A program made the translations under genes and the position numbers. Of a DNA stretch of 64,000 nt, positions 1 to 64,000 are shown one piece after another (the first letter of the stretch is position 1; every line of letters starts with the position of its first letter). Under the pieces are notes generated by a model that was given only the letters and a program-made list of their open reading frames with translations, made no database searches and was not told the origin of the DNA. Source of the stretch: Armatimonadota bacterium (GTDB taxonomy: Bacteria; Armatimonadota; Zipacnadia; Zipacnadales; UBA11051); NCBI GenBank assembly GCA_013178155.1, contig JABLXH010000040.1, positions 1 through 64,000 on the forward strand. Reading direction: 5' to 3'.

Positions 1-1417
1 CCAGGACGAAGTTGTCCAGATGCCACGTCGCGTTCCAGTGGTTGCCGCCGAAACCCGCCAGGAGATACCCCTCGTTGCTGCGATTGCCCACCCACAGGTC
101 CTGACAGATGGCGGACACGTCAGGGCCCTGGGCCGACACCAGGGCACCCAGCAGGTCAAAGCGAGCGTGGTGCCACTGGTCGTCGGCCCGGACGTCGCTG
201 ATCTGCCCCAGCGGGAAACAGCCACGGGCCGGTGTCTTCGTGCCGCTGAACACAATCTCGTAGACGCGCTCACCGCACGTCAGATAGAAGTTCACCTTGA
301 CATCGGGGTTCAGCCGGTAGTCGAACTCGATTTCCGAGAGCTGCCGCGCATCGAACCGGTCGGGCAGAATGTTGGCACCGAAGTGTCCCCCTGCGGCCCG
401 GTTGATCAGCCGCAGAGCGTGCCCCTTGCCATCGGCACCGCCAGAGACGATCGTCAAGAGCGCTCCCTGGTCCGGGTCCCGAGATGCCCAGCGCCCCAGG
501 TCGTTCTCGAAGTCGTTCTGCACCGAAGGGTGACTAGGCGAGCTCAGCGTGACCTGCGCAGGGGCCACGGCCGTGGTTGGCGCCAGGGCAAAGCCATCGT
601 CGGGAAGAGGTGGTCGTGGGAGTCTCTCGTGCTCGAAGTAGATCTTGACGCGCGGCGTGATCATATCGTTGCGCAGAACCCAGATCGCCACCCGCCCCCC
701 GCTCAGGGGCTGAGGGTCTGTGGCCTCCAGCACCAGCCGCTCGTCAAAATAGAGCTGAAGCTTCGTTCCCGCTTTGCGGGCTCTTATCGCCCACCATTTG
801 CGGTGCCACTGGTAGGTCTCCGGTTGCGCGTTCTCATAGATCGGCCAGAGTGCTTCCTGGGCACGCGTCTCGGCCAGCACCCGGGTGCCCCGCATGATGC
901 GCGTCCACCGGTTCTCGTCCCCGCCGACAATGAAGGAGTACCCGCTGTCGAGGTTGGCGCCGTCACCGCAGAGCGTGATGTTGACGTCATTGGGATGCAG
1001 GTACACGGGGTCGCGATTAGCTCGCATCTTGAAGGCGCTGTACATCTCGACCGTGACATCGCCCTCAAAGTAGCGCTTGTTCCAGAATGCGGCGACGCCG
1101 TCCGGGGAGAAACCTCCGTACCAGGACCACTGGGGGCTGCAGGTCCAGCGGCTGGTGGCGTTCCACTCCCCGCTACGGGCCAGCCAGTCGCTGGGCGCGC
1201 TGCTGAAGGTGTAGTCATAGACGTGGTCCGAGACGATGTCCACCTCGCCAATCGCGACACCAAGCCCATCGCCGGCAATCCCAATGCGTCCCTTGCTCAG
1301 GTCGCTCGTGGTTGCCGGAAGCTCGTTGGGCTGAGCGCCTGCGTGACCGGTCAGCAGGACCAGGATGGCCCCCAGCAGACCGGCCTGGCTGGCCCTTCTC
1401 ATTACCCAGTACACCAT
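1..1417 (-). CDS. secreted beta-sandwich protein, 3' end outside window
   Basis: An open frame runs from ATG 1417 (or the in-frame ATG at 1402) off the left edge, giving at least 472 residues. The N-terminus from the second Met has two arginines, a hydrophobic stretch (LLGAILVLLTG) and an Ala-Gly-Ala/Gln junction, a good signal peptide. The rest is rich in Trp, Tyr, Asp and Gly like secreted beta-sandwich (concanavalin/LamG or CBM) proteins, and has a second lectin-like block starting near residue 270 (FENDLGRW). No catalytic motif is recognised. It is the last visible gene of a run starting at 6072, 59 bp after another LamG-like secreted protein, so a role at the cell surface or in glycan binding is likely. 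The long opposite-strand frame over the same DNA is a GC-rich shadow. Confidence 0.7.
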   Translation of the reverse strand, partial: MVYWVMRRASQAGLLGAILVLLTGHAGAQPNELPATTSDLSKGRIGIAGDGLGVAIGEVDIVSDHVYDYTFSSAPSDWLARSGEWNATSRWTCSPQWSWYGGFSPDGVAAFWNKRYFEGDVTVEMYSAFKMRANRDPVYLHPNDVNITLCGDGANLDSGYSFIVGGDENRWTRIMRGTRVLAETRAQEALWPIYENAQPETYQWHRKWWAIRARKAGTKLQLYFDERLVLEATDPQPLSGGRVAIWVLRNDMITPRVKIYFEHERLPRPPLPDDGFALAPTTAVAPAQVTLSSPSHPSVQNDFENDLGRWASRDPDQGALLTIVSGGADGKGHALRLINRAAGGHFGANILPDRFDARQLSEIEFDYRLNPDVKVNFYLTCGERVYEIVFSGTKTPARGCFPLGQISDVRADDQWHHARFDLLGALVSAQGPDVSAICQDLWVGNRSNEGYLLAGFGGNHWNATWHLDNFVL

Positions 1418-1476
1418 CGCCGGGTTCACACTCCCGTGTTACCGGCCAACCGGGGCATGGCAGCTCGCCCCGTGGT

Positions 1477-3474
1477 TCAGAAAGACGTGGTCAATGCGAT
1501 CTCGTCGTTGACCTTGACGACCAGCAGACGGCCCTCACGACCGAACTCAACCCTGGCCTCCTCCTCCACCTCGACCTCGGCCGTCCCGAGCTGTTGGTCC
1601 CGAGCGCTGACGACCAGTGACACCTTCTTGGCTCCACTCGTAGTGCTAAGCGTCAACCGCAGTCCGGACTGCTCACCCAGTTCCGGGTCACCGGCCAGGA
1701 TGGCCGTCAGGCTGCCGGTCCTGGAGCCGACCTTGGGAACCGTGAACTTCAGCGCCGTGTTGCCGAAGTAGTCTCCCTTGGTCCACCAGACATTTTGCCC
1801 CTTGGCTGGCTGGACCCACGGGGCGCGGGTGCTGGCCCATTCCGCCATCTCGGGGTGCTCATCGGTCTCGGCAAACTCCTTCATCACGTGCGCGCCCCGC
1901 CGCAACGGGATGGGCTGCAGGTTGAGGTTGTCAAACATACCCTTGGCCTGGCCGTAGAGCCCGACACCCCCGCCGAAGATGCCGGGAACAACAGCCGAGA
2001 GTTCTGCTCCGTCGCCAAGGCGGCCCGTGACTACCTCGTTGCTGACAGTTGCCCGCAATCTTGCCTTCTTGACACCCGCCGGTGCGGGCTGCTGGGCCAG
2101 GACATTCTCGCCCTCGGCCCCCACCCGCAGGAGCTGGAGCTGACCGGCGAAGCTGCAGGCGGCCGAAGCGGGGGCCCAGCGCAACAGACAGTAGTCCTGT
2201 GGCCCCTGATGGGCGAACACCAGTCCGACGCCGCCGCCCAGGCTCTCGGCATCCACGCTGCACGCGTAGTCGCGCCACTGACCGTCCAGCAAAGCCTGCG
2301 AGGGCTTCGTGTCAGTGGTATAGAGCGCGCCGCTCTTCTGGACCCAGCCCTCACCCAGGGCCCATTTGCCCGGCACGACAGTCTCGAAGTCCTCTGCCAG
2401 CGCCTCCCATAGGTCACAGCCGACGTCGTCGAAGAACACCCCGTCTTTGCCCTCAACGTACAGGCCGACCTGTCCCTGACCAAAGAGAGGGGACCGAGCC
2501 ACCAGCCGCACCTCGCCGTCAACGAGACCCACGAACCGATCCTCGCAGACTTCTACCCGGAGCTTGTACCACTGCCCCGGCAGCAGTCCGCCGGGTTTGT
2601 CGGCCAACACCGTGGTCTGGCCGTTGCGGACGGCGATGAGCTGCACGCGATTGCTGTCCTGCCGGGCTGAGTGGCGACCCGTGGCCCGCAAAGCGAGGTA
2701 ATTGCTGTCGTCCTGATAGTAGAACACCAGTCCGGCAACCGCGTCGCCCTGGGGCTTGGCCGAAGCCTCGAGCGCGTACCGGTCCCAGAACCACTGCCCG
2801 GCGACACTGATGGCTACGGGCTCACCGGCGCCAACGTAGGAGAAGGCGTTGGCGGACTTGTCAGCCTCTTCGCGCGCTGCCTGCTCGTCGTCGCGGAGGG
2901 TCCGCATCTGCCAAACGCCGCACTGCGGCTCCCAGACACTCTCCGCGCCGGCTTCACGCACGAAGTCATCGTACACCACGATGTCGCCTACCGGCTGGAT
3001 CCGCAGGTCCTCCCATTCGGCGCCCTCGGCTGTGTAGCCTACCTGCCCGTCCCGCAAGCGGGCGTCGTATCCGCGCAGCAGGACGCTGTCGCCCCAGACC
3101 AGCGCCAGGCGCCAGTCGCGGCGCTGCAGCGTGAACGGAATGGCCTGCCCCGGCTGGAGCTTGATCGCCGCCGGGTTGCCGAGGGGTTGGACCTTTCCCC
3201 CGCTGACGAACACCAGCTTGGCTTCGGTGGGCCGGACAACCAGCAGATAGTGCTCCTGCGACTGGTCCTGCCAGTTGAACACAAGCCGCGCCTCGCACTT
3301 GGCGTCGGTGACTTTCAGGACCCCGGTGACGTTGAAGTCACCCTCACCCGGTTCCTCGAGAAACTGGATCGTGGCGGCTGGTGCCTTCCAGGGCAGAGCC
3401 AGCAGCGCGCCGCAGGCCACAGCGAGGGTCAGCCCGCTGTGCCGACACTTCCTTAAGAGATGGCTTTCCGCCAT
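1477..3474 (-). CDS. secreted LamG-like multi-domain protein
   Basis: Secreted protein of about 665 residues. I chose the ATG at 3474 because AGGA lies 8 nt upstream; in-frame starts up to 3501 are possible. A signal peptide (LTLAVACGALLALPWKAPA) opens the protein. Two tandem modules follow, each of the LamG / 3-keto-disaccharide-hydrolase-like sandwich type: one contains YDDFVREAG, the second EDFETVVPGKW, and both carry a GxVGLYV/GGVGLYGQ strand and a closing FFDDV or FDNLN strand. The C-terminal third is a further beta-rich domain. No catalytic residues can be assigned, so binding of a polysaccharide is the best guess from fold type. It lies between a CBM-like secreted protein and another secreted beta-sandwich protein. 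Confidence 0.72.
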   Translation of the reverse strand: MAESHLLRKCRHSGLTLAVACGALLALPWKAPAATIQFLEEPGEGDFNVTGVLKVTDAKCEARLVFNWQDQSQEHYLLVVRPTEAKLVFVSGGKVQPLGNPAAIKLQPGQAIPFTLQRRDWRLALVWGDSVLLRGYDARLRDGQVGYTAEGAEWEDLRIQPVGDIVVYDDFVREAGAESVWEPQCGVWQMRTLRDDEQAAREEADKSANAFSYVGAGEPVAISVAGQWFWDRYALEASAKPQGDAVAGLVFYYQDDSNYLALRATGRHSARQDSNRVQLIAVRNGQTTVLADKPGGLLPGQWYKLRVEVCEDRFVGLVDGEVRLVARSPLFGQGQVGLYVEGKDGVFFDDVGCDLWEALAEDFETVVPGKWALGEGWVQKSGALYTTDTKPSQALLDGQWRDYACSVDAESLGGGVGLVFAHQGPQDYCLLRWAPASAACSFAGQLQLLRVGAEGENVLAQQPAPAGVKKARLRATVSNEVVTGRLGDGAELSAVVPGIFGGGVGLYGQAKGMFDNLNLQPIPLRRGAHVMKEFAETDEHPEMAEWASTRAPWVQPAKGQNVWWTKGDYFGNTALKFTVPKVGSRTGSLTAILAGDPELGEQSGLRLTLSTTSGAKKVSLVVSARDQQLGTAEVEVEEEARVEFGREGRLLVVKVNDEIALTTSF

Positions 3475-3507
3475 GCCGTGCATCCTATCCATCGAAGCCA
3501 CGCGTCG

Positions 3508-4050
3508 CTATCTGATGATGTACTGTGGCGTCTGCTGCATGGCCCGCACCGGCACGTAGCGCGTGTCGTTGGTCAGCATGACCTGGTCCAGCTTCGCGCC
3601 GTCCTCCCGGTTTTGGATCGTGATGGAGTGTGTACCCGCGCCGAGCTGCAGCAGGGGACCCTTGACCCAGTGCCAGCGCTGGTAAGTGCCATCCTGGCCC
3701 AGGACCACGGCGGGCTTATCGTCAACCTTCAGGAAAAATGAGTTGCCGCAGCCGTCGTACCAGTGGCACAAGGCCCAGAACCGGTAGTTGCCAGCGGCCG
3801 GGACCTTGATCTTGTAGTAGGCCCGCCCCTGGTCGCCAGGGGCACCTTCCTCCTGTCCGTGCGGACGGCGCAGGGGAATCTCGATGTAGTAGCCGCCGGA
3901 GGCCACAGAGCTCTTCGTCTTGGTCATCGAGGCAGCGATGGCTGAGTAGCTCTCGGCCTCAAAGACAATCCTGACCGTGGCCGCGTAGGCCCAGGTGAGC
4001 AACAGGCCGGTGACCAGGGTCAGCAGTATCGGAACCACGAGGCGCTTCAT
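3508..4050 (-). CDS. secreted CBM6/CBM35-like carbohydrate-binding protein
   Basis: A 180-residue protein beginning at ATG 4050 with GGAGGAG 9 nt upstream. Residues 1-23 form a signal peptide ending in AYA/A. The mature part begins IVFEAESYSAI and continues with GGYYIEIPL, YYKIKVPAAGNYRFWALCHWYDGCGNSFFLKVD and LGAGTHSITIQNREDGAKLDQVMLTND. This is the usual CBM6/CBM35-like plan: an EAE start, a G-Y-Y strand, a P-x-G-x-Y-x-hydrophobic strand, and an ending D-x-hydrophobic-x-L-T/N-D. It is close to a bare single-module binding protein with no enzyme attached. It directly follows the O-antigen-ligase-like gene and precedes two larger secreted proteins, which suggests a surface glycan-binding role. 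Confidence 0.75.
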   Translation of the reverse strand: MKRLVVPILLTLVTGLLLTWAYAATVRIVFEAESYSAIAASMTKTKSSVASGGYYIEIPLRRPHGQEEGAPGDQGRAYYKIKVPAAGNYRFWALCHWYDGCGNSFFLKVDDKPAVVLGQDGTYQRWHWVKGPLLQLGAGTHSITIQNREDGAKLDQVMLTNDTRYVPVRAMQQTPQYIIR

Positions 4051-4054
4051 TGGA

Positions 4055-5362
4055 TCACACTCCTCCGGCTAAGGTCGGCGGCGTGGCGCTCTGCCGCTGA
4101 ATGCTGCCCATCACCGCGATCAGGGCGTATCCCAGGGCCCAGACGAGGGACGTGCCCCGCACAAACAGGCTGCTGAAAACGTTGACCAGGGGTACGGCCA
4201 GTGCCAGGCCGCAAAGCCCCGCTGCCCACACCCTCCCTTCCTGTGACTCCGTATGCCGCCAGAGGTTCACTGCCTGCCACGCAAAGTGCCCGATGAAGGC
4301 CATCAGGGCCACCAGGCCGGCGAAACCCATGCTGCTGCCGGTCACCAGGTAAAGGTTATTGGTGTCCGCCTCGGACTTCTTTACGTTCGGGAGAAACCCA
4401 TAGTACTCAGGACGTCCGATGTTGAGCTGGTAATTCCCTGTTCCTACCCCCAGCAGGAAATTCTCGGCCATCATGTTCAGCGCCGGGACCCATTCGATCC
4501 AGCGCTTCTTGACAATGGGTTGGCCGCTCTCGACAAACGCCTCGGCATCCATAAGCTTGTGAACCTCCCCCTCCTCATAGGGGTTCACCAGCTCCTGGTG
4601 GACTCCCCGATTCAGGGGCAAGCCCTGCGTCGTAAGCACGCAGAACAACGCGGCAGCCGGGAGGAACACCCACAGGCGGCCACTGGCACCACAGACCATA
4701 GTCATCACGGCCAGCACCACCACCAGCACGAACAGCAGGCCGGGTGACAGCAGCGTCACAGCGCCAAGTGTTAGTGCTCCGGCCGCCCACACCCGTTCCC
4801 AGGTCCGCCTGGACCATAGCAGCAGAGCATAGAACAGCGGCAGGACCATCACCAGGAAAGCGCTATAGGCCGTCCGGCTCTGGAAGCCGGCCTTCACGCC
4901 GGCGGGGTCCGTGGCCGTCACATACTGGCTCAAAGCGTAGAGCATGGCGGCGGACGTCCCGACCAGTAACACCAGCAAGGCCAGTCGCTGCCGACGCTCA
5001 CTCCGCAAGACGTCGGCAAACAGCATGTAGGCCAGGACGAAGTACAGCAGCAACTGAGCGATCTCCACGGCGGCCGCCTGAAGGTTCTCGGCCCCAAGGC
5101 CCGAGAGGACGGCAACGGCCAGCAGAACCCAGGTCTGGTGCGGCGGCCACAGCAGACCGCGGAGCCGCCCGGTTACCAGCGTCCACAGGCCCCAGGCCGC
5201 GATGATCGCGGCGGCCAGCAGATCGGCGTAGGCGATAAAGGGGCCGTGCTTGGGGTCCAGGGCGTAGGCCCATTGCCCGGGAGCCACAGCCAGAAGCGCC
5301 AGCACCGTCCAGAAGCTCCAGGTCGGCGTCTCCACTCGGGCCGATCTGCCCTCCTGGGTCAT
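4055..5362 (-). CDS. O-antigen ligase/polymerase-like membrane protein (Wzy_C type)
   Basis: A 435-residue multi-pass membrane protein with about ten hydrophobic segments. A large extracytoplasmic loop near residues 255-330 contains GVGTGNYQ, the pattern seen in the Wzy_C/WaaL O-antigen ligase superfamily, followed by NNLYL and a transmembrane run. Such proteins join or polymerise glycan chains at the outer face of the membrane using a polyprenyl-linked donor. The start codon overlaps the preceding stop by four bases (ATGA), and the stop sits within the ribosome-binding region of the CBM-like gene, so the three genes are probably translated together. Which glycan is used cannot be told from the sequence. 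Confidence 0.78.
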   Translation of the reverse strand: MTQEGRSARVETPTWSFWTVLALLAVAPGQWAYALDPKHGPFIAYADLLAAAIIAAWGLWTLVTGRLRGLLWPPHQTWVLLAVAVLSGLGAENLQAAAVEIAQLLLYFVLAYMLFADVLRSERRQRLALLVLLVGTSAAMLYALSQYVTATDPAGVKAGFQSRTAYSAFLVMVLPLFYALLLWSRRTWERVWAAGALTLGAVTLLSPGLLFVLVVVLAVMTMVCGASGRLWVFLPAAALFCVLTTQGLPLNRGVHQELVNPYEEGEVHKLMDAEAFVESGQPIVKKRWIEWVPALNMMAENFLLGVGTGNYQLNIGRPEYYGFLPNVKKSEADTNNLYLVTGSSMGFAGLVALMAFIGHFAWQAVNLWRHTESQEGRVWAAGLCGLALAVPLVNVFSSLFVRGTSLVWALGYALIAVMGSIQRQSATPPTLAGGV

Positions 5363-6072
5363 GCCGGTTCCCCCCCGCCGACCAGGTTACGGACCAGCGC
5401 CGCCAGTACGGTCAGCGCCAGGTACACCTGGGCCGAGTAACCCACGCCCGTGCGGCCCGATAAGCCCAGAACCACGCCAAGCAGCCAGGCGTACTGGACC
5501 GCATTGCTCACAAGCATCACCAGGTGCAGGCTGTCCATATCGTAGATGCGCCCCAAAGCCGCGTAGGTCCCCAGGCCCAGCACAATGACCAGTGCCGCGG
5601 CCAGGACCGTGACGCGTGCGTAAGGGATGGGGCACTGCTGGCCGCAGCGTCGCGTAACGGTTGCCAGGTACAGCATTCCGAAGACCCCGGCCACCAACAC
5701 CCCGATGGTAGCCAGGCTGGGGTTCACCGCCGCCAGCCATAGCGGCATCCTCTCCCCGACCGTCGGCCAGCTAGCTAGCTGTGGGTCATAGCTCAGGCTC
5801 AAAGCGACGCCTGCCAACAGGGCGGTCAGGCTCTTGCCGCAGACAGAGGCCGCGCCGCGGCCTCTGGTGCCCACAGCATGAGCTAGCGCTATCACGGCTG
5901 CGAGCAACAGCGCGGCCCACTGACGTCCGGTGAAATCAGCGGGCTGCAAGGTGTAGGCTGCGGAACAGCAGATCGCCAGCAGCCCCAGGTGGGTGAGGCC
6001 TGCGAGAACCCACACCGGTGCCTGCCGATGATGGGACAGCCGCTCATCTACCAGGCTCTCAGCACTGGCCAT
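5359..6072 (-). CDS. hypothetical membrane protein, about 7 TM
   Basis: A 237-residue protein with about seven hydrophobic segments and no recognised domain. It starts at ATG 6072 and is the first gene after a promoter-like sequence at 6168-6196. Its stop overlaps the start of the O-antigen-ligase-like gene, so the two probably act on the same glycan. It might be a partner or accessory membrane subunit for polymerisation, but nothing in the sequence proves this. Confidence 0.7.
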   Translation of the reverse strand: MASAESLVDERLSHHRQAPVWVLAGLTHLGLLAICCSAAYTLQPADFTGRQWAALLLAAVIALAHAVGTRGRGAASVCGKSLTALLAGVALSLSYDPQLASWPTVGERMPLWLAAVNPSLATIGVLVAGVFGMLYLATVTRRCGQQCPIPYARVTVLAAALVIVLGLGTYAALGRIYDMDSLHLVMLVSNAVQYAWLLGVVLGLSGRTGVGYSAQVYLALTVLAALVRNLVGGGEPA

Positions 6073-6167
6073 GCCATCCTACCACTCAGGATAGTAGTCT
6101 CACGGGTTAGAACCCCAATCCCCCGCGATGGTTCCTCCCGATGTCGGCTCTGGGCGGACGTCTCGCT

Positions 6168-6196
6168 ATCATAAGGCATTCCCTCCGCCGCGGCAA
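6168..6196 (-). promoter_or_regulatory. sigma-70-like promoter upstream of the 6072 operon
   Basis: On the minus strand TTGCCG (6196-6191), a 17-nt spacer and TATGAT (6173-6168) form a good sigma-70-type promoter. The start point would be near 6161, leaving a leader of about 90 nt before the ATG at 6072. It separates the glycosyltransferase operon from the O-antigen-ligase-like operon. Confidence 0.6.
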
Positions 6197-6218
6197 TCCC
6201 GGGCGTACGCGAAGAGCC

Positions 6219-7385
6219 TTACGTCGCCAGTCCGCGCCCCCCATGAAGCTGCTCGTAGAGGGCAGCGTGTCCCGCGAGCATCTGATCCAGTCGGTACTGA
6301 CTGAGAACCAGCTCGCGTAACCGTTGGCCCATCGTCTCGCGTTCCGTGTTGAGCCACAGCTCGCTCATTCGGGCAGCGAGGTCCATAGGGTCGCCAGGCC
6401 GCGCCAGCAGGCCCGTTTCGCCGGGCGTGATGAGGTCGCGACAACCCGCGATGTCGGTCGCCACCACCGGCAGACTCGCCAGCCCAGCTTCCAGCAACGC
6501 ATACGGTAAGCCCTCCCAGAGGGAGGAGAGAACGAAGACATCCAGACCGGTCAGCAGCCGCGGGACGTCCTGGCGGTGTCCCAGGAAGCGGATGCTGTCA
6601 GCGCACCCCAGTCTCGCGGCCAGTTGCTGCAGTACCTTCCTCTGTGCCCCATCGCCCACGATGACGATACAGGCGTCCCGGAGCTGACGCTTCAGAATGG
6701 CCGCCGCTCGTACCAGACTGGCCACGTCTTTCTGGGGCACAAGTGCGGCTACGGTCCCAAAAACCGGGCTTTCGGGCGGCAAGTCCAACTCAGCGCGCAC
6801 TGCCTCGCGCTCGACTCCCGTGACCAGATCAGTCGGTCGGACCCCGTTGCGGATCAGGACTGCCCGTTCCGGTGGCACCACACGGTGCTCCAGGGCCAGC
6901 GCCAGTTGGCTGGGTCCGACCGCCACAAGCCGGTCCGTGTGGCGGCCCGCCCATCGCTCCAGTTCGAGGTAGACCCAGCGTCGGACCGAGCCGACGGTCA
7001 TCTGGAAGGGGAAGGCATGGGGGTTATAGACAGTTGCCGGCCGGGGCTGGACCTGGCGTGCCGCCAGCCGAGCCAGAAAGCCGCCCTTGGCGCTGTGGCC
7101 GTGAAGGATGTCCGGCCGGTCGCGCCGCAGGAGTTCAGACAGTGCCCACAGGGCGCCGAGGTCCGCTGGCGGGCTGATCTCGCGCCGCATAGGCAGCACA
7201 GTCACCCGGACGCCCCTCGCGCGAAGGCCTTCGATATCCGCCTGGAAGGCCGGTGTGCGCAAGGAGCAGATGAGGTGCTGCTCAAACCGCTCGGCCGGGA
7301 GTCCGAAGCACAGGTCAAGCACGTGACGGCGCGTACCGCCAACCGTGGCCTCCAGCACGTGAACGACGCGGATCCTAGCGCCCAA
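6219..7385 (-). CDS. GT4 family glycosyltransferase
   Basis: A GT-B fold glycosyltransferase, 388 residues from the proposed TTG at 7385. The protein begins GARIRVVHVLEATVGGTRRHVLDL, the usual N-terminal strand and glycine loop. The C-terminal half has the donor-binding E-x7-E motif (EGLPYALLE) followed by ASLPVVATDIAGCRDLI and ETGLL. Upstream in-frame starts as far as 7571 would add a low-complexity tail inside the neighbouring flippase gene and are rejected; no ATG is available. The gene overlaps the flippase stop by about 11 bp and closes the operon coming from 16.4 kb. It probably adds a sugar to the lipid-linked repeat unit in the cytoplasm. The start is less certain than the family. Confidence 0.82.
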   Translation of the reverse strand: MGARIRVVHVLEATVGGTRRHVLDLCFGLPAERFEQHLICSLRTPAFQADIEGLRARGVRVTVLPMRREISPPADLGALWALSELLRRDRPDILHGHSAKGGFLARLAARQVQPRPATVYNPHAFPFQMTVGSVRRWVYLELERWAGRHTDRLVAVGPSQLALALEHRVVPPERAVLIRNGVRPTDLVTGVEREAVRAELDLPPESPVFGTVAALVPQKDVASLVRAAAILKRQLRDACIVIVGDGAQRKVLQQLAARLGCADSIRFLGHRQDVPRLLTGLDVFVLSSLWEGLPYALLEAGLASLPVVATDIAGCRDLITPGETGLLARPGDPMDLAARMSELWLNTERETMGQRLRELVLSQYRLDQMLAGHAALYEQLHGGRGLAT

Positions 7386-9093
7386 GGCGCCCCCGCACCT
7401 TCCGGATGACGAAGCCGCCAACCATTGCCAACTCCTCGATCCTGGTGAGGGCGGCCACGACCAGAAACACGACACCTCCCCCAAGCCCGACCGCCCCGAA
7501 GAGCGCCAGGCTGCGCAGCTTCTGGGCCATGAAAGGCGGCGTCCAGCCGAGCAGAGGTGCCTCCAGCGCATTGCCGATGAAGTAGACGGTCAGCCCCATG
7601 GCCGCCGTGGCCAGCCCGAGCCGACCGGCGAAACTGAGAGCTTTGCCGTAATCTATGCGCCCGATCTGCCGCCGAATCAGTCCGTAGAGAACGACAACCT
7701 TGAGACTCTTGCTGACGGTCAGCGCCAGGGAAACGGCCGCCAGCGCCCCAGCTCCGCCAATCTGGCCGTTGCGATAGAGCACCATCACGCCCACATACCC
7801 GATCAGCACATGCAGCCCGGCCATGGCCGCTCCCCAGTAGTTGGGCGTCTTGGTATCCTGCAGAGCGAAGAACCACTTGTTGATGCTGCCCTCCAGAGCA
7901 AAGAACAACAGACCCGGGGCATAGCAAAACAGGGCCAGCGCCGACAGACCTGCCCGCTCCGGTGTCAGCTCGCCATGCTCAAACATGATGGTGATGATGG
8001 GCCGAGCCAGGAACATCAGCCCCACAGAGATCGGGACAAAGATGAAGGCCATGACCCTCGTCATACCGACCAGTGCATCGGCCAGACGGTCCTTCTCGCC
8101 CCGTGCGGCCCACTCGGACAGGAAAGGATAGACCACGAAGCTGACCGCCAAGGGGAGGATCTGCAGCGACGAGTCACCCATCTGCCGACCGAAGGTGAGA
8201 CAGGTATACATGCCCTCGCCAATCCGGTCGGCATAGATACTGTCAGCGACACTGCGCAGGGCGGAGGCGATCATGCCCACCAGCACCGGTGGCATGAGCG
8301 AGAAGACGGTGGCGGCGCCGGACACATCCCTGGGGTTCAGCAGAAAGCGGTAGTATCGAAACTTGCTCCACAGCCCTGGCACCATGGTGATCAGGCGCAT
8401 GGAGGCGCCAAGAACGACCCCCAGAGCAGCACCCAGTATGGCCCGCGGGTTGTCCGGACGCCAGATCCACAGCACCCCCACGACCATCCCGATGACCAGC
8501 ATTGTACGGAAGGCGAACTCACCGAATGCCGGCAGGGCGAAGCGCTTGTAGGCGTGCAAGGTCAACTCGGGCATCAGCGACAGGCTGAGAAACAATGTGG
8601 CCGGGGCCATCGTCCGCAACAGGAGCACGGCCGTGGCAAAGTTCTCCGGCTCTGACGCCAGGCGGCTCCAAAGCAGGCGAATGACCTGGGGAGCAAACAC
8701 CTCCAGCAGCGCCGTGATCGCCACCAGGAAGATCAACTCAAGGTTGAGAATGGCGCTCAGCAGGCGCCAGGCCTGCTGCTCTCCCCCGGCCCGCAACTCA
8801 CGGATGAACTGGGGCAGGTAGGCGGGCCGGAGGATCTTCTCCATGTTCGTGTACATGGCGTACACGATCACGTTGTACGCGCTGTTGTAAGCGTCAGCCT
8901 GGGCAATCCTTGCCCCCCCGAACCAGCCGGCGATCAGCATGCTCTTGGCATATCCCGAGATCTTCCCCAGGAACAGGAAGAAAGAGATGATGATGGCTCC
9001 AAGGGCCATGCGCTTACCGGCTTGCGCGTCGGCGGCCTCCTGGGCTTCGTTGGTCGGGGGATCTGGCGGCGGTCCAATGCTGATGTCGTCCAT
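7375..9093 (-). CDS. murJ: MurJ/MVF-family lipid-linked oligosaccharide flippase
   Basis: A 572-residue integral membrane protein with about 13-14 hydrophobic segments. The pattern GKISGYAKSMLIAGWFG near residue 43, then DAYNSAYN, FYPFLS-like VVYPFLSEWAARGE and PALFFALEGSINKWFFALQDTKTPNYWGA, is typical of the MurJ/MviN branch of the MOP exporter superfamily. MurJ flips lipid II; relatives inside polysaccharide operons flip the lipid-linked repeat unit. Here the gene sits among four glycosyltransferases and overlaps one of them, so it may be dedicated to the exopolysaccharide rather than peptidoglycan. A second murJ elsewhere in the genome would settle that. Confidence 0.82.
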   Translation of the reverse strand: MDDISIGPPPDPPTNEAQEAADAQAGKRMALGAIIISFFLFLGKISGYAKSMLIAGWFGGARIAQADAYNSAYNVIVYAMYTNMEKILRPAYLPQFIRELRAGGEQQAWRLLSAILNLELIFLVAITALLEVFAPQVIRLLWSRLASEPENFATAVLLLRTMAPATLFLSLSLMPELTLHAYKRFALPAFGEFAFRTMLVIGMVVGVLWIWRPDNPRAILGAALGVVLGASMRLITMVPGLWSKFRYYRFLLNPRDVSGAATVFSLMPPVLVGMIASALRSVADSIYADRIGEGMYTCLTFGRQMGDSSLQILPLAVSFVVYPFLSEWAARGEKDRLADALVGMTRVMAFIFVPISVGLMFLARPIITIMFEHGELTPERAGLSALALFCYAPGLLFFALEGSINKWFFALQDTKTPNYWGAAMAGLHVLIGYVGVMVLYRNGQIGGAGALAAVSLALTVSKSLKVVVLYGLIRRQIGRIDYGKALSFAGRLGLATAAMGLTVYFIGNALEAPLLGWTPPFMAQKLRSLALFGAVGLGGGVVFLVVAALTRIEELAMVGGFVIRKVRGRLGR

Positions 9094-9115
9094 AGCGCCC
9101 CTGCGCAGGTGTGGT

Positions 9116-10429
9116 CTAAGAAGACTCTATGCCCGCCGTGTGGCCATCTCCGGCTCGGCCGGGCCGTCGCGGCGGCTGCCAGTGGCGCAGCTCCAGACAT
9201 TGAGCGAATAGCGCTGCCAGCGCCGCAGTGTTGTCCCAGAGATCAAACTCCCGGGCCACCTTCTCTCGGGCATTGCGAATGAGACGGTCCCGCAGTTCTG
9301 CGTCGCCGATCGCCCTCTCGACGGCCTCTGCCAGTTCGTTGGGAGCGCCCGGCGCCACCAATAGCCCCGTCTCTTCGGCGATCACGGCTTCGGCGATGCC
9401 TGGCAAGTTGCTGGCCACCACGGGCACCCCGAAGGCCATCGCCTCCAGGATGACGTTTGGCAGGCCGTCACGATCGCCATCGGCGGCGACTACACTGGGC
9501 ACACACAGCACATCGGCCCGCCGATAGACGTGGGCGAGCTCATCCTGCCGCAAGGGACCCGCAAAGACCGTCCGCTGGCGCAATCCCAGGCCCCCTGCCA
9601 GTCGCTCCAACTCATCGCGCTGCGGACCGTCGCCCACGATGATAAGCTCGAACTGCAAGCCCCGTCCTGCCAGTATGGCGGCTGCCTGCAGCAGGAAAGG
9701 GAAGCCCTTCTTCTCCACCAGGCGACCGACGGCAAGGATGAGGGGCACCGGGTACTCGACCCGTGGCTGTCTGCCGAGCCGTTCCCAGTCCAGCCCGTGA
9801 TGGATCAAGCGCAACTTCTCGCCGCTTGTGAGTGAGTGATTCCGCTGCAATCGTTCCAGGCCGGTCCGGGTGCAGACGGCCACGAAGTCGGCCTCGCGCA
9901 GTTTCCGGGGGAGGAGAGCCGGTTCTCCGACCATGATGTCGCGGGCGTGGCAGGAGAAGCTCAGACCACTACCGCACAGCTCCGCCAGCATCAAGCCCAC
10001 CGTCGTGGGGTAGTTGGCAAAATGGCAATGGACGTGCCGCAGGGCGTGCCGCGGCAAGACGGAAGCGAAGTAGGAAGCCGCCAGGAGCGCTGACACCAGC
10101 TCCACCAGACAGCGCGGAAAGACCAGAGCGTGGCGTGCCACCAAAGCAAGCGCCGCGCAAAGACCCAGGGGGCGCTGGAGGGCCGTTCGTAGCAGCCCCA
10201 GCCAGGTGCGAGCCGAAAACGGGCGCGGGCGGTACAGCGTGCGTTCTGCCAGCCCGGAAGCCTCTGCATGCACCGGCTCCGTGGGGGCTGGCATCATGGA
10301 CAACGGCAGCAGCCGAAACCCCATCGCTTCCAGGGTCGTCATCTCGCGCAGGATGAAGGTCTCGGAAAGGGAAGGAAACTGCCCGAGAAGGTAGACGAGT
10401 GTGGGTACCGCTCGCTCACGTGGTCGCAC
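9116..10429 (-). CDS. GT4 family glycosyltransferase
   Basis: A 437-residue GT-B glycosyltransferase. The start is GTG 10429, which has GAGGAGG 6 nt upstream and overlaps the preceding gene by 14 bp; longer in-frame starts lack this. The N-terminus VYLLGQFPSLSETFILREM matches colanic-acid-type glycosyltransferases (WcaL/AmsK-like). HCHFANYPTTVGLM and SCHARDIMV follow. The donor site has GDRDGLPNVILEAMAFGVPVVASNLPGIAEAV, with Asp in place of the first Glu of E-x7-E. It belongs to the continuous operon from 16.4 to 6.2 kb and probably builds the same repeat unit. Confidence 0.85.
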   Translation of the reverse strand: MRPRERAVPTLVYLLGQFPSLSETFILREMTTLEAMGFRLLPLSMMPAPTEPVHAEASGLAERTLYRPRPFSARTWLGLLRTALQRPLGLCAALALVARHALVFPRCLVELVSALLAASYFASVLPRHALRHVHCHFANYPTTVGLMLAELCGSGLSFSCHARDIMVGEPALLPRKLREADFVAVCTRTGLERLQRNHSLTSGEKLRLIHHGLDWERLGRQPRVEYPVPLILAVGRLVEKKGFPFLLQAAAILAGRGLQFELIIVGDGPQRDELERLAGGLGLRQRTVFAGPLRQDELAHVYRRADVLCVPSVVAADGDRDGLPNVILEAMAFGVPVVASNLPGIAEAVIAEETGLLVAPGAPNELAEAVERAIGDAELRDRLIRNAREKVAREFDLWDNTAALAALFAQCLELRHWQPPRRPGRAGDGHTAGIESS

Positions 10430-11531
10430 TGGCAGCCTCCTCGTACAAGGCCACGACCTGCCGGGCATGCTCCTGCCAGCTGAAACGCCCTGCGTGCTGC
10501 CGGCCACGTTCGGACAGCTCCGCCAGGCGCCCGGGGTTGGTGAGGAGCTCCTTCAGGGCTTCCGCCAACTGCGCTGGCGGACCCAGTGGCACCACCAGCG
10601 ACGCCGGGCCTGCAATCTCGGGCAAGGCGCCAGCATCGGAGACGACTGTCGGCGTACCGCAGGCCATGGCCTCCAGCGGTGGCAGCCCCATGCCCTCAAA
10701 CCTGGACCACAGGACAAGCACCTCGGCGGCTGTGTAAAGCGCAGGCAAGTCTTCGCCGGCCACGTATCCCAGTTGGTGGATGCGGTCCGCGTGTCGGGCC
10801 CTGGTCACCGCCCGTTCGATGGCCCCAAAGCCCCAGGCAGGACGCCCCGCCAGGACCAGATGGTGCGGCAGCTCGTCCGCCAGCTCATCAAAGGCGGCAA
10901 TGACGGCCGGGAGGTTCTTCTTGGGCTCGAGATTGCCCACGTGGAGAATGAAGCGCGCAGGAAGCCCAAGCTGCTCGCGAACGTGCGCCACCTCGCGATG
11001 ACTTGCCGGGGCCAGATGGCTCGCAATCCCCAGGGGAACGACCCGCAGCCGCTCTGCGACCTCCGGAAAGCGCTTCCGGACCTGCCGGGCGACGGCCTCT
11101 GACGGCACGATGACCCGCGAGGCCCGGCGCACGCTCGCCGGCAGTAGACGCGCATAGTGCCACACGTTGGTTCGTCGGCAATACTGGGGGAACTCCAGCG
11201 CAATCAGGTCATAGACCGTCAGGAGGGAAGGTCCGCGCCAGTTCCAGGGCAGGACGTAAGCCGGTCCGTGCAGGAGGTCACAACGTGTTCGCAGGGTCTC
11301 GGCCAGCAGCGTCTGAGTGTAGGCGATGCGGGTTGCTCGACAGCATACCCAGGCCGGAGCCACGAGTAACGGCATTGTCATCTGGCAGCTATTGGCATAG
11401 CGGCGCTGGCAGACCAGAAAGTAGGAGTGTTGGGGCGCTGCCGCCGGCAGGGCCTCTGCCAGAGACTCGACGGCGTGCTCGACCCCACTGTGGGGGCCAC
11501 CCAGCAGCAATCCATCCACAGCCACTCTCAT
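10416..11531 (-). CDS. GT4 family glycosyltransferase (mannosyltransferase-like)
   Basis: A GT-B glycosyltransferase of 371 residues, started at ATG 11531 because this overlaps the previous stop as ATGA. It begins MRVAVDGLLLGGPHSGVEHAV, the acceptor-side glycine loop seen in GT4 mannosyltransferases. HVGNLEPKKNLPAVIAAFDEL and the donor motif EGMGLPPLEAMACGTPTVVSDAGALPEI are clear. It is translationally coupled to the upstream GT4 gene, and its end overlaps the downstream one. Confidence 0.86.
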   Translation of the reverse strand: MRVAVDGLLLGGPHSGVEHAVESLAEALPAAAPQHSYFLVCQRRYANSCQMTMPLLVAPAWVCCRATRIAYTQTLLAETLRTRCDLLHGPAYVLPWNWRGPSLLTVYDLIALEFPQYCRRTNVWHYARLLPASVRRASRVIVPSEAVARQVRKRFPEVAERLRVVPLGIASHLAPASHREVAHVREQLGLPARFILHVGNLEPKKNLPAVIAAFDELADELPHHLVLAGRPAWGFGAIERAVTRARHADRIHQLGYVAGEDLPALYTAAEVLVLWSRFEGMGLPPLEAMACGTPTVVSDAGALPEIAGPASLVVPLGPPAQLAEALKELLTNPGRLAELSERGRQHAGRFSWQEHARQVVALYEEAASATT

Positions 11532-12724
11532 GCCGACCACCGCCAGGCCCTGGTGGCACGTTCCCGCAGCAGTTGCCGGTAGAGCTCGACCGTCAGTTCG
11601 GCGGTGTCGCGGGCCAGGAACTTCCGGACGCGGCGCAACCCGCCGGTGCGCAGCCGCTCCGCCAGTTCCGAGTCGCTGAGCACGCGGCGCGTGGCCTGAA
11701 ACAGGGCATCGGCATCACCCGGGGGGACCAGCAGCCCGCTCTGGCCCTGCTCGATGATCTCGGCGGGACCTGCAGCGTCTGCCGCAACGACCGGTGTGCC
11801 CAGAGCCAACGCCTCCAGGATCACCCGCCCGAAGGGTTCCTCAGTGGCCGGGTGAACTACAACATCCAGCGCGGCAACGATATCGGCGATGTCCTGGCGA
11901 TGGCCCGCCCAGATGACGCGATCGGAGATACCCAGGTGCACCGCAAGCCGGCGCAGATCCTCGGCATAGCGGGCGTTCGCCCCGTGCAGGTCGCCCCCCA
12001 CGATGACCAGACGCACATCCGGCAGATGAGCAATGAGCCGTGCTCCAGCCCGCAGAAAGAGGTCCTGGCGCTTCCAGGGGACGAGTTGTGCCACACAGCC
12101 GGCGAGGGGCACACCCGGGGGTAGACGCCAGTCTCGCCTGACCGCCTCCCGAGGTCGCGTCACCACCACGTCCTGCCGCGTGATGCCATTGTGGACCATC
12201 GTCAGCTTGCCGGCCGCCTCGGGCGCTACCTGCAACACATGGTCGGCCGCGGCCCGCGACACCGCGATGATGAGCGCAGCCGCCTCCGCCGCTTGCGCCA
12301 CCGCGCCTCCGGGAGCCCGCAGGTCGCGGGCATGCCATACCACCGGGAGAGCTCGCGCCAACGGCCGCGCCGCCAGCATGCCCACCAGGCTGTTGCAATG
12401 CACGAGGCTTGCTTCGGCGCGCTGGGCAAGAACCCTCAGTCGGCGACTGGCGCGCGCCAGACTCCAGCCCTGAGCCAGCAGCGAGAGCGGGTTGCAGGTC
12501 CTGTGAAGCGGCTGCAGGGGGATGGGCAGCACCGGCACGTCGAGGGCTGCTGCGGGCTCTTCAAGGGCGGGACCGCGGGGGACCGCCAACACCGGCCGTA
12601 CCCACTGGCGGTTCAGGCTTTCCAGCAGCCGCAGCAGACTCTTTTCGGCCCCACCGACGAGGTTGATGTGATTGACGTACAGGACCGTGATTGGGCCGCC
12701 CCCGCCACGTTCAGATGGTCGCAT
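11528..12724 (-). CDS. GT4 family glycosyltransferase
   Basis: A GT-B glycosyltransferase of about 398 residues from ATG 12724; a GTG at 12739 is the alternative. It begins with VLYVNHINLVGGAEKSLLRLLESL, the glycine loop of GT4 enzymes, and has HARDLRAPGG, VAQLVPWKRQDLFLRAG and the E-x7-E donor motif EPFGRVILEALALGTPVVAADAAGPAEII. The start overlaps the end of the adjacent hydrolase gene and its stop overlaps the next GT4 start, so all are probably made from one transcript. Confidence 0.85.
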   Translation of the reverse strand: MRPSERGGGGPITVLYVNHINLVGGAEKSLLRLLESLNRQWVRPVLAVPRGPALEEPAAALDVPVLPIPLQPLHRTCNPLSLLAQGWSLARASRRLRVLAQRAEASLVHCNSLVGMLAARPLARALPVVWHARDLRAPGGAVAQAAEAAALIIAVSRAAADHVLQVAPEAAGKLTMVHNGITRQDVVVTRPREAVRRDWRLPPGVPLAGCVAQLVPWKRQDLFLRAGARLIAHLPDVRLVIVGGDLHGANARYAEDLRRLAVHLGISDRVIWAGHRQDIADIVAALDVVVHPATEEPFGRVILEALALGTPVVAADAAGPAEIIEQGQSGLLVPPGDADALFQATRRVLSDSELAERLRTGGLRRVRKFLARDTAELTVELYRQLLRERATRAWRWSA

Positions 12725-13577
12725 GGCCGGCAGTCTCACTGAGGGCCTGGGTTCGCAGCCATGTCAGACTGGTGTCTATGACCTCATCCTCCCACGCCAA
12801 GGAGTAGAAGGCATGGTTGGCACCCTCCACCACGTGCACGACGAAAGGCTGGCCCACCTCCTCGCACAGCTCCCGGTAGTGCGCCACGCAGCCCGGCGTC
12901 GTCGGGTCGTTGCCCCCATAGATGAACAGCCTCGGCCCGCGGAAGCCGGCGAAGCAGGCCAGCCAGTCAATGGCTCGATCGCTCTCGCTGCCCCCCTCTC
13001 CGGCGCCACGCCCACCACCCCGGATCACTTTGATGATCTGGTCCGCCTGTAGCCGCCCCTGGACCAGTTTCGCCCAGGTGTCCCGCTGGAGCACCTTGCG
13101 TCCGTAAGCCCCCAGCATGCTGCGGCGCTTGGCTCGGTCAGTTCGCTCCCGGTTGCCGGCCACGATCGGGGCCGACCAGAGCACTTGCGCCGCTATCGCA
13201 GGATGCAACGGCCCGGCGCCGATGGCCACCTCGCTACCCGAGCAATCGCCCACCAGCGCCACACTCGTAGCCCCGGTCTCTTTCAGCACATACTCGGTGG
13301 CCGCCACCGCATCCTCGATCATGGTGGTGAGCGTCGTATCGGTGGTTGCCCCCTCGGAGTCACCCCTCCCGCGGAAGTCAAAGCGGAGGCTGATGAAGCC
13401 CTGGGCTTCGGCGCGACGCGCCATCTTGGTGAACATCTGATGGGGGCCGATCCGGTAGCCGGCCCAGCCGTGCAGGTAGACCAGGGCCAGGGGTAATCGC
13501 GCTGCGGCGTCATCCGGCTCGTGGATGGCGCTGAGCAGGCGGTGCCCGGCAACCTCGAAGTAACCGTGTCGTTCCAT
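12711..13577 (-). CDS. alpha/beta hydrolase, exosortase-A-associated hydrolase 1-like
   Basis: A 288-residue alpha/beta hydrolase. It has the oxyanion region LVYLHGWAG, the strand RFDFRGRGDSEG, the nucleophile elbow G-D-C-S-G and a C-terminal GANHAFYS histidine. Cysteine stands where serine is usual. Cys in this elbow together with an adjacent second hydrolase and an acyl carrier protein matches, from memory of the families, the TIGR03100 (hydrolase 1), TIGR03101 (hydrolase 2) and acyl carrier set found next to exosortase A. It may be a thioesterase or acyltransferase acting on the carrier protein's acyl group. No exosortase is visible in the window. The substrate is unknown. Confidence 0.75.
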   Translation of the reverse strand: MERHGYFEVAGHRLLSAIHEPDDAAARLPLALVYLHGWAGYRIGPHQMFTKMARRAEAQGFISLRFDFRGRGDSEGATTDTTLTTMIEDAVAATEYVLKETGATSVALVGDCSGSEVAIGAGPLHPAIAAQVLWSAPIVAGNRERTDRAKRRSMLGAYGRKVLQRDTWAKLVQGRLQADQIIKVIRGGGRGAGEGGSESDRAIDWLACFAGFRGPRLFIYGGNDPTTPGCVAHYRELCEEVGQPFVVHVVEGANHAFYSLAWEDEVIDTSLTWLRTQALSETAGHATI

Positions 13578-13603
13578 GGCAGAAGAGGGTGCTACCCGGG
13601 CCT

Positions 13604-14440
13604 TCAGTCGGCGGGTCGCCCGGCAATCCGGGCCGCCTGCTGTTCGGCCAGCCAGATCTCCGTAGTCTCCAGCAGGGCCTGGGGCCGCACCAGGCCGATG
13701 CGATTCCAGAACGGCTCCTGACGAACCGCGGCAACGCTCCCACCCAGAGCCCGCGCCAACTGCTGACAGTCGTCGTTGGGCTGATCGCGACTGGTGATGT
13801 TGACCACCAGCGATGGTCCGGGAAAAGGGGTGACGTCCTGCTCGAGGTCCAATGCTTCGATCTGGCTGCGTGTCTCGGCCGAGACGCGATACCCATCGAA
13901 GTCAAATACGTCCTCGGCGTGGGCCTGACGCACCTGCCGGGCGTCGAACTCCTGACCCCGCGTCAGCATGGCCTTCACCAGCGAGCGACGCAGGTTGTGT
14001 CCCAGGTACTGCTTGCCGTTGATGACGGGCTCCCAGAGCACCAGCAGGTTAACGCTCCCTGAGTCCCGGGCCGCCTGAACCGCCAGGGCCCCCCCCAGCC
14101 GCAGGCCCAGCAACCCCACTACCTCCAGCTGCAGGGTCTCGCGGGCGTAATCCAACGCCGCGCAGATGTCCTGAACCCACTGCTCAGGGGTGGCGTCCAA
14201 AAACTCTCCGGGACTGTCGCCGGTGCCGCGGTAATCAAAGCGCAGGCAACTGATCCCGGCCGCGCAGAAGGCTCGCGCGGCCTCCACCATCACGCGGTGG
14301 GCACACTTCTTCTCCTCCGCGAAGGGGTCGCAGAAGACCAGACCCCAGGCGGGAGCGGTCACCTCGCAGCAGCCATGGAGGACCCCGTGCAAGGGCACCC
14401 TACCCGGGATGGTCACGGCACTCTCGTGACCGTGCCACAT
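13604..14440 (-). CDS. alpha/beta hydrolase-like protein, exosortase-A-associated hydrolase 2-like
   Basis: A 278-residue alpha/beta-hydrolase fold protein. The core GLVFCDPFAEEKKCAHRVMVEAARAF and CLRFDYRGTGDSPGEF is followed by the elbow G-L-R-L-G, in which arginine replaces the nucleophile serine. That replacement is characteristic, as I recall it, of the TIGR03101 exosortase-A hydrolase 2 family, so the protein is probably not a standard serine hydrolase. It lies 5 bp after the acyl carrier protein gene and 26 bp before the hydrolase-1-like gene. The most likely job is modification or transfer of an acyl group during exopolysaccharide or surface-protein maturation. Confidence 0.76.
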   Translation of the reverse strand: MWHGHESAVTIPGRVPLHGVLHGCCEVTAPAWGLVFCDPFAEEKKCAHRVMVEAARAFCAAGISCLRFDYRGTGDSPGEFLDATPEQWVQDICAALDYARETLQLEVVGLLGLRLGGALAVQAARDSGSVNLLVLWEPVINGKQYLGHNLRRSLVKAMLTRGQEFDARQVRQAHAEDVFDFDGYRVSAETRSQIEALDLEQDVTPFPGPSLVVNITSRDQPNDDCQQLARALGGSVAAVRQEPFWNRIGLVRPQALLETTEIWLAEQQAARIAGRPAD

Positions 14441-14445
14441 GAGCG

Positions 14446-14703
14446 CTAGCCTCGCTTGGCCGCAACGAACGCCGCGATGTTCTCGACGGTTGCGAAGGTT
14501 TCCAGACAGAAGTCGGTGTCTTCCAGCGACAGGCCGAACTCCTCCTCCAGCCCCACCACGATCTCAAACAGATTGACGGAGTCCAGGCCGTACACCTTCA
14601 TCAGGTCGGCGTCATCGGCGATTGTCGTCGGCTCTATGTCGAGAAACAGGCGCTCCACGATCATGCTCTTGAGTTGGCTCTTCAGCGCACAGTCAGTGGC
14701 CAT
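14446..14703 (-). CDS. acyl carrier protein
   Basis: An 85-residue acidic four-helix acyl carrier protein. The phosphopantetheine attachment serine is in YGLDSVNLFEIVVGLEEEFG. The start ATG 14703 has GGAGG 5 nt upstream. It is not next to fatty acid synthesis genes; instead it precedes two unusual alpha/beta hydrolases inside a glycan operon. A dedicated carrier for an acyl group on a surface glycan or on a membrane-bound intermediate is the simplest reading. Confidence 0.85.
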   Translation of the reverse strand: MATDCALKSQLKSMIVERLFLDIEPTTIADDADLMKVYGLDSVNLFEIVVGLEEEFGLSLEDTDFCLETFATVENIAAFVAAKRG

Positions 14704-14748
14704 GCACTCCTCCTGAGACCATCCCGGTCGGCCTGGCGGGTCGTCGCG

Positions 14749-15609
14749 TCATAGCACAGGGGGAACACCCGTCTCCGACAGCGGCTTTGTGGGCAGCTTG
14801 CGCCAATGGCATTCCGTGTCTGGAGGCCCCCCCTCGGTCGCAAAGGCCTGCGCCCACCTGCGTTTGAAGATCCCCCAGTTGCGCATCGTCACGTAGGTAA
14901 ACCTCACGTCCGGTGAGCCGGCAGTAGTCACGTTCTCGAAATGATACAGTTCGGCTGCCGGTTCGTAAAGAACCTGCCAGCCTGCGGCGCGGGCCCGGTA
15001 GCACAGATCGAAGTCCTCAAACTGCGCCGGGTTGAACGTCTCGTCCAGCCCCCCGACCTGTTCGTAGACCTCGCGGCGCATCAGCCAGGCTGCGCTGATC
15101 AGACACTGCACCTCCACCGGCTCGTTCCATCGTGGATCGTCATGGGCCTCGCCTCGGCCACGGTACTGCACCCGCCCCGTGGGCGAAATGGCTGCTCCGG
15201 CACACTCGATGTCATAGGGCGGGAAGGGAAACAGCAGTTTCGGCCCCACGATCCCCGCCCGGGGTGAGTGGTCCAGTGTGGCGTGCAGCGTTCCCAGCCA
15301 GTCGCGGCGACGCACGGCGGTGTCGTTGTCCAGGAAGCCGATGCGCTGGCCTGTCGCCACCTCCAGGGCCTGGTTACGGGCGGTGCAGGCCCCCAGGTTG
15401 CGTTCATTGGCAATGATCCTCAGACGAACCCCGGCCCGGCGGAACTCCTCGCTCAGCAGGCCGCGCAGGCTCTCCAGACTACCGTCGGTCGAACCGTTGT
15501 CCACGACGAAGACCTCATCGGCGCGCGGCAGGCACTGCAACTGACCGCGCAAGCATAGCTCGGTGTAAGGGCGCTTGTTGTAGCTGACAACGATCAGCGA
15601 GGTGGTCAA
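14749..15609 (-). CDS. GT2 family glycosyltransferase
   Basis: A 286-residue GT-A glycosyltransferase. It starts TTSLIVVSYNKRPYTELCL and has FVVDNGSTDGSLE, LGACTARNQAL and the metal-binding FLDNDTAVRRRDWL; the acceptor region has FDLCYRARAAGW. The start is a TTG at 15609 with GAGG 6 nt upstream; no ATG is available there. It lies between the HEAT-repeat gene and the acyl carrier protein gene. Similar enzymes add rhamnose or other hexoses to lipid-linked chains, but the donor cannot be told. Confidence 0.83.
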   Translation of the reverse strand: MTTSLIVVSYNKRPYTELCLRGQLQCLPRADEVFVVDNGSTDGSLESLRGLLSEEFRRAGVRLRIIANERNLGACTARNQALEVATGQRIGFLDNDTAVRRRDWLGTLHATLDHSPRAGIVGPKLLFPFPPYDIECAGAAISPTGRVQYRGRGEAHDDPRWNEPVEVQCLISAAWLMRREVYEQVGGLDETFNPAQFEDFDLCYRARAAGWQVLYEPAAELYHFENVTTAGSPDVRFTYVTMRNWGIFKRRWAQAFATEGGPPDTECHWRKLPTKPLSETGVPPVL

Positions 15610-15626
15610 GGCGGGCCTCGGCGAGG

Positions 15627-16415
15627 TTACGAGGGGGGTGGCGCCACAATCTGGGCGGGCGGCAGATCAGGCAACGGCGGCAGGTCGGGAGCATCGGAGG
15701 CCATGGGGCCGACCTCAGCCAGCTCGCCAATCGAAGGCAGGTCCGGCATCCCGGCCACTGGTTGACTGCGGTAGGGTTCCACGACGGTAGTAGCCAGTAG
15801 GTCACGCACCGCGGCCCGCGCTGCCCCCCGGCTCTCGTCCGTTGAGCCGACGCTGGCTGGCTCAGGAGTGGCGGCTCCCGCCGGCGGCGCTGGTCTCTTC
15901 GGCCGCCTCGGCCGGTCTTCAGCGCGCGCACGCGACGGCGTCTGCCTTGCGGCTGGCGGCGGCTTCGGTGGCGTGGTCACAGGGGCTGGCGGCGGAGGCG
16001 GAGGCATCGGCGGGACGGGTGGCGGCGATGGCGAAACAGGCCGCAGCACCGGCTGTGGCGATGTTGCGGCGCGTGTCGGCGGCGGAGTATACCGGCTGCC
16101 AAGGCGTTGCTCTATCTCGGTGATGGCCTCGCGCGCCTCTTTTTGCAGGTCAGCCCGACCGTGGGCCAGGAATGGCATCAGCGCGGGGATCGCGGTGAAG
16201 TCGCCGATCTCACCCAGCCGTCGAATCACGTTCCATTTGGCGTTATCCGGAGTTCGCGGCAGCGCTTGCAGCAGCATCTCCTGCTCCACCCCACCATCTG
16301 GCTCGTCCTTCACACCCATGTCCGGCCTGAGACCCTCGGGCACCGCGCCCCTCAGACTGTCCTTGAAGGCCTGGATGATCATGCTGCGCAGTTGGTCGCG
16401 GTCTCGCTGGTCCAT
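15627..16415 (-). CDS. HEAT-repeat protein with long proline-rich tail
   Basis: A 262-residue protein from ATG 16415, preceded by an AGGAAGGGG ribosome-binding site. Residues 45-100 form a HEAT-like pair of helices (VIRRLGEIGDFTAIPALMPFLAHG). The next 90 residues are low complexity, almost all Pro, Ala, Thr and Arg, including a run of six prolines; the final 60 residues include a short Pro-Asp-Leu-Pro repeat. No membrane segment or signal peptide is seen. It is the first gene of the glycan operon and may be a scaffold or regulator, but no function is recognised. A longer frame to 16838 would run into the divergent gene and is rejected. Confidence 0.72.
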   Translation of the reverse strand: MDQRDRDQLRSMIIQAFKDSLRGAVPEGLRPDMGVKDEPDGGVEQEMLLQALPRTPDNAKWNVIRRLGEIGDFTAIPALMPFLAHGRADLQKEAREAITEIEQRLGSRYTPPPTRAATSPQPVLRPVSPSPPPVPPMPPPPPPAPVTTPPKPPPAARQTPSRARAEDRPRRPKRPAPPAGAATPEPASVGSTDESRGAARAAVRDLLATTVVEPYRSQPVAGMPDLPSIGELAEVGPMASDAPDLPPLPDLPPAQIVAPPPS

Positions 16416-16493
16416 CTGCCCCTTCCTCACGACCCCCGCCCCCCTCGGCAGGGAGGCTTTGGGCGTCAGACACCGAGAGACGGTGCTTGACAC

Positions 16494-16521
16494 AGTATAG
16501 CACGCTCGTTTGGCGATGCAA
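16494..16521 (-). promoter_or_regulatory. promoter for the 16.4-6.2 kb glycan operon
   Basis: On the minus strand TTGCAT (16521-16516), a 16-nt spacer and TATACT (16499-16494) resemble a sigma-70 promoter. The start point would be about 16487, giving a leader of about 70 nt before ATG 16415. No other promoter-like sequence was noticed before 6219, so one transcript may cover ten genes. Confidence 0.55.
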
Positions 16522-16592
16522 GGCGGCAGGTGCCATCGTTGCCGGGCGGGAACAGGGCGGGTACCGGCTGTATCCCTATCGCGGAGGCCAAC

Positions 16593-17315
16593 GTGCGCCC
16601 GCTTATCGTCATTCTCTGCAATATCTGGCGAGCCGACGCCGGCGAGTTCTCCAGTCGCGACACCATCAACCGCCCCTACACCGAGGCCGTCTACGCGGCC
16701 GGCGGCCTGCCCGTGGGCCTGCCCTGCCTGGACGACGAGACCGCCGTGCGTGAGATGCTGGGCCGGGCCGACGGTCTGCTCATCACCGGCGGCGAGGACG
16801 TGTCGCCTGACATCTTCGGCCAGGCCCCCCACCCGCAACTGGGCAGTGTGGCGCCCTGGCGCGACACCCTTGACCGCCTCGCCATTGGCTACGCCTTGCA
16901 GCGCCCGGAGCTGCCCGTGCTGGGCATTTGCCGGGGCATTCAGTCTCTGGCGGTCTTCGCCGGCGGTACGCTGATCCAGGATGTGCCGTCACAGGTTCCC
17001 AACGCCATCCAGCACAGTCAGAAGGCACCTGGCTACCACGGTATTCACGAGGTGAGTATCGAGCCGGGGTCGCTGCTGGCTGACATCATCGGCGACACCA
17101 GGGCCATGACAAACAGCTTCCACCACCAGGCGGTGGCGGACATCCCGCCGGGCTTTCGTGCCATCGCCTGGTCAGTGGACGGGGTGATCGAGGCCATGGT
17201 GCGCGACGGGGTCCGTTTCTGCCTCGGCGTGCAGTTCCATCCGGAGCTGATGGTCAACCACAGCCCGGCCATGGCGGCCATCTTCTCACGCTTCGTCGAG
17301 GCGGCAGCCACCTGA
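16593..17315 (+). CDS. gamma-glutamyl-GABA hydrolase family (peptidase C26)
   Basis: A 240-residue class I glutamine amidotransferase-like hydrolase. The catalytic Cys113 is in GICRGIQ, and His216 and Glu218 in VQFHPE complete the triad. RADGLLITGGEDVSP and HHQAV are also typical of the PuuD/C26 family, which cleaves gamma-glutamyl bonds in compounds such as gamma-glutamyl-GABA. The GTG at 16593 is chosen because GGAGG lies 5 nt upstream; longer starts are inferior. It stands alone on the plus strand, divergent from the glycan operon and with no polyamine genes next to it, so the true substrate is uncertain. Confidence 0.87.
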   Translation: MRPLIVILCNIWRADAGEFSSRDTINRPYTEAVYAAGGLPVGLPCLDDETAVREMLGRADGLLITGGEDVSPDIFGQAPHPQLGSVAPWRDTLDRLAIGYALQRPELPVLGICRGIQSLAVFAGGTLIQDVPSQVPNAIQHSQKAPGYHGIHEVSIEPGSLLADIIGDTRAMTNSFHHQAVADIPPGFRAIAWSVDGVIEAMVRDGVRFCLGVQFHPELMVNHSPAMAAIFSRFVEAAAT

Positions 17316-17337
17316 CAGGCGCTCCATACGAAGCGAC

Positions 17338-17357
17338 GGGCCAGCCGAAGCTGGCCC
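17338..17357. terminator. hairpin between convergent genes
   Basis: GGGCCAGC, loop CGAA, GCTGGCCC make a perfect 8-bp stem between two convergent genes. No T-run follows on either strand, so it may act as a bidirectional RNA 3' end or stabiliser rather than a classical intrinsic terminator. Confidence 0.45.
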
Positions 17358-17389
17358 AGATGAAAAGACTGCCCTCAATGCAGCGCGGG

Positions 17390-18523
17390 CTAGGGCATCC
17401 CGCTCTTCCACAACTGGTAGAAGAGGTCGGTCACCTTCTTGACGTGCCTGACCGTCTCGGGGATGTTGGGGACGCCACCTGCGCGCTTCACCGCGTTCGG
17501 CCCTGCATTGTAGGCGGCCAAGCCCAGCGCACACTGCTCGTAGTTGGAGCGCCCGCTGAAGGCACGCAACTGGTCGGATAGATACTTCAGCCCCCCCCGG
17601 ATGTTCTTCTCGAGGTCCCACGGGTCGCCGCACCCGACCGCTTTCGCAGTGCCGGGCATGAGCTGGGTCAGGCCCATCGCGCCTGCGTGGGAGACGCATC
17701 GCGGGTTGAAGCCGGACTCGCACTTGATCATGGCAAATGACAGCCTGTGATCCAGGCCGAAGTAGGCCGAGTAGTACAGCACCGAGCGGACAATGATCTC
17801 CAGTTCGGCGTCGCTAAGCCTGGGGTTGATACCAGCGACCCAGCTCTTCCACGTGGCGATCTTCTGATCGGGAACATTGCTGGCGAGCTCCCGGGGCATC
17901 TCAGTTCCGGGCCGAGGCGGGGCCGGCGGAGCCGGGGACGAGGCGGCCGCTCCCGTGGCCGGCGCGGAGGGCAGCTCCGGCTTGCGGTTCAGGTCGTGAC
18001 TGGTCGCGACAGCGCCGACGTCAGCGGCGCTGACACTCGCCGGGGCCGTGATGCGAGCCTCGGCCATGGCCTGCTGGTAAGTGTGCTGGTCTGATGGCAG
18101 ATCGCTCTCCAGTACCAGGGCCTTTAGCTGGAAGTGCTCAACAGGGCTGGCCGCCTCCGGGAACAGGGCGAGGACATGAACCACCTGGTCCACGGCGATG
18201 GCCGGATCGTCCTTGGTAGTGTCGACCAGCAGCATTTCGGACACGCCCGGCACATGCAGCATGAACGTCAGCGGCTTGTTGCGGGTGGCGACGCAGGCAT
18301 TCGTGCGCCCGATGATTCGGCCCACGATCTCAAAAGTCCGGCCACGCCAGGAACTCTGGGCCGCTTGCGCGACCTCGGGGGTGAAGGGAACCGGCTTGAG
18401 GGTCTGGCGAAGCGCCAGGTAATCGCGGATCTGTGGTGTCTGGGTGGTGTCGTCGGCGGAAGCCAGACCCGCCGCCAAACAGAGCAGTCCCACCCACAGG
18501 CATACTGCGCGTGTTGTTATCAT
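17390..18523 (-). CDS. secreted lytic transglycosylase (SLT domain)
   Basis: A 377-residue periplasmic peptidoglycan lyase. ATG 18523 is chosen, with GGAG 6-7 nt upstream; a longer frame would run through the tRNA gene. Residues 1-23 are a signal peptide. Residues 30-155 form an unassigned beta-rich domain (FEIVGRIIGR, FMLHVPGV, VVHVLALFPEA), followed by an Ala/Pro-rich linker. The C-terminal 140 residues are the goose-type lysozyme domain: catalytic Glu269 in IKCESGFNP, then SHAGAMGLTQLMPGTA and LAAYNAGPNAV. These match the SLT family, which cleaves between MurNAc and GlcNAc. The linker suggests the catalytic domain is held away from the membrane or the N-terminal partner domain. Confidence 0.87.
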   Translation of the reverse strand: MITTRAVCLWVGLLCLAAGLASADDTTQTPQIRDYLALRQTLKPVPFTPEVAQAAQSSWRGRTFEIVGRIIGRTNACVATRNKPLTFMLHVPGVSEMLLVDTTKDDPAIAVDQVVHVLALFPEAASPVEHFQLKALVLESDLPSDQHTYQQAMAEARITAPASVSAADVGAVATSHDLNRKPELPSAPATGAAASSPAPPAPPRPGTEMPRELASNVPDQKIATWKSWVAGINPRLSDAELEIIVRSVLYYSAYFGLDHRLSFAMIKCESGFNPRCVSHAGAMGLTQLMPGTAKAVGCGDPWDLEKNIRGGLKYLSDQLRAFSGRSNYEQCALGLAAYNAGPNAVKRAGGVPNIPETVRHVKKVTDLFYQLWKSGMP

Positions 18524-18597
18524 GTTATGCTCCGTCCGTTGCGCCCGTTGCCCCCGGGCGGTTAACGACTGTGCTCTCCCACAGAAACGACATGCCC

Positions 18598-18634
18598 AAA
18601 CAAAACGGACCGCGTCATCCCACTGACCGGTCCG
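18598..18634 (-). terminator. intrinsic terminator of tRNA-Glu
   Basis: On the minus strand, an 11-bp stem with a single bulged G (CGGACCGGTCA and TGACGCGGTCCG around a GTGGGA loop) is followed by TTTTGTTT. It lies about 80 nt past the CCA end of the tRNA and separates it from the transglycosylase gene. Confidence 0.7.
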
Positions 18635-18713
18635 CGACCAAAAGCCCGTCCTGCGCGCAACCCAGGCGAAGGCCCTCAAGGACACGCGGAGCGGTGCAAT
18701 AGTGAGCTTGGTT

Positions 18714-18788
18714 TGGTACCCCCAAGGGGAGTCGAACCCCTGCCAACGGATCGAGAGTCCGCTATCCTGACCACTAGACCATGGGGGC
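18714..18788 (-). tRNA. tRNA-Glu(CTC)
   Basis: A complete cloverleaf of 72 nt plus encoded CCA. The acceptor arm is GCCCCCA paired with TGGGGGT (first pair G-U). The anticodon stem GCGGA/TCCGT encloses the loop CTCTCGA, with anticodon CTC reading GAG. The T arm is AGGGG-TTCGACT-CCCCT. The discriminator is A. The gene is alone, with its own consensus promoter and terminator. Confidence 0.95.
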
Positions 18789-18807
18789 ACCACTGGCGAC
18801 GGCGGTC

Positions 18808-18837
18808 ATTATAGGCAACCTGCAGAGGCCATGTCAA
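18808..18837 (-). promoter_or_regulatory. consensus sigma-70 promoter of tRNA-Glu
   Basis: TTGACA (18837-18832), an 18-nt spacer and TATAAT (18813-18808) on the minus strand match both consensus boxes perfectly. Transcription would begin near 18801, about 13 nt before the mature tRNA 5' end. Confidence 0.8.
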
Positions 18838-19031
18838 CCCCTTCGCCCGCGACAACTTTGGCACATCGTGCCACGAGCCAAGTCGCCGCGCTGCCAATGT
18901 CGCCCTCCCCCCCACCGCGGAGCCACCATCGGGGCCAGCTTGCGTGTCTCCCGCGCGACCGATCGCAGCACACAATGCCGGGAGCTCCAGCGTACCCAAC
19001 CGCTGCCAGCCGGCCTGTGTGGCCTCGCTAG

Positions 19032-20672
19032 CTAGGCTTCCGGTGCGCGACGGAGAACCAGGCCGGTCAGCGCCAGCGGCGCGGCACCCTCGTCTAACTG
19101 CACCGAGATCGTGTGCCAGCCACCGGTCAGGCGCCCCAGGGCCACGCCCTCGGCCTCGTCCAGGGGCAGGGGCCCGCGCCCGTCGAGCGTGATGGTGACT
19201 CCGGGCGCCGCTGGCTTCGTGAGCAGGGTCCAGGCCCCCTCTGGCAGATAGGCGTGGAAGGCCGCCAGGTCTCCGGGGCTGATCTGAACGGCGGTACGGC
19301 CCAGCGCGCCCTCGGTCGGCTTCTGAGCCAGCTTACTGGCCGGCATATTCAGACCGCCGGCGTCCACGAAGAGCGACCCGTCCCGCGCCCGCTCGGCCAG
19401 CGCGGCCTCAAAGGCAGCCCGGAAGTCGGCAGGCGCCGTGCCCTTGGCCCCCTTGAGCGTCGCTTGTAGCACCTCCGTGCCATGGGCCGCCTGGATCCAC
19501 ATGATGAACCCGATGAAATGCTGCATGCCATCTTCGGCGGTGCCTGCAGCCAAGGGGGACTCCGGCCCCGCCGCCGCCCAGTAATCCAGCGAGGTGCGGC
19601 AGTTGGTGACAAGATAGTCCTGCACGTGCAGTTCGTCACCGGCCCAGAGGCCGGCCAGGGCTTGTTGCGCGGCGGGGGCCGGCCAGGCCTCGCCGGCCAC
19701 CAGCCCGGCCTCCAGGGCCAGGTATTGCAGGAACAGCCGCTCACCCAGGAGGCCGCTGGCAAAGGCTTCCGGACGGCTGAAGCGGCCGATCTGCGGCAGG
19801 ACGAGGTGTCCCATCTCATGGGCCGCCTGCCGCGCCCACTCTACTGGCGGGCGGTCGGTGGCGACATCATAGAAGTACAGTGCCTCCTGGTAGCTCTCCG
19901 CGCCCGTGGGCCCCTGCTCACACATCGTGGCCTTGACCGGCACGGTGGGAGGCAGGTCAAAGCCCAAGTAAGTCCGGCTATAGGCGGCAAAGCGAAGCAG
20001 CAGGTGCACGAGATTGCTGGCGACCGTCTGGTAATCCTTCCCTACTCTGCTGATGGTGGCCGAGGGGAACGACAGCGCAAAGACTTGTGTGAGCTGTTCA
20101 GCGCCAGGCATGCCCAGGAAGCCGTAGACCGAGCGGTTGACCTCACAATCAGCCTGATTGCCGGTGACGGGCAGCGGCACTGTCACAGGGCCCCCACCCC
20201 GCTTCATCTCCTCGTGGAAGAGCAGCGAGGTCGTGTAGGCGATTGGCTGGCGCTGGTCCCCAGGAGTGAGGAACCGAACCTCATCTCTGGTGAAGGCCAC
20301 GGGACTGGCAGCCAGATCCTGAGGGCGAAGCGAGCGCGGGAACTGCCCGTCATAGAACAGCCGTTTGAACGCCGCCCTGCCATAGCTATCGTCGGGCCTC
20401 AGCGCCAGGAGCTGACCGAAGGCCTCCAGAGCTCTCGCGCGGTCGCCCCGTTCCGCGTAGAGATACCCCAGATTGGCGTAGACGTCGGGGTACTCGGGGT
20501 CCAGGTCGCGTGCCTGCAGGAACACGCGCTCGGCTTCCTCGTACTTGGCGGCCCGCAGCAGCTCCTGACCGGTCTGTAGCAGCTCCCAAGCCTTCTGGCG
20601 CGGCGTCTGGGCCCAGGCCAGAGGGGCCAGGAAGGCCAGAAGTAGCAGAGCCGGCAGGTGCGAAGATCTCAT
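19032..20672 (-). CDS. secreted TPR protein with zinc-peptidase-like HExxH motif
   Basis: A 546-residue secreted protein. A signal peptide (residues 1-21, ending AWAQ) is followed by two TPR repeats at about residues 24-95 (AAKYEEAERVFLQARDLDPEYPDVYANLGYLYAERGDRARALEAFGQLL). HEMGH at 285-289 is a zincin-type HExxH motif, and GLLGERLFLQYLALEAG lies about 15 residues later, where a third metal ligand such as Glu is expected. A C-terminal beta-sandwich follows. The ATG at 20672 has GAGGAG 8 nt upstream. A metallopeptidase role is inferred from one motif only, and the substrate is unknown. Confidence 0.68.
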   Translation of the reverse strand: MRSSHLPALLLLAFLAPLAWAQTPRQKAWELLQTGQELLRAAKYEEAERVFLQARDLDPEYPDVYANLGYLYAERGDRARALEAFGQLLALRPDDSYGRAAFKRLFYDGQFPRSLRPQDLAASPVAFTRDEVRFLTPGDQRQPIAYTTSLLFHEEMKRGGGPVTVPLPVTGNQADCEVNRSVYGFLGMPGAEQLTQVFALSFPSATISRVGKDYQTVASNLVHLLLRFAAYSRTYLGFDLPPTVPVKATMCEQGPTGAESYQEALYFYDVATDRPPVEWARQAAHEMGHLVLPQIGRFSRPEAFASGLLGERLFLQYLALEAGLVAGEAWPAPAAQQALAGLWAGDELHVQDYLVTNCRTSLDYWAAAGPESPLAAGTAEDGMQHFIGFIMWIQAAHGTEVLQATLKGAKGTAPADFRAAFEAALAERARDGSLFVDAGGLNMPASKLAQKPTEGALGRTAVQISPGDLAAFHAYLPEGAWTLLTKPAAPGVTITLDGRGPLPLDEAEGVALGRLTGGWHTISVQLDEGAAPLALTGLVLRRAPEA

Positions 20673-20719
20673 TGTGGCTGCTCCTCGAAAGCGCGGGCGT
20701 CTGGCGTGGCGTGTGGTCG

Positions 20720-21700
20720 CTATTCGGCCTCAGGCTCGGTGGGAGCCGCTGTGTCGGCGGGCCCGTGGCACGGCATCCGCTCCCGGACCTCATCCAGGAG
20801 ACCCAGGTTCTCCCGGTCGAGAACGCCTTCCAGGTACATGATCTTGTTCGATTCGGCGCAATGCCACAAGTACGCCTTCACACGGTCGGGAAAGGGCTTG
20901 CCCAGGCAGTGCTGCACAAAGGACATGAGCTTCTCCTGGGGCAGGTTCGTGCGGCCCTCGATGGTGACGCACTCGTCACCCCGGTAGCTCTCCTCGGTGA
21001 CCTCGGTGGTGTACCTGCTGACCCGCTTCGCCAGCTCCTTTTGCCCCCACTCCTTCAAGGTCTTGTGCTTCAGAGCAACGTTGGCCATACCCCAGCGGGC
21101 CAGGTGCAGCTTCTCGCCATCGGCCTCCAGGCTCAGCTCAATGAGACCGGCCATCAGCTTCTGGCCCGTAAGCTTGAACCGCTGCGGCGTCTGACAGGTG
21201 AAACCATAGGTGGACCAAGTGAGGAACTCGTCGCGCGGGTGGTCATCCATGTCCAGGATGATGGGCTCGGCCACCTTCCGCAACGGCTCGTCAAGATTGC
21301 CCATCACTTGGATGATGACGGTCTTCTCACACGCCGGACAGTACCATGCCGCACCGAAGCCCTGGGTCTCGGCCTGCCACGCAAAGCATTCCAGCCCACG
21401 CTTGTGGCGAGACTTCCGGCGCGTGGAAAGCGTGATATCGCGCTGGACCGTGGTGTCCCTGCCCTTCTTGCCCTTCTGCATGTCGCGCAGATACTTCTCC
21501 ACTATGCTGGAGACGTCCACGGCCTGGCTGCCGGCCTGGGCCCACTTGATCTCTATGCGGGCCATCTCGGAGTCGTCAATGCGCAGGTAGCCCTGCTTGA
21601 GATCGCCACCAATCGCTCCGATGTTCCAGTCCTCCGGGGCACGCAGGGCGATACCATTCCAGGCGATGAGGTGCTGCTTGGCTTGGCTGAGGTCGCTCAT
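20720..21700 (-). CDS. hypothetical protein
   Basis: A 326-residue protein with no signal peptide or membrane segment. It is mixed alpha/beta with several Trp and Lys residues, and contains one CPAC pair (YCPACEKTVIIQ) that could bind a metal but has no second pair. No family is recognised. Its start overlaps the upstream CreD-like gene as ATGA, and it sits before a secreted TPR protein, so it probably belongs to an envelope-related operon. Confidence 0.6.
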   Translation of the reverse strand: MSDLSQAKQHLIAWNGIALRAPEDWNIGAIGGDLKQGYLRIDDSEMARIEIKWAQAGSQAVDVSSIVEKYLRDMQKGKKGRDTTVQRDITLSTRRKSRHKRGLECFAWQAETQGFGAAWYCPACEKTVIIQVMGNLDEPLRKVAEPIILDMDDHPRDEFLTWSTYGFTCQTPQRFKLTGQKLMAGLIELSLEADGEKLHLARWGMANVALKHKTLKEWGQKELAKRVSRYTTEVTEESYRGDECVTIEGRTNLPQEKLMSFVQHCLGKPFPDRVKAYLWHCAESNKIMYLEGVLDRENLGLLDEVRERMPCHGPADTAAPTEPEAE

Positions 21701-23055
21701 GACTGCGGTGCGGCTCCATTGTCGTCAGATGCGGGCGTGCTGACCGGCAGGATCGGCGGCGGTGCCGGGGGCATTGGCGGCATCTGCCGCGGTGCCGTCC
21801 CGCCGGCGAACTTGCTCTCCCAGTCCACCTTCGCTGTCACCTGCATCAGAATGAACAGCGTCACGATCGAGGCGATGGTGATGGTCAGGCCCGTATATCC
21901 TTGGAAGAAGAACGCGTACGAGAAGAGTATCAGGAAAAGTAGCTGCGATGGCAAGATGACTTTCAGCGTGAAGCCCGCTCCCAGGGCACGCCAGACATAG
22001 GCACCCACCAGCACCAGCGACGTGGCCGCCGCGATCAGGAAGGTGACTCCTACCGCGAGGTGATCCGCCAGATAGGCAAAGAGCAGGTGGAAGGCGAAGA
22101 ACGCCGCGGCCAGGAAGAAATGGTGCATCGGATGGAGGTTTCTGCCCTGCATGGCACCGATGATGACCAGCACAGCGACAAAGAACAGGAGACCTATCGG
22201 CGCGAAGAAGGCGATGCGTGAGGCCACCGGCCCGGCGTCGAGCTTCTCCGGTACCTCCACTCCCGCTGCGAAGCCGGAGATCAGACTGCCAAACCTCCAC
22301 GTGAGCTTTCGCCCGCCGCCCGGCAGCTCCTCGTTCGTTGTGGGCGAGATGGTGCGGGGCGGGAAGTTCACCCGATCAAAGTCGGTCGTCACAACTAGGT
22401 CCAAGTTGCGGACGTTGGCCACACCACCGCTCCCGGTGCCGGGTGGCAGGGGCATGGGATATGCCTCAGGCCCCTCTGTCACGGGCGCCACGGCCGTCGC
22501 CCCGAAACTGTACTGCCAGGTCTCCAGACCGCGTGTCTCGTAGTGGACCTTGAGGCGTGCCTTGCCCTTGGCCGCCAGCGACAGGCTCGCCTTCACGTCC
22601 TGGCCGGCGGGTGTCGCCTGCTTCCCCCCAAACTCGAAACGGAAGTTCTCGTAGACAGCATTGGCCGTCGGCAGCAGCATGGCGGCGTGTGCGGTCACCG
22701 CGCGGCCCTGCGGGTTGCTGATGACGTAGTCCCCGGTGAAACTGACGCGGTAACAGCGATACCACAGCAGCCCCTTGCGGCGCAGGTCGAGCTTGAGGTC
22801 CGCCCGCACCTGGTTGATTTCGGCACGGACTTCCTCGCGCCTTGTGGTTCTCTTGTTGCCTTCCCGCACTTCCCAGGTCGCCCAGAAGCGCGGTGACGGC
22901 TGAGCCAGCGGCGTGCCCCACAGCCCCTCCACCTGGGCTCGCAGCCGTTGGTTGGCTTCCAACGTGCGGCGACTGACGCTTTGGCCCAGGATCGCCCAGG
23001 CGATGCTGGCGCCACCGACAATGAGCATGACCCACACGATCCGCCCGGCGTTCAT
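21697..23055 (-). CDS. CreD-like inner membrane protein
   Basis: A 452-residue membrane protein. Residues 1-32 include one hydrophobic segment, then a soluble beta-rich domain of about 240 residues, then five or six C-terminal transmembrane segments: PIGLLFFVAVLVIIG, HPMHHFFLAAAFFAFHLLFAYLADHLAVGVTFLIAA, LLFLILFSYAFFFQGYTGLTITIASIVTLFILMQVTAKVDW. The HPM-FFLAAAFFAFHLLFAY and final KVDW block closely resemble the CreD inner membrane family. The ATG at 23055 is preferred over a GTG at 23064 because GAGGTGG lies 5 nt upstream. CreD in E. coli is regulated by CreBC; no such regulator genes are in the window. Confidence 0.62.
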   Translation of the reverse strand: MNAGRIVWVMLIVGGASIAWAILGQSVSRRTLEANQRLRAQVEGLWGTPLAQPSPRFWATWEVREGNKRTTRREEVRAEINQVRADLKLDLRRKGLLWYRCYRVSFTGDYVISNPQGRAVTAHAAMLLPTANAVYENFRFEFGGKQATPAGQDVKASLSLAAKGKARLKVHYETRGLETWQYSFGATAVAPVTEGPEAYPMPLPPGTGSGGVANVRNLDLVVTTDFDRVNFPPRTISPTTNEELPGGGRKLTWRFGSLISGFAAGVEVPEKLDAGPVASRIAFFAPIGLLFFVAVLVIIGAMQGRNLHPMHHFFLAAAFFAFHLLFAYLADHLAVGVTFLIAAATSLVLVGAYVWRALGAGFTLKVILPSQLLFLILFSYAFFFQGYTGLTITIASIVTLFILMQVTAKVDWESKFAGGTAPRQMPPMPPAPPPILPVSTPASDDNGAAPQS

Positions 23056-23146
23056 TTCGTCCACCTCTACCTATCCGCGACTGTCGGCCGTTGTTTGCAG
23101 TAACAATCGGAACGAGTGGAAAGTGCCGCAGGCGGCGGGGGGTCGC

Positions 23147-24076
23147 CTAGTCCAACTCACCGCGATAGGGTCGAGGTTCGCGGAAGAGGATGTCCCTCAG
23201 GTGCCGCAGATGCCAGCGGAAGCGCGCTGGCGCCAGGCTCGCCTGGTTGCGCCCTGCGGTCGCCACGAGCGCTCCCAGCGCCAGCCGGACCAGGCGGTTG
23301 GTGTACAGGACCCACGTCAGCAGCCAACCTTTGTGCAGCCGCCAGTAGGTGTACTCGGCCATCGTCATGCGGAAGTCCGCCTGCAAGCCGGGGACCTGGC
23401 TGGCTGCGGCCCCGTGATGGTGGTGGCAAAATGCCCCGTTGACCACCACTCGCCGCCAACCGGCACGCTTGAGCCGCAGCCCCAGGTCGGCGTCGTCATA
23501 CCACATGAACAACCGCTCTTCCAGGGGGCCGATCTGGTCCAGGGCTTCGCGCCGCACCAGCAGGCAGGCGCCGATGAGCCATTCCACGTCATAGCAATCA
23601 CCGTCACGGGCGAAGGCGCGGATACGGCGGTTCTCAATCCGCCAGTTGGTGGCCGTGGGCAGCAGCCGCAGCCACAGGCGGGGAAAGACGCCCGCGGGGA
23701 CGTCCTGCATGTCCGGCTTGAGGTGCGGGCTGCAAGCGCCGATGTCGGGGTGGGCATCCATCAGCTCCACCAGCCGCGGCAGGCAGCCTTCAGTCAGCTC
23801 CGCGTCGGGGTTCAGGAAAAGGACGTAGCGCCCCTGAGCTCTCGCCAGACCCTGGTTGCAGCCCCGGGTATAGCCTAAATTGTCGTCATTGGCGATGAGC
23901 TGGACGTTGGAGTACAGCTTGCGCACCATCTCGGCACTGCCGTCGCTGGACGCATTGTCCACCACGATGTGTTCCGCGACCAGGGGTGGGGCCCACTTGC
24001 GCACCGAGGCGATGCAGCGGCCGAGCAGTTCGCGCGTGTTCCAGCTCACGGTAATGACCGATACGTCTACGGGCAT
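23147..24076 (-). CDS. GT2 family glycosyltransferase (rhamnosyltransferase-like)
   Basis: A 309-residue GT-A glycosyltransferase. The ATG at 24076 has AAGGAG 6 nt upstream; a longer start would extend into the divergent intergenic region. It begins VDVSVITVSWNTRELLGRCIASVRKW, with VVDNASSDGSAEMV, NLGYTRGCNQGL and VLFLNPDAELTEGCL. FMWYDDADLGLRLKRAGWR is the acceptor-side motif. It is divergent from the polysaccharide ABC exporter, so it probably contributes to the exported chain. Confidence 0.85.
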   Translation of the reverse strand: MPVDVSVITVSWNTRELLGRCIASVRKWAPPLVAEHIVVDNASSDGSAEMVRKLYSNVQLIANDDNLGYTRGCNQGLARAQGRYVLFLNPDAELTEGCLPRLVELMDAHPDIGACSPHLKPDMQDVPAGVFPRLWLRLLPTATNWRIENRRIRAFARDGDCYDVEWLIGACLLVRREALDQIGPLEERLFMWYDDADLGLRLKRAGWRRVVVNGAFCHHHHGAAASQVPGLQADFRMTMAEYTYWRLHKGWLLTWVLYTNRLVRLALGALVATAGRNQASLAPARFRWHLRHLRDILFREPRPYRGELD

Positions 24077-24111
24077 CGGAGACTCCTTGCGGGCCCAGGC
24101 GGGCCCGGCGC

Positions 24112-24139
24112 AGGTTCGCGGGGGCCTGCGCGCGAACCT
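24112..24139. promoter_or_regulatory. inverted repeat between divergent glycan genes
   Basis: AGGTTCGCG, a 10-nt loop and CGCGAACCT form a perfect 9-bp inverted repeat in the 116-nt space between the GT2 and ABC-exporter starts. CCCGGCGCAGG is also directly repeated around it (near 24104 and 24151). It could be an operator or an RNA hairpin. No clear -10 box was seen here. Confidence 0.4.
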
Positions 24140-24192
24140 CCTCGCGCACCCCGGCGCAGGAACCACTGGCGCGGCGGGTGGCGTTTCTTCGT

Positions 24193-25002
24193 ATGGCTAT
24201 GGGAACAGGTTTCCTGGAGAGTATCGCCCAGATCTGGAGGTCGCGCGACCTGCTCCGCGAACTGGTGGCACGAGAGCTGAAGGTCCGCTACCGGCGCTCG
24301 GTCCTGGGCTTTGCCTGGTCTCTTATCACCCCGATCTACCAGATTGTTTTCTACACGCTCATTCTCAAGTACATCCTGCACGTTCAGGAGAACGACCTGG
24401 GCATCAAGATTCTCTGCGGTATCATCCCCTGGACTTTTTTCAGTGTGGGCGTGACCAACTCGTGCTCGGCGGTGCTACGGTACCGGAACGTAGTGAAGAA
24501 GGTGGCCTTCCCGCGTCATATGCTTCCCCTGGCCACTGTCGGGGCCAATCTCGTGCATCTGGTCCTGAGCACGCTGGTGCTCTTTGTGGTGTTCCTGGCC
24601 ATTCCGGTCGTGTTTGATGAAACGTTCCTGTACCTCATCCCTCTGACGCTGGGTCAGACGCTGCTGGTGGCCGGGCTGAGCTTCATCGTGTGCTGTGCCC
24701 ACACCTACTATCAGGACGTGGAGTACGTCCTGGGCAACCTGCTACAGGTAGGGATGTTCCTGACCCCGGTGCTGTACCCCGCCTCAAAGCTGGACCTGGT
24801 GGCCCCTGTCTACCGGACCCTGTTCATGCTCAACCCGATGGCTGTGTACACCGAGGGCTGGCGGAACATCCTTCTGCGCCATGCCCAGGAGTTCCCCGAG
24901 CCGGTGTTCGTGGCCGCCGCAGTGGCAGTGTCGGTAGCGGTGTTCATCGTGGGGCTGGCCGTATGGCGGCGTTATGAGTGGCGCTTCCCGGAGGTCATCT
25001 GA
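24193..25002 (+). CDS. polysaccharide ABC exporter permease (Wzm/TagG-like)
   Basis: About 269 residues with six transmembrane segments. RSRDLLRELVARELKVRYRRSVLGFAWSLITPIYQ is the cytoplasmic start typical of ABC-2 polysaccharide permeases, followed by VFYTLILKYIL and FLTPVLYP. It exports undecaprenyl-linked chains or teichoic acid with an ATPase partner. The ATG at 24193 or 24199 is likely; no strong ribosome-binding site marks either. Its stop overlaps the ATPase start as TGATG. Confidence 0.86.
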   Translation: MAMGTGFLESIAQIWRSRDLLRELVARELKVRYRRSVLGFAWSLITPIYQIVFYTLILKYILHVQENDLGIKILCGIIPWTFFSVGVTNSCSAVLRYRNVVKKVAFPRHMLPLATVGANLVHLVLSTLVLFVVFLAIPVVFDETFLYLIPLTLGQTLLVAGLSFIVCCAHTYYQDVEYVLGNLLQVGMFLTPVLYPASKLDLVAPVYRTLFMLNPMAVYTEGWRNILLRHAQEFPEPVFVAAAVAVSVAVFIVGLAVWRRYEWRFPEVI

Positions 25003-25784
25003 TGGCTAAGGGCCCACTCATCGAGATCAGAGACCTGAAGAAGCGCTACACGGTGCTGCACAACCGTCCCTACAGCTTCAAGGACGCCATGGTCCGGAAG
25101 CTGACGCGGCGGACCGTGGAGCGTGAAACCTTCTGGGCGCTCAAGGGCGTCTCGCTGACCGTGCAGCCGGGCGACACGGTGGGGATCATCGGTCCCAATG
25201 GCTCGGGCAAGAGCACGATGCTGGGGATTATCGCCCGGATCCTCCGCCCTACCGAGGGGACCGTCGAGGTTCGCGGGCGGGTGTCCGTGCTCATGGAAGC
25301 AGGCGTCGGGTTCCATGAAGACCTGACGGGGATTGAGAACATCTATCTGAGCGGGGCTCTCCTGGGTCTGACGCGGCGTCAGATTGCGGCCCGCGTGGAC
25401 AGCATCGTCGAGTTTGCCGACCTCCATGGTTTTGCCGACACCCCGGTGCGCATGCTGTCCTCCGGCATGTATGTGCGTCTCGGGTTTGCTGTTGCGGTGC
25501 ATCTGGAGCCGAATATCCTGCTGGTGGACGAGGTCCTGGCAGTAGGCGATGAGGAGTTCCACCACAAGTGTCGCCAGCGGCTGCGTGAGTTCTGCCGGGA
25601 AGGCGGTGCGGTGGTCTTCGTCTCCCACCGCATGCCGGAGGTCAAGTGGCTCTGCCAGCGCACTCTGTGGCTGGAGAACGGCCTGGTGCACCGCGAGGGC
25701 CCGACCCCCGAGGTTGTCGCGGCCTACGTTGCCGCGCACCAGCCTGACGAGCCCAACTGGGACATCGAGGAACCACCGGGTTAG
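25002..25784 (+). CDS. polysaccharide ABC exporter ATPase (Wzt/TagH-like)
   Basis: A 260-residue ATPase with Walker A GPNGSGKST, signature MLSSGMYVRLGFA, Walker B NILLVDEVLAVGD and the H-loop FVSHRM. Signature and arrangement belong to the Wzt/KpsT/TagH family. It ends soon after the nucleotide-binding domain, so there is no C-terminal carbohydrate-recognition domain as in O9-type Wzt; chain recognition must lie elsewhere. The ATG at 25002 has GGAGG 7 nt upstream. The stop codon overlaps the stop of the convergent GT2 gene. Confidence 0.9.
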   Translation: MAKGPLIEIRDLKKRYTVLHNRPYSFKDAMVRKLTRRTVERETFWALKGVSLTVQPGDTVGIIGPNGSGKSTMLGIIARILRPTEGTVEVRGRVSVLMEAGVGFHEDLTGIENIYLSGALLGLTRRQIAARVDSIVEFADLHGFADTPVRMLSSGMYVRLGFAVAVHLEPNILLVDEVLAVGDEEFHHKCRQRLREFCREGGAVVFVSHRMPEVKWLCQRTLWLENGLVHREGPTPEVVAAYVAAHQPDEPNWDIEEPPG

Positions 25785-26698
25785 GGGAGACCCCGCCGCA
25801 ACTGCAGCCCCAGTGCCCGCGCGAAGAGCCCGGTCCGGCGCCGCAGGCCAGGGTGCAATCCCAGGGTCACCAGAGTCAGCAGGACTGCCCCTAGCAGGCG
25901 CAGGCTCGAACCCGTCAGCCCCGCCGCCCGTGCCAACAGCCCCTGCCAACTACTCCCGTGGCGCCGGAAGTACCGCGCGGCCGCCAGGTTGTAGGCAGCG
26001 ATCATCTCCGCCCGCGCCTGACGTGAACTGGCCCCGTGGTGGTGAAGCATCTCGGCAGCGGGTACGTAGAACAGCTTCCACCCCGCCTGCCGGAAGCGCA
26101 GGCACCAGTCGCTGTCCTCGCAGTACATGAAGTACCCTTCGTCCAGCAGACCCACCTGCTGCAGGGCCTCACGACGCACGAGGAGGCAGGCGCCGTGCAG
26201 GTGCGGGACCTCGACCGGCTCTGACATCGCGAGCAGTTGACCGTTCGCTCGGGTCGGCAGGCGGTCCAGGTAGAGCTGCTGCCGGATGAACTCCCCCAGC
26301 GTGAAGCCATGGGGCCACGTGCTTTGGACGGTGCCGTCAGGCAGCACGAGCTTCGCCCCGGCCATGCCGGCGTGCGGAGTGGCATCCATGAACCCCACAA
26401 GCGCGTCGAGAGCCCCCGGGCGGACCTCGATGTCGCTGTTCAGGATCAGGGCATAGCGAGCCCTGAGCCCTGCAAGGGCCAGATTGTTGGCTGCGGCGTA
26501 CCCAAGGTTACGGTCTTGAGGCATTAGCCGCGCCTGCGGGAACTCCTCACGCACCATCTCGGCACTGCCGTCCGAAGAGGCGTTGTCCACCACCACGATC
26601 TCTGCCTGGCAGGCGCAGGGGCAGGTGGCCAGAGACTGCAGACACCGCCGCAGAAGGTCCCGGGTGTTGTAGCTGACGACGATGATGGTGAGGTCCAT
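25781..26698 (-). CDS. GT2 family glycosyltransferase
   Basis: A 305-residue GT-A glycosyltransferase. It begins MDLTIIVVSYNTRDLLRRCLQSL and has VVDNASSDGSAEMV, NLGYAAANNLAL, the metal-site region LILNSDIEVRPG and YFMYCEDSDWCLRFRQAGW. A C-terminal hydrophobic helix near residue 270 may contact the membrane. A GTG at 26704 is an alternative start. It is very similar in layout to the GT2 at 23147, which suggests a duplicated pair around the exporter genes. It ends the operon that begins near 33.4 kb. Confidence 0.85.
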   Translation of the reverse strand: MDLTIIVVSYNTRDLLRRCLQSLATCPCACQAEIVVVDNASSDGSAEMVREEFPQARLMPQDRNLGYAAANNLALAGLRARYALILNSDIEVRPGALDALVGFMDATPHAGMAGAKLVLPDGTVQSTWPHGFTLGEFIRQQLYLDRLPTRANGQLLAMSEPVEVPHLHGACLLVRREALQQVGLLDEGYFMYCEDSDWCLRFRQAGWKLFYVPAAEMLHHHGASSRQARAEMIAAYNLAAARYFRRHGSSWQGLLARAAGLTGSSLRLLGAVLLTLVTLGLHPGLRRRTGLFARALGLQLRRGLP

Positions 26699-26714
26699 CG
26701 TCACGTCCGAGGGG

Positions 26715-27893
26715 TCATCCTTCCGCCAACCGCTGCAGCACGTCGCGGCAGTAGATCAGGGCTCGTGGCAGATGGAAGGGGTCTTTGACCGGCAGCGCAA
26801 CGACTTCGGTAATGGGTTGGCCCTGGCGGTCCAGGCGCTGGCGCCACTCGCCGTGCTCGCGATCCGGGAAATGGCTGAAGGCGTAGTCATGGACGCGGTC
26901 ATACCACTCCAGGCACCAGGCCTCTCCCGAGCACTCGTAAGCCAGCAGGAGGGCGTAGAGGGCTTCGGTGTGGGGCCACCACAGCTTCGCCTGGGGGAAG
27001 GGCCAGGCCGGCGGCTCTCCAGTGGGGTCAATGGCGTGGTAGATCCCGCCATACTCCTCGTCCCAGCCCGCTTCCAGGGCCCAACCGATGGTCTCCACGG
27101 CCTGATCCACCCGCGTGGCGAAGCCCCGGTCGCGGTATAGGTGGATCATGAACCACATCGACTCGATCACGTGGCCCGGATTGACGACCCGCCCTTCAGG
27201 CCGGTCGAGAAGTGTGCCGTCGGGGGCGACATATTCGAAGAGCAGGCGCCGTTCGGGGTGGCGGAACAGGTCCATGACCTGGTCCGCAAGGGCCAGGGCC
27301 TCGGCGCGGATCGCCGGGTCACCGAGGTAGAGGCCCAGCTCGTCAAACACATGCGAGAAGATCATCGCAATGCCGTGGGCGATGGCGCCGTCCGGGATGG
27401 TGTACGGTGCAGTCTGGTAGCTGCCAGGCACCGCCAGGCGGGCTCGGACGCTGTCGTAGGTCTGCAGGGCAGTGGCGATGGCCTGCTCATTGCCGGTGGC
27501 ACGGGCGTACTCAGTGAGACCATAGATGGCGAAACCGTCGGCGTAGATGCTGGTAGCGCCCTCCACGATGTTGCCGTCCTGGTCCAGGTGGAATACCCAC
27601 TGCCCTTCTGGATCCCGGCCGTGAGCCAGAACAAAGCCAAACAAGTTGTCGGCGACACGCAGGAACATCGGGTCGGGCCGCACACGGTTGTACAATGCCG
27701 AGAAGGTCCACAGAGCCCGTAGCTGCGACCACAGGTACTTGTCGGTAGAGATCACGCTGCCGTCATCCCGCAGGCAGGTGAGCAGTCCACCGTGTTCCCA
27801 GTCCACCGCGTGTCGCAGCCAGAAGGGCACACAGTGCTGCAGGAGCTCGGTCTCGTAGAGGGCCAACAGATCCGGGAAGGGCGCAGGCACCAT
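26715..27893 (-). CDS. N-acylglucosamine 2-epimerase / AGE-family isomerase
   Basis: About 392 residues forming the helical (alpha/alpha)6 barrel of the AGE family. Typical parts are FWLRHAVDWEHGGLLTCLRDDGS near the start, KYLWSQLRALWTFSALYN, GHVIESMWFMIHLY with the barrel His-Glu pair, EYGGIYHAIDPTG and LWWPHTEALYALLLAYE with another His-Glu. Such enzymes interconvert sugars at C2 (GlcNAc/ManNAc, cellobiose/epilactose, mannose/fructose). The substrate is unknown. The start may be ATG 27893 or GTG 27899. It lies directly after a sulfatase, so it may act on a released, desulfated sugar. Confidence 0.82.
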   Translation of the reverse strand: MVPAPFPDLLALYETELLQHCVPFWLRHAVDWEHGGLLTCLRDDGSVISTDKYLWSQLRALWTFSALYNRVRPDPMFLRVADNLFGFVLAHGRDPEGQWVFHLDQDGNIVEGATSIYADGFAIYGLTEYARATGNEQAIATALQTYDSVRARLAVPGSYQTAPYTIPDGAIAHGIAMIFSHVFDELGLYLGDPAIRAEALALADQVMDLFRHPERRLLFEYVAPDGTLLDRPEGRVVNPGHVIESMWFMIHLYRDRGFATRVDQAVETIGWALEAGWDEEYGGIYHAIDPTGEPPAWPFPQAKLWWPHTEALYALLLAYECSGEAWCLEWYDRVHDYAFSHFPDREHGEWRQRLDRQGQPITEVVALPVKDPFHLPRALIYCRDVLQRLAEG

Positions 27894-27899
27894 ACTCAC

Positions 27900-29237
27900 C
27901 TAACCTTCGCGCACGTCATGTTCGTTCAGCCCGTCGTGCTCGGGGACCACGTACCGCCCGAACCACTCCTCCATCTCACCACGCAGCTCCCGCACGCGAG
28001 CCGCGTGGGAGGGGATGTCCACCAGGTTCTCCCGCTCATCGGGGTCGTTCCGCAGGTCATAGAGTTCCGGTGGTCCCACCTCGTAGCGGTGAACGTATTT
28101 CCATTCGCGGGTCCGTATCATGCGCACCGGGCCGTACTCGTCATAGATCACAACCTGCTCGCGTCCGCTCGACGATTCACCCCGCAGCAGAGGAAGGAAG
28201 CTCTGGCCGGGCAGGTTACGGCCCTCGGGAAGTGGCAGCCCCAGGTAGTCCAGGAGAGTGGGCATGAAGTCACAGGCGCTGACGAGGGCCGAGCAGCGGC
28301 CAACAGTGGCTTCGGGCCCGCTCCAGATGAACGGGACCCGGATGGAGTTTTCATACATATTGCGCGGATGTGTGCCGTTGCCCTTGCCCCAGAAGCCATG
28401 GTGCCCGCAACTGAAGCCATTGTCGCTGGCAAATATGATCAGCGTGTTCTGCCGAATCCCCAGAGCCTCAACACGGTCAAGCAGACGACCGATGCCGGTG
28501 TCCATGGCGGTCACGGCCGCAAAGTAGCCCTTCAGCATCTCGCGATTGCCCAGACAGTGGTCGGTCAGTGAGATGGCCCACGGGTGCCGCGGCTCCTGCG
28601 GGCAGGTGACGAAGGGACAGTCGTCATAGGAGGCCAGCAGGTCAGCCGGATGGTGCTCAGCACCCCAGGGCGAGTGCGGCGCTGTATAGCCCACGTACAG
28701 GCAGAAGGGGCCCGTGTGGTGCTGGTCCAGGAAGCTGAGGGCCTCTTCGGTGATGGCATCCGTGACATAGCGGGGCTCGGCGAAGGGAACGCCGTCCCGG
28801 ACCATGGGCGCGTTGTAGTAGGGACCGCCCCCTTGCTGGTGAGCATACCAGTAGCTGAAACTGTGCTGGGGGTGCAGGCTGTCGCCCATGTGCCATTTGC
28901 CCGACAGGCCGCATGTGTAGCCCTGGGCGGCCAGGACGTCCGTGTAAGCCACCTCATCGGCCAGGAGTTGCCGTGCACCCGGACCCATGTTCTCGTGGTT
29001 CAGCCACTGGTGAATGCCATGTTGCGATGGGATGCGGCCGGTCAGGAGGCTGGCGCGGGCCGGAGAGCACACCGGGCTGGCACAGAAGAAGCGGTCAAAG
29101 ACCACTCCCCCGGCGGCCAGGCGGTCCAGGTTGGGGGTCCGAATCTCGTCGTTGCCATAGCATCCCGCCGCCCAGGGGCCCTGGTCGTCGGAGAGGATGA
29201 AGATCACGTTCGGGCGCCGCGAGCCATCGTTGGCCAC
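27900..29237 (-). CDS. formylglycine-dependent sulfatase
   Basis: A 445-residue sulfatase. The maturation motif C-S-P-A-R at Cys57 to Arg61 (SPVCSPARASLLTGRIPSQHGIH) matches the cysteine-type C-x-P-x-R motif in which Cys becomes formylglycine. DDQGPWAAGCYGND near the start provides calcium ligands, and IIFASDNGFSCGHHGFWGKG and RMIRTREWKYVHRY complete the fold. The GTG at 29237 is chosen because AGGAGG lies 6 nt upstream. There is no signal peptide, so it should act in the cytoplasm unless the start is wrong. It sits 10 bp after an SDR epimerase and before an AGE isomerase, fitting breakdown of sulfated sugars. Confidence 0.9.
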   Translation of the reverse strand: MANDGSRRPNVIFILSDDQGPWAAGCYGNDEIRTPNLDRLAAGGVVFDRFFCASPVCSPARASLLTGRIPSQHGIHQWLNHENMGPGARQLLADEVAYTDVLAAQGYTCGLSGKWHMGDSLHPQHSFSYWYAHQQGGGPYYNAPMVRDGVPFAEPRYVTDAITEEALSFLDQHHTGPFCLYVGYTAPHSPWGAEHHPADLLASYDDCPFVTCPQEPRHPWAISLTDHCLGNREMLKGYFAAVTAMDTGIGRLLDRVEALGIRQNTLIIFASDNGFSCGHHGFWGKGNGTHPRNMYENSIRVPFIWSGPEATVGRCSALVSACDFMPTLLDYLGLPLPEGRNLPGQSFLPLLRGESSSGREQVVIYDEYGPVRMIRTREWKYVHRYEVGPPELYDLRNDPDERENLVDIPSHAARVRELRGEMEEWFGRYVVPEHDGLNEHDVREG

Positions 29238-29247
29238 GGTAGACCTC

Positions 29248-30081
29248 CTATCGCTGCGGCAGGACCTCGGCGACGAACCCCAACTGGGCCTCAATGCGAC
29301 GGACATCGTAGACCGAGGCGTATTCGTTCCCCGGCTGCTCGAAGTAAGAGACATCAACCTCGTCGCCATACCAGCCGCGCAGGATGTCAGCGACGGGGTC
29401 AGCCGCCCAGGCCTGCGGCCCCGCGGCGTTCATGACCCGCACCCCGGGGCCGCAGTCCGTCTCCAGCGCGAGCGTGAACGCCCGCACCGCATCTCGCAGG
29501 GCCATGATCGTCAGGCCACCGAGCGCCCACTGACCCAGGGAGCCAACCCTGACCAGCGGCGGCAGTCCGTCGTCGGGCACCACCGACGACAGGCGCAGGT
29601 TGATGACCTCCAGGGATGGGTCCTGACGACCGTAGTACCTGGTGATCTCTTCCATCAGGGACTTCGAGAGCCCATAGCCGTCGCGGTCCAGACATGGATG
29701 GTCATCGGGAATGGGCAACCGCAGCGGCCGGAAGAGCGGACTTTGGAAGCCCACGGCGGCGATCGAACTGGCCATCACGAACTTGCGGCAGCCCCGGTCC
29801 ATCAGGTACCGCATCAGGCAACGGGTGCCTTCGACGTTCACGAGGATGCAGTCGCGCTCCGGGGCGCCGCCGGTGACAGCCCCTAGATGCACCACCGACT
29901 CCACCGGTATGCTGTCAAGCTGGCGTAGGTCCTCGAAGGAGCCGAACTCGCCGCGTACCCATGGTAGCCCCAGTTGCGGGTCACGGCGGCTCAAGCACGT
30001 GACCTGGTGGCGCTGCGACAGCGCCGCAGACAGTGCGCGGCCGATGAAACCACTGGCGCCTGTGACGAGAACGCTCGACAT
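29248..30081 (-). CDS. NAD-dependent epimerase/dehydratase (extended SDR)
   Basis: A 277-residue Rossmann protein. The nucleotide motif is GASGFIG at residues 8-14, with an Asp-rich second strand, and the catalytic Tyr-x3-Lys is in YGLSKSLMEE. It is in the NAD-dependent epimerase/dehydratase family, whose members act on nucleotide sugars or carbonyl groups. The start ATG 30081 has GGAGG 7 nt upstream. It lies between an MDR dehydrogenase and the sulfatase. Confidence 0.84.
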   Translation of the reverse strand: MSSVLVTGASGFIGRALSAALSQRHQVTCLSRRDPQLGLPWVRGEFGSFEDLRQLDSIPVESVVHLGAVTGGAPERDCILVNVEGTRCLMRYLMDRGCRKFVMASSIAAVGFQSPLFRPLRLPIPDDHPCLDRDGYGLSKSLMEEITRYYGRQDPSLEVINLRLSSVVPDDGLPPLVRVGSLGQWALGGLTIMALRDAVRAFTLALETDCGPGVRVMNAAGPQAWAADPVADILRGWYGDEVDVSYFEQPGNEYASVYDVRRIEAQLGFVAEVLPQR

Positions 30082-30214
30082 CGGTGATCCTCCGGGTCGG
30101 GCACCTGAGGCGTTCCGACGTTGGCAACAGCCTCCGGCAGGGCCCCCAGGGCCCGACGAATGCGTAGAGAGACCGTCCGGCGGCCTCGGAGCGCTGTTGC
30201 CGCCGCTTACGGGC

Positions 30215-31222
30215 CTATGCTAGCCAGTTGATGACCACTCCCAGCACGTCGCGGTCCTCGCCCCGGTTCATCAGGTCGAACATGGCCGGAGCCTCGGTAT
30301 ATGGGATGCGGTGGGTGATCGTCTTCTCCCACCGCAGCGCACCCATGGCCATGTTGCGGACCACAGCGCGGCGGCAAGGCGCCATGCCGTCATCGCAGGG
30401 GAAGACCATGGTCAGACGCTTGCCATGCGGCGGCAGGAAGTGCATAGAAACCGGCTCAGCCCCGTAGTTGCCCTGCCAGACGAAGGTGCCGAAGGGCCGG
30501 CAGAGAGCGATGGCGGGGTCAATGCACGCCGGTATGCCAGTACATTCAAACACGGTGTCAGCACCATCGGGTGCGATCTTCTGCAGTTCTGATACCACAT
30601 CACACTGGGCGCTGTTTAGCGTGTAGTCGGCACCCAGCTCCCGGGCGATCTCCAGGTTCTTCTCGGCGATGTCTATGGCCACTGCCACGCAGCCGCGGTG
30701 GACACAGGCCGCCACCACTCCCAGGCCGATAAGCCCCACCCCATAGACAGCCACCACGCTGCCCATACGCGGGTTGGCCAGGTCGGTGCCGTACAATCCC
30801 ACCGCTGGCATGACGAACATGCTGGCTACATCCATGCCGGCGCCGGGGACCATGTGAGCCGCGCCGTGGCTGGTATGCGGTCGGAGCACCGCGTGGCTGC
30901 AGTGAGCGCCACTGACACACGAAACGGGGCTGCCGTCGGCCAGAAGCATGGCGTCATTGCAGCGGAAATAGACCGCATCACCGACTGCGAAGTCAGTGAT
31001 GTCGCTCCCCACGGCCTCAACCACGCCCGTTCCCTGGTAACCGGTGCAAAGCGGGTACGGCCCCCAGGATATCTTGTTGCGGATGAGGGCGAACTCGGTG
31101 CCCCGGCTGATGCCGGTGTAGTGCGTGCGGATGGCGATCTGGTCCGGCGCAGGGCCCGGCAGGACGACCTCCTGCAGGCTGAAGCGCTGTTGCGCGTCAC
31201 AGATAAGGGCTTGGGCTTGCAT
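30215..31222 (-). CDS. MDR-family dehydrogenase lacking the usual catalytic zinc cysteine
   Basis: A 335-residue medium-chain dehydrogenase from ATG 31222 (GAAGGG 9 nt upstream). The Rossmann motif is GVGLIGLG. At the place of the catalytic zinc Cys it reads YTGISRGTEFAL, as in the subfamily that includes BchC-like and related alcohol dehydrogenases. The catalytic metal site is therefore altered or absent. The lobe with structural zinc cysteines is also not seen. It might oxidise a secondary alcohol of a sugar. A 133-nt gap separates it from the SDR gene. Confidence 0.78.
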   Translation of the reverse strand: MQAQALICDAQQRFSLQEVVLPGPAPDQIAIRTHYTGISRGTEFALIRNKISWGPYPLCTGYQGTGVVEAVGSDITDFAVGDAVYFRCNDAMLLADGSPVSCVSGAHCSHAVLRPHTSHGAAHMVPGAGMDVASMFVMPAVGLYGTDLANPRMGSVVAVYGVGLIGLGVVAACVHRGCVAVAIDIAEKNLEIARELGADYTLNSAQCDVVSELQKIAPDGADTVFECTGIPACIDPAIALCRPFGTFVWQGNYGAEPVSMHFLPPHGKRLTMVFPCDDGMAPCRRAVVRNMAMGALRWEKTITHRIPYTEAPAMFDLMNRGEDRDVLGVVINWLA

Positions 31223-31277
31223 GGCGAGGTTCCCTTCAGGCAAGGCGTCGGGGTCGGAGACCCCTCCCACAAGGCGG

Positions 31278-31622
31278 TTAGCCCGGCGGCCAGGTCATCT
31301 GGCGGCCACCGAGCAGATGGACGTGGAGGTGGTCTACCGCCTGCTGTCCATGAGCGCCGCAGTTGATGACCAGACGGTATCCCTGGTCGGACACCCCTTC
31401 CTGGCGCGCAATCTCGGTCGCCACGTGGAAGAGGTGACCGACAAGCGGCTCGTGCTGGGGCGTCATTTCGGAGATGCGGGCAAGGTGCTGGCGCGGGACG
31501 ACCAGTATGTGCACCGGCGCTTGGGGCTGGATGTCGCGGAAAGCGATGCAGGTCGGGTCCTCGTGAACGCGATCCGAAGGGATCTCACCGGCCACGATCT
31601 TGCAAAAGATGCAGTCGGCCAT
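31278..31622 (-). CDS. HIT-family protein (HinT-like)
   Basis: A 114-residue histidine-triad protein. It opens DCIFCKIVAGEIPS and ends in HLHVHLLGG, the H-x-H-x-H motif. HinT-type enzymes hydrolyse purine nucleotide phosphoramidates. The ATG at 31622 has GGAGG 7 nt upstream. It is set inside the sugar operon and may be an accidental companion. Confidence 0.9.
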   Translation of the reverse strand: MADCIFCKIVAGEIPSDRVHEDPTCIAFRDIQPQAPVHILVVPRQHLARISEMTPQHEPLVGHLFHVATEIARQEGVSDQGYRLVINCGAHGQQAVDHLHVHLLGGRQMTWPPG

Positions 31623-31666
31623 GGCAACACCTCCAGTGACGACGGGCGTCAGTGAGCCAAGTGGCT

Positions 31667-32488
31667 CTAATGACGACAATCAAGCAGTACCTGGGCGTCA
31701 CCCGCAACTGGATTGTCGGACAGGACGGCCACCTGCCATTCGTTGCCGCGCGGGCCGTACACCACAATGCCCGCGATACCCTCGCCAAGGGTCTCAGGCG
31801 ACCAGGCCGGCAGGTTCCACCGATCGTCGGTCTCCGCCATTGTCTCCAGGACTGCTGAGCGGTCAGATGTCTGCAGAGACGCGTCGGCGGGCCAGACCTC
31901 CGCACCCGGTGTCACAAACTGCCGTGCGGCTGAGGGCGGCATGGTCACCACGGCACGGATGTGCATGCCTTCTTCCGCGCGTAGACCTCCGGCCACAAGC
32001 CGGCTGTCGGGTGGAAACTCAATGCCGGTGAGTTGCTCCAGGCGCGAGAGGCTGGCAATGCTCATCACCTTGCCCGGCCTGACGTAAAGCGCCCGGGCGA
32101 GAGACACCGTGGCGAGGGTTGTGAGGAGCATAAGCAACAGGCTGGAAAGCAGTGGCGGCCGCCGCTGTCGGTTGGCGGCTCTGGCCATCAGCAGGAGACC
32201 GACCAGACCGATAAGGGCCCAGCCGGCCAGTCCGAGCCACCAGAGGCCCCCTTTGGGAGCGACCCCCGCGAGCTCCAGTGGTCGCAGACCATACCACCAC
32301 CAGGGGCCAGAGAAGACGGCGCTGAAACGACTGAAGAGCATCACGCCGAGGAGGCCGAAGACCGCTGCCAAGGCCGCAGCGGCCCCCACCAGGAGGCAGA
32401 GCACCCGCAACCACCGGCGTGACCGTCGGTGTATACCCGGTCGTGAAGCCCCGACCGCCGTTCCCCCAACCAGAGGGAATCGGTCCAT
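31667..32488 (-). CDS. hypothetical membrane protein, 3 TM plus soluble tail
   Basis: A 273-residue protein from ATG 32488, which has GAGGGGG 8 nt upstream; a longer start to 32638 would overlap the isomerase gene. After a basic N-terminus there are hydrophobic segments at about residues 28-50 (VLCLLVGAAAALAAVFGLLGVML), 75-98 (GLWWLGLAGWALIGLVGLLLM) and 110-128 (LLSSLLLMLLTTLATVSLA). The last 150 residues are a soluble extracytoplasmic or cytoplasmic domain with no known motif. Function unknown. Confidence 0.6.
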   Translation of the reverse strand: MDRFPLVGGTAVGASRPGIHRRSRRWLRVLCLLVGAAAALAAVFGLLGVMLFSRFSAVFSGPWWWYGLRPLELAGVAPKGGLWWLGLAGWALIGLVGLLLMARAANRQRRPPLLSSLLLMLLTTLATVSLARALYVRPGKVMSIASLSRLEQLTGIEFPPDSRLVAGGLRAEEGMHIRAVVTMPPSAARQFVTPGAEVWPADASLQTSDRSAVLETMAETDDRWNLPAWSPETLGEGIAGIVVYGPRGNEWQVAVLSDNPVAGDAQVLLDCRH

Positions 32489-32580
32489 CGCCAGCGCCCC
32501 CTCGCTGCCTGTTTCATCCCAGCGGCTGAGCCCCGGTGTCCCCCCGGCACCCGGAGGCTCGGCGCACCTGCTATCGTCCG

Positions 32581-33351
32581 CTACAGCCCGGCGATCTGCC
32601 TGACCTGCGCGAGGGCCGCCTCCGGTGTCCCGCTGCAACGGAATTCCAGGCCCACATGGCCGCTGTAGTCCAGCTCGCCAATCCGCCGAAACACGTTGGC
32701 ATAGTTGATCTCGCCCGTACCCGGCTCAAAGCGGCCGGGAACGTCCGCCACATGGAAATGGCCGATGCGCGAGATCCCGGCGGTGATACGCTCGATGAGG
32801 TTGCCCTCAGTGATCTGCTGATGGTAGATGTCGTAAAGAAGCTTCACCCGGGGGCTGCCGACCTCCTCCAGGACCTCGAAGCCTTCGTCGGACGTGGCCA
32901 GGTAGTAGCCCTTGTGGTCTACCAGGATGTTCAGGGGCTCCAGGACAAGGTCCACGCCCGCGTCCTCGGCGACGGGCGCCAGGCCCTTGAGACCGTTGAC
33001 AACGGCCACGTGCTGATCCACGCGGCTCATGTCGGGGATCTCCTGGCCCGTGGTAACGATCAGGACAGGAACACCCAGGCGCTTGGCTTCGGCGACAGAG
33101 TCCCGGGCCTCCTCGACCCACGTGGCCGTGGTCTCGGGGTTCACGAGAGCAGCGTCGGTCTGGACGCAGAAGCCCGCGATGTTCACACCAACGGCGTCGG
33201 CTTTGGCCTTGATGGCATCCATGTCCTTCTGCTTCCAACCCCAGAACTCAAAGGCCGGATAGCCAGCTTTCGCGACAGCCTCGATCCGGTCCAGGATGTC
33301 ACGGTCGTTGAAGATCATCTCAATGCAGACCGAGAACTTGAGCGCTCCCAT
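32581..33351 (-). CDS. hydroxypyruvate isomerase-like TIM-barrel enzyme
   Basis: A 256-residue AP-endonuclease-2-type TIM barrel. The start FSVCIEMIF, the body VLEPLN, and HVADVPGRFEPGTGEINYANVFRRIGELDYSGHVGLEF match the Hyi hydroxypyruvate isomerase pattern, which interconverts hydroxypyruvate and tartronate semialdehyde. It could also be a related sugar isomerase. It is the first gene of the operon reading from the divergent control region, 70-80 nt downstream of a TATAAT box. Confidence 0.83.
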   Translation of the reverse strand: MGALKFSVCIEMIFNDRDILDRIEAVAKAGYPAFEFWGWKQKDMDAIKAKADAVGVNIAGFCVQTDAALVNPETTATWVEEARDSVAEAKRLGVPVLIVTTGQEIPDMSRVDQHVAVVNGLKGLAPVAEDAGVDLVLEPLNILVDHKGYYLATSDEGFEVLEEVGSPRVKLLYDIYHQQITEGNLIERITAGISRIGHFHVADVPGRFEPGTGEINYANVFRRIGELDYSGHVGLEFRCSGTPEAALAQVRQIAGL

Positions 33352-33420
33352 AGTTTCGCACCGTCCCAATCAGGCAATAGTGAGGTTGGCTGGAGTTTCG
33401 CCCGGACAATGGGGGGAACC

Positions 33421-33438
33421 TGCCTGGCCTGCCAGGCA
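33421..33438. promoter_or_regulatory. perfect 18-bp palindrome, operator-like
   Basis: TGCCTGGC-CT-GCCAGGCA is a perfect inverted repeat with 8-bp arms. It lies just below a minus-strand TATAAT (33443-33438), so it covers the expected start site of the Hyi operon. That position suits a repressor operator, and the dimer-sized repeat supports one. Confidence 0.6.
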
Positions 33439-33443
33439 TTATA
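33438..33443 (-). promoter_or_regulatory. -10 box of the Hyi operon
   Basis: A perfect TATAAT on the minus strand. No good -35 box is found at 16-18 nt upstream, so an activator may be needed. The adjoining palindrome overlaps the start site. Confidence 0.45.
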
Positions 33444-33466
33444 CTCCAAGATACCAACGGGAGGCT

Positions 33467-33496
33467 TTGAAAAGGCGCTCTCCCTTGTGCTATACT
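33467..33496 (+). promoter_or_regulatory. promoter of the ilvE gene
   Basis: TTGAAA (33467-33472), an 18-nt spacer and TATACT (33491-33496) form a sigma-70-like promoter. Transcription would begin near 33503, leaving a short leader of 45 nt. Confidence 0.6.
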
Positions 33497-33548
33497 GCGG
33501 CAAGAGAAGCGAGGAGTGGCTGCAGAGACTCTAAGGGTGGGTATGTGA

Positions 33549-34427
33549 ATGGCATTGCAGGTCTGGCTCGACGGTAGGCTCGTACCGGAGGAGGAGGCCA
33601 GGGTATCGGTCTTTGACCACGGTCTATTGTACGGCGACGGCGTTTTCGAGGGGATCCGGGCGTATGACGGCATTGTCTTCCGGCTGAAGGAGCATCTGGA
33701 CCGGCTGTACAACGGCGCCAGGGTCATCATGTTGGACATCCCTCTGAGCCAGGAGGAGATGACCCAGGCGGTCCTGGAGACCATTCGGGCCAACGGGTTG
33801 CGCGATGCCTACATTCGCCTGGTGGTGACGCGGGGCGTAGGAGACTTGGGCCTAGATCCGCGGAAGTGCCCCCGGGCTTCGGTGTTCATCATCGCCGCAG
33901 GGATCGCGTTGTACCCGGAGGAGGTCTACATCAACGGCCTGCGGCTGATCACATGCTCGGTGCGCCGGAACTCGCCGGATGCGCTGGATGGTTCCATCAA
34001 ATCGCTCAACTACCTGAACAACATCATGGCCAAGATGGAGGCCATCCGGGCCGGTGTGCCGGAGGGCATCATGCTCACTACCGACGGCTACGTGGCCGAA
34101 TGCACTGGAGACAACATCTTCCTTGTGCGCGGCGAAAGGCTCATCACCCCGCCCACGTCCATCGGCAATCTGCCGGGCATTACCCGTGGCGCAGTGATGG
34201 AGATTGCCGCCCGGCAAGGTCTGGAAGTGCGCGAGGAACTCTTCCGGCTGGCCTCCGTCTATACAGCCGAAGAGGTGTTTGTGACGGGCACCGCGGCGGA
34301 GATTGTGCCCGTAGTGGAAGTAGACGGGAGACCAGTGGGGGCGGGCAAACCTGGACCGGTTACGAAACGTCTACTGGATGGATTTCGCGAACTAACGAAG
34401 ACGGATGGCGAGCCGATATACCCGTAG
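33549..34427 (+). CDS. ilvE: branched-chain amino acid aminotransferase (class IV)
   Basis: A 292-residue fold-type IV PLP enzyme. VFDHGLLYGDGVFEGIRAYDG, the PLP lysine in SIKSLNYLNNIMAKMEA, and GNLPGITRGAVMEIA plus EVFVTGTAAEIVPV define IlvE/D-amino-acid transaminase-like proteins. The pattern fits IlvE, which transfers the amino group from Leu, Ile or Val to 2-oxoglutarate, better than a D-Ala enzyme. It is single and divergent from the sugar operon. Confidence 0.87.
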   Translation: MALQVWLDGRLVPEEEARVSVFDHGLLYGDGVFEGIRAYDGIVFRLKEHLDRLYNGARVIMLDIPLSQEEMTQAVLETIRANGLRDAYIRLVVTRGVGDLGLDPRKCPRASVFIIAAGIALYPEEVYINGLRLITCSVRRNSPDALDGSIKSLNYLNNIMAKMEAIRAGVPEGIMLTTDGYVAECTGDNIFLVRGERLITPPTSIGNLPGITRGAVMEIAARQGLEVREELFRLASVYTAEEVFVTGTAAEIVPVVEVDGRPVGAGKPGPVTKRLLDGFRELTKTDGEPIYP

Positions 34428-34555
34428 GAGCCGGGCAAGTGACAGGGACTGGGTGGGTGTAGAGGGCCGGAAAGCCGTTTGGGCCCGCTTCCGGACCACG
34501 GGAACCGGTCGAGACTCTGTAGCCACTCATCCGTGCCACTGGAGGCACCGACGTT

Positions 34556-37015
34556 ATGGAATTATGGCAGCGTTTCACAAGCCGAGCGCGCCGCGCCGTA
34601 CTCATGGCACATGACGAGGCGGCGCGAATGGGCGCGCCTCTGATTTCCACTGAGCACCTGCTGCTGGGGCTCTTGCGCCTGGGTGAGGGCGCGGCCCTGG
34701 ACGTCCTGGAGCGTCTGAACATCGACGTTGAGCGCCTGCGCACCGACCTGCGGCGCCAGATGGATGCTGCCGGGCCGTCCGAGGCCTCCGAGGAGGTTTC
34801 CTTCACCCCCGAGGCACAGCGGGTCCTCACGCGCGCTTACCAGGAAGCCAAGGCACTTGGCGACTATCACATCGGCACCGAACACATCCTCATCGGTCTG
34901 CTCCGGGAGGGTCGGGGGCCGGCGTTTCGGCTGCTCAAGCGCCACGGGGCGGACCTGATGCTGCTGCGCCAAGCCCTGGCCGAGATGCAGGGCAGGCAGA
35001 TGCCGGAGCAAAACGGCGAGGGGCAGCAGAAGCGCAGCAAGACACCGACTCTGGACCATTTCAGTCGCGACCTGACCCAGATGGCCCGCGACGGCGTGCT
35101 GGACCCGGTCGTAGGTCGCGAGGCTGAGACCGAGCGGGTCATGCAGATCCTGTGCCGCCGCACAAAGAACAATCCCTGCCTCATCGGTGAAGCGGGCGTG
35201 GGGAAGACGGCCATTGTCGAGGGCCTGGCCCAGCACGTGGCCGACGGCAATGTGCCGGCCATCCTGCGCAACAAGCGTGTGGTGGCCCTTGACCTGGCCA
35301 GTCTGGTGGCTGGTACCAAGTACCGGGGCGAGTTTGAGGAGCGCATGAAGCGGGTCATGGAAGAGATCCGCAACAGCCACGGGGAGATCATCGTCTTCCT
35401 GGACGAGCTCCACACCATCGTGGGCACCGGCGCGGCCGAGGGGGCCATGGACGCCTCCAATATCCTTAAGCCGGCCCTGGCCCGGGGCGAGCTGCAGTGC
35501 ATCGGCGCCACCACCCTGGACGAGTACCGCAAGCACGTGGAGAAGACGCCCTCTTTGGAGCGACGCTTCCAGCCAGTGCAGGTACGGGAGCCCAGTCGTG
35601 ACGAGACCCTCGACATCTTGCAGGGGATCAAGGACCGCTACGAGGAGTACCACGGCGTGTCCTTCACGGAGGCGGCGATTGAGGCCTCGGTGGACCTGGC
35701 CAGCCGCTACATCGCTGACCGGGCACTACCGGACAAGGCTATAGACTTGCTGGACGAGGCCGGTTCGCGGGTGAAACTGCGGACGTTCCGAAACGCTCAG
35801 GGGCGTGCCGAACGGCAAGACCACGAGGACTTGCTCGACACGCTTCCGCCGTCGGCCCCACCGATGGGGAGCTACGAGGCCCTGCGAGCGGGAGGTACCC
35901 ACAGCTTCGAGACCGGGGAGCTCTCCGATGATTGGCAGGAGGGACCAACCGAGACCCCACTGGTGGACACCGACGACATCGCCCAGGTTGTGGCCACCTG
36001 GACTGGCATCCCGGTCGTCTCCCTGACCGAGGCGGAGTCGCAGCGTCTTCTGCGAATGGAAGAGGTCTTGCACCAGGACATTGTCGGGCAGGACGAGTCG
36101 ATACGCACAGTGGCCAAGGCGGTCCGCCGGGCGCGTGCCGGCATCAAGGACCCGCGACGGCCGACGGGCTCGTTCATCTTCCTGGGGCCAACAGGGGTGG
36201 GCAAGACTTACCTGGCCCGCATGCTGGCGAAGTTCCTGTTTGGCAGCGAGGACGCCCTCATTCGCATTGACATGTCGGAATACATGGAGAAGTTCGCGGT
36301 CTCAAGGCTCATCGGGGCGCCCCCGGGCTATGTAGGTTACGAGGAGAGTGGGCAGCTATCGGAGGCCGTCCGCCGCCGGCCCTACTGTGTGGTCCTCTTC
36401 GACGAGATCGAGAAGGCCCATCCGGAGGTCTTCAGCATCCTGTTGCAGATCATGGAAGACGGCCGTCTCACCGACTCCCAGGGCCGTGTGGTGGACTTCA
36501 AGAACGCCATCGTTATCATGACCAGCAACGTGGGCGCCAGACTCATCGCCCGCGAGAGAGCCCTGGGCTTCACCACGGAGGAAGCTGAGCAGACCGCACA
36601 GGCGCACCAGCGCGACTACGGGCGCATGAAGCAGAAGGTGCTTGAGGAGCTCAAGAAGACCTTCAGCCCGGAGTTCCTCAACCGCGTGGATGACATCGTG
36701 GTCTTCCATGCCTTGACCCCGGAGGAAATCGAGGCCATCGTTGACCTTGAACTGGGCAAGGTGGCCGCTCAGCTTCACGAGCGCGGGTTCGAGCTGGTTG
36801 TGGGCGAGCGGATGCGCCAACTGCTGGCGAAGGAGGGCTATGACCCGGCCATGGGCGCCCGCCCGCTGCGACGAGCGGTCCGGCGACTGATCGAGGACCC
36901 GTTGGCCGAGTACGTGCTCAGGCTGGACGCCGAATCCAGCGGCGAGGTGTATGTGGACGCCGACGAAAACGGCGAGCCGCACTTCCGTTTCGAGCGCACG
37001 CTGTTGACGGTCTAG
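34556..37015 (+). CDS. clpC: ClpC-type AAA+ protease ATPase with an unusual middle region
   Basis: An 819-residue Hsp100 unfoldase. Two Clp_N repeats occupy residues 1-150. AAA1 has Walker A GEAGVGKTAIVE and FLDELH; AAA2 has GPTGVGKTYLAR and LFDEIEKAHPE. ALGF near residue 668 is the loop used to dock on ClpP. The linker between the two ATPase domains, where ClpC normally has a coiled-coil middle domain with a UVR motif, is here low complexity (DTLPPSAPPMGSYEALRAGGTHSFETGELSDDWQ and similar) and has no clear coiled coil. ClpC partners usually act through that domain, so control here may differ. The ATG at 34556 has GGAGG 10 nt upstream. Confidence 0.88.
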   Translation: MELWQRFTSRARRAVLMAHDEAARMGAPLISTEHLLLGLLRLGEGAALDVLERLNIDVERLRTDLRRQMDAAGPSEASEEVSFTPEAQRVLTRAYQEAKALGDYHIGTEHILIGLLREGRGPAFRLLKRHGADLMLLRQALAEMQGRQMPEQNGEGQQKRSKTPTLDHFSRDLTQMARDGVLDPVVGREAETERVMQILCRRTKNNPCLIGEAGVGKTAIVEGLAQHVADGNVPAILRNKRVVALDLASLVAGTKYRGEFEERMKRVMEEIRNSHGEIIVFLDELHTIVGTGAAEGAMDASNILKPALARGELQCIGATTLDEYRKHVEKTPSLERRFQPVQVREPSRDETLDILQGIKDRYEEYHGVSFTEAAIEASVDLASRYIADRALPDKAIDLLDEAGSRVKLRTFRNAQGRAERQDHEDLLDTLPPSAPPMGSYEALRAGGTHSFETGELSDDWQEGPTETPLVDTDDIAQVVATWTGIPVVSLTEAESQRLLRMEEVLHQDIVGQDESIRTVAKAVRRARAGIKDPRRPTGSFIFLGPTGVGKTYLARMLAKFLFGSEDALIRIDMSEYMEKFAVSRLIGAPPGYVGYEESGQLSEAVRRRPYCVVLFDEIEKAHPEVFSILLQIMEDGRLTDSQGRVVDFKNAIVIMTSNVGARLIARERALGFTTEEAEQTAQAHQRDYGRMKQKVLEELKKTFSPEFLNRVDDIVVFHALTPEEIEAIVDLELGKVAAQLHERGFELVVGERMRQLLAKEGYDPAMGARPLRRAVRRLIEDPLAEYVLRLDAESSGEVYVDADENGEPHFRFERTLLTV

Positions 37016-37045
37016 CGCACATCGGCAGGCAAGTTGGAATAAGCG

Positions 37046-37077
37046 AGGGGGAGCTGGCAGTTTGGCCGGCTCCCCCT
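37046..37077. terminator. bidirectional hairpin after clpC
   Basis: AGGGGGAGC and GCTCCCCCT form a 9-bp stem with a 14-nt loop that could pair further. It lies between the clpC stop and the convergent gene, so it could terminate both; no long T-run is present. Confidence 0.55.
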
Positions 37078-37106
37078 TGGCGTTGCCGCGAACCGGTTGC
37101 CAAGTC

Positions 37107-38042
37107 TCAGTCATAGATCAGGATGACGTTGCTCAGGCGGCGCTTGGGGATGGTGACGTAGCGCCCGTTGCAGTAGAGCGCACTGGAGGACCCACCATCA
37201 AGGTTGGCGGCGTGCAGACAGCCGAGGCGAAGCATGATGTGCGCCAGCTTGTTCAGGCTGACAGGCGTGTGTACGGTCACGAGCACCAGCTTGCTGTGCC
37301 GCGTGAGCCCAATGGCGCTGCGTGAGGCTCTGCCCAGCACCCGGGGGTCGCGGAAGCCTTCCTCGCGGGGGTGCAGGTAGATGCGGCCGTTGCGGACCAG
37401 TGTTGGCCCCGTCGTGATGGCGTTGTAGACCCCCTTCCAGTCCAGCTTATGCCCGTAAGTGCCGCTGCGGTACCGGAAGCGCACGTGCCCCTGCCGATCC
37501 ATCATGATGGTGGTACCCCAGCGACCGTCATACAGGAGCTTGCCGTGGCGCATGACGCTGCCCGTCGGCTGACCATTGAGGATGTGGAAGAAAGTGCCGT
37601 TGATCGCTGCCCGCGGTTGGTAGCGCTTGACAATGCGGTAGAAGTTCTCGCGCGGGAAGTAGCCGCGTTCCGGGTCGGCGCCGCGGGCCAGGCCGATCAC
37701 GCAGCGCACGTGGGGCCGCGTGATGTCCACCCAGACGATGTTCGTTCCCACGCCACCGATGAGTCGCCACTCGCGCGCGACCTGAGCACTGCGCTGGACC
37801 GTTGTGTTGCGGTACCACAGGAGGGGCTTTGGCCGCGAGCTCACTTCCGGGAGCTTTGGGCTCGGTGTGCGGTTAACGGGAGGCGGCGGGGCAGGCGTAT
37901 CTACAGCCGGCTTTCGATAGGCTGATCCCGGCGTCCGGGGGTGTAACGTCAGGCCTATCGCGAGTGCCAGGACAACGGCGACCGCCACCCAGCCATAGCA
38001 TCCGCCCCGGAACAGGCGGGAGCGCGGGGCAGCAGGTCTCAA
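37107..38042 (-). CDS. phosphodiester glycosidase (NAGPA/DUF2233) domain protein
   Basis: A 311-residue membrane-anchored protein. An N-terminal hydrophobic helix (VAVAVVLALAIGLTL) is followed by a Pro-rich stretch and then the domain: AAINGTFFHILNGQPTGSVMRHGKLLYDG, IMMDRQGHVRF, AIGLTRHSKLVLVTV, and HAANLDGGSSSALYCNGRYV. The NGTFF and NLDGGSSSA blocks define the NAGPA-like family, members of which remove sugar-phosphate caps or act in spore and wall polysaccharide handling. TTG at 38042 is the start: it overlaps the upstream stop as TTGA and has GGAGGAG 8 nt upstream. Confidence 0.82.
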   Translation of the reverse strand: MRPAAPRSRLFRGGCYGWVAVAVVLALAIGLTLHPRTPGSAYRKPAVDTPAPPPPVNRTPSPKLPEVSSRPKPLLWYRNTTVQRSAQVAREWRLIGGVGTNIVWVDITRPHVRCVIGLARGADPERGYFPRENFYRIVKRYQPRAAINGTFFHILNGQPTGSVMRHGKLLYDGRWGTTIMMDRQGHVRFRYRSGTYGHKLDWKGVYNAITTGPTLVRNGRIYLHPREEGFRDPRVLGRASRSAIGLTRHSKLVLVTVHTPVSLNKLAHIMLRLGCLHAANLDGGSSSALYCNGRYVTIPKRRLSNVILIYD

Positions 38043-39214
38043 CGGCCGAACTCCTCCAGCGCCTGGCGGGCCTGATGGGCGACCTGCTCGTCATCCGATG
38101 CGGCTGCCTGCCTGAGCAGCCTCATGCCCTGGGTGCGTTGCCCTGCCTGAACCAGGGTCCACCCCAGATGGTAATGGATGGCGCCTACCTCGGGCCAACG
38201 CTTCTGGAGTCCCTTCAGGATGCGCAGTGCCTGCTCGTACTGGCCGTCACGAGCCAGCGCCCATCCCAGGGTCTCGATCAGTTTGGGGTCGTCGGGTACA
38301 GCCTGAACAGCCCGTCGAGCCCAGGCTACGGCAGAAGCCGTGTCCAGCTGTTCGTCGGCCAGCACCAGCGCCAGGTTGTTCGCGCACAGCGCATGGTCAG
38401 GGTCAATCACCAGCGCTTCGCGGAACTGAGCAACCGCTTCATCCAGCCGGCCGGCCATGTACAACTCGGTGCCCGCCACAAACCTTTCCTCGATCGACTC
38501 GGGCGCGAGCTCGACGGCCACCAGCGCCTGCCGGGCAGCGTCCTCATGGCGTCGCTGGCTGCGCAGGAACTCGGCGTAGGCCAGGCGGAGACGACCCAGC
38601 CGCGGCGCCAGCTCAATGGCCCGCACAAAGCTCTCCTCTGCCTGCTGCGACTGGCCAAGAAGCGCCTGTGACACGGCCAGGGCCCAGTGCAACCGTGGAT
38701 CACGCCGATGGGTCTGGAGAGCTTCGCGGGCCACGACTTCCGCCTCTGCTGGACGTCCCTGGACGGCCAAGGCACGAGCCAGCAGCGCGGCGGAGTCCGC
38801 AGACCGCAGCGCGGCGGGTGGCAGCCGACGCAGCAACCGTTCCGCCGCCTGGGGCTGGCCTGCCTGCAGCAGGATGTCTGCCTTCTGAACCACGGCGGGC
38901 AGATACCCGGGATCGATCTTCAGGGCGCGGTCCAGGGCCTCAGCAGCCTTCTCCCCCATCGCCTTCTCGGCCTGGCCAGACAGACTCGCAGCCACTAGGG
39001 CACGGGTCTGAGCCAGCCGCGTGTAGGCGTCTGCTGATTTCGCGTCAGCCGCCCGCAGTTCGGCACGGGCCAAAGCCTCTCGGCTCCCAAACCGGCGAAT
39101 CTCTCCGACGACACGCCGGTCTGGTTCGAGTAGGCTGGGGGTTGGGCCGCAGCCGACGCTTGTCAGCAGTGCCGACAGCGCCGCCATGAGGGGGGCGAGG
39201 CTACGTGGCGTCAT
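38039..39214 (-). CDS. TPR-repeat lipoprotein
   Basis: About 391 residues from ATG 39214. The N-terminus MTPRSLAPLMAALSALLTSVGC ends in an S-V-G-C sequence fitting a lipobox, so it is probably a lipoprotein. About nine TPR-like helix pairs follow from residue 75 on: SREALARAELRAA, AAEALDRALKIDPGYLPAVVQKA, RRDPRLHWALAVSQALLGQSQQAEESFVRAIELAP, DPDHALCANNLALVLADEQ. TPR lipoproteins assemble envelope complexes. Longer starts (39253, 39352) are possible but lack a better ribosome-binding site. It is coupled to the NAGPA-domain gene. Confidence 0.72.
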   Translation of the reverse strand: MTPRSLAPLMAALSALLTSVGCGPTPSLLEPDRRVVGEIRRFGSREALARAELRAADAKSADAYTRLAQTRALVAASLSGQAEKAMGEKAAEALDRALKIDPGYLPAVVQKADILLQAGQPQAAERLLRRLPPAALRSADSAALLARALAVQGRPAEAEVVAREALQTHRRDPRLHWALAVSQALLGQSQQAEESFVRAIELAPRLGRLRLAYAEFLRSQRRHEDAARQALVAVELAPESIEERFVAGTELYMAGRLDEAVAQFREALVIDPDHALCANNLALVLADEQLDTASAVAWARRAVQAVPDDPKLIETLGWALARDGQYEQALRILKGLQKRWPEVGAIHYHLGWTLVQAGQRTQGMRLLRQAAASDDEQVAHQARQALEEFGR

Positions 39215-39376
39215 CCCGCAGACGGGTCTCCCGGTTGGGTGGTATAGCCGCATCGGGCCGGGGGTAGCAGTTCGCCTGTCGCGGCTCACCCTCCTGCCTC
39301 CAACTGAGACCCCCGAGGACCACAGGCCGCTGGCCGGGACGGTAAGGTACATGCCTCAGCGGATGTCCGGCAGCGT

Positions 39377-40435
39377 CTACCAGAGCTTCCTGCGAGCATG
39401 GCAATAGGGACGGCTGCCTTTTTTCAGGTAGTAGTCCTGGTGGTAGTCCTCCGCCGGCCAGAACTTCCCGGCTGGCGTGACGCGGGTGGCGATCTTCAGA
39501 CCGCGCGCCGCCAACTCAGCGATGAGCCGCTCAGCGACGATCCTCTGCTCCTCATCGGTGTAGAAGATCTCAGACCGGTACTGGTCACCAATGTCCGGCC
39601 CCTGGCGGTCCACCTGAGTGGGGTCATGGATCTCAAAGAACAGCTTGGCCAACTGCTCGAAGGAAACCCGCACCGGGTCGTAGAGCACCTCAACCGCCTC
39701 GGCGTGGCCAGTCGTGTGGGTGCAGACTTGCTCGTAAGTCGGGTTCTCGGTCGTGCCGCCGATATACCCAACCGTAGTCGCGATCACTCCAGGCTGCTGC
39801 TGCAGCAGGTACTCCACCCCCCAGAAGCACCCTCCAGCAAAATAGGCGCGACCATACTTCACCTGATCCTCCGGCACAAACAGCAGCGACAGGGAGTTCA
39901 CGCAGTGGCGAGTGTCCTTCGGCGTGAAGCCCTCGCCGACGAACACGTGTCCCAGATGACCCCCGCAGTTGGCGCAGAGAATCTCGGTCCGCCGACCGTC
40001 CGCATCTACCTGACGTTTGACGGCACCGGGGATTTCCTCATCAAAGCTCGGCCACCCACATCCGGAGTGAAACTTGCTGTCGGACCGGTATAGCATGGCA
40101 CCGCACCGGCGACAGGTGTACGCGCCTGGCACAAAGTGGTCAACATACTCCCCGGTGAAAGGTGCCTCGGTCCCCTTGTGGACGATGACAGCTTCCTCCT
40201 CCGGTGTCAGCTTGCGGTACGGGCGATGGCTGGACGGCGAGTGCATAGGCTCGACCTCACTCTCTGCGGAACGGGCTTCGGGACTGTCACTTCCGGGGGC
40301 AGTCTCGTCGGCGACAGCAGGATCGGGGTTCTCGCCGGCGTCCCTCGCGCTTGCGGGCAGCAGACTGACGATTAGCCAGACCAGCAGTACCGACAAGGTC
40401 GCCGCCAGCAGTACCCCACCCGGGCTTCGGGCCAT
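39377..40435 (-). CDS. membrane-anchored MsrB-MsrA fusion, methionine sulfoxide reductase
   Basis: A 352-residue protein. Residues 1-32 hold a hydrophobic anchor or signal ([22 protein letters not shown]). Residues 70-200 are MsrB, with zinc pairs CRRC and CANC and the catalytic Cys in RHCVNSLSL. The last 150 residues are MsrA with [11 protein letters not shown], where Cys is catalytic, and YRSEIFY and [16 protein letters not shown]. MsrA repairs the S and MsrB the R sulfoxide. The order B-A is less common than A-B. With the anchor, the enzyme should act outside the membrane. ATG 40435 has GAGGTGG 5 nt upstream. Confidence 0.88.
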
Positions 40436-40500
40436 GTTGCCCACCTCTCTGGAGACGACGCGACCGCACACCACAGGGGCGCGAACGGCCGCGACGTTAT

Positions 40501-40515
40501 GTAATATATCTACAG
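40501..40515. promoter_or_regulatory. TGTA-N7-TACA inverted repeat in AT-rich spot
   Basis: TGTAATATATCTACA stands out in GC-rich DNA about 70 nt upstream of the Msr start. It may contain the promoter's -10 region (minus-strand TATATT) with an operator, but no good -35 is found. Speculative. Confidence 0.3.
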
Positions 40516-40608
40516 TCTTTCGACGTCCAGAGAGGAGTGCGAGTTCGGGCCAGGCGGCACAGGCGAAAGGTAATCGTCGCGCAGGGAAAGAGGGCGGGCA
40601 GGGCGGCG

Positions 40609-41772
40609 TCAGCCGCCGAGCTCCACCATCCTCGCGCGATAGTGCAGGTAGTTGGCGTAGGGCACCTCTTCCGGGGTGCCGTGGTCCACAGTGGGCACGT
40701 ATCCGCCGCGCTCCCGCATGACAGGAACAATGCGCTCCACCATGGCGTCTATGTCCTGTGTGGACTGGGCCAGGACCCGCTTGTCGATCCCGCCGGAGAT
40801 CACCAGGTCCGGATAGTCACGTCCCGTTCGCACCACATCACAGCCCGAAGCGACCTCGAAGGGGCTCATGGCCGTCATGCCGATGGCCTCGCGGTAGATG
40901 GGAATGACCGGATCGCAGAAGCCGTCAGTGTCAATCTGCACGTGCAGCTTGCGGGTCTTGTCAATCTGCCGCCCGCGTATATTGGCGATGAGCTGCTGGT
41001 AGTAAGGCAACAGGAACTCCGCCATCATCGGCGGGCTGATCAGGGGACCGTGGTTGTAGCAGATGTCCTCGGCCAGGAAGACCTCATCCAGCGTGACCGC
41101 CTGCTGGTGGCGAGCGATGACCGCGTCGGCCAAGACGAGCCAGGTCTGCATGCAGTCGTGGATGAGCTCTGGTTGATCATGGAAGGCATAGAGTAGCTCG
41201 ACGGGCCCGATCAGGCTGCGCAAGTACATATAGCCGCCGATGACGCGCTGCGACATGATGAACCCCTGGCCAGCGGCCGCACGGGCGGCGCTGAGGGTCT
41301 GGTCCAGGTCCGCAAAGCGTCCCGGAGCGGCCGGGTCCAGTCGCCACTTCACGTCTTCTTCCCATGTCTTCATGTCCCTGACCGGGTGCGACAGATACTC
41401 AGGCATGAAGCCGACGCGACGGTCTTTGAAGAAAAGGACGTGGCGGCCGGCATAGTCCTGCGCCACTTCATGGTCGCCGCGGTCCTCGATGATCCGCTCC
41501 TCGAAGGCGGGGACGAAGGCCGCCTCGCACCAGCCCAGGCCGCCAAGACCATACACCGCCGGGTCGTCGTAGTGGAAAAGCTCAGCATGGGGCACATCCT
41601 GAGGCATGCCCTCGGCTGCCCAGCGCTCCAGAGCTCCGGGCATCAGCCAGAACTCCCGGTGGTAGAGCGGTGCTCCCGGCACGAGGTCATAGGCGTCGCG
41701 GAGCTTGCGGACGGCTGGCGCCATCTGCTCGCGGGGAACCATCTGATGGATGCCGTCGGGTTGAGTGGACAA
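40609..41772 (-). CDS. uroporphyrinogen decarboxylase (URO-D) family protein
   Basis: A 387-residue TIM-barrel protein of the URO-D/methyltransferase superfamily. Its blocks include [99 protein letters not shown] and [12 protein letters not shown]. It lacks the N-terminal basic patch and Arg-rich sequence of true HemE, so a methyl-transfer or other non-heme role is likely. TTG 41772 is chosen for GAGGAG 7 nt upstream. It is not in a heme operon. Confidence 0.8.
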
Positions 41773-41902
41773 GTCGTTGCTCCTCGGAGACAGGATAGAC
41801 TGAGCCGCAGCCCCGGTGACGACGCTCACTGGGACGTGGGCGCCTGCGGCGATAGGTCCAACTGACGAGCAGCCCCTGCCTGCCGCCCAAGGTGTCCCAA
41901 GG

Positions 41903-43327
41903 TTAAGGCAGCTTGTCGGCTGCCTCCAGTAGCTCGCGCCGGGCCGTCAGTAACACCTCAGGGTCATTCGTGTACGAAGTGAGCTCACCGGCCGGCCCGG
42001 CGACCCGAGCCAGGGCCGAGGTGAGGGCGGCAGCGGCAGCATCGCGCTCGGGCCCGGAGGCGGCCTTCAGGATCATGCGCTCGACCGCGCGAAGCATCTC
42101 ATAGTCCTCGAACCCGTCGCGCAGACGCTCCCAGCGCGTCGAGGCAATGGGGGCCCGATCGCCCGGGTATACGACAAACAGGTCGCCGGCGGTATAGGCT
42201 CCATCGCCTTCTGGCTGACCGAAGGGGTCCGTAGGCCAGTTGACATAGGACCACCGCAACAGTCCCTGGAATCCCTCCTGCCAACAGATCCAGCCGATGG
42301 CGCGCTGCTCAATGGGCTGTGAGGTGATGAAGCTGTTGGGACGCTCCGGATGGCAGCAGATGTAGGTCTCCACCCACTTGCCAGACTCGCGCAAGGCTTT
42401 GGCCCAGGCCGCGTCGTAGACGTCAGCGCGCAGTTTGAAGACAAAGCGGTCTATGCAGGGCGCCAGCTCCTTAGCCGAGGCCAAGCTATCGAGGGCAACG
42501 GTCGTGCGGTGGCCCGGGTCGGCCCGTCTGAGCAGCTCGACGCAGCGGCGGAACCGATCCAGGGTGGGGGGACCGTAGACGTCCTGAGGCTCATCGGTGG
42601 GGCATATGTAGAGACGCTCCCACCAGCCTTTTTCGCGGCAGTGCTCGGCCAGGGCCCGACCAAAGGCCAGCCACAGCTCATCGAAAAGCGGATCACCGGG
42701 GTTGGCCACCTGCTGCTGGTAGCGGCCCTCCGCGTCCAACCAGGCAATCGTGGTATCGCCGCGCCCGTCGAACATCTGCAGGTATTCGATGAGGCCATCA
42801 ATGCCAACGCTCGCGCATAGCTCGACGTACCGGTCGAAGGCCCCGAACCCGAATTCCCAGGCCCCGCGTGCATCGCGGCGCCACTCGAAGTGACCGCGAC
42901 CAACCTGCACCACACTCTGGCCGTGCTCCGCCAAGTCTCGCAGAAAAGGCTCCATCAGTTGCCAGTGCGCCTCGCTGCCCGCCTCCACACCGTACTGGCG
43001 GGCCAGGTGACCGAAGCCCTGCCAGAAATCCACGCGAAACTGCCAGGCGGTGGGGTCAGGAAGCAGCGCCTGGTGGACGCAGACGCGGACAGGGAGTGAC
43101 TGCGACACCCCGCTGTCGGGGTCGCTCACGATGACCGTGCCCGCGTAGTCGCCGGGTGAGGCGTCGGCGGGGACAGCGATGCTGAGCCAAAGACAGCGGG
43201 TCTCACCGGGGGGAGCCGTCAGACCGTCGGGGGGCAGGTCCCGCAGAATATCAGGCCAGAGCTGTCGGCGCTTCTGAGGGTCGTCGGGGGCGATGGCGGG
43301 GACGTAATCTACCAAGCGCAACCGCAC
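41903..43327 (-). CDS. C-terminal fragment of a frameshifted DUF4091 glycoside hydrolase-like gene
   Basis: Encodes the C-terminal part of a DUF4091-type protein: QFRVDFWQGFGHLARQYG, LYICPTDEPQD, a Trp-rich region (WICWQEGFQGLLRWSYVNW) and GFEDYEMLRAVE. The frame actually reads without a stop back to 43402, where it joins, in another frame, the end of the upstream ORF (43401-44792). No independent start is plausible; a GTG at 43327 would cut the domain. These proteins degrade plant-type polysaccharides, but the activity of the DUF4091 domain is not well established. See the upstream fragment. Confidence 0.7.
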   Translation of the reverse strand: MRLRLVDYVPAIAPDDPQKRRQLWPDILRDLPPDGLTAPPGETRCLWLSIAVPADASPGDYAGTVIVSDPDSGVSQSLPVRVCVHQALLPDPTAWQFRVDFWQGFGHLARQYGVEAGSEAHWQLMEPFLRDLAEHGQSVVQVGRGHFEWRRDARGAWEFGFGAFDRYVELCASVGIDGLIEYLQMFDGRGDTTIAWLDAEGRYQQQVANPGDPLFDELWLAFGRALAEHCREKGWWERLYICPTDEPQDVYGPPTLDRFRRCVELLRRADPGHRTTVALDSLASAKELAPCIDRFVFKLRADVYDAAWAKALRESGKWVETYICCHPERPNSFITSQPIEQRAIGWICWQEGFQGLLRWSYVNWPTDPFGQPEGDGAYTAGDLFVVYPGDRAPIASTRWERLRDGFEDYEMLRAVERMILKAASGPERDAAAAALTSALARVAGPAGELTSYTNDPEVLLTARRELLEAADKLP

Positions 43328-43400
43328 CGCGTCCGCCGGCAGCGTGGCTCCGTCCGCCCTGCTCAGGGCCGTGACCGCCGCCTGGACACGCAGAGGATCC

Positions 43401-44792
43401 TTACCGAAAGGGCAGCACCACCACCAGGGCGCTCTCGGTCTCGTTGCGACAGGCGTCCAGGTGCACCGGACGCCCTGCCTCGAGGGCGACCGTGCCGGGC
43501 TGCACGAGGTGGGTATCGGGAACCGATGTCAGCATGAACTTCATGTCTGCCCTCCCGCTCTGCCTGGCTGCCCTGACGCGCTGTCCCAGCAGGTCCACGT
43601 CCGCTTGAAGCTTGCCGGCATAGGCAACCAGGGCTTCGAGAGCGGCCTGGTCGAGCTGCATCCGCTGGCTGTACTGTTTCACGAGATAACGCCACTGCAC
43701 GGCCAGGCCATCCATGTCCTGCCGCAAGGCATCCTTGCCGTCGCCGGCAGGAAGCTGCATCCAGTCCCTCATGGTCGCGGCCAGGCTTTTCTCGATCGCG
43801 GCGATGACAGGAGCCACCTCGGGGGTTGTCACCGGGTATGGGGCCGTGCGCCACACCGTGTGCCCGGTGGCGTCCGTGAGCGAGAAGGCGAGGGTGGAGA
43901 AGCCGTCCTGCTGGATGCGGTAGCGGATGTCCGCGTTCTGCTTCCCACCGGGCGCCAGCGAAACCTTGGTGGCGCCGAAGGAGTCCCCGCGCTTGTCCCG
44001 GCCCATGACCCGAGTGTTCACCTTGCAGGTCACTGGCTTGTCGCCGAGGTTGCGCAGGGCCAACTGGGCGGTGTTGTCGCCCAGCCACAGCTTACCCAGG
44101 GTGGACAGCTCCGCCAGCGTCGGGGTGGCGCCGAAAACCATGGAGCCGATGTTATCGAGCTCGTGGAAGGACTTCTCGAAGCGGCACCAACTGCTGAACC
44201 CGTCGTCCGCCGCGCAGTGCCGACCTACCGCGAACCCCCAGGCAATACCGGGGGCGGGCGGGTAGTCGTTGGCGAATGGGAGTTCCAGCTCCACCGTCCA
44301 GCCGCCGGTTACAGTCCCGGCGCGGGCGGTCCAGCGGTAGTCGGCGGCCTTGTCCTTACCCAGCGCGTCGTACTGGGCCTCCTTGGGGTTGACCGCCAGG
44401 TGGATGTAGCTCTTGCGCTGGTCCTCGGTGTCAAAGATGAGCTCGAGGGAGTCATCACTCCAGACAGCGCCATCGCGCTCGGTGGCGTCAGCCTTGAGCC
44501 GGCTTGGGTCAGGGTGGTGGAGGAGTGCCCCGATGTAGAGGCTGTGGTCGTCGTAGGCTACCCAGACCTCTGTGGCGTGCTCGGGCATGGCTCGGCCGCC
44601 GACCATGACAAACGGGGGCAGTGCAGCGGCGCCAGCCCACTCCCCTGGTGCCAGGAGACCATCAGTGATAGGGGGGACCTTGACCTTGGGCACACTGACC
44701 ACGGGCGGGGTGTAGAAACTGGTGTCGGCGGGCACGGCGGTTGCGCCGAGAGCCAAAGTCAGGGCCGCTGCAAGAGCCACCACGATGCGCAT
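43401..44792 (-). CDS. N-terminal fragment of a frameshifted DUF4091-type protein
   Basis: A 463-residue frame from ATG 44792, which has GGAGG 6 nt upstream. It contains a signal peptide, a CBM9-like beta-sandwich (PITDGLLAPGEWAGAAALPPFV, YDDHSLYIGALLHHP, DDSLELIFDT), and a linker region, then stops after LEAGRPVHLDACRNETESALVVVLPFR. In intact relatives this last part (ARNETE-VVLP) runs straight into GKDP-type residues and the DUF4091 catalytic part. Removing one T from the CCCTTT at about 43406-43411 rejoins the frames exactly. It is therefore a broken gene or a sequencing error; programmed +1 shift is possible but less likely. Confidence 0.75.
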   Translation of the reverse strand: MRIVVALAAALTLALGATAVPADTSFYTPPVVSVPKVKVPPITDGLLAPGEWAGAAALPPFVMVGGRAMPEHATEVWVAYDDHSLYIGALLHHPDPSRLKADATERDGAVWSDDSLELIFDTEDQRKSYIHLAVNPKEAQYDALGKDKAADYRWTARAGTVTGGWTVELELPFANDYPPAPGIAWGFAVGRHCAADDGFSSWCRFEKSFHELDNIGSMVFGATPTLAELSTLGKLWLGDNTAQLALRNLGDKPVTCKVNTRVMGRDKRGDSFGATKVSLAPGGKQNADIRYRIQQDGFSTLAFSLTDATGHTVWRTAPYPVTTPEVAPVIAAIEKSLAATMRDWMQLPAGDGKDALRQDMDGLAVQWRYLVKQYSQRMQLDQAALEALVAYAGKLQADVDLLGQRVRAARQSGRADMKFMLTSVPDTHLVQPGTVALEAGRPVHLDACRNETESALVVVLPFR

Positions 44793-44894
44793 GGCGCACC
44801 TCCACGGAGCAGGGATCATCTGCGCTGTCTGCCCGCGTGGGGCCGGGCCAGTCAGGGCAGAGTGTGGGCCGTCTCCGGCCGAGTGATCACTGGG

Positions 44895-45761
44895 TCACTT
44901 CTCTGTCGCCCGGTTGTCCTCCTCCCTCAACGCCAGGGCCAACTGATAGGCCGCCCGACGGTTGAGGACACCCAGGGCCGCAAGGATGTCGGCGGCGTCC
45001 CGGACGGACAGTCCCGCCGCCAGCATCCGTCTGAGACCCTCGTGCGGCGGAGGCAGCGCGGTAGTCTCCCCGCGGTCAGGCTCGCAGGGGCCCACCACCA
45101 GCACATACTCACCACGGGGCTCCACTTCACCGAGACGCTGGGCCAGCTCGGCAACGGATCCCCTCAGCCACTCCTCGTGCTGCTTGGTGACCTCGCGCCC
45201 TATCACAAGCTGCCGCTGCGGTGCGAGCGAGGCCAGTAGCTGCAGCGTCTGACACAACCGGTGCGGGCTCTCGTAGAGCACGAGAGTGTGACCCGTCCGA
45301 AGCATGGAATGAAGCTGGCTGTCGGGCTGGCGCGCTGGAGGAAAGCCACCGAACAGGAAGCTGTCAGCGGGGAAACCTGCCACGCTTAGCGCCGTTGTCA
45401 CGGCGCTGGGCCCTGGCACCGGAACGACAGCGAAACCCTCACCGGCGGCCGCGGCCACCAGCTCCGCGCCGGGATCGGCAATACCGGGCGTGCCGCCGTC
45501 GGTCACGTAGGCCACCGCTTGCCCCGCCCGCAGATGACGCAGCAGCTTCTCGGCCTTCCGCGGACCGCTGTCGCCGTGGTAGCTCTCCACCGGCTTTCGG
45601 ATGCCGAAATGGCTCAGAAGTTTCCGAGTGCGACGCGTGTCCTCGGCGGCGATGAGGTCCACGGCCTTGAGGGTGGCCACGGCCCGAGGACTCAGGTCCT
45701 GGAGGTTGCCCAGCGGCGTGGCGACCACATAAAGCGTAGCGCGGGCGATGCCGTTTGCCAC
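44895..45761 (-). CDS. rsmI: 16S rRNA (cytidine-1402 2'-O) methyltransferase RsmI
   Basis: A 288-residue SAM-dependent tetrapyrrole-methylase-fold protein. The start LYVVATPLGNLQDLSPRAV, then AAEDTRRTRKLLSHFGI, AYVTDGGTPGIADPGAEL, VPGPSAVTTALSVAGFP and REVTKQHEEWLRGSVAELAQRL are the RsmI blocks. GTG 45761 is the start, with GGAGG 6 nt upstream. RsmI 2'-O-methylates C1402 in the decoding centre. Confidence 0.93.
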   Translation of the reverse strand: MANGIARATLYVVATPLGNLQDLSPRAVATLKAVDLIAAEDTRRTRKLLSHFGIRKPVESYHGDSGPRKAEKLLRHLRAGQAVAYVTDGGTPGIADPGAELVAAAAGEGFAVVPVPGPSAVTTALSVAGFPADSFLFGGFPPARQPDSQLHSMLRTGHTLVLYESPHRLCQTLQLLASLAPQRQLVIGREVTKQHEEWLRGSVAELAQRLGEVEPRGEYVLVVGPCEPDRGETTALPPPHEGLRRMLAAGLSVRDAADILAALGVLNRRAAYQLALALREEDNRATEK

Positions 45762-45788
45762 GCCAGACCTCCCGGAAGCTGAGCAGCG

Positions 45789-47381
45789 CTACTGCAGCAT
45801 GACGTTCCCGAAGGGGTTCCCGCCCTGGGACTGCTGCTGCTTGTTGAAATCATCCAGCCAGGCCTTGACCTGCGCCGCCAGGGCCTTCTCGCCGAGCGCC
45901 TTCAGCCGGGATTCCAACTGCATGTTCACGAACATGTTCTGCTGGGTGAAGGCGGAGGCCCAATCAAAGGCTTGCTTGTAGGCCTCGACCGCCTTGGCCT
46001 TCTGCTTGAGCTTCTCGTAGAGCTCACCGCGCTGCAGGTGCAACCGAGGCGTACGGACAGCACGTTCGTTGACGGCCAGCTTGTCCAGCAGGTCCACTGC
46101 CTCCTGGTAGGCCCCGTCCTCCTGCAGCAGGCTGGCCAGTTCCCAGGTCGCTGACAGGTTGTCGGGGTCGGCCGCCACCGCCTCCTGCAGCAACTGCTTG
46201 GCCTCCTGCGTCTTGCCCTCGTCCTGCAGTCGGTAGGCGTTTAGCTCCGGGTCAAAGACGCGGATCTCGGCGGTCTTCTTCAGGTTCTCCCGGTACTCCT
46301 GCCACGCCCGCCACTTGCGCTCCTCCTTGAGCTGCGTGCGGAGGGCCTCCTTGTTCTTCTCGAAGTCCTTCGGCAGATTGCTGCGACGGTCAACAACCTT
46401 GATGATGTGATAGCCGAACTGGGTCTTGACCAACTCGCTGACCTGTCCCGGCTGCAGAGTGAAGGCCACGTCATCGAACTCCTTGACCATCATCCCCTTC
46501 TTGAACCACCCCAGATCACCGCCCTTGGTCGCAGAACCCGGGTCGCTGGAGTTCTCCCGCGCCAGCTTGGCGAAGTCCGCTCCCGACTTGATCTGCTGCA
46601 GCAGCTTCTCGGCCTTGGACCTGGCCAGCGCGTCACCGTCCACGGCGGCGTCCGTCTTGCCCCCCTGGGCCGCCTGAGCTTTCTCGGCCTCCTTCTTGGG
46701 GTCAATGAGGATATGACTGGCCTTGACTTCGGTGTAGCTGTCCTTGAGGTCCTGATCCGTGATGGTGACGGCCTCCTCGACCTGCTTCTGCAGCTTTTCC
46801 TGGATGAGCTGCTCCTTCAGGGCCTCGGGGTCCTTGAACATCTCCTGACGCAACTGGGCTTTGTACTCCTCGAGGCTCATCTTCTTGTTGCGCAGGAAGT
46901 CGCGGAGGCGTTTCTTGTCAGGAAAACGCTGTGCCACCACATCGTCTATGGTCTCTTGCTTCTTCTGCTCGATCTCGTCGCCGTTGACCTTGATCTTCTC
47001 CTTGCGGGCGGCCTCTCGCAGAAGCGCGGCTTCGATCAGGGAGTCCAGTGTACTGGTCTTGACCCAGCGTTCCTGGGTGAAGTCAATCTCTCCCATGGGA
47101 CCGTCCATGCGCATTCGCACGTTGGCGTCAAACAGGCCCCGGGTTATCTTCAACCCGTTGACGGTGGCGATCACCGTTCCGCCCCTGGCTTGCATCAGGG
47201 CCCGCTGATTGCCGCCTCCGCCGCCGCTGGGAGTGCCAAAGGTGTAGTAGGCGCCCACCAGGAAGATGAGGACGATCAGCCCAAAGACGACCTCGGTCCA
47301 GCTCGGCAGGTTCAGCTCTTTCTTGCCGATCTTGACTCTGGCCCGCTTGCGGAAGATCTTGCGCATCCGGACAATGGACAT
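45789..47381 (-). CDS. membrane-anchored parvulin foldase with TPR tail (SurA/PpiD-like)
   Basis: A 530-residue protein. Residues 33-50 are a transmembrane anchor after a strongly basic start (RMRKIFRKRARVKIGKKE). Residues 60-215 are a SurA-N-like chaperone region (TVIATVNGLKITRGLFDANVRMRMDG). Residues 217-340 are the PPIC domain: KASHILIDPKKEAEK, ADFAKLARENSSDPGSATKGGDLGWFKKGMMV and TQFGYHIIKVVDRR. The last 150 residues are TPR helices. It assists folding of proteins crossing the inner membrane. A strong promoter lies 130 nt upstream. Confidence 0.85.
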   Translation of the reverse strand: MSIVRMRKIFRKRARVKIGKKELNLPSWTEVVFGLIVLIFLVGAYYTFGTPSGGGGGNQRALMQARGGTVIATVNGLKITRGLFDANVRMRMDGPMGEIDFTQERWVKTSTLDSLIEAALLREAARKEKIKVNGDEIEQKKQETIDDVVAQRFPDKKRLRDFLRNKKMSLEEYKAQLRQEMFKDPEALKEQLIQEKLQKQVEEAVTITDQDLKDSYTEVKASHILIDPKKEAEKAQAAQGGKTDAAVDGDALARSKAEKLLQQIKSGADFAKLARENSSDPGSATKGGDLGWFKKGMMVKEFDDVAFTLQPGQVSELVKTQFGYHIIKVVDRRSNLPKDFEKNKEALRTQLKEERKWRAWQEYRENLKKTAEIRVFDPELNAYRLQDEGKTQEAKQLLQEAVAADPDNLSATWELASLLQEDGAYQEAVDLLDKLAVNERAVRTPRLHLQRGELYEKLKQKAKAVEAYKQAFDWASAFTQQNMFVNMQLESRLKALGEKALAAQVKAWLDDFNKQQQSQGGNPFGNVMLQ

Positions 47382-47510
47382 GTATGAGCGCTCCTCAGAC
47401 CGAGAACCCGGACAGGCCGGGACCGGGCGCAGATGTCACCCTCTGAGTCGGGTGGACCTGCGCTCCATAACGCAAAAGAAGGAGAGCCGACCAATGCCGG
47501 CCCTGCGGGC

Positions 47511-47539
47511 ATTATACCCGCCGGTCGGAAGGTTGGCAA
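47511..47539 (-). promoter_or_regulatory. promoter of the parvulin operon
   Basis: TTGCCA (47539-47534), a 17-nt spacer and TATAAT (47516-47511) on the minus strand. Transcription would start near 47503, giving a leader of about 120 nt. The -10 is flanked by GCGGG and CCCGC, a small inverted repeat. Confidence 0.7.
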
Positions 47540-47617
47540 GCCACAGGCCATCGGGGGTGCGGTGTCACGGAGGTCCCAGGTGACGCTCCGGCGAAGCCCC
47601 CCGCCGTCACAAACGCC

Positions 47618-47646
47618 TTGGCAAGGCGCGGCGGAACATGTATTCT
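47618..47646 (+). promoter_or_regulatory. promoter of the PfkB operon
   Basis: TTGGCA (47618-47623), exactly 17 nt, then TATTCT (47641-47646). The start site should be near 47653. This rules out the ATG at 47638, which lies inside the promoter, as the start of the next gene. Confidence 0.6.
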
Positions 47647-47694
47647 GGGCTGCGATCGTGGCAGTCCAGTCCCGCGGCAGGAGTTGACTGGCAA

Positions 47695-48642
47695 TTGGCT
47701 GATGTCGTCTGTCTTGGCATTCTCGTCGCTGATGTTTTCGCGCGGCCGGTGGATGAGTGGCCTGAACGGGGTCGCCTCTCGGTGGTCCCGGAGATCGGCA
47801 TCGGTCTCGGCGGTTGTGCCGCCAACACGGGTCTGTCGCTGGTGAAGCTCGGTGTCTCCACCCGGGTGATGGGCAAAGTCGGGGCGGATGGCTTTGGCAC
47901 CTTCGTAACGGACACCTTGCGGCGAGGGGGTGCTGATACCAGCGGCCTGATCGTGGACGACCAGCCGGGGACTTCCGCCACCATGGTGATGATCGACTCC
48001 CAGGGCGAGCGAACGTTCATCCACAGCCCCGGCGCCAATGGCCGCCTGCGCCTGGAGGAGATCGACTTCGCCCTGGCGACGGACTGCCGGATCTTCCACT
48101 GCGCCGGGGCCCTGGTCATGGGGGACTTCGATGGGGAGCCAATGGCGGAGTGCCTGCGTCGTGTGCGAGCAGCCGGCGTGACGACTTCGCTGGACACCGT
48201 GTGGAACGACAACAGCGGGTGGATGGCCAAGCTGGAGCCTTGTCTGCGCCACACCGACATCTTCCTGCCCTCGCTCGCGGAGGCCCAGAGACTGACCGGC
48301 GAGCAAGAGCCCGAGCGCGTGGCCGAGAGCCTGTTGGCGTATGGAATTGGCGTTGTGGGGCTGAAGATGGGCGAGCAGGGCAGCTACGTGCGTACTGCCG
48401 ACCGGGAGATCCGCATGCCTGCCTTCCGCATCCAGGCGGTGGACGGCACGGGAGCGGGCGATGCCTATGTGGCCGGGTTCCTTCTGGGCACTCTGCAGGG
48501 ATGGGACCTGGCAGACACCACCCGGTTTGCCAATGCCGTCGGCGCGCTGTGTACCACCGGCATTGGCACCACGGCGGGCGTTCGGGACGTCGCCGGAACC
48601 CTGGAGTTCCTGCGCGAACAGGGAGTGCAACTGCACTCCTAG
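47695..48642 (+). CDS. PfkB-family carbohydrate kinase
   Basis: A 315-residue ribokinase-family protein. LADVVCLGILVADVFARPVDEWPERG gives the start, the binding region has GGCAANTGLSLVKLGV, and the catalytic DGTGAGDAYVAGFL holds the anion hole and the base Asp. TTG 47695 (AGGAG 11 nt upstream) is chosen: it gives the usual DVVCLG opening and lies after the promoter. Family members phosphorylate ribose, fructose, tagatose or 2-keto-3-deoxygluconate; the substrate is not clear. It starts a plus-strand operon with a FSA-like aldolase further along, which could use its product. Confidence 0.84.
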   Translation: MADVVCLGILVADVFARPVDEWPERGRLSVVPEIGIGLGGCAANTGLSLVKLGVSTRVMGKVGADGFGTFVTDTLRRGGADTSGLIVDDQPGTSATMVMIDSQGERTFIHSPGANGRLRLEEIDFALATDCRIFHCAGALVMGDFDGEPMAECLRRVRAAGVTTSLDTVWNDNSGWMAKLEPCLRHTDIFLPSLAEAQRLTGEQEPERVAESLLAYGIGVVGLKMGEQGSYVRTADREIRMPAFRIQAVDGTGAGDAYVAGFLLGTLQGWDLADTTRFANAVGALCTTGIGTTAGVRDVAGTLEFLREQGVQLHS

Positions 48643-48739
48643 GTACGCGCCCCGGCCATCCCGCGGCGAATGAACTTCGGCGCGACGATAACGTATACGA
48701 TTGGACGGACGACAACAAACCAGGCAAGGACGACCCAGA

Positions 48740-48967
48740 ATGGAAATGAAGGAGAAGGTGCAGGAGGTCATTGATGAGATCCGCCCGCACCTGCAGGCTG
48801 ATGGCGGTGACATCGAGTTGGTGGACGTCACCGAGGAGAACGAGGTGCAGGTGCGTCTGCAGGGCCGCTGCCGCGGTTGCCCGATGTCGCAGTTGACGAT
48901 GGCTATGGTCATTGAGCGGACCATCAAGGAACGGATTCCAGAAGTCACGGGCGTGGTCCCGGTCTAG
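48740..48967 (+). CDS. NifU-like Fe-S scaffold protein
   Basis: A 75-residue NifU C-terminal domain. EEIRPHLQADGGDIELVDV and the CRGC cluster-binding pair (GRCRGCPMSQLTM) are clear. Such domains hold a transient [4Fe-4S] or [2Fe-2S] cluster for delivery. ATG 48740 has AAGGA 9 nt upstream; ATG 48746 is an alternative. No IscS/SufB is next to it. Confidence 0.9.
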   Translation: MEMKEKVQEVIDEIRPHLQADGGDIELVDVTEENEVQVRLQGRCRGCPMSQLTMAMVIERTIKERIPEVTGVVPV

Positions 48968-48996
48968 CGTTGCCGCCACCGGCTGGAGACCCGAAC

Positions 48997-50037
48997 GTGT
49001 CAGATGGTACCATCGTCGCTGTCTCCGATGTGCACCTGGACCAATGGCAGTCGCAGGAGCCCAGTACCTATGAGGCCAAGTGCAACGCGTTCCTGCGCTT
49101 TCTGGACTGGGTGAGTGACGGGAGCGACACTGGGCACTTCGTTATTGTCGGAGACTTGCTGGATATCCCCCCAACGGGCAATGGAGCCGACGCTCAACTT
49201 CTGGTGCGAATCGGGAGTCGCGTCAGGGCGATGGTGGACAGGGGGGTTACGGTCCACTACCTGTCGGGCAATCACGACATCGGCCTCGCCGGGGTGGCTT
49301 TCTCATTTCCTGGCATCCCGGTTGAGATTGCCTCGCGGACGGTACTGCAGAGCGGACCCAGCGGTGTTGCTTTTGAGCACGGCCACCTCCTGGATGCGTG
49401 GCTGTGGGAGTTCGCGCAACGTCATGCGGCGCGGCGAGACACATATCTTCCCGAGGTGACCACCGCCTGGTTTCACAGCGAGGGGCCGCTGCCCGAGGTT
49501 GCCGATGCGGTCAACGCTTACCTCCATGGCACGCTGGTGGATGCCCTCCAGTGGCGCCCGATGACCACGGGCTTCACAGCCGAGGAGCAGCGATGGGGCA
49601 TCCGGGTCATGAGCTCGTTGCTGGATGACGGCTTCGCTGATGTGGCGGGGCAGGGCGCTAACCCGCCATGCCAGGAGGAAATATGGGCCAGCATTGGCCG
49701 GCTGGGCCTTCGTAAAGAGGACCTGCAGGGTGAGGGGCCGTTGCCCGAAGCGGCCAGCGAGCTGTTCTGGCTTCTGGGAAAGTGCTACTACTCTCCTCTG
49801 CCCTGGCGACGGGCTGCCTGTCGCCGGCTTGCAGCGTTGCGCCAGCAGCAGCCGCAACTTGGCGGCCTCGTTATGGGCCACACCCATGCCGCCGACTGTT
49901 TCGACTGGCAAGACGGAGACCAGCCATTGCATTACGCCAACTGTGGGACCTGGCTCGGCGAGTCCGGAAGCTGCGTTGTGGTGCGGGACGGGGAGATCAC
50001 CGTGCACCGGCGCTCCTGGGCCGACTGGCTGCCCTAA
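48997..50037 (+). CDS. calcineurin-like metallophosphoesterase
   Basis: A 346-residue metallophosphatase with SDVHLDQ, GDLLD, SGNHDIG and GHTHAAD in order, the dimetal ligands of the family. It resembles LpxH-type UDP-diacylglucosamine hydrolases but has a large insert between GNHD and GHTH. GTG 48997 has GGAG 8 nt upstream; a TTG at 48970 is less likely. The substrate is unknown. It is located between the NifU-like gene and the aldolase. Confidence 0.83.
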   Translation: MSDGTIVAVSDVHLDQWQSQEPSTYEAKCNAFLRFLDWVSDGSDTGHFVIVGDLLDIPPTGNGADAQLLVRIGSRVRAMVDRGVTVHYLSGNHDIGLAGVAFSFPGIPVEIASRTVLQSGPSGVAFEHGHLLDAWLWEFAQRHAARRDTYLPEVTTAWFHSEGPLPEVADAVNAYLHGTLVDALQWRPMTTGFTAEEQRWGIRVMSSLLDDGFADVAGQGANPPCQEEIWASIGRLGLRKEDLQGEGPLPEAASELFWLLGKCYYSPLPWRRAACRRLAALRQQQPQLGGLVMGHTHAADCFDWQDGDQPLHYANCGTWLGESGSCVVVRDGEITVHRRSWADWLP

Positions 50038-50067
50038 GTTCACTATCGACCAAGAGGTGCCGACGAC

Positions 50068-50724
50068 ATGAAGTTCTTTATTGATACGGCGAACATCGAT
50101 CAGATCCGCGAGGTGGCGTCATGGGGTATCGTGGACGGGGTCACCACCAATCCGACCCTCGTGGCTCGCGAGGGGAAGGCCTTTGAGCCGACCATCAAGG
50201 AGATCTGCGCCCTTCTGCCAGACAAGCCTATCAGCGCCGAGGTCGTGTCGGTGGACGCGGAGGGCATCATCAGGGAAGCCAGAGAGCTGGCGCAGTGGGC
50301 CCCGAATGTGGTCGTGAAGATCCCCTTCATCAAGGAAGGCATGAAAGCCCTGCATGTGGTGGCCCAGGAGGGCATCCGCGTCAACTGCACCCTCATCTTC
50401 TCGGCAGCGGCCGGACTCATCGCCGCCAAAGCCGGGGCAGCCTTCATCTCGCCCTTCGTAGGGCGGCTCGACGACATCGGGCATGACGGCATGGAACTGG
50501 TGCGCCAGTTGGTGCCCATCATGGACAACTACGACTTTGACACCGAGATCATCGTGGCTAGCGTGCGCACTCCCGCTCACGTCATCGAGGCAGCCATGCT
50601 GGGAGCCGATATTGCCACGGTGCCCTTTGATGTGCTGGACAAGCTGTTCAACCACCCCATGCGTGACCTGGGCCTGGCCAACTTCCTGAAAGACTGGGAG
50701 AAGTACCGCGCTGCCCAGGGGTAG
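50068..50724 (+). CDS. fructose-6-phosphate aldolase / small transaldolase
   Basis: A 218-residue class I aldolase. It begins [36 protein letters not shown], and the Schiff-base lysine lies in [32 protein letters not shown] is near the end. This is the FSA/TalC small-transaldolase family. Length and these blocks fit well. It may split or form a sugar phosphate made by the PfkB kinase three genes earlier. Confidence 0.9.
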
Positions 50725-50744
50725 CCTGCGGTCCGTACGTGACA

Positions 50745-50769
50745 GGGCCGGAGCCACTCGCTCCGGCCC
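50745..50769. terminator. bidirectional hairpin between aldolase and EamA gene
   Basis: GGGCCGGAG, a 7-nt loop and CTCCGGCCC form a perfect 9-bp stem between two convergent genes. T-rich sequence after it is weak (GCTGGCTTT on the plus side). Confidence 0.6.
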
Positions 50770-50795
50770 GCTGGCTTTCCCGGGGCAGCACTCAT

Positions 50796-51236
50796 CTACT
50801 TCCCGAAGACCCCTGACAGCAGCATCAGCCCGGCCAGCACCGGCATCGTGCCCGCGACCTTCGGCAAGGTCAGCGGCTCGTGCAGTACGGCAACCCCCAG
50901 CACCAGCGCGATGGCGGGGTAGCTGGCAGTGAAGGGCACCACACGGGAAGCGTCGGCGTGCTTTATGGCGAGGAAGTAAAACGCCTGGCCCAGGGCCGAG
51001 GCCAGCACCGCCCCCGCGGCGAGAGCCCAGAGGTTACTTCCGGGCACGGTCTTCAGGTCCCGGAAAGCCCCGCTGACGGCAGCGTAGGTGAAGGCAAGCA
51101 CTGTCGCCACCCCCAGTCTCACCACAAGGGCCACCACCGGGTTGGCTACCCCGCGCATCCCGAGCTTGTCAAAAATGGCGGCTGAACCCCAGCACAGCAT
51201 GGCCAGAACGGCACCCGTCAGCGCCGATGAGTTCAT
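50796..51236 (-). CDS. half-size EamA-type membrane protein
   Basis: A 146-residue protein with about five hydrophobic segments, equal to one EamA half (ALTGAVLAMLCWGSAAIFDKLGM, PFTASYPAIALVLGVAVLHEPLTLPKVAGTMPVLAGLMLLSG). The drug/metabolite transporter family usually has two such halves. This form probably works as a homodimer. ATG 51236 has GGGAGG 10 nt upstream. It lies after a carbohydrate kinase and may carry a sugar, but the substrate is unknown. Confidence 0.8.
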   Translation of the reverse strand: MNSSALTGAVLAMLCWGSAAIFDKLGMRGVANPVVALVVRLGVATVLAFTYAAVSGAFRDLKTVPGSNLWALAAGAVLASALGQAFYFLAIKHADASRVVPFTASYPAIALVLGVAVLHEPLTLPKVAGTMPVLAGLMLLSGVFGK

Positions 51237-51278
51237 GGCGTTCCACCCTCCCAATGGGTCCCGCTTGGCTGCGACGTC

Positions 51279-52781
51279 TCACATCTCGTGTACCACGTCG
51301 CGGATAGTAGGCCAGAGCCGCGAATAGAGCTCATACAGCGGCGTATAGGCCGCATGGCGCTGGGCGTCAGGCCGGTAGATATCGCGCTCCTTGACCAGCA
51401 TCGCCACGGCCTCGGCCAGGGACGCGTAAGCACCGCTGGCCACGCCCCCCAGCATCGCGCCCGCAAGGCACCCGCCTTCAGTGACGTCGAGCGTGGAGAC
51501 TTCGTGCCCGGTGATGTCGGCCTTGAGCTGCAGCCACACTGGACTGCGACTGCCGCCGCCTGTCGCCCGCAGGCGCTGCATCTGCACCCCTGCCCGCTTC
51601 AGGCCCTCGATATTCAGACGTAGCTCGTAGCAGATGCCCTCCAGCAGCCCCTTCACGAAGACCTTTTCGTTACAGCTCAGACTCAGCCCCAGGACCGCGC
51701 CCCTGGCCAGCGGGTCCATGTAGGGCGTGCCGGAGCCGGCGAAGTATGGAATGGTGAAGAGGCGCGTTGGCTCCTCGGGCAGTCCTGACAGGATCAGCTC
51801 GTAGACATCGCGGCCCTCCGCCGCGGCCTGAGCCTGATAGCGCGCACCGAAGTTGTCCCGGTACCAGCGCAGGATGCTGCCGCTGCTGTAGTTGAAGGCC
51901 AGGCTGCAGTACAACCCGTCCACAACATGGGGGTAGCAGCAGTAGTTGGCAGTGCGCATGGCCTCGGTGAGAACCGGCCGCTCGAAGGCCACCGTGATGC
52001 ACTCCACGGTGCCCATCCCATCCACAGCCAACCCCTCCTCGATGATGCCGGCACCCAGTGCGTTCATGGGCTGGTCATGGCCCCCAGCGACGACGAGGCA
52101 CCCAGCCGGCAGGTTCAGGGTGGATGCTGTCGCCGCCGGCAACTCACCGACCACCTGGCCCGGAGCGATGGGCTCGGCAAAAAGCGATGGGTCCACACCC
52201 GCGACCCCCAGCAGCTCCTCAGACCAGCACTTCTGCACCACATCGAAAGCCATGGTCCGCCCCGCCAGAGTGTAATCCAGGCGCGGCTCCAGGCCCAGTT
52301 TGGTGAATATGACGTCCGGCCACAGCAGGTACTTCCAGACCCGTTCATGGATGTCCGGGCGCACCTCCGCCATCCACTGCACCTTCGGCAGGGTGAAGCT
52401 GGGGTGGATGGGCATCCCGGCGATCTGGAAGACGCGCTCCGCTCCGAGGGTCTCGTGCCAGCGACTCGCCTGCGCGACGGCGCGGTTGTCGGGCGACACG
52501 ATGGAGTTGTAGAGGAACTCCCCGTCCCGTCCGACCGGTGTGAAACTCTCCCCCATGGCCGAGATACTCAAGGCTCGCACAGGCTCGCCGGCGGCACTGG
52601 CGGCCTCAGCGATGACCTCCTGTACGCCCTGCCAGACCCGCGCCGGGTCCAGCTCGATCCATCCCGGCTGTGGGTAGATCTCCGGGTACTCCCGGTAAGC
52701 GCGGGCCAACTGCCGCCCGTCCTCGGCAAAGACTACGGCCTTGCAGCCCGTGCTGCCAACATCAAGTCCCATGAGTGCCAC
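51279..52781 (-). CDS. FGGY-family carbohydrate kinase (xylulokinase-like)
   Basis: A 500-residue ATP-dependent sugar kinase. The start VALMGLDVGSTGCKAVVF is the phosphate-1 motif; GGHDQPMNALGAG and FAGSGTPYMDPLARGAVLGLSL and the C-terminal RATGGGSRSPVWLQLKADI are FGGY motifs. Catalytic Asp is expected in GGHDQ. Members phosphorylate xylulose, gluconate, glycerol or ribulose. GTG 52781 has AGGAGG 7 nt upstream. It reads between purB and the EamA gene. Confidence 0.9.
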   Translation of the reverse strand: MALMGLDVGSTGCKAVVFAEDGRQLARAYREYPEIYPQPGWIELDPARVWQGVQEVIAEAASAAGEPVRALSISAMGESFTPVGRDGEFLYNSIVSPDNRAVAQASRWHETLGAERVFQIAGMPIHPSFTLPKVQWMAEVRPDIHERVWKYLLWPDVIFTKLGLEPRLDYTLAGRTMAFDVVQKCWSEELLGVAGVDPSLFAEPIAPGQVVGELPAATASTLNLPAGCLVVAGGHDQPMNALGAGIIEEGLAVDGMGTVECITVAFERPVLTEAMRTANYCCYPHVVDGLYCSLAFNYSSGSILRWYRDNFGARYQAQAAAEGRDVYELILSGLPEEPTRLFTIPYFAGSGTPYMDPLARGAVLGLSLSCNEKVFVKGLLEGICYELRLNIEGLKRAGVQMQRLRATGGGSRSPVWLQLKADITGHEVSTLDVTEGGCLAGAMLGGVASGAYASLAEAVAMLVKERDIYRPDAQRHAAYTPLYELYSRLWPTIRDVVHEM

Positions 52782-52810
52782 AGGCAACCCTCCTCACCGG
52801 ACTGGTCGTC

Positions 52811-54202
52811 TCAGACCAGCTTTCGCTCCCAGTACTCGCACACCAGCTCCGTCTTGCGCGCCGCGATGCCGGTGTACTGGGCCGGGTCGCGCAGGACCGC
52901 AAGCTGCTCTTCCGTGAACTGCGCCAGGTAGGGCTGCAGTTCCTGATCGGCGAAGAGCACCTCGCCCAGGGGCCGGCCAGTCTGTTGCGCCTGGAGAGTC
53001 AGCTTCCGCACGGCCTCGTGGGCATCGGGATGGCCGTGGGCGGCCAGCAGGATGTAGGCCGGTTCGGCGGCGATCATCCCCTGGGTCAGGGCGAAGTTGG
53101 CGGCCATGCGCTCCTTGTCCGTCACCAGACGGCTCATGATCCGGTGCAGGCGGCGCGTAGTGGAGACCAGGCCCACAATGACCTCCGGGATGAAACGCGC
53201 CGAGGCGGAGTTGGTCAGGTCGCGCTGGTGCTCCGAGATCTGGTCCATATAGACCGTTATCATGCGCGGCATGAAGGCCTTCCACATGCTCTTCACGTTC
53301 TCGAAGTTCCAGGGATTGCGCTTGTGCGGCATGGTTGACGAACCAACCTGCTGGGCCTCGAAGGCCTCCCCCACCTCGCCGATCTCCGTCCGCTGCAAGT
53401 TACGCATGTCGTCGGCCAGGTTCGCCAGAACCCCGAAAGCCGAGATGAGTGCGTGGACGTAGTCCGTTACGTACTCGGCCTCGACGATCTGGGTGGAGTG
53501 CAGAGAAGGCTTGAGGTCCAGCTCGGCCAGCACCTCGGTCTCAAAGCCCACCGGATCGTCAAAGAACAGCCCCGAGGCGTTGTAAGCCCCGACAGCGCCG
53601 CTGATCTTGCCGCGCATGTCCTCCGCTGCCTGTCTCAGACGCTCGATGCGCGTCCCCAGGCGGCTTACGTACTCGGCAATGGCAAAGCCGAAGGTCACAG
53701 GCACCGCGTGTTGGCCGTGGGTCCGGCCGATCTGCAGGGTGTCTTTCTCACGCCGCGCCAGGTCAATGAGCACGCGCTGCAACTCGATGAGCTGCGGCAC
53801 GATGACCCTCAGGGCGGCCTGCTTCAAGCGCCAGGCCGTGGCCGTGTCCACCACGTCGAAGCTGGTCAGAGTGAAGTGGACATAAGGCCGCGCTGCCTCG
53901 CTCACCCGACGCTGGATGCAGTTCACCAGCGCGCGGATGTTGTGTTGGATGCGCGCTTCCTCGGCGGCCACTTCCTCGGGAGTGATCTGCTCCACCGCGG
54001 CGGCCACCTCGTCAGCGACTGCCTGTGAGCAGATGCCCCGACGAGCCAGCACCCGGGTGGCGGCGGCTTCCACCATCGCCTCCGAAGCGACTCGCCCTCG
54101 TTCGGTCACATACGGGTCGAGAACCTCCTGCAGCGCCCTATCCTGTCCGTAGTAGCGGAAGTCCAGGGGGGAGACACTGTCGAATAGGCTACGTTCAGAC
54201 AT
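52811..54202 (-). CDS. purB: adenylosuccinate lyase
   Basis: A 463-residue fumarase/aspartase-superfamily lyase. The signature SSTMPHKRNPWNFENV is conserved, QIGRTHGQHAVPVTFGFA contains the catalytic His region, and the C-terminal helices end in AARKTELVCEYWERKLV. PurB splits SAICAR and adenylosuccinate in purine synthesis. It lies 20 bp after a large secreted glycosidase gene, an odd neighbour, and before the FGGY kinase. Confidence 0.93.
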   Translation of the reverse strand: MSERSLFDSVSPLDFRYYGQDRALQEVLDPYVTERGRVASEAMVEAAATRVLARRGICSQAVADEVAAAVEQITPEEVAAEEARIQHNIRALVNCIQRRVSEAARPYVHFTLTSFDVVDTATAWRLKQAALRVIVPQLIELQRVLIDLARREKDTLQIGRTHGQHAVPVTFGFAIAEYVSRLGTRIERLRQAAEDMRGKISGAVGAYNASGLFFDDPVGFETEVLAELDLKPSLHSTQIVEAEYVTDYVHALISAFGVLANLADDMRNLQRTEIGEVGEAFEAQQVGSSTMPHKRNPWNFENVKSMWKAFMPRMITVYMDQISEHQRDLTNSASARFIPEVIVGLVSTTRRLHRIMSRLVTDKERMAANFALTQGMIAAEPAYILLAAHGHPDAHEAVRKLTLQAQQTGRPLGEVLFADQELQPYLAQFTEEQLAVLRDPAQYTGIAARKTELVCEYWERKLV

Positions 54203-54222
54203 CCTTGGTCACCTGGTCTGGG

Positions 54223-56913
54223 TCAGTTGGTCACACGAAGCATGGCGACACCCGACGGGTATGTCAGGGGCTGGGTCTGACGCTCTCGCTGCGCCTCGCC
54301 GGTGGGCAGAACGCGCGTAACAGTCACCTCCGGGCGCAACTGCGGGAGGCGGAAGGTCACCCCCGGCGTGTCACAGTAGAAGGTCCATACACCGCCCTCC
54401 ACCAGAAGCTCCCAGACACCGTTCACGAGGTGGACGGCCAGCACCTGCTTGCCATCCAGGTCCACAGTGGTGGGCGTCGCCGCAGGCTCACCGAGCGTCG
54501 TGACTGGAGGCTTGCCCAGGGCGGTCAGGGAGAAGGTCGTGCGCTCCGGATTGGTGTGGTGGAGCTGCTTCGTCTCGTCGGTGTTGGTGGCCGTGCTGGT
54601 CAGCTTGAGCACCCAGCGTGTCGAAGCGGCCACGGGTCTCCCGTCAAGGCTGACCCAGACCAGAGCGCCGATGGGAGTGGCCGTGGTCAGGCTGAGCTGG
54701 GGCGTCCGGGTCAGGCTCGCCTGTCGCAGCGAGCCCGCGATGACCTGCGCCTGAGGGGCGTCCACCAGCAGGAGCTCCGCGTCTACCAGCCGCCTGACCT
54801 GCCCGGTGTCGGACACGAAACGCCCCGTGTCCACCATCTCATTGCCAACGGGGGCATTGTGAAGCTGCGCCAGGGCGTCCAGGGCCACACGCAGTTGCTG
54901 CGCCGCGCCCAGTCTGCGGAAGACGTAGTTGCTGCGACGCATATCGCGGAAACCCAGACAGGTCTCGCCGTCCTCGCCAATGCCGATGGGCCGGTAGTCT
55001 TCATGGTGCTGAACGTCGGCCAGCAGGTAGCCCGGTGAGGCGGTCAGGCGATGCCTGCTTCCGGCAGGGAACATGGTGCCGCCAAAGGTGAAGTACTGAG
55101 TGCGCTCGGGAACGGTCGCCACGTCGTACCCGCTCAGTTGGTCCGGGGACTGGTCGCGCCGGTGGTCGAGAAGGTCGGAGGCTGGCCAGTTGCCGCAAAT
55201 GACCGTCCGGTCACCCTTGTAGGCCGACCCGCTGGTCCGTCCGGAGGCCAGTACCAGGTCCGGGGCCTTAGCCAGCTCCTGGTCAAAGAACAGGCTGGAG
55301 AGCTGGCTCACCCAACCCAGCTTGTAGACCTCCGTCGGGTACGGCTGGTGCGTGGGGTAGTGGGTATCCACTGCCGAGTAAGCCACCGCGACCTGCTGCT
55401 GTGCGGGAGCTACCTGCCGTTGCAGGAAGATCGAGGCTGCCATTCCGGCCAGACCCCAGCGCGCAGGGTCGCAGCGTACGTCGAAGAACTCCAGTTGCCG
55501 CTGCCCAGGCTTCACGTCGTAGGTGAACAGTATGAGCGCGTCGAGGTCCTGCAGCGCGCCGTAGACGGCGGCCTCAAGGAAGCCGGCGCCCCGGAACTTG
55601 TTCGGCCAGCAGTAGTTCCACTCACGCACCGCCAGCGGTTTGCCATAGACCCGGCTGGCACAGACACGCGGCACGAAGGACTCCAGGCGCGGGTCTGCCA
55701 GCGGGTTGACGTTTTCAAAGAACGCCGGAAGGTGCCATTCGTTGCCTCGCTGCCACGAAGGGTGGTCATAGTAGAAGTTGCAGCCGATGAAGTCCAGCTC
55801 CTCCGCCACGGAACGCAGGTCGGAGAGGTGCAGAAAGTCCGTCACCGCGGTGAGCGGCTGGTCCACGCCATGGCCGCGGAGGTAGTCCCGCATGGCCCGG
55901 AAGTACTGGCGGTGCAGGTCGGTCAGGAACAGACGCCGGTCCGCAACGCGGCCGGTCTGTCCGGCTTCCGGGTCCGCGTTGGGGGGCTGGTCAGCGCTCC
56001 CCTCGCCCGGACGCGCGGGATCCGGGAAAAGCTGCACTGTCCCCTGTTCCAGGGCCTCCCCGGGCAGCAGGCCACAGCGGCCGTCGGCATCGGTCCATGC
56101 CTCGGCCAGCGTGGGCGTGTCCCCGTACCTGCCGAGAAGCCACTCGTTCCACCGGCGCTGCAGCTCGTCGCGGTAAGGGGCAACCAGGTCACGCCAGTTC
56201 CTGGCGACCGCAAAGAAGCCATTCTCGTCGCACAGCTCGATGAGAGCCACCGTCGGGTCAGCCCCGTAGGACAGGCCGGTGTAAGGGTTGATGTGCTCCA
56301 CCAGGAACTTGCGGGCGTACTGCTGCTGCAGCAGGATGAGACGGCGGTCGAAGAAGGCATAGGGCTTTGCCCCGCGCCCCAAAGCTGCCGCGTTGGCGAC
56401 CTCCTCCGATTCGTAGAAGGTGCGGTAGTCAAGGAGGTCAAGGTATGCGTAGATGCCGCGTTTGCCCAGCTCGGCGATCCAGTAGTCCAGCAGCGCCAGC
56501 TTGTCGTCGGCGAGGCGCTGCGCCGTGCCGGCGCTCTCAGCCGGTAGCAATCCCTCCACATCGTCCAGATGGTGGAAGCGAACCAGGTTGAAGCCGGCCC
56601 GCTCGATGGCGGCGATAGCCCGGTCCACCACTGGCCTGGGTGCAAACACCGAGCCTTTGGCTACGTTGATGCCCCAAAACCGTGCGCGAGTTCCGTCCTC
56701 GAAATAGAAGTGCCCATCAGTCCCGGCAAACACTCTCCCGTGCGATCCGGTGGGACGGTCGTGAAGAGCGCTGAAATCGGCCAGCGAGCTGTCCGGGAAG
56801 TCGGTGGCGTTGGGGTCCAGACACAGGGCGGAGGGGGGGGCAGCCGGCTGCGCCGCGAGCGGCATCGCGACCACGGCCAAGAGCACGACGACAGAAAGCA
56901 GGACACGCGACAT
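54223..56913 (-). CDS. large secreted clan-A glycoside hydrolase-like protein
   Basis: About 896 residues. Residues 1-23 are a signal peptide (VLLSVVVLLAVVAMPLAAQPAA). The next 450 residues look like a (beta/alpha)8 glycosidase of clan GH-A: FWGINVAKGSVFA, GFNLVRFHHLDDVEG, probable acid/base Glu in ALIELCDENGFFA, and probable nucleophile Glu in LAVREWNYCWPN. The C-terminal half is beta-rich. It probably degrades a polysaccharide outside the cell. ATG 56913 is chosen; a TTG six bases earlier overlaps the upstream stop. It directly follows a polysaccharide deacetylase gene. Confidence 0.78.
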   Translation of the reverse strand: MSRVLLSVVVLLAVVAMPLAAQPAAPPSALCLDPNATDFPDSSLADFSALHDRPTGSHGRVFAGTDGHFYFEDGTRARFWGINVAKGSVFAPRPVVDRAIAAIERAGFNLVRFHHLDDVEGLLPAESAGTAQRLADDKLALLDYWIAELGKRGIYAYLDLLDYRTFYESEEVANAAALGRGAKPYAFFDRRLILLQQQYARKFLVEHINPYTGLSYGADPTVALIELCDENGFFAVARNWRDLVAPYRDELQRRWNEWLLGRYGDTPTLAEAWTDADGRCGLLPGEALEQGTVQLFPDPARPGEGSADQPPNADPEAGQTGRVADRRLFLTDLHRQYFRAMRDYLRGHGVDQPLTAVTDFLHLSDLRSVAEELDFIGCNFYYDHPSWQRGNEWHLPAFFENVNPLADPRLESFVPRVCASRVYGKPLAVREWNYCWPNKFRGAGFLEAAVYGALQDLDALILFTYDVKPGQRQLEFFDVRCDPARWGLAGMAASIFLQRQVAPAQQQVAVAYSAVDTHYPTHQPYPTEVYKLGWVSQLSSLFFDQELAKAPDLVLASGRTSGSAYKGDRTVICGNWPASDLLDHRRDQSPDQLSGYDVATVPERTQYFTFGGTMFPAGSRHRLTASPGYLLADVQHHEDYRPIGIGEDGETCLGFRDMRRSNYVFRRLGAAQQLRVALDALAQLHNAPVGNEMVDTGRFVSDTGQVRRLVDAELLLVDAPQAQVIAGSLRQASLTRTPQLSLTTATPIGALVWVSLDGRPVAASTRWVLKLTSTATNTDETKQLHHTNPERTTFSLTALGKPPVTTLGEPAATPTTVDLDGKQVLAVHLVNGVWELLVEGGVWTFYCDTPGVTFRLPQLRPEVTVTRVLPTGEAQRERQTQPLTYPSGVAMLRVTN

Positions 56914-56915
56914 AC

Positions 56916-58835
56916 TCAAAGCACCCAGTCCGGAGGGTAGAAAACAGTCGGTTCGGGGCGGAAAACCCGGTGCTCACTGAGGGCGGAGATGGTGTCCATG
57001 CGCAGGCCGCGCTCAACCAGGGCGGGCAGCAGTAGGGGCAGCACCTCGCGCGTCTCATCGTAGCCGTTGTGCAGCAAAACGATGCCATTGGTCCCTATGT
57101 TGTTCAGCATCTTAGGCAGGATCTCTGGCCCCGTCTCGCCGGCGTACCCAGAGATGTTCTCGGTCCAGAAGACCGCCGTGAAGCCGGTGGCTCGCACGGC
57201 TGCCTGCACCTGACTGTCATACTTGCCACCCGGAGGACGAAAGAGCGTGACGAACTGCCCGCAGGCGCGTCGCAGCATCAGTCGGCTCATCACCAGTTCG
57301 CGCTCGACGGCCAGCAAACTCAGCTCCCGCTGATTGGCATGGGTGTAGGAGTGGCTGCCGATCTCATGTCCGCGTCGCACTATCTCCCGGGTGAGTTCGG
57401 GGTACATCTCCGCCTGCCGCCCCACCAGAAAGAAGGTGGCCTTGGCCCCATACTGATCTAGCAGGTCCAGTATCCAGGGGGTGAGCACCGGGTGTGGCCC
57501 GTCATCGAAGGTCAGAGCCACGTGGTTCCCGGGCACCAGCGTGTGGACTTCGCAAGGGACCTTTCTTTGCGTCAGGCCAAGCTTGTCGTAGGCAAGCGCC
57601 AGATCGGCGCGAGTGCCCGCAAGGCTGGGTCCGTAGGAGAAGGCATACTCAAAGGCATCCACCGCCTCGGGCAAGCGACCTGTCGCTTCCAGGGCGTGGC
57701 CCACTAGCTGGGCCCGCAGCAGGGGCTCGGCGCGCAGGCATACCAGCGAGGACAGCAGGTCCGCCACTTCCTGCCGGGTGCGGTCCTCCTCCGCCGCCAG
57801 GGTCCGTTGACCATTGCTCACGTTCACGATCACTGTCGCCCACCGCGTGAGCGCGCCGTCGGCGCCATAGCCGTCCACGCGGATCTCACGCAATCCCTCC
57901 TGGCAACCAGTTGTATCTACCCAGACGCGGAAAGGAACCGCGTTGGTCATGCCCACGAACTGCCCGTCAACCAGCACCGCTATGTACTGGATCTGCGCCT
58001 CTGGCGCCGCCTCAACGCCCACTTCGACGCGACCGCTGACCTGCTCACCAGGTCGTGGCCACAGTATACGGAACTGGGGGTCGCCGTGGCTCAAGCCCGA
58101 GTCCAGCGCGGCGGGCGCCAGACCCCCGGCTCCGCCGCGAGCCAGCAGCCGACGCTCAAGCTCATCCCGTCCATGGTCGCGATAGTACTGACACGAGGGC
58201 GCGAACAGGGGCGACTCCGCCACCACGCCAATGCCGTCCCCGTCATCGTGGCGTACGGGGGTGGCCAGAAGCTCCAGCACCTCGCCGGGCTTGCCCCGGG
58301 CCAGAGCGGCAGCCGCCAGGGCCTGGCGCGCCAACTCGTCCTGAGGGTCCTCCTGAAGTGCCTGGTGCGCCAATGTCTCAGCCTGCGTGTACTTACCCAC
58401 AGCGCAGGCGATATGGGCTGCCGACGCCCGTACGGACCCCGGTTCGGGCACATCGGTGGTCAGGGCCTGTTCGTAGTCGGCCCAGGCGGCCTCAAGGTCT
58501 CCTCGCAGGTAGTGCGCCGAACCGCGGCCGCAGAGTGCGGCGCCCAGGCCAGCGTCCAGGCCCAACGCATGGGTGAAGCTGGCGATGGCTGCCTCCCCAA
58601 ACCCGGCCAACAGGAGGGCGGTTCCCTCTCCGGCTGCAGCTACGGCGCACTCCGCGTCCGCCGCAGCGGCCTCGCGGAAGGCTTGGGCGGCCTCGGTCCA
58701 GCGTGCACCGACCAGGTACCGGCACCCATCCCGCAGACGGTCGGTGACCACGGAGGCCTGTCCGGTGGCGGCCACCAGCACAAGCATGCCTGTGGCCGAC
58801 CAGCATAGAAGGGTACGGCGGCGCAATGACGTCAA
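56916..58835 (-). CDS. TPR-polysaccharide deacetylase fusion, secreted
   Basis: A 639-residue protein. After a signal-like N-terminus, TPR-like helices occupy residues 30-190. A beta-sandwich (VSGRVEVGVEAAPEAQIQYIAVLVDGQFVG) spans about 265-340, with more TPR after it. Residues 430-600 are a NodB deacetylase: TFDDGPH (metal Asp), SHSYTH (metal His), RPPGGKYD and the FWTENISGY and LLHNGYDET ends. It removes acetyl groups from GlcNAc-type polymers. TTG 58835 overlaps the birA stop as TTGA and has GGAGG 6 nt upstream. Confidence 0.87.
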   Translation of the reverse strand: MTSLRRRTLLCWSATGMLVLVAATGQASVVTDRLRDGCRYLVGARWTEAAQAFREAAAADAECAVAAAGEGTALLLAGFGEAAIASFTHALGLDAGLGAALCGRGSAHYLRGDLEAAWADYEQALTTDVPEPGSVRASAAHIACAVGKYTQAETLAHQALQEDPQDELARQALAAAALARGKPGEVLELLATPVRHDDGDGIGVVAESPLFAPSCQYYRDHGRDELERRLLARGGAGGLAPAALDSGLSHGDPQFRILWPRPGEQVSGRVEVGVEAAPEAQIQYIAVLVDGQFVGMTNAVPFRVWVDTTGCQEGLREIRVDGYGADGALTRWATVIVNVSNGQRTLAAEEDRTRQEVADLLSSLVCLRAEPLLRAQLVGHALEATGRLPEAVDAFEYAFSYGPSLAGTRADLALAYDKLGLTQRKVPCEVHTLVPGNHVALTFDDGPHPVLTPWILDLLDQYGAKATFFLVGRQAEMYPELTREIVRRGHEIGSHSYTHANQRELSLLAVERELVMSRLMLRRACGQFVTLFRPPGGKYDSQVQAAVRATGFTAVFWTENISGYAGETGPEILPKMLNNIGTNGIVLLHNGYDETREVLPLLLPALVERGLRMDTISALSEHRVFRPEPTVFYPPDWVL

Positions 58836-59629
58836 GCGCTCCCTCCCGAGGGTGAAAGCCGCAGCGTGTGGGCCTCGGAACTCGCCAGCTCAATCAGGGC
58901 GCCATCAACGCACACGCTCAGCCGCCCCGTTGCCGACAATCCCACAACCCTTGCTCGCACTTCGCTACCGCGCACGGTAACTGTCACATCCTGGCCCATC
59001 GTCACGTCCAGAGCTTCCTGGGCGGCGACAACAGCCGCAGCGTCGCCTGCCAACAGGATACCATACCAGCGGTCCAACTGGTTGAGCAGCATGCACAGGG
59101 TTTCCTCTCGTCCCAGGGCCGTCCCTGTCGCCTCCTGAACGGTAGTCGCAGCCGCGGCCGGCAGGCCGAGTGCATCGCTCGTCCCCAGGAGATTGACCCC
59201 AATGCCAACAACGGCGTACTCAGGCAGTCTGGCTTCAACGAGAATGCCTGCCACCTTGCGTCCTGCCAGCAGCACGTCATTGGGCCATCTTGTTTGAAAC
59301 GGCGCGCCAACCAGGGCTTCCAGCCCCCGGGCCACGGAGACCCCGCAGACGCCGGTCAGTAGCTCCCACCGGGCCGATGGGAGAGAGGGTCGCAGCAGCA
59401 CCGTGAACAGCAGGCCAGCCCCTGCCGGACTGACCCACTCACAACCGCGCCGTCCCCGGCCAGCGGTCTGGTGATCGGCGATGACCACCGTTCCCTCGGG
59501 GTGGCCGGCGCGCGCCAGGTCAGCGGCGATATCATTGGTGGAGGTGATCTCCCTGAAGTGCAGTACTGGTCCGCGCAAACGCTCGCCCACAAGCCCAGCG
59601 GCGACTGCGGCGGTGTCGAGGCTGTTCAT
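58832..59629 (-). CDS. birA: biotin--[acetyl-CoA-carboxylase] ligase
   Basis: A 265-residue biotin protein ligase without an N-terminal DNA-binding domain. LHFREITSTNDIAADLARAGHPEGTVVIADHQTAGRGRRGCEWVSPAGAGLLFTVLL carries the biotinyl-AMP loop (GRGRRG), and RWPNDVLLAGRKVAGILVEA and VVGIGVNLLG are also typical. It attaches biotin to carboxylases. ATG 59629 has AGGA 6 nt upstream. Being without a wing helix domain, it probably does not regulate genes. Confidence 0.92.
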   Translation of the reverse strand: MNSLDTAAVAAGLVGERLRGPVLHFREITSTNDIAADLARAGHPEGTVVIADHQTAGRGRRGCEWVSPAGAGLLFTVLLRPSLPSARWELLTGVCGVSVARGLEALVGAPFQTRWPNDVLLAGRKVAGILVEARLPEYAVVGIGVNLLGTSDALGLPAAAATTVQEATGTALGREETLCMLLNQLDRWYGILLAGDAAAVVAAQEALDVTMGQDVTVTVRGSEVRARVVGLSATGRLSVCVDGALIELASSEAHTLRLSPSGGSA

Positions 59630-59661
59630 GTTTCGTCCTGGCGGGGATTGTCCAGCCGAGC

Positions 59662-60234
59662 TCAGGTGGTGAGTTTCCATTCCACCAGGTCGCAGATGAT
59701 GTGCCCGATGGCGATGTGGGCTTCCTGAACGCGGGGCGTGTCGTCACCAGGCACGCAGAGGCATATGTCGCACCGCGCTCGGAGGTCGCCGCCATGGCCG
59801 CCCGTCAGACCGACGACTGTGGCGCCCCGGGCCCGGGCTGCGTCGGCGGCCAGCAGGCAGTTGGCCGCATTGCCACTGGTGCTGAACACCACCAGCACAT
59901 CACCGGCCTTCAGGTGGGCCTCCACCTGCCGCGCGAACACCTGTTCATACCCGTAGTCATTGCCGATGGCAGTCAGGATGGAGGTGTCGGTGGTGAGCGC
60001 CAGGGCACGCCACGCCAGTCGCTCCCGACGGAAGCGCCCCACAAGCTCGCCCGCCAGGTGCTGGCAGTCGGCCGCACTGCCCCCGTTGCCGCAGAAGGCC
60101 ACCAGCCCTCCCGAACGCAGGGTTTCGGCTACCACTGTGGCCACTTCAGAGATTTCCGGGGCCAGGTCCATGGTTGCCTGCAGCAGCGTCGCGCTGGCGG
60201 CCAGTTGGCGCCGCACTTCATTTTGGATATCCAT
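59662..60234 (-). CDS. gmhA: phosphoheptose isomerase (GmhA-like SIS protein)
   Basis: A 190-residue SIS protein. VAFCGNGGSAADCQHLAGELVGRF, LTTDTSILTAIGNDYGYEQVFARQV, FSTSGNAANCLLAA, and VPGDDTPRVQEAHIAIGHIICDLVE match GmhA, which converts sedoheptulose-7-phosphate to heptose for LPS core or S-layer glycans. DiaA-like regulation of DnaA is less likely because the heptose-site residues are retained. No other heptose genes lie nearby. Confidence 0.88.
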   Translation of the reverse strand: MDIQNEVRRQLAASATLLQATMDLAPEISEVATVVAETLRSGGLVAFCGNGGSAADCQHLAGELVGRFRRERLAWRALALTTDTSILTAIGNDYGYEQVFARQVEAHLKAGDVLVVFSTSGNAANCLLAADAARARGATVVGLTGGHGGDLRARCDICLCVPGDDTPRVQEAHIAIGHIICDLVEWKLTT

Positions 60235-60246
60235 AGCACTTTCCGT

Positions 60247-61053
60247 CTATCTGTCCGGTGGCTCAGACTCTTCGCGCGGCTGCACGAAGACCTCGGTGAC
60301 CCAGTACTCCTCCTGCAGATTCGCCGCAATGCCCACGCCCATCAACTGAAAGTCCGGATAGAGGATGTTGGAGCGGTGCCCCGGGCTCTTCATGAGTCCT
60401 TGGTGGGAGTCATTGACCGCCATGTCGTTGAGACGGCACGAAAGCCCCCACCGCCGACAGATGTTCTCGGCGATGCAGCGCGGACGCACACCGAAAACGC
60501 GCATGTACCGGTCGGCGACGTTGCCCATGCCCTCGACCGGCGAATCATGCCCGTAGTACTGCAGGTCGCGCATCTCCTCACTGTGCTGCCTGGCGATGCG
60601 TCCAATGACCACGTCCGGCAGAAGCAGGCGCAGCTTATGGAGTCGGCGTTCCCGGTTGATCAGGAAAGCGAGATTGGCTTCCTGGGCAATGATCACCTTC
60701 CTCAACGCTTGTTGTTCCTCGCTGGCACCAGGCGGGCAATCGCCCACCGACGCCGCCTGTACCGCCATGTAGCACTGTCGGGCGAGCTCGTCCTCTCCGC
60801 GGAGCTGGTGGATAACGGCGAAGCCCGCCTGGGGGTCGGTCCAGGTCGGGGCCAAGGCCATGGCGTCCCGCCAGGCTTTCTCGGCGCCGTCGACGTCTCC
60901 CTGCTGCCATCGGTCCCGGGCCAAGGTGGCCGCTTTGACGGCCGCAGCGGGGATGGACGGAGCGGCGACACCCGTGGCCCAGGAGAGCGACAGGCCGACG
61001 CTCCAGACGCCGGCAAACGCGGCGGTCAGGATCCACCGCCTGCTCAGGCGCAG
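60247..61053 (-). CDS. secreted CAP-domain protein, probable CTG start
   Basis: About 268 residues. Residues 1-30 look like a signal peptide (RLSRRWILTAAFAGVWSVGLSLSWATGVAA), then a helical stretch and the CAP domain: INRERRLHKLRLL, HSEEMRDLQYYGHDSP, IAENICRRWG, NDSHQGLMKSPGHRSNILYPDFQLMGVGIA. No ATG, GTG or TTG lies in frame close before the signal peptide; GGGAGG stands 8 nt before a CTG at 61053, which I take as the start. In-frame GTGs at 61224 and 61263 would add a meaningless tail. Confidence 0.75.
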   Translation of the reverse strand: MRLSRRWILTAAFAGVWSVGLSLSWATGVAAPSIPAAAVKAATLARDRWQQGDVDGAEKAWRDAMALAPTWTDPQAGFAVIHQLRGEDELARQCYMAVQAASVGDCPPGASEEQQALRKVIIAQEANLAFLINRERRLHKLRLLLPDVVIGRIARQHSEEMRDLQYYGHDSPVEGMGNVADRYMRVFGVRPRCIAENICRRWGLSCRLNDMAVNDSHQGLMKSPGHRSNILYPDFQLMGVGIAANLQEEYWVTEVFVQPREESEPPDR

Positions 61054-61871
61054 AAGCCATGCCTCCCTTCGGCAGCCAGCAGTGCCGCCCCCAGGGCGCC
61101 TGTCATCTGCGGCGCCCCTGGTCGCAACAGAGCTACGCCAAGAGCCGCGGCCAGAGCCGTGGCCACTGGGTCGTTCAATGCTACGCCGCCCGTGAAGGCC
61201 ACGGGTGGCTGTAAGCCGAGTCGCCACACCAGCGCCGCCACCCGCTGGGCGACGGCGGCACACAGGCCAGCAGCCACGTCCGCAGGCGGCGTCCCCTGGG
61301 CCAGCAGACCCACAACCTCACTCTCCGCGAAAACAGTGCACGTGCTGCTGATCTGAGCGGGACACCCGGAGTGCTCCGCCAGCTCAACGAAGCCCGCGAG
61401 GTCAGTGCCGAGCGCTGCTGCCATGACCTCCAGGAAACGCCCGGTACCCGCCGCGCAGCGGTCGTTCATCTCGAAGTCCAGCACTCGTCCCCCCTGGTCC
61501 AGGACAATGGCCTTGCTGTCCTGGCCGCCCACATCCACCACCGTACGCACTTGCGGCAGTAAGTGATGTACCCCACGAGCATGACAGGTAATCTCAGTAA
61601 TTCTTCCAGAAATGAGACTGACTGCGCCCCGCCCGTACCCAGTGCCGACCACGGTGGTCACATCATCCGGCTGGAGACCCGCCTGGGCCAGGGCTTCGCG
61701 CAGTGCCCTTTCCCCGGCTTCTTCGGGGTTCGTCGTCCCGGTCACCAGAGCCTGACCAAGGACGCGCAACGAGGATACGGCAAGCACCACCGCTTTGGCG
61801 GTCAGGGAGCCGATGTCCAGACCGCAGACGATTGCGTCCCGGTCCGGTTTCACCGCAGGAAGCAAAGCCAT
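61044..61871 (-). CDS. BadF/BadG/BcrA-type ATPase, acyl-CoA dehydratase activase-like
   Basis: A 275-residue ASKHA-fold ATPase. CGLDIGSLTAKAVVL, TVVGTGYGRGAVSLISGRITEITCHARGVHHL, TVVDVGGQDSKAI, MNDRCAAGTGRFLEVMA and SSTCTVFAESEVVGLLAQG are the family motifs; the Cys pair near NDRCAAG holds an Fe-S cluster between two subunits. Such activators power 2-hydroxyacyl-CoA or benzoyl-CoA type reductases. No dehydratase subunit genes are visible, so it is an orphan here. ATG 61871 overlaps the transporter gene by 22 bp. Confidence 0.85.
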   Translation of the reverse strand: MALLPAVKPDRDAIVCGLDIGSLTAKAVVLAVSSLRVLGQALVTGTTNPEEAGERALREALAQAGLQPDDVTTVVGTGYGRGAVSLISGRITEITCHARGVHHLLPQVRTVVDVGGQDSKAIVLDQGGRVLDFEMNDRCAAGTGRFLEVMAAALGTDLAGFVELAEHSGCPAQISSTCTVFAESEVVGLLAQGTPPADVAAGLCAAVAQRVAALVWRLGLQPPVAFTGGVALNDPVATALAAALGVALLRPGAPQMTGALGAALLAAEGRHGFCA

Positions 61872-63322
61872 AGCCAAAGAGTGCAGACGACCAGGGCCAC
61901 GAGAGTCACGGGAACCCCATACTTCATGAAGCGCACGAAGCTGATCTCGTGTCCCGAGCGGGCGGCGAGACCCGCGACCACGACGTTGGCGGAGGCGCCG
62001 ACCAGCGTGAAGTTGCCACCCAGGCAGGCCCCGAGAGACAAGGCCCACCACAATGGCAATACGTCCGGCGCGTGCGCGGCTTCCAGCACGGAACCAGCCT
62101 CTGGGTGGAGTCCACGGGCAAGGCTGTGGATCAGGGCGGCCATGGTCGCCACAAACGGAATGTTGTCCACGATGCCCGAGGCTACGGCGGAGAACCATAG
62201 CACCAGCAGTGTCATGGCGGCGAGGTTGCCGCTGGTCAGCGTCAGAATGGCCTGCCCCAGCATGGCCACCACACCCGCCTTGACGAGGGCACCAACCATG
62301 ATGAAGAGGCCTATGAAAAAGAAAATGGTGCTCCACTCCACCTGGTGCAGAGCCTCTTCCGGTCCGCCGTGATGCAGCAGCAGCAACAGCGCCGCCCCTC
62401 CCAGAGCGACCGTACCCGGCTCCAGGCCCAGGAGACTGTGGAGAAAGAAGCCCAACAAGGTCAGGGAGATAACCACCAGCGCCCGGCGGAGCAGCTTGAT
62501 GTCCGTGATCGCCTTGCTTTCGTCAAGGGTCAGGACGCTGGCCTTGCGCTCCGCCGGCACCTGGATGCGTCTGCCCAGGACAAGGCGGATCCCTATTAGC
62601 ATGATGATCATCAGCGCCAGCACCGGCGGGCCGTCATACCGCAGGAAATCCGTGAAGGGAATCCCGGCTGATGAGGCTATCATGATGTTTGGCGGGTCGC
62701 CGATCAAGGTCGCTGTGCCGCCGATGTTGCTGGCCAGGACAACGCAGATCAGACAGGGCACCGGGCTGACTTTGAGCGCATCAAAGACGAGGATGGCAAC
62801 CGGCGCGATCAGAAGGACAGTGGTGACATTGTCCAGCAGGGCCGAGAGGACAGCCGTGATGGCGCACATGACGATGATGATGCTGACTGGCTCACCACGG
62901 ACGACCTTGGCCGCCTTGATCGCCAGCCAGTGGAAAACGCCGGTATGGCGGGTGATGTTGACGATGATCATCATGCTGATGAGCAGAAAGATGGTGTTCC
63001 AGTCAACGCCCTCGATCTCACCGGCGCCGTGGAGCGCTTCGTGCTGTTCAATGAGCCCCGTCAGCAGCATGACTGCCGCTCCGCCCAGGGCGACTGTTGT
63101 CTTGTGGATGCGCTCCGAGGCGATAAGACCGTAAGCGAGGAGGAAGATGACCGTGGTGGCCGCCTGGGACGGCGTCATACACGTCAGGCGCAGGGCCACG
63201 TAGACCACGAGGGCCGCCGCTCCGAACACGACCCCCAGGCCTGAGGGAACCCGGAAGCGCTTGAGGGCAAGGGCTACCAGCGCTGCGGTCAGTATGGCGG
63301 CGGATGATTCCCAGGCCGTCAT
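61850..63322 (-). CDS. ArsB/NhaD-type ion transporter
   Basis: A 490-residue membrane protein with about 11-12 hydrophobic segments. It has VDWNTIFLLISMMIIVNITRHTGVF, LSALLDNVTTVLLIAPV, ASNIGGTATLIGDPPNIMIAS and its second-half copy VEWSTIFFFIGLFIMVGALV, SGIVDNIPFVATM, GACLGGNFTLVGASANVVVAG. The two Asp-Asn and G-D-P-P-N blocks match the IT superfamily (ArsB, NhaD, YbiR). Substrate may be an anion such as arsenite or Na+/H+. It overlaps the CBS-domain gene as ATGA. Confidence 0.88.
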   Translation of the reverse strand: MTAWESSAAILTAALVALALKRFRVPSGLGVVFGAAALVVYVALRLTCMTPSQAATTVIFLLAYGLIASERIHKTTVALGGAAVMLLTGLIEQHEALHGAGEIEGVDWNTIFLLISMMIIVNITRHTGVFHWLAIKAAKVVRGEPVSIIIVMCAITAVLSALLDNVTTVLLIAPVAILVFDALKVSPVPCLICVVLASNIGGTATLIGDPPNIMIASSAGIPFTDFLRYDGPPVLALMIIMLIGIRLVLGRRIQVPAERKASVLTLDESKAITDIKLLRRALVVISLTLLGFFLHSLLGLEPGTVALGGAALLLLLHHGGPEEALHQVEWSTIFFFIGLFIMVGALVKAGVVAMLGQAILTLTSGNLAAMTLLVLWFSAVASGIVDNIPFVATMAALIHSLARGLHPEAGSVLEAAHAPDVLPLWWALSLGACLGGNFTLVGASANVVVAGLAARSGHEISFVRFMKYGVPVTLVALVVCTLWLWLCFLR

Positions 63323-63786
63323 GACCGGACGCCTGCCGCACCGTCGTCGGTCACCACCGCCCTCAGCAGATCAAGGCGGGAGATGACCCCCGGAAGCCTG
63401 CCGCCGGAGACCACTGGGAGGCACACCGTCTCGCATTGCGCCAGGCCCCGAATTGCCTCGATGAGCGAGTTAGTGGGCTCTACGACCTCGTCGGGGTCCA
63501 GTCGCGCCACGCTGGAGACAGGGAGGGAAGAGATGGCGCTGAAGTGTACGCACTGGTCGGCCACAGCATCTGGGATGAAGCTGTAGTCCTCGACACCGCC
63601 CAGATGCTGCGGCAGCATCAGGCGCGGGGTCTCGGCCACCGACAGCACTCCGACGTGGAATCCATCGGCGTGGGACACCGGCAGAGCCCCGCACGCTGAG
63701 GTGAGCAAGCGGTCTACGATCTCCCCAATCGTGTCCGCGGGGCTCACCGAGCCGTGGCCTTTCTTCATCAAGTCGGCGGCAGTCAT
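63319..63786 (-). CDS. CBS-domain protein
   Basis: A 155-residue protein with a CBS pair: first DTIGEIVDRLLTSACGALPVSHADGFHVGVLSVAETPRLM, second SLIEAIRGLAQCETVCLPVVSGGRLPGVISRLDLLRAV. CBS pairs bind adenosine nucleotides. It is coupled to the ion transporter and may sense energy state to control it. The start ATG 63786 is the first Met after a strong promoter. Confidence 0.85.
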   Translation of the reverse strand: MTAADLMKKGHGSVSPADTIGEIVDRLLTSACGALPVSHADGFHVGVLSVAETPRLMLPQHLGGVEDYSFIPDAVADQCVHFSAISSLPVSSVARLDPDEVVEPTNSLIEAIRGLAQCETVCLPVVSGGRLPGVISRLDLLRAVVTDDGAAGVRS

Positions 63787-63821
63787 CGTGTGTTCCGGCT
63801 TTCGTGGACTGACCGGGCGCG

Positions 63822-63851
63822 ATTATAGCAGTCAGCGGAGACCGAGGTCAA
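63822..63851 (-). promoter_or_regulatory. promoter of the CBS-transporter operon
   Basis: TTGACC (63851-63846), an 18-nt spacer and TATAAT (63827-63822) on the minus strand, start near 63815. It probably drives a run of overlapping genes to about 50.8 kb. Confidence 0.7.
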
Positions 63852-63887
63852 CGCGAACCGGCTGTAGCACGAGTCGGCAGAAAGATC

Positions 63888-64000
63888 TCACTCGGGGCAA
63901 GTTGCGTCGGGTTCGCTGTCTCGCCCGGCCTTGGCCTCCTCTTCACCTACCGGAACGATCACGGGCAGCACCATCGGCCGTCGCTCGGTCAGGTCATACA
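63888..64000 (-). CDS. 3' end of a probable RNase J gene, start outside window
   Basis: The frame ends TGA 63890-63888 and reads YDLTERRPMVLPVIVPVGEEEAKAGRDSEPDATCPE. The ERRPMVLPVI segment matches the C-terminal end of ribonuclease J, whose usual ending is K-R-R-P-M-I-L-P-V. The family is inferred only from this short piece. Confidence 0.6.
   Translation of the reverse strand, partial: YDLTERRPMVLPVIVPVGEEEAKAGRDSEPDATCPE

Follow-up and report, generated by a model that had tools for sequence, protein, structure and literature searches.

The conserved unit at this locus of an uncultured Armatimonadota bacterium is a two-protein module, HYD2 and HYD1, which recurs in several phyla and is independent of exosortase. 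The two proteins can occur without an exosortase; one is an intact Cys enzyme and the other a putative pseudoenzyme with an Arg elbow, and their genes are found in the company of carrier-protein and glycan genes. Together, these properties raise a testable question: is a carrier-bound acyl group moved to a sugar?

The gene trio and its operon

Within the window (the whole stretch of 64,000 nucleotides that was analysed), the genes for an acyl carrier protein (ACP), HYD2 and HYD1 are tightly packed in this order on the minus strand, with gaps of 5 bp (ACP–HYD2) and 26 bp (HYD2–HYD1), and HYD1 overlaps the next ORF, a GT4 glycosyltransferase. Beside the trio, the operon contains five glycosyltransferases, a MurJ-like flippase and a Wzy-like protein (Table 1). 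An earlier, sequence-only reading had described an ACP with two non-serine hydrolases in one operon with glycosyltransferases and a flippase; both parts of this description are borne out, by elbows that are exactly GLRLG and GDCSG and by the family matches of the neighbouring genes. The true start of GT4a is probably located within its ORF.

Table 1. Features of the operon and its upstream flank, with the evidence for each
Feature	Position	Strand	Evidence
ACP (acyl carrier protein), 85 aa	14446..14703	-	PF00550 42.7 bits; phosphopantetheine Ser42 in G-L-D-S-V
HYD2, predicted alpha/beta-hydrolase-fold pseudoenzyme	13604..14440	-	TIGR03101 119.9 bits; Arg114 at nucleophile position
HYD1, alpha/beta hydrolase, predicted Cys nucleophile	12711..13577	-	TIGR03100 94.4 bits; Cys112, Asp224, His255
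GT2 glycosyltransferase	14749..15609	-	PF00535 73.3 bits; upstream ACP neighbour, syntenic in most relatives
GT4a glycosyltransferase	11528..12739	-	PF00534 126.7 bits; directly downstream of HYD1, conserved there
GT4b glycosyltransferase	10416..11540	-	GT4-family NCBIfam matches; synteny
GT4c glycosyltransferase, EpsE-like	9116..10507	-	171.8 bits, cut-off 400; synteny
MurJ/Wzx-like flippase	7375..9093	-	TIGR01695 188.5 bits, cut-off 235.55; synteny
GT4d glycosyltransferase	6219..7571	-	best match TIGR03088 170.5 bits, cut-off 409; synteny
Conserved 237-aa operon protein	5359..6072	-	no Pfam match; relatives in L039, L042, L045
O-antigen ligase/polymerase-like (Wzy_C) membrane protein	4055..5362	-	PF04932 30.9 bits, gathering 31.7; syntenic
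180-aa protein, operon end	3508..4050	-	59-61% identity in G127, G049 (both same-family genomes); no Pfam match
674-aa protein, operon end	1477..3501	-	43-47% identity in G127, G049 (same family); no Pfam match
HEAT-like repeat gene	15627..16838	-	judged by eye, no Pfam match; occupies site of G127 acyl-supply operon

The nucleophile position is held by Cys112 (codon 13242-13244) in the HYD1 elbow G-D-C-S-G and by Arg114 (codon 14099-14101) in the HYD2 elbow G-L-R-L-G. Both residues are conserved far beyond chance, the Cys in 25/25 and the Arg in 28/28 Armatimonadota sequences, and 11 additional Bacteroidota and Proteobacteria pairs keep both residues. The Cys, Asp and His of HYD1 are invariant within Armatimonadota; when the alignment includes Bacteroidota and Proteobacteria, Cys and His occur in 36/36 sequences and Asp in all but one. 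This conservation shows a Cys-His-Asp triad in HYD1. In HYD2, the Asp and His are not conserved, unlike the Arg, and the motif PFAEEKK occurs in the oxyanion-loop region; HYD2 is therefore predicted to be non-catalytic, with an invariant Arg in a dead nucleophile position. AlphaFold2 models have a pLDDT of 91.6 for HYD2 and 87.5 for HYD1, and the closest solved folds and sequences to HYD1 are feruloyl esterases and lipases (serine esterases).

In the ACP, the phosphopantetheine serine site (DSV) is intact, as it is in the ACPs of relatives. Its best NCBIfam match is the cispentacin ACP AmcB (59.8 bits, below the cut-off of 80), and the ketosynthase (KS) of relatives also matches the KS subunit of the cispentacin type II set, AmcF. 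The loci differ from that set by the association with E1-alpha/beta and glycan genes, and by the lack of KS/CLF in the window.

Recurrence of the module and its acyl-supply genes

HYD2 and HYD1 adjoin in the window and in nearly all relatives, and in Armatimonadota loci without a fusion the gene immediately before HYD2 is almost always that of the ACP. The two genes are fused into one in L051, L053-L055, L062 and L066, and in the loci of Azospirillum, Burkholderia and Cupriavidus. Carrier machinery accompanies the pair in Azospirillum (an ACP and an amino acid:[acyl-carrier-protein] ligase) and in Variovorax, where a nonribosomal peptide synthetase (NRPS) and a PPTase gene lie beside it, next to EPS genes. 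In Burkholderia and Cupriavidus, the fused pair lies inside Wzc-type EPS loci in which no synthase or carrier was recognised. Bacteroidales (L109) and Rikenellaceae (L115) likewise have GT4a, GT4b, MurJ, GT4c and GT4d beside the pair. Of the six Bacteroidota loci, only two possess the full glycosyltransferase/flippase set, and in five no ACP occurs within the stretch compared. No recognised ACP lies near the fused pairs of L053-L055, L062 and L066, and the neighbours in L054 are Rieske and amidohydrolase genes, not glycan genes. The search of HYD1 against plasmids gave no match.

In Armatimonadota, a gene for the E1-beta subunit of a 2-oxoacid dehydrogenase is often located upstream of the ACP, and some loci have a fuller set of KS/CLF, E1 and SDR genes. 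These acyl-supply genes (KS/CLF, E1-alpha/beta, SDR) differ in kind from the ligase and decarboxylase partners of exosortase-A. In G127, a genome of the same family as the window organism, the order E1-beta, E1-alpha, CLF/KS, SDR and lipoyl protein is found between flanks shared with the window, namely the GT2 gene, a C26 peptidase (16530-17315; 57% identity) and an SLT protein (17390-18793; 46% identity). Since the window has only the HEAT-like gene between these flanks, its lineage has probably lost the KS/CLF/E1 supply set. Orthologues sought elsewhere in the window genome also seem to be absent, as its E1-beta paralogues reach no more than 48-49% identity with the G127 E1-beta, compared with 61-75% among cluster members, and its KS matches only 39-40%. 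In such a lineage, the ACP would need another source of its acyl group or would carry a different one. A possible supply route by 2-oxoacid dehydrogenase E1, KS/CLF and a short lipoyl protein is itself unusual, and the literature on E1 and ACP transfer offered nothing directly usable.

A possible role in acyl transfer

We tentatively propose, at somewhat less than even confidence, that the trio of ACP, HYD2 and HYD1 serves a Wzx/Wzy-type surface-polysaccharide operon as its carrier-linked acyl-transfer module, with a surface glycan as the acceptor. The ACP, judging by its intact DSV site, would carry the acyl group as a phosphopantetheine thioester; HYD1 would take it onto its cysteine via the triad shown by conservation and transfer it to the growing lipid-linked oligosaccharide, at a hydroxyl or amine, ahead of flipping by the MurJ-like protein. 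The invariance of the Arg and the HYD2–HYD1 fusions suggest that HYD2 binds HYD1, and perhaps also the ACP or phosphopantetheine. The neighbouring set probably synthesises the acyl group in many relatives; E1-beta is present in most of them, E1-alpha, KS/CLF and SDR in fewer, and the lipoyl protein in G127.

The acyl-transfer proposal is based on the invariant Cys, Asp and His of HYD1, on the invariant Arg of HYD2 combined with the loss of Asp and His, and on the retention of Cys, His and Arg in Bacteroidota and Proteobacteria. It is also consistent with the fusions, the adjacent ACP, the carrier machinery of Azospirillum and Variovorax, the glycan-gene neighbours, and the KS/CLF and E1 genes that relatives carry upstream. 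The gene context likewise fits the sequence-only reading insofar as it had proposed acylation of a glycan. A further argument is the likeness to the active site of the PHA synthase PhaC, an acyltransferase of the alpha/beta-hydrolase fold with a G-x-C-x-G elbow and a Cys-His-Asp active site, which acts on acyl thioesters (PMC5509742). PhaC differs in using CoA thioesters, in polymerising and in having no Arg-elbow partner, and its family is absent among the scan matches of the window proteins. Several observations count against acyl transfer: the fused pairs without an ACP, the context of L054, and the Bacteroidota loci, five of six lacking a nearby ACP and only two having the full glycosyltransferase/flippase set. 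Cysteine nucleophiles are also found in plain hydrolases, e.g., dienelactone hydrolase, and the closest folds are those of serine esterases. Moreover, in the window genome, which lacks the supply genes, the ACP may be out of use or serve another purpose.

The main rival, which we consider less likely but well ahead of the other alternatives, is that HYD1 and HYD2 form a two-subunit thioesterase, linked to the glycan genes by shared regulation only. It would release a finished acyl chain from the ACP as a free acid or lactone, or correct a mis-primed ACP. An intact triad in an esterase-like fold would suit such an enzyme, the ACP adjoins it with no recognised acceptor enzyme, and the KS/CLF/E1 synthesis genes of relatives would need off-loading. 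However, the pair stays with GT4a, GT4b and flippase genes across phyla, it occurs in the Burkholderia and Cupriavidus EPS loci described above, and replacement of Ser by Cys is the known acyltransferase arrangement of PhaC. Much less probable is a HYD1 that has no connection to the ACP and trims the polysaccharide as a glycan esterase or deacylase: the resemblance to feruloyl esterases and lipases favours it, but carrier chemistry is supported by the location immediately behind the ACP in the operon, by the conserved pseudoenzyme as partner and by the carrier-linked contexts in Azospirillum and Variovorax.

The plasmid-borne amino acid:[acyl-carrier-protein] ligase operons of Azospirillum share with the window the HYD2-HYD1 order, the Arg and Cys elbows and an ACP in the operon. 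They differ in that the pair is a single fused protein, the carrier is charged by an aaRS-like ligase, a glycoside hydrolase of family 2 replaces the glycosyltransferase/flippase set, and the sequences are distant (about 31-39% identity in HYD2). One can suggest, more cautiously still than acyl transfer at the window locus, that the “exosortase-A hydrolases” represent part of a broader machine that does not depend on exosortase, in which an Arg-elbow pseudohydrolase and a Cys-elbow hydrolase would, in three phyla or more, supply surface glycans with (amino)acyl groups from carriers of widely differing origin (type II KS/CLF with E1 dehydrogenase, aaRS-like ligase, NRPS).

Relation to exosortase systems

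TIGR03100 is the best NCBIfam match of HYD1 (E 6.9e-27; the runner-up, TIGR03101, has 5.6e-11) and TIGR03101 that of HYD2, both far under the curated cut-offs (94.4 vs 168.45 and 119.9 vs 202.75 bits); the TIGR03100 profile found no match over cut-off in the window organism's own genome. The locus thus resembles the pair of exosortase A system-associated hydrolases 1 and 2 in family, in gene adjacency beside a carrier protein and in a polysaccharide set with a TIGR03088-like glycosyltransferase; the label “exosortase-A-like” stands to this extent, weakened by the low scores. True exosortase-A (XrtA) members of both families presumably carry the Cys and Arg elbows as well; the literature on the function of these families yielded names only.

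The sequence-only reading had also noted the absence of an exosortase, which is correct within the window but not genome-wide: three PF09721 exosortases occur on other contigs (C171, C135), one of them over the XrtA cut-off (211.3 vs 208), together with five PEP-CTERM sites over cut-off. These exosortase loci carry no hydrolase copies of their own. The ligase and decarboxylase that were said to be missing are indeed so: TIGR03098 (cut-off 592) and TIGR03099 (cut-off 478) each have 0/151 Armatimonadota genomes over cut-off, and relatives have the KS/CLF/E1 supply set instead.

An exosortase-A accessory set in reduced or split form, serving the XrtA locus in trans in the sorting or anchoring of PEP-CTERM proteins, would agree with the family names, with the TIGR03088 match of GT4d and with the XrtA and PEP-CTERM proteins of the genome, but we reject it as the least probable of the readings given the hydrolase scores, the lack of both partner families in the phylum sample, the independent occurrence of HYD1 and exosortase over the 151 genomes (27/34 vs 93/117, OR 0.995, p = 1), and genomes such as G038 (98% complete), in which no exosortase was found and the full ACP-HYD2-HYD1 locus is kept.

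Operon organisation and family assignment

The core observation of the sequence-only reading, namely an acyl carrier protein (ACP) with two odd-elbow hydrolases in a glycan operon, is right, as genes, elbows and gene order are all confirmed. The window is part of contig C147; the genome measures 5.53 Mb and is 95.6% complete. After the Cys-elbow hydrolase HYD1, the same minus-strand run continues with GT4a, GT4b, GT4c, a MurJ-like flippase, GT4d, a 237-aa protein and a Wzy-like protein; this head-to-tail run reaches 4055, and beyond it two or three more genes are kept within the same family. The intergenic gaps are 5 bp (ACP/HYD2) and 26 bp (HYD2/HYD1).

Genes at the head of the operon
Gene	Position	Strand	Remark
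GT2	14749-15609	minus	head of head-to-tail run
ACP	14446-14703	minus	PF00550
HYD2	13604-14440	minus	best match TIGR03101
HYD1	12711-13577	minus	best match TIGR03100

The families proposed from the sequence, TIGR03100 and TIGR03101, are indeed the best matches, but both scores are below cut-off (94.4 bits versus 168.45 for HYD1; 119.9 bits versus 202.75 for HYD2), and by the curated cut-off rule the proteins are members of neither family. ACP is closest to AmcB, with a score below the cut-off. HYD1 and HYD2 represent a variant of an already known, functionally unassigned hydrolase pair.

Elsewhere in the window, a second glycan gene group (23147-26704) comprises an ABC-2 permease and ATPase (24178-25784) flanked by two GT2-like genes. 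The SLT transglycosylase ORF as called (17390-18793) begins within a stretch shared with a tRNA-Glu (ctc) at 18714-18788, so the true start of this ORF lies downstream.

Elbows, age and putative role of the pair

Cys occupies the nucleophile position of G-D-C-S-G in HYD1. All 25 Armatimonadota HYD1 sequences (window included) retain this Cys together with the D-P Asp and the N-H His. All 28 HYD2 sequences retain Arg within G-x-R-x-(G/A) but vary at the Asp and His positions. With its triad intact, HYD1 appears to be an active Cys-His-Asp enzyme, and HYD2, of whose three positions only Arg is kept, appears to be a pseudoenzyme. The odd elbows are conserved beyond the phylum: 11 pairs from Bacteroidota and Proteobacteria keep the HYD1 Cys and HYD2 Arg, and their HYD1 keeps His (11/11) and, except in Variovorax, Asp. 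Confident AlphaFold models (pLDDT 87.5 for HYD1 and 91.6 for HYD2) place both Cys and Arg in the strand-helix turn of the alpha/beta hydrolase; the closest solved folds are esterases and lipases. A midpoint-rooted tree separates a HYD1 clade from a HYD2 clade; groups from Armatimonadota, Bacteroidota and Proteobacteria are present in both, which suggests that the pair is old.

We suggest that acyl-ACP would be the acyl donor, that Cys112 of HYD1, with HYD2 as its putative partner, may become acylated, and that the final acceptor may be a lipid-linked sugar. Acyl transfer from a thioester has a precedent in PhaC, whose active site combines G-x-C-x-G with Cys-His-Asp. The main rival explanation is that HYD1/HYD2 acts as a thioesterase.

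Relation to exosortases

The window indeed lacks an exosortase, but its genome has three, and five PEP-CTERM sites over the cut-off. One exosortase exceeds the XrtA cut-off; beside it are genes for a sugar transferase and an EpsI-like protein. The exosortases are on contigs C171 and C135 (loci L058-L060): besides the XrtA one there are two more, both located on C135, and PEP-CTERM sites lie near one of them.

HYD1 occurrence in the phylum is independent of exosortase. Full-length HYD1 matches (at least 209 bits; partial ones do not exceed 125 bits) were found in 34 of 151 phylum genomes, and exosortase is present in 27 of these 34 versus 93 of the 117 others (OR 0.995, p = 1, genomes treated as independent and all exosortase types pooled). 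TIGR03098 (ligase) and TIGR03099 (decarboxylase) are over the cut-off in 0/151 genomes. The exosortase frame initially proposed for the pair is thus not borne out.

Neighbourhood of the pair in relatives and other phyla

The named relatives are mostly WS1/Candidatus Zipacnadia metagenome genomes (Armatimonadota); many of their loci are the same contigs as in the numbered genomes, so not all loci are independent. The usual core order is ACP-HYD2-HYD1-GT4a-GT4b-GT4c-MurJ-GT4d. In many relatives a putative acyl-supply gene, E1-beta, precedes GT2 (PRK09212 over the cut-off in 3/3 scanned), and fewer additionally have E1-alpha (TIGR03182, below the cut-off), KS, a CLF-like protein and SDR.

Both flanks of the window locus (GT2; C26 peptidase/SLT genes) are common to the same-family genome G127, which has a supply operon between them, whereas the window has only a HEAT-like gene (15627-16838). 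Opposite window 15609-16530, G127 (L038, L120; G127:C85) carries E1-beta, a 280-aa protein, E1-alpha, CLF/KS and SDR. Beyond these genes it encodes a 164-aa protein with lipoyl and E3-binding domains and no match to an acyltransferase domain. A glycyl radical protein of 750 aa that resembles pyruvate formate lyase (PF02901, PF01228; L038:10517-12769) is encoded directly upstream of the G127 ACP. The rest of the window genome (95.6% complete) yielded no orthologue of E1-beta or KS. Loss of the supply operon in the window lineage would be the simplest reading, since E1-beta holds this place in the other same-family genome (L039) and order-wide.

HYD2-HYD1 is fused into one gene in several lineages. 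Fusions without a recognised ACP occur in L053 (near an AMP-binding ligase and SDR), L054 (adjoining Rieske and amidohydrolase genes), L055, L062 and L066.

In four Bacteroidota loci the pair is preceded by an ABC transporter gene, and in two the GT4/flippase set is present as well. The transporter (~570 aa) of the Bacteroidales-type loci L109, L110, L114 and L115 is MsbA-like in L109, the single one scanned; ACP was not found in the examined stretch of these loci. Burkholderia and Cupriavidus carry the fused pair within Wzc-type EPS loci, and the Variovorax locus comprises NRPS, PPTase, HYD2, HYD1 and EPS export genes. One apparent operon on Azospirillum plasmids combines ACP, acyl-CoA dehydrogenase, amino acid:[acyl-carrier-protein] ligase, DUF1839, GH2 and the fused pair, which is the last gene of the run (L125, L127); such ligases load carrier proteins with amino acids (PMC9437257).
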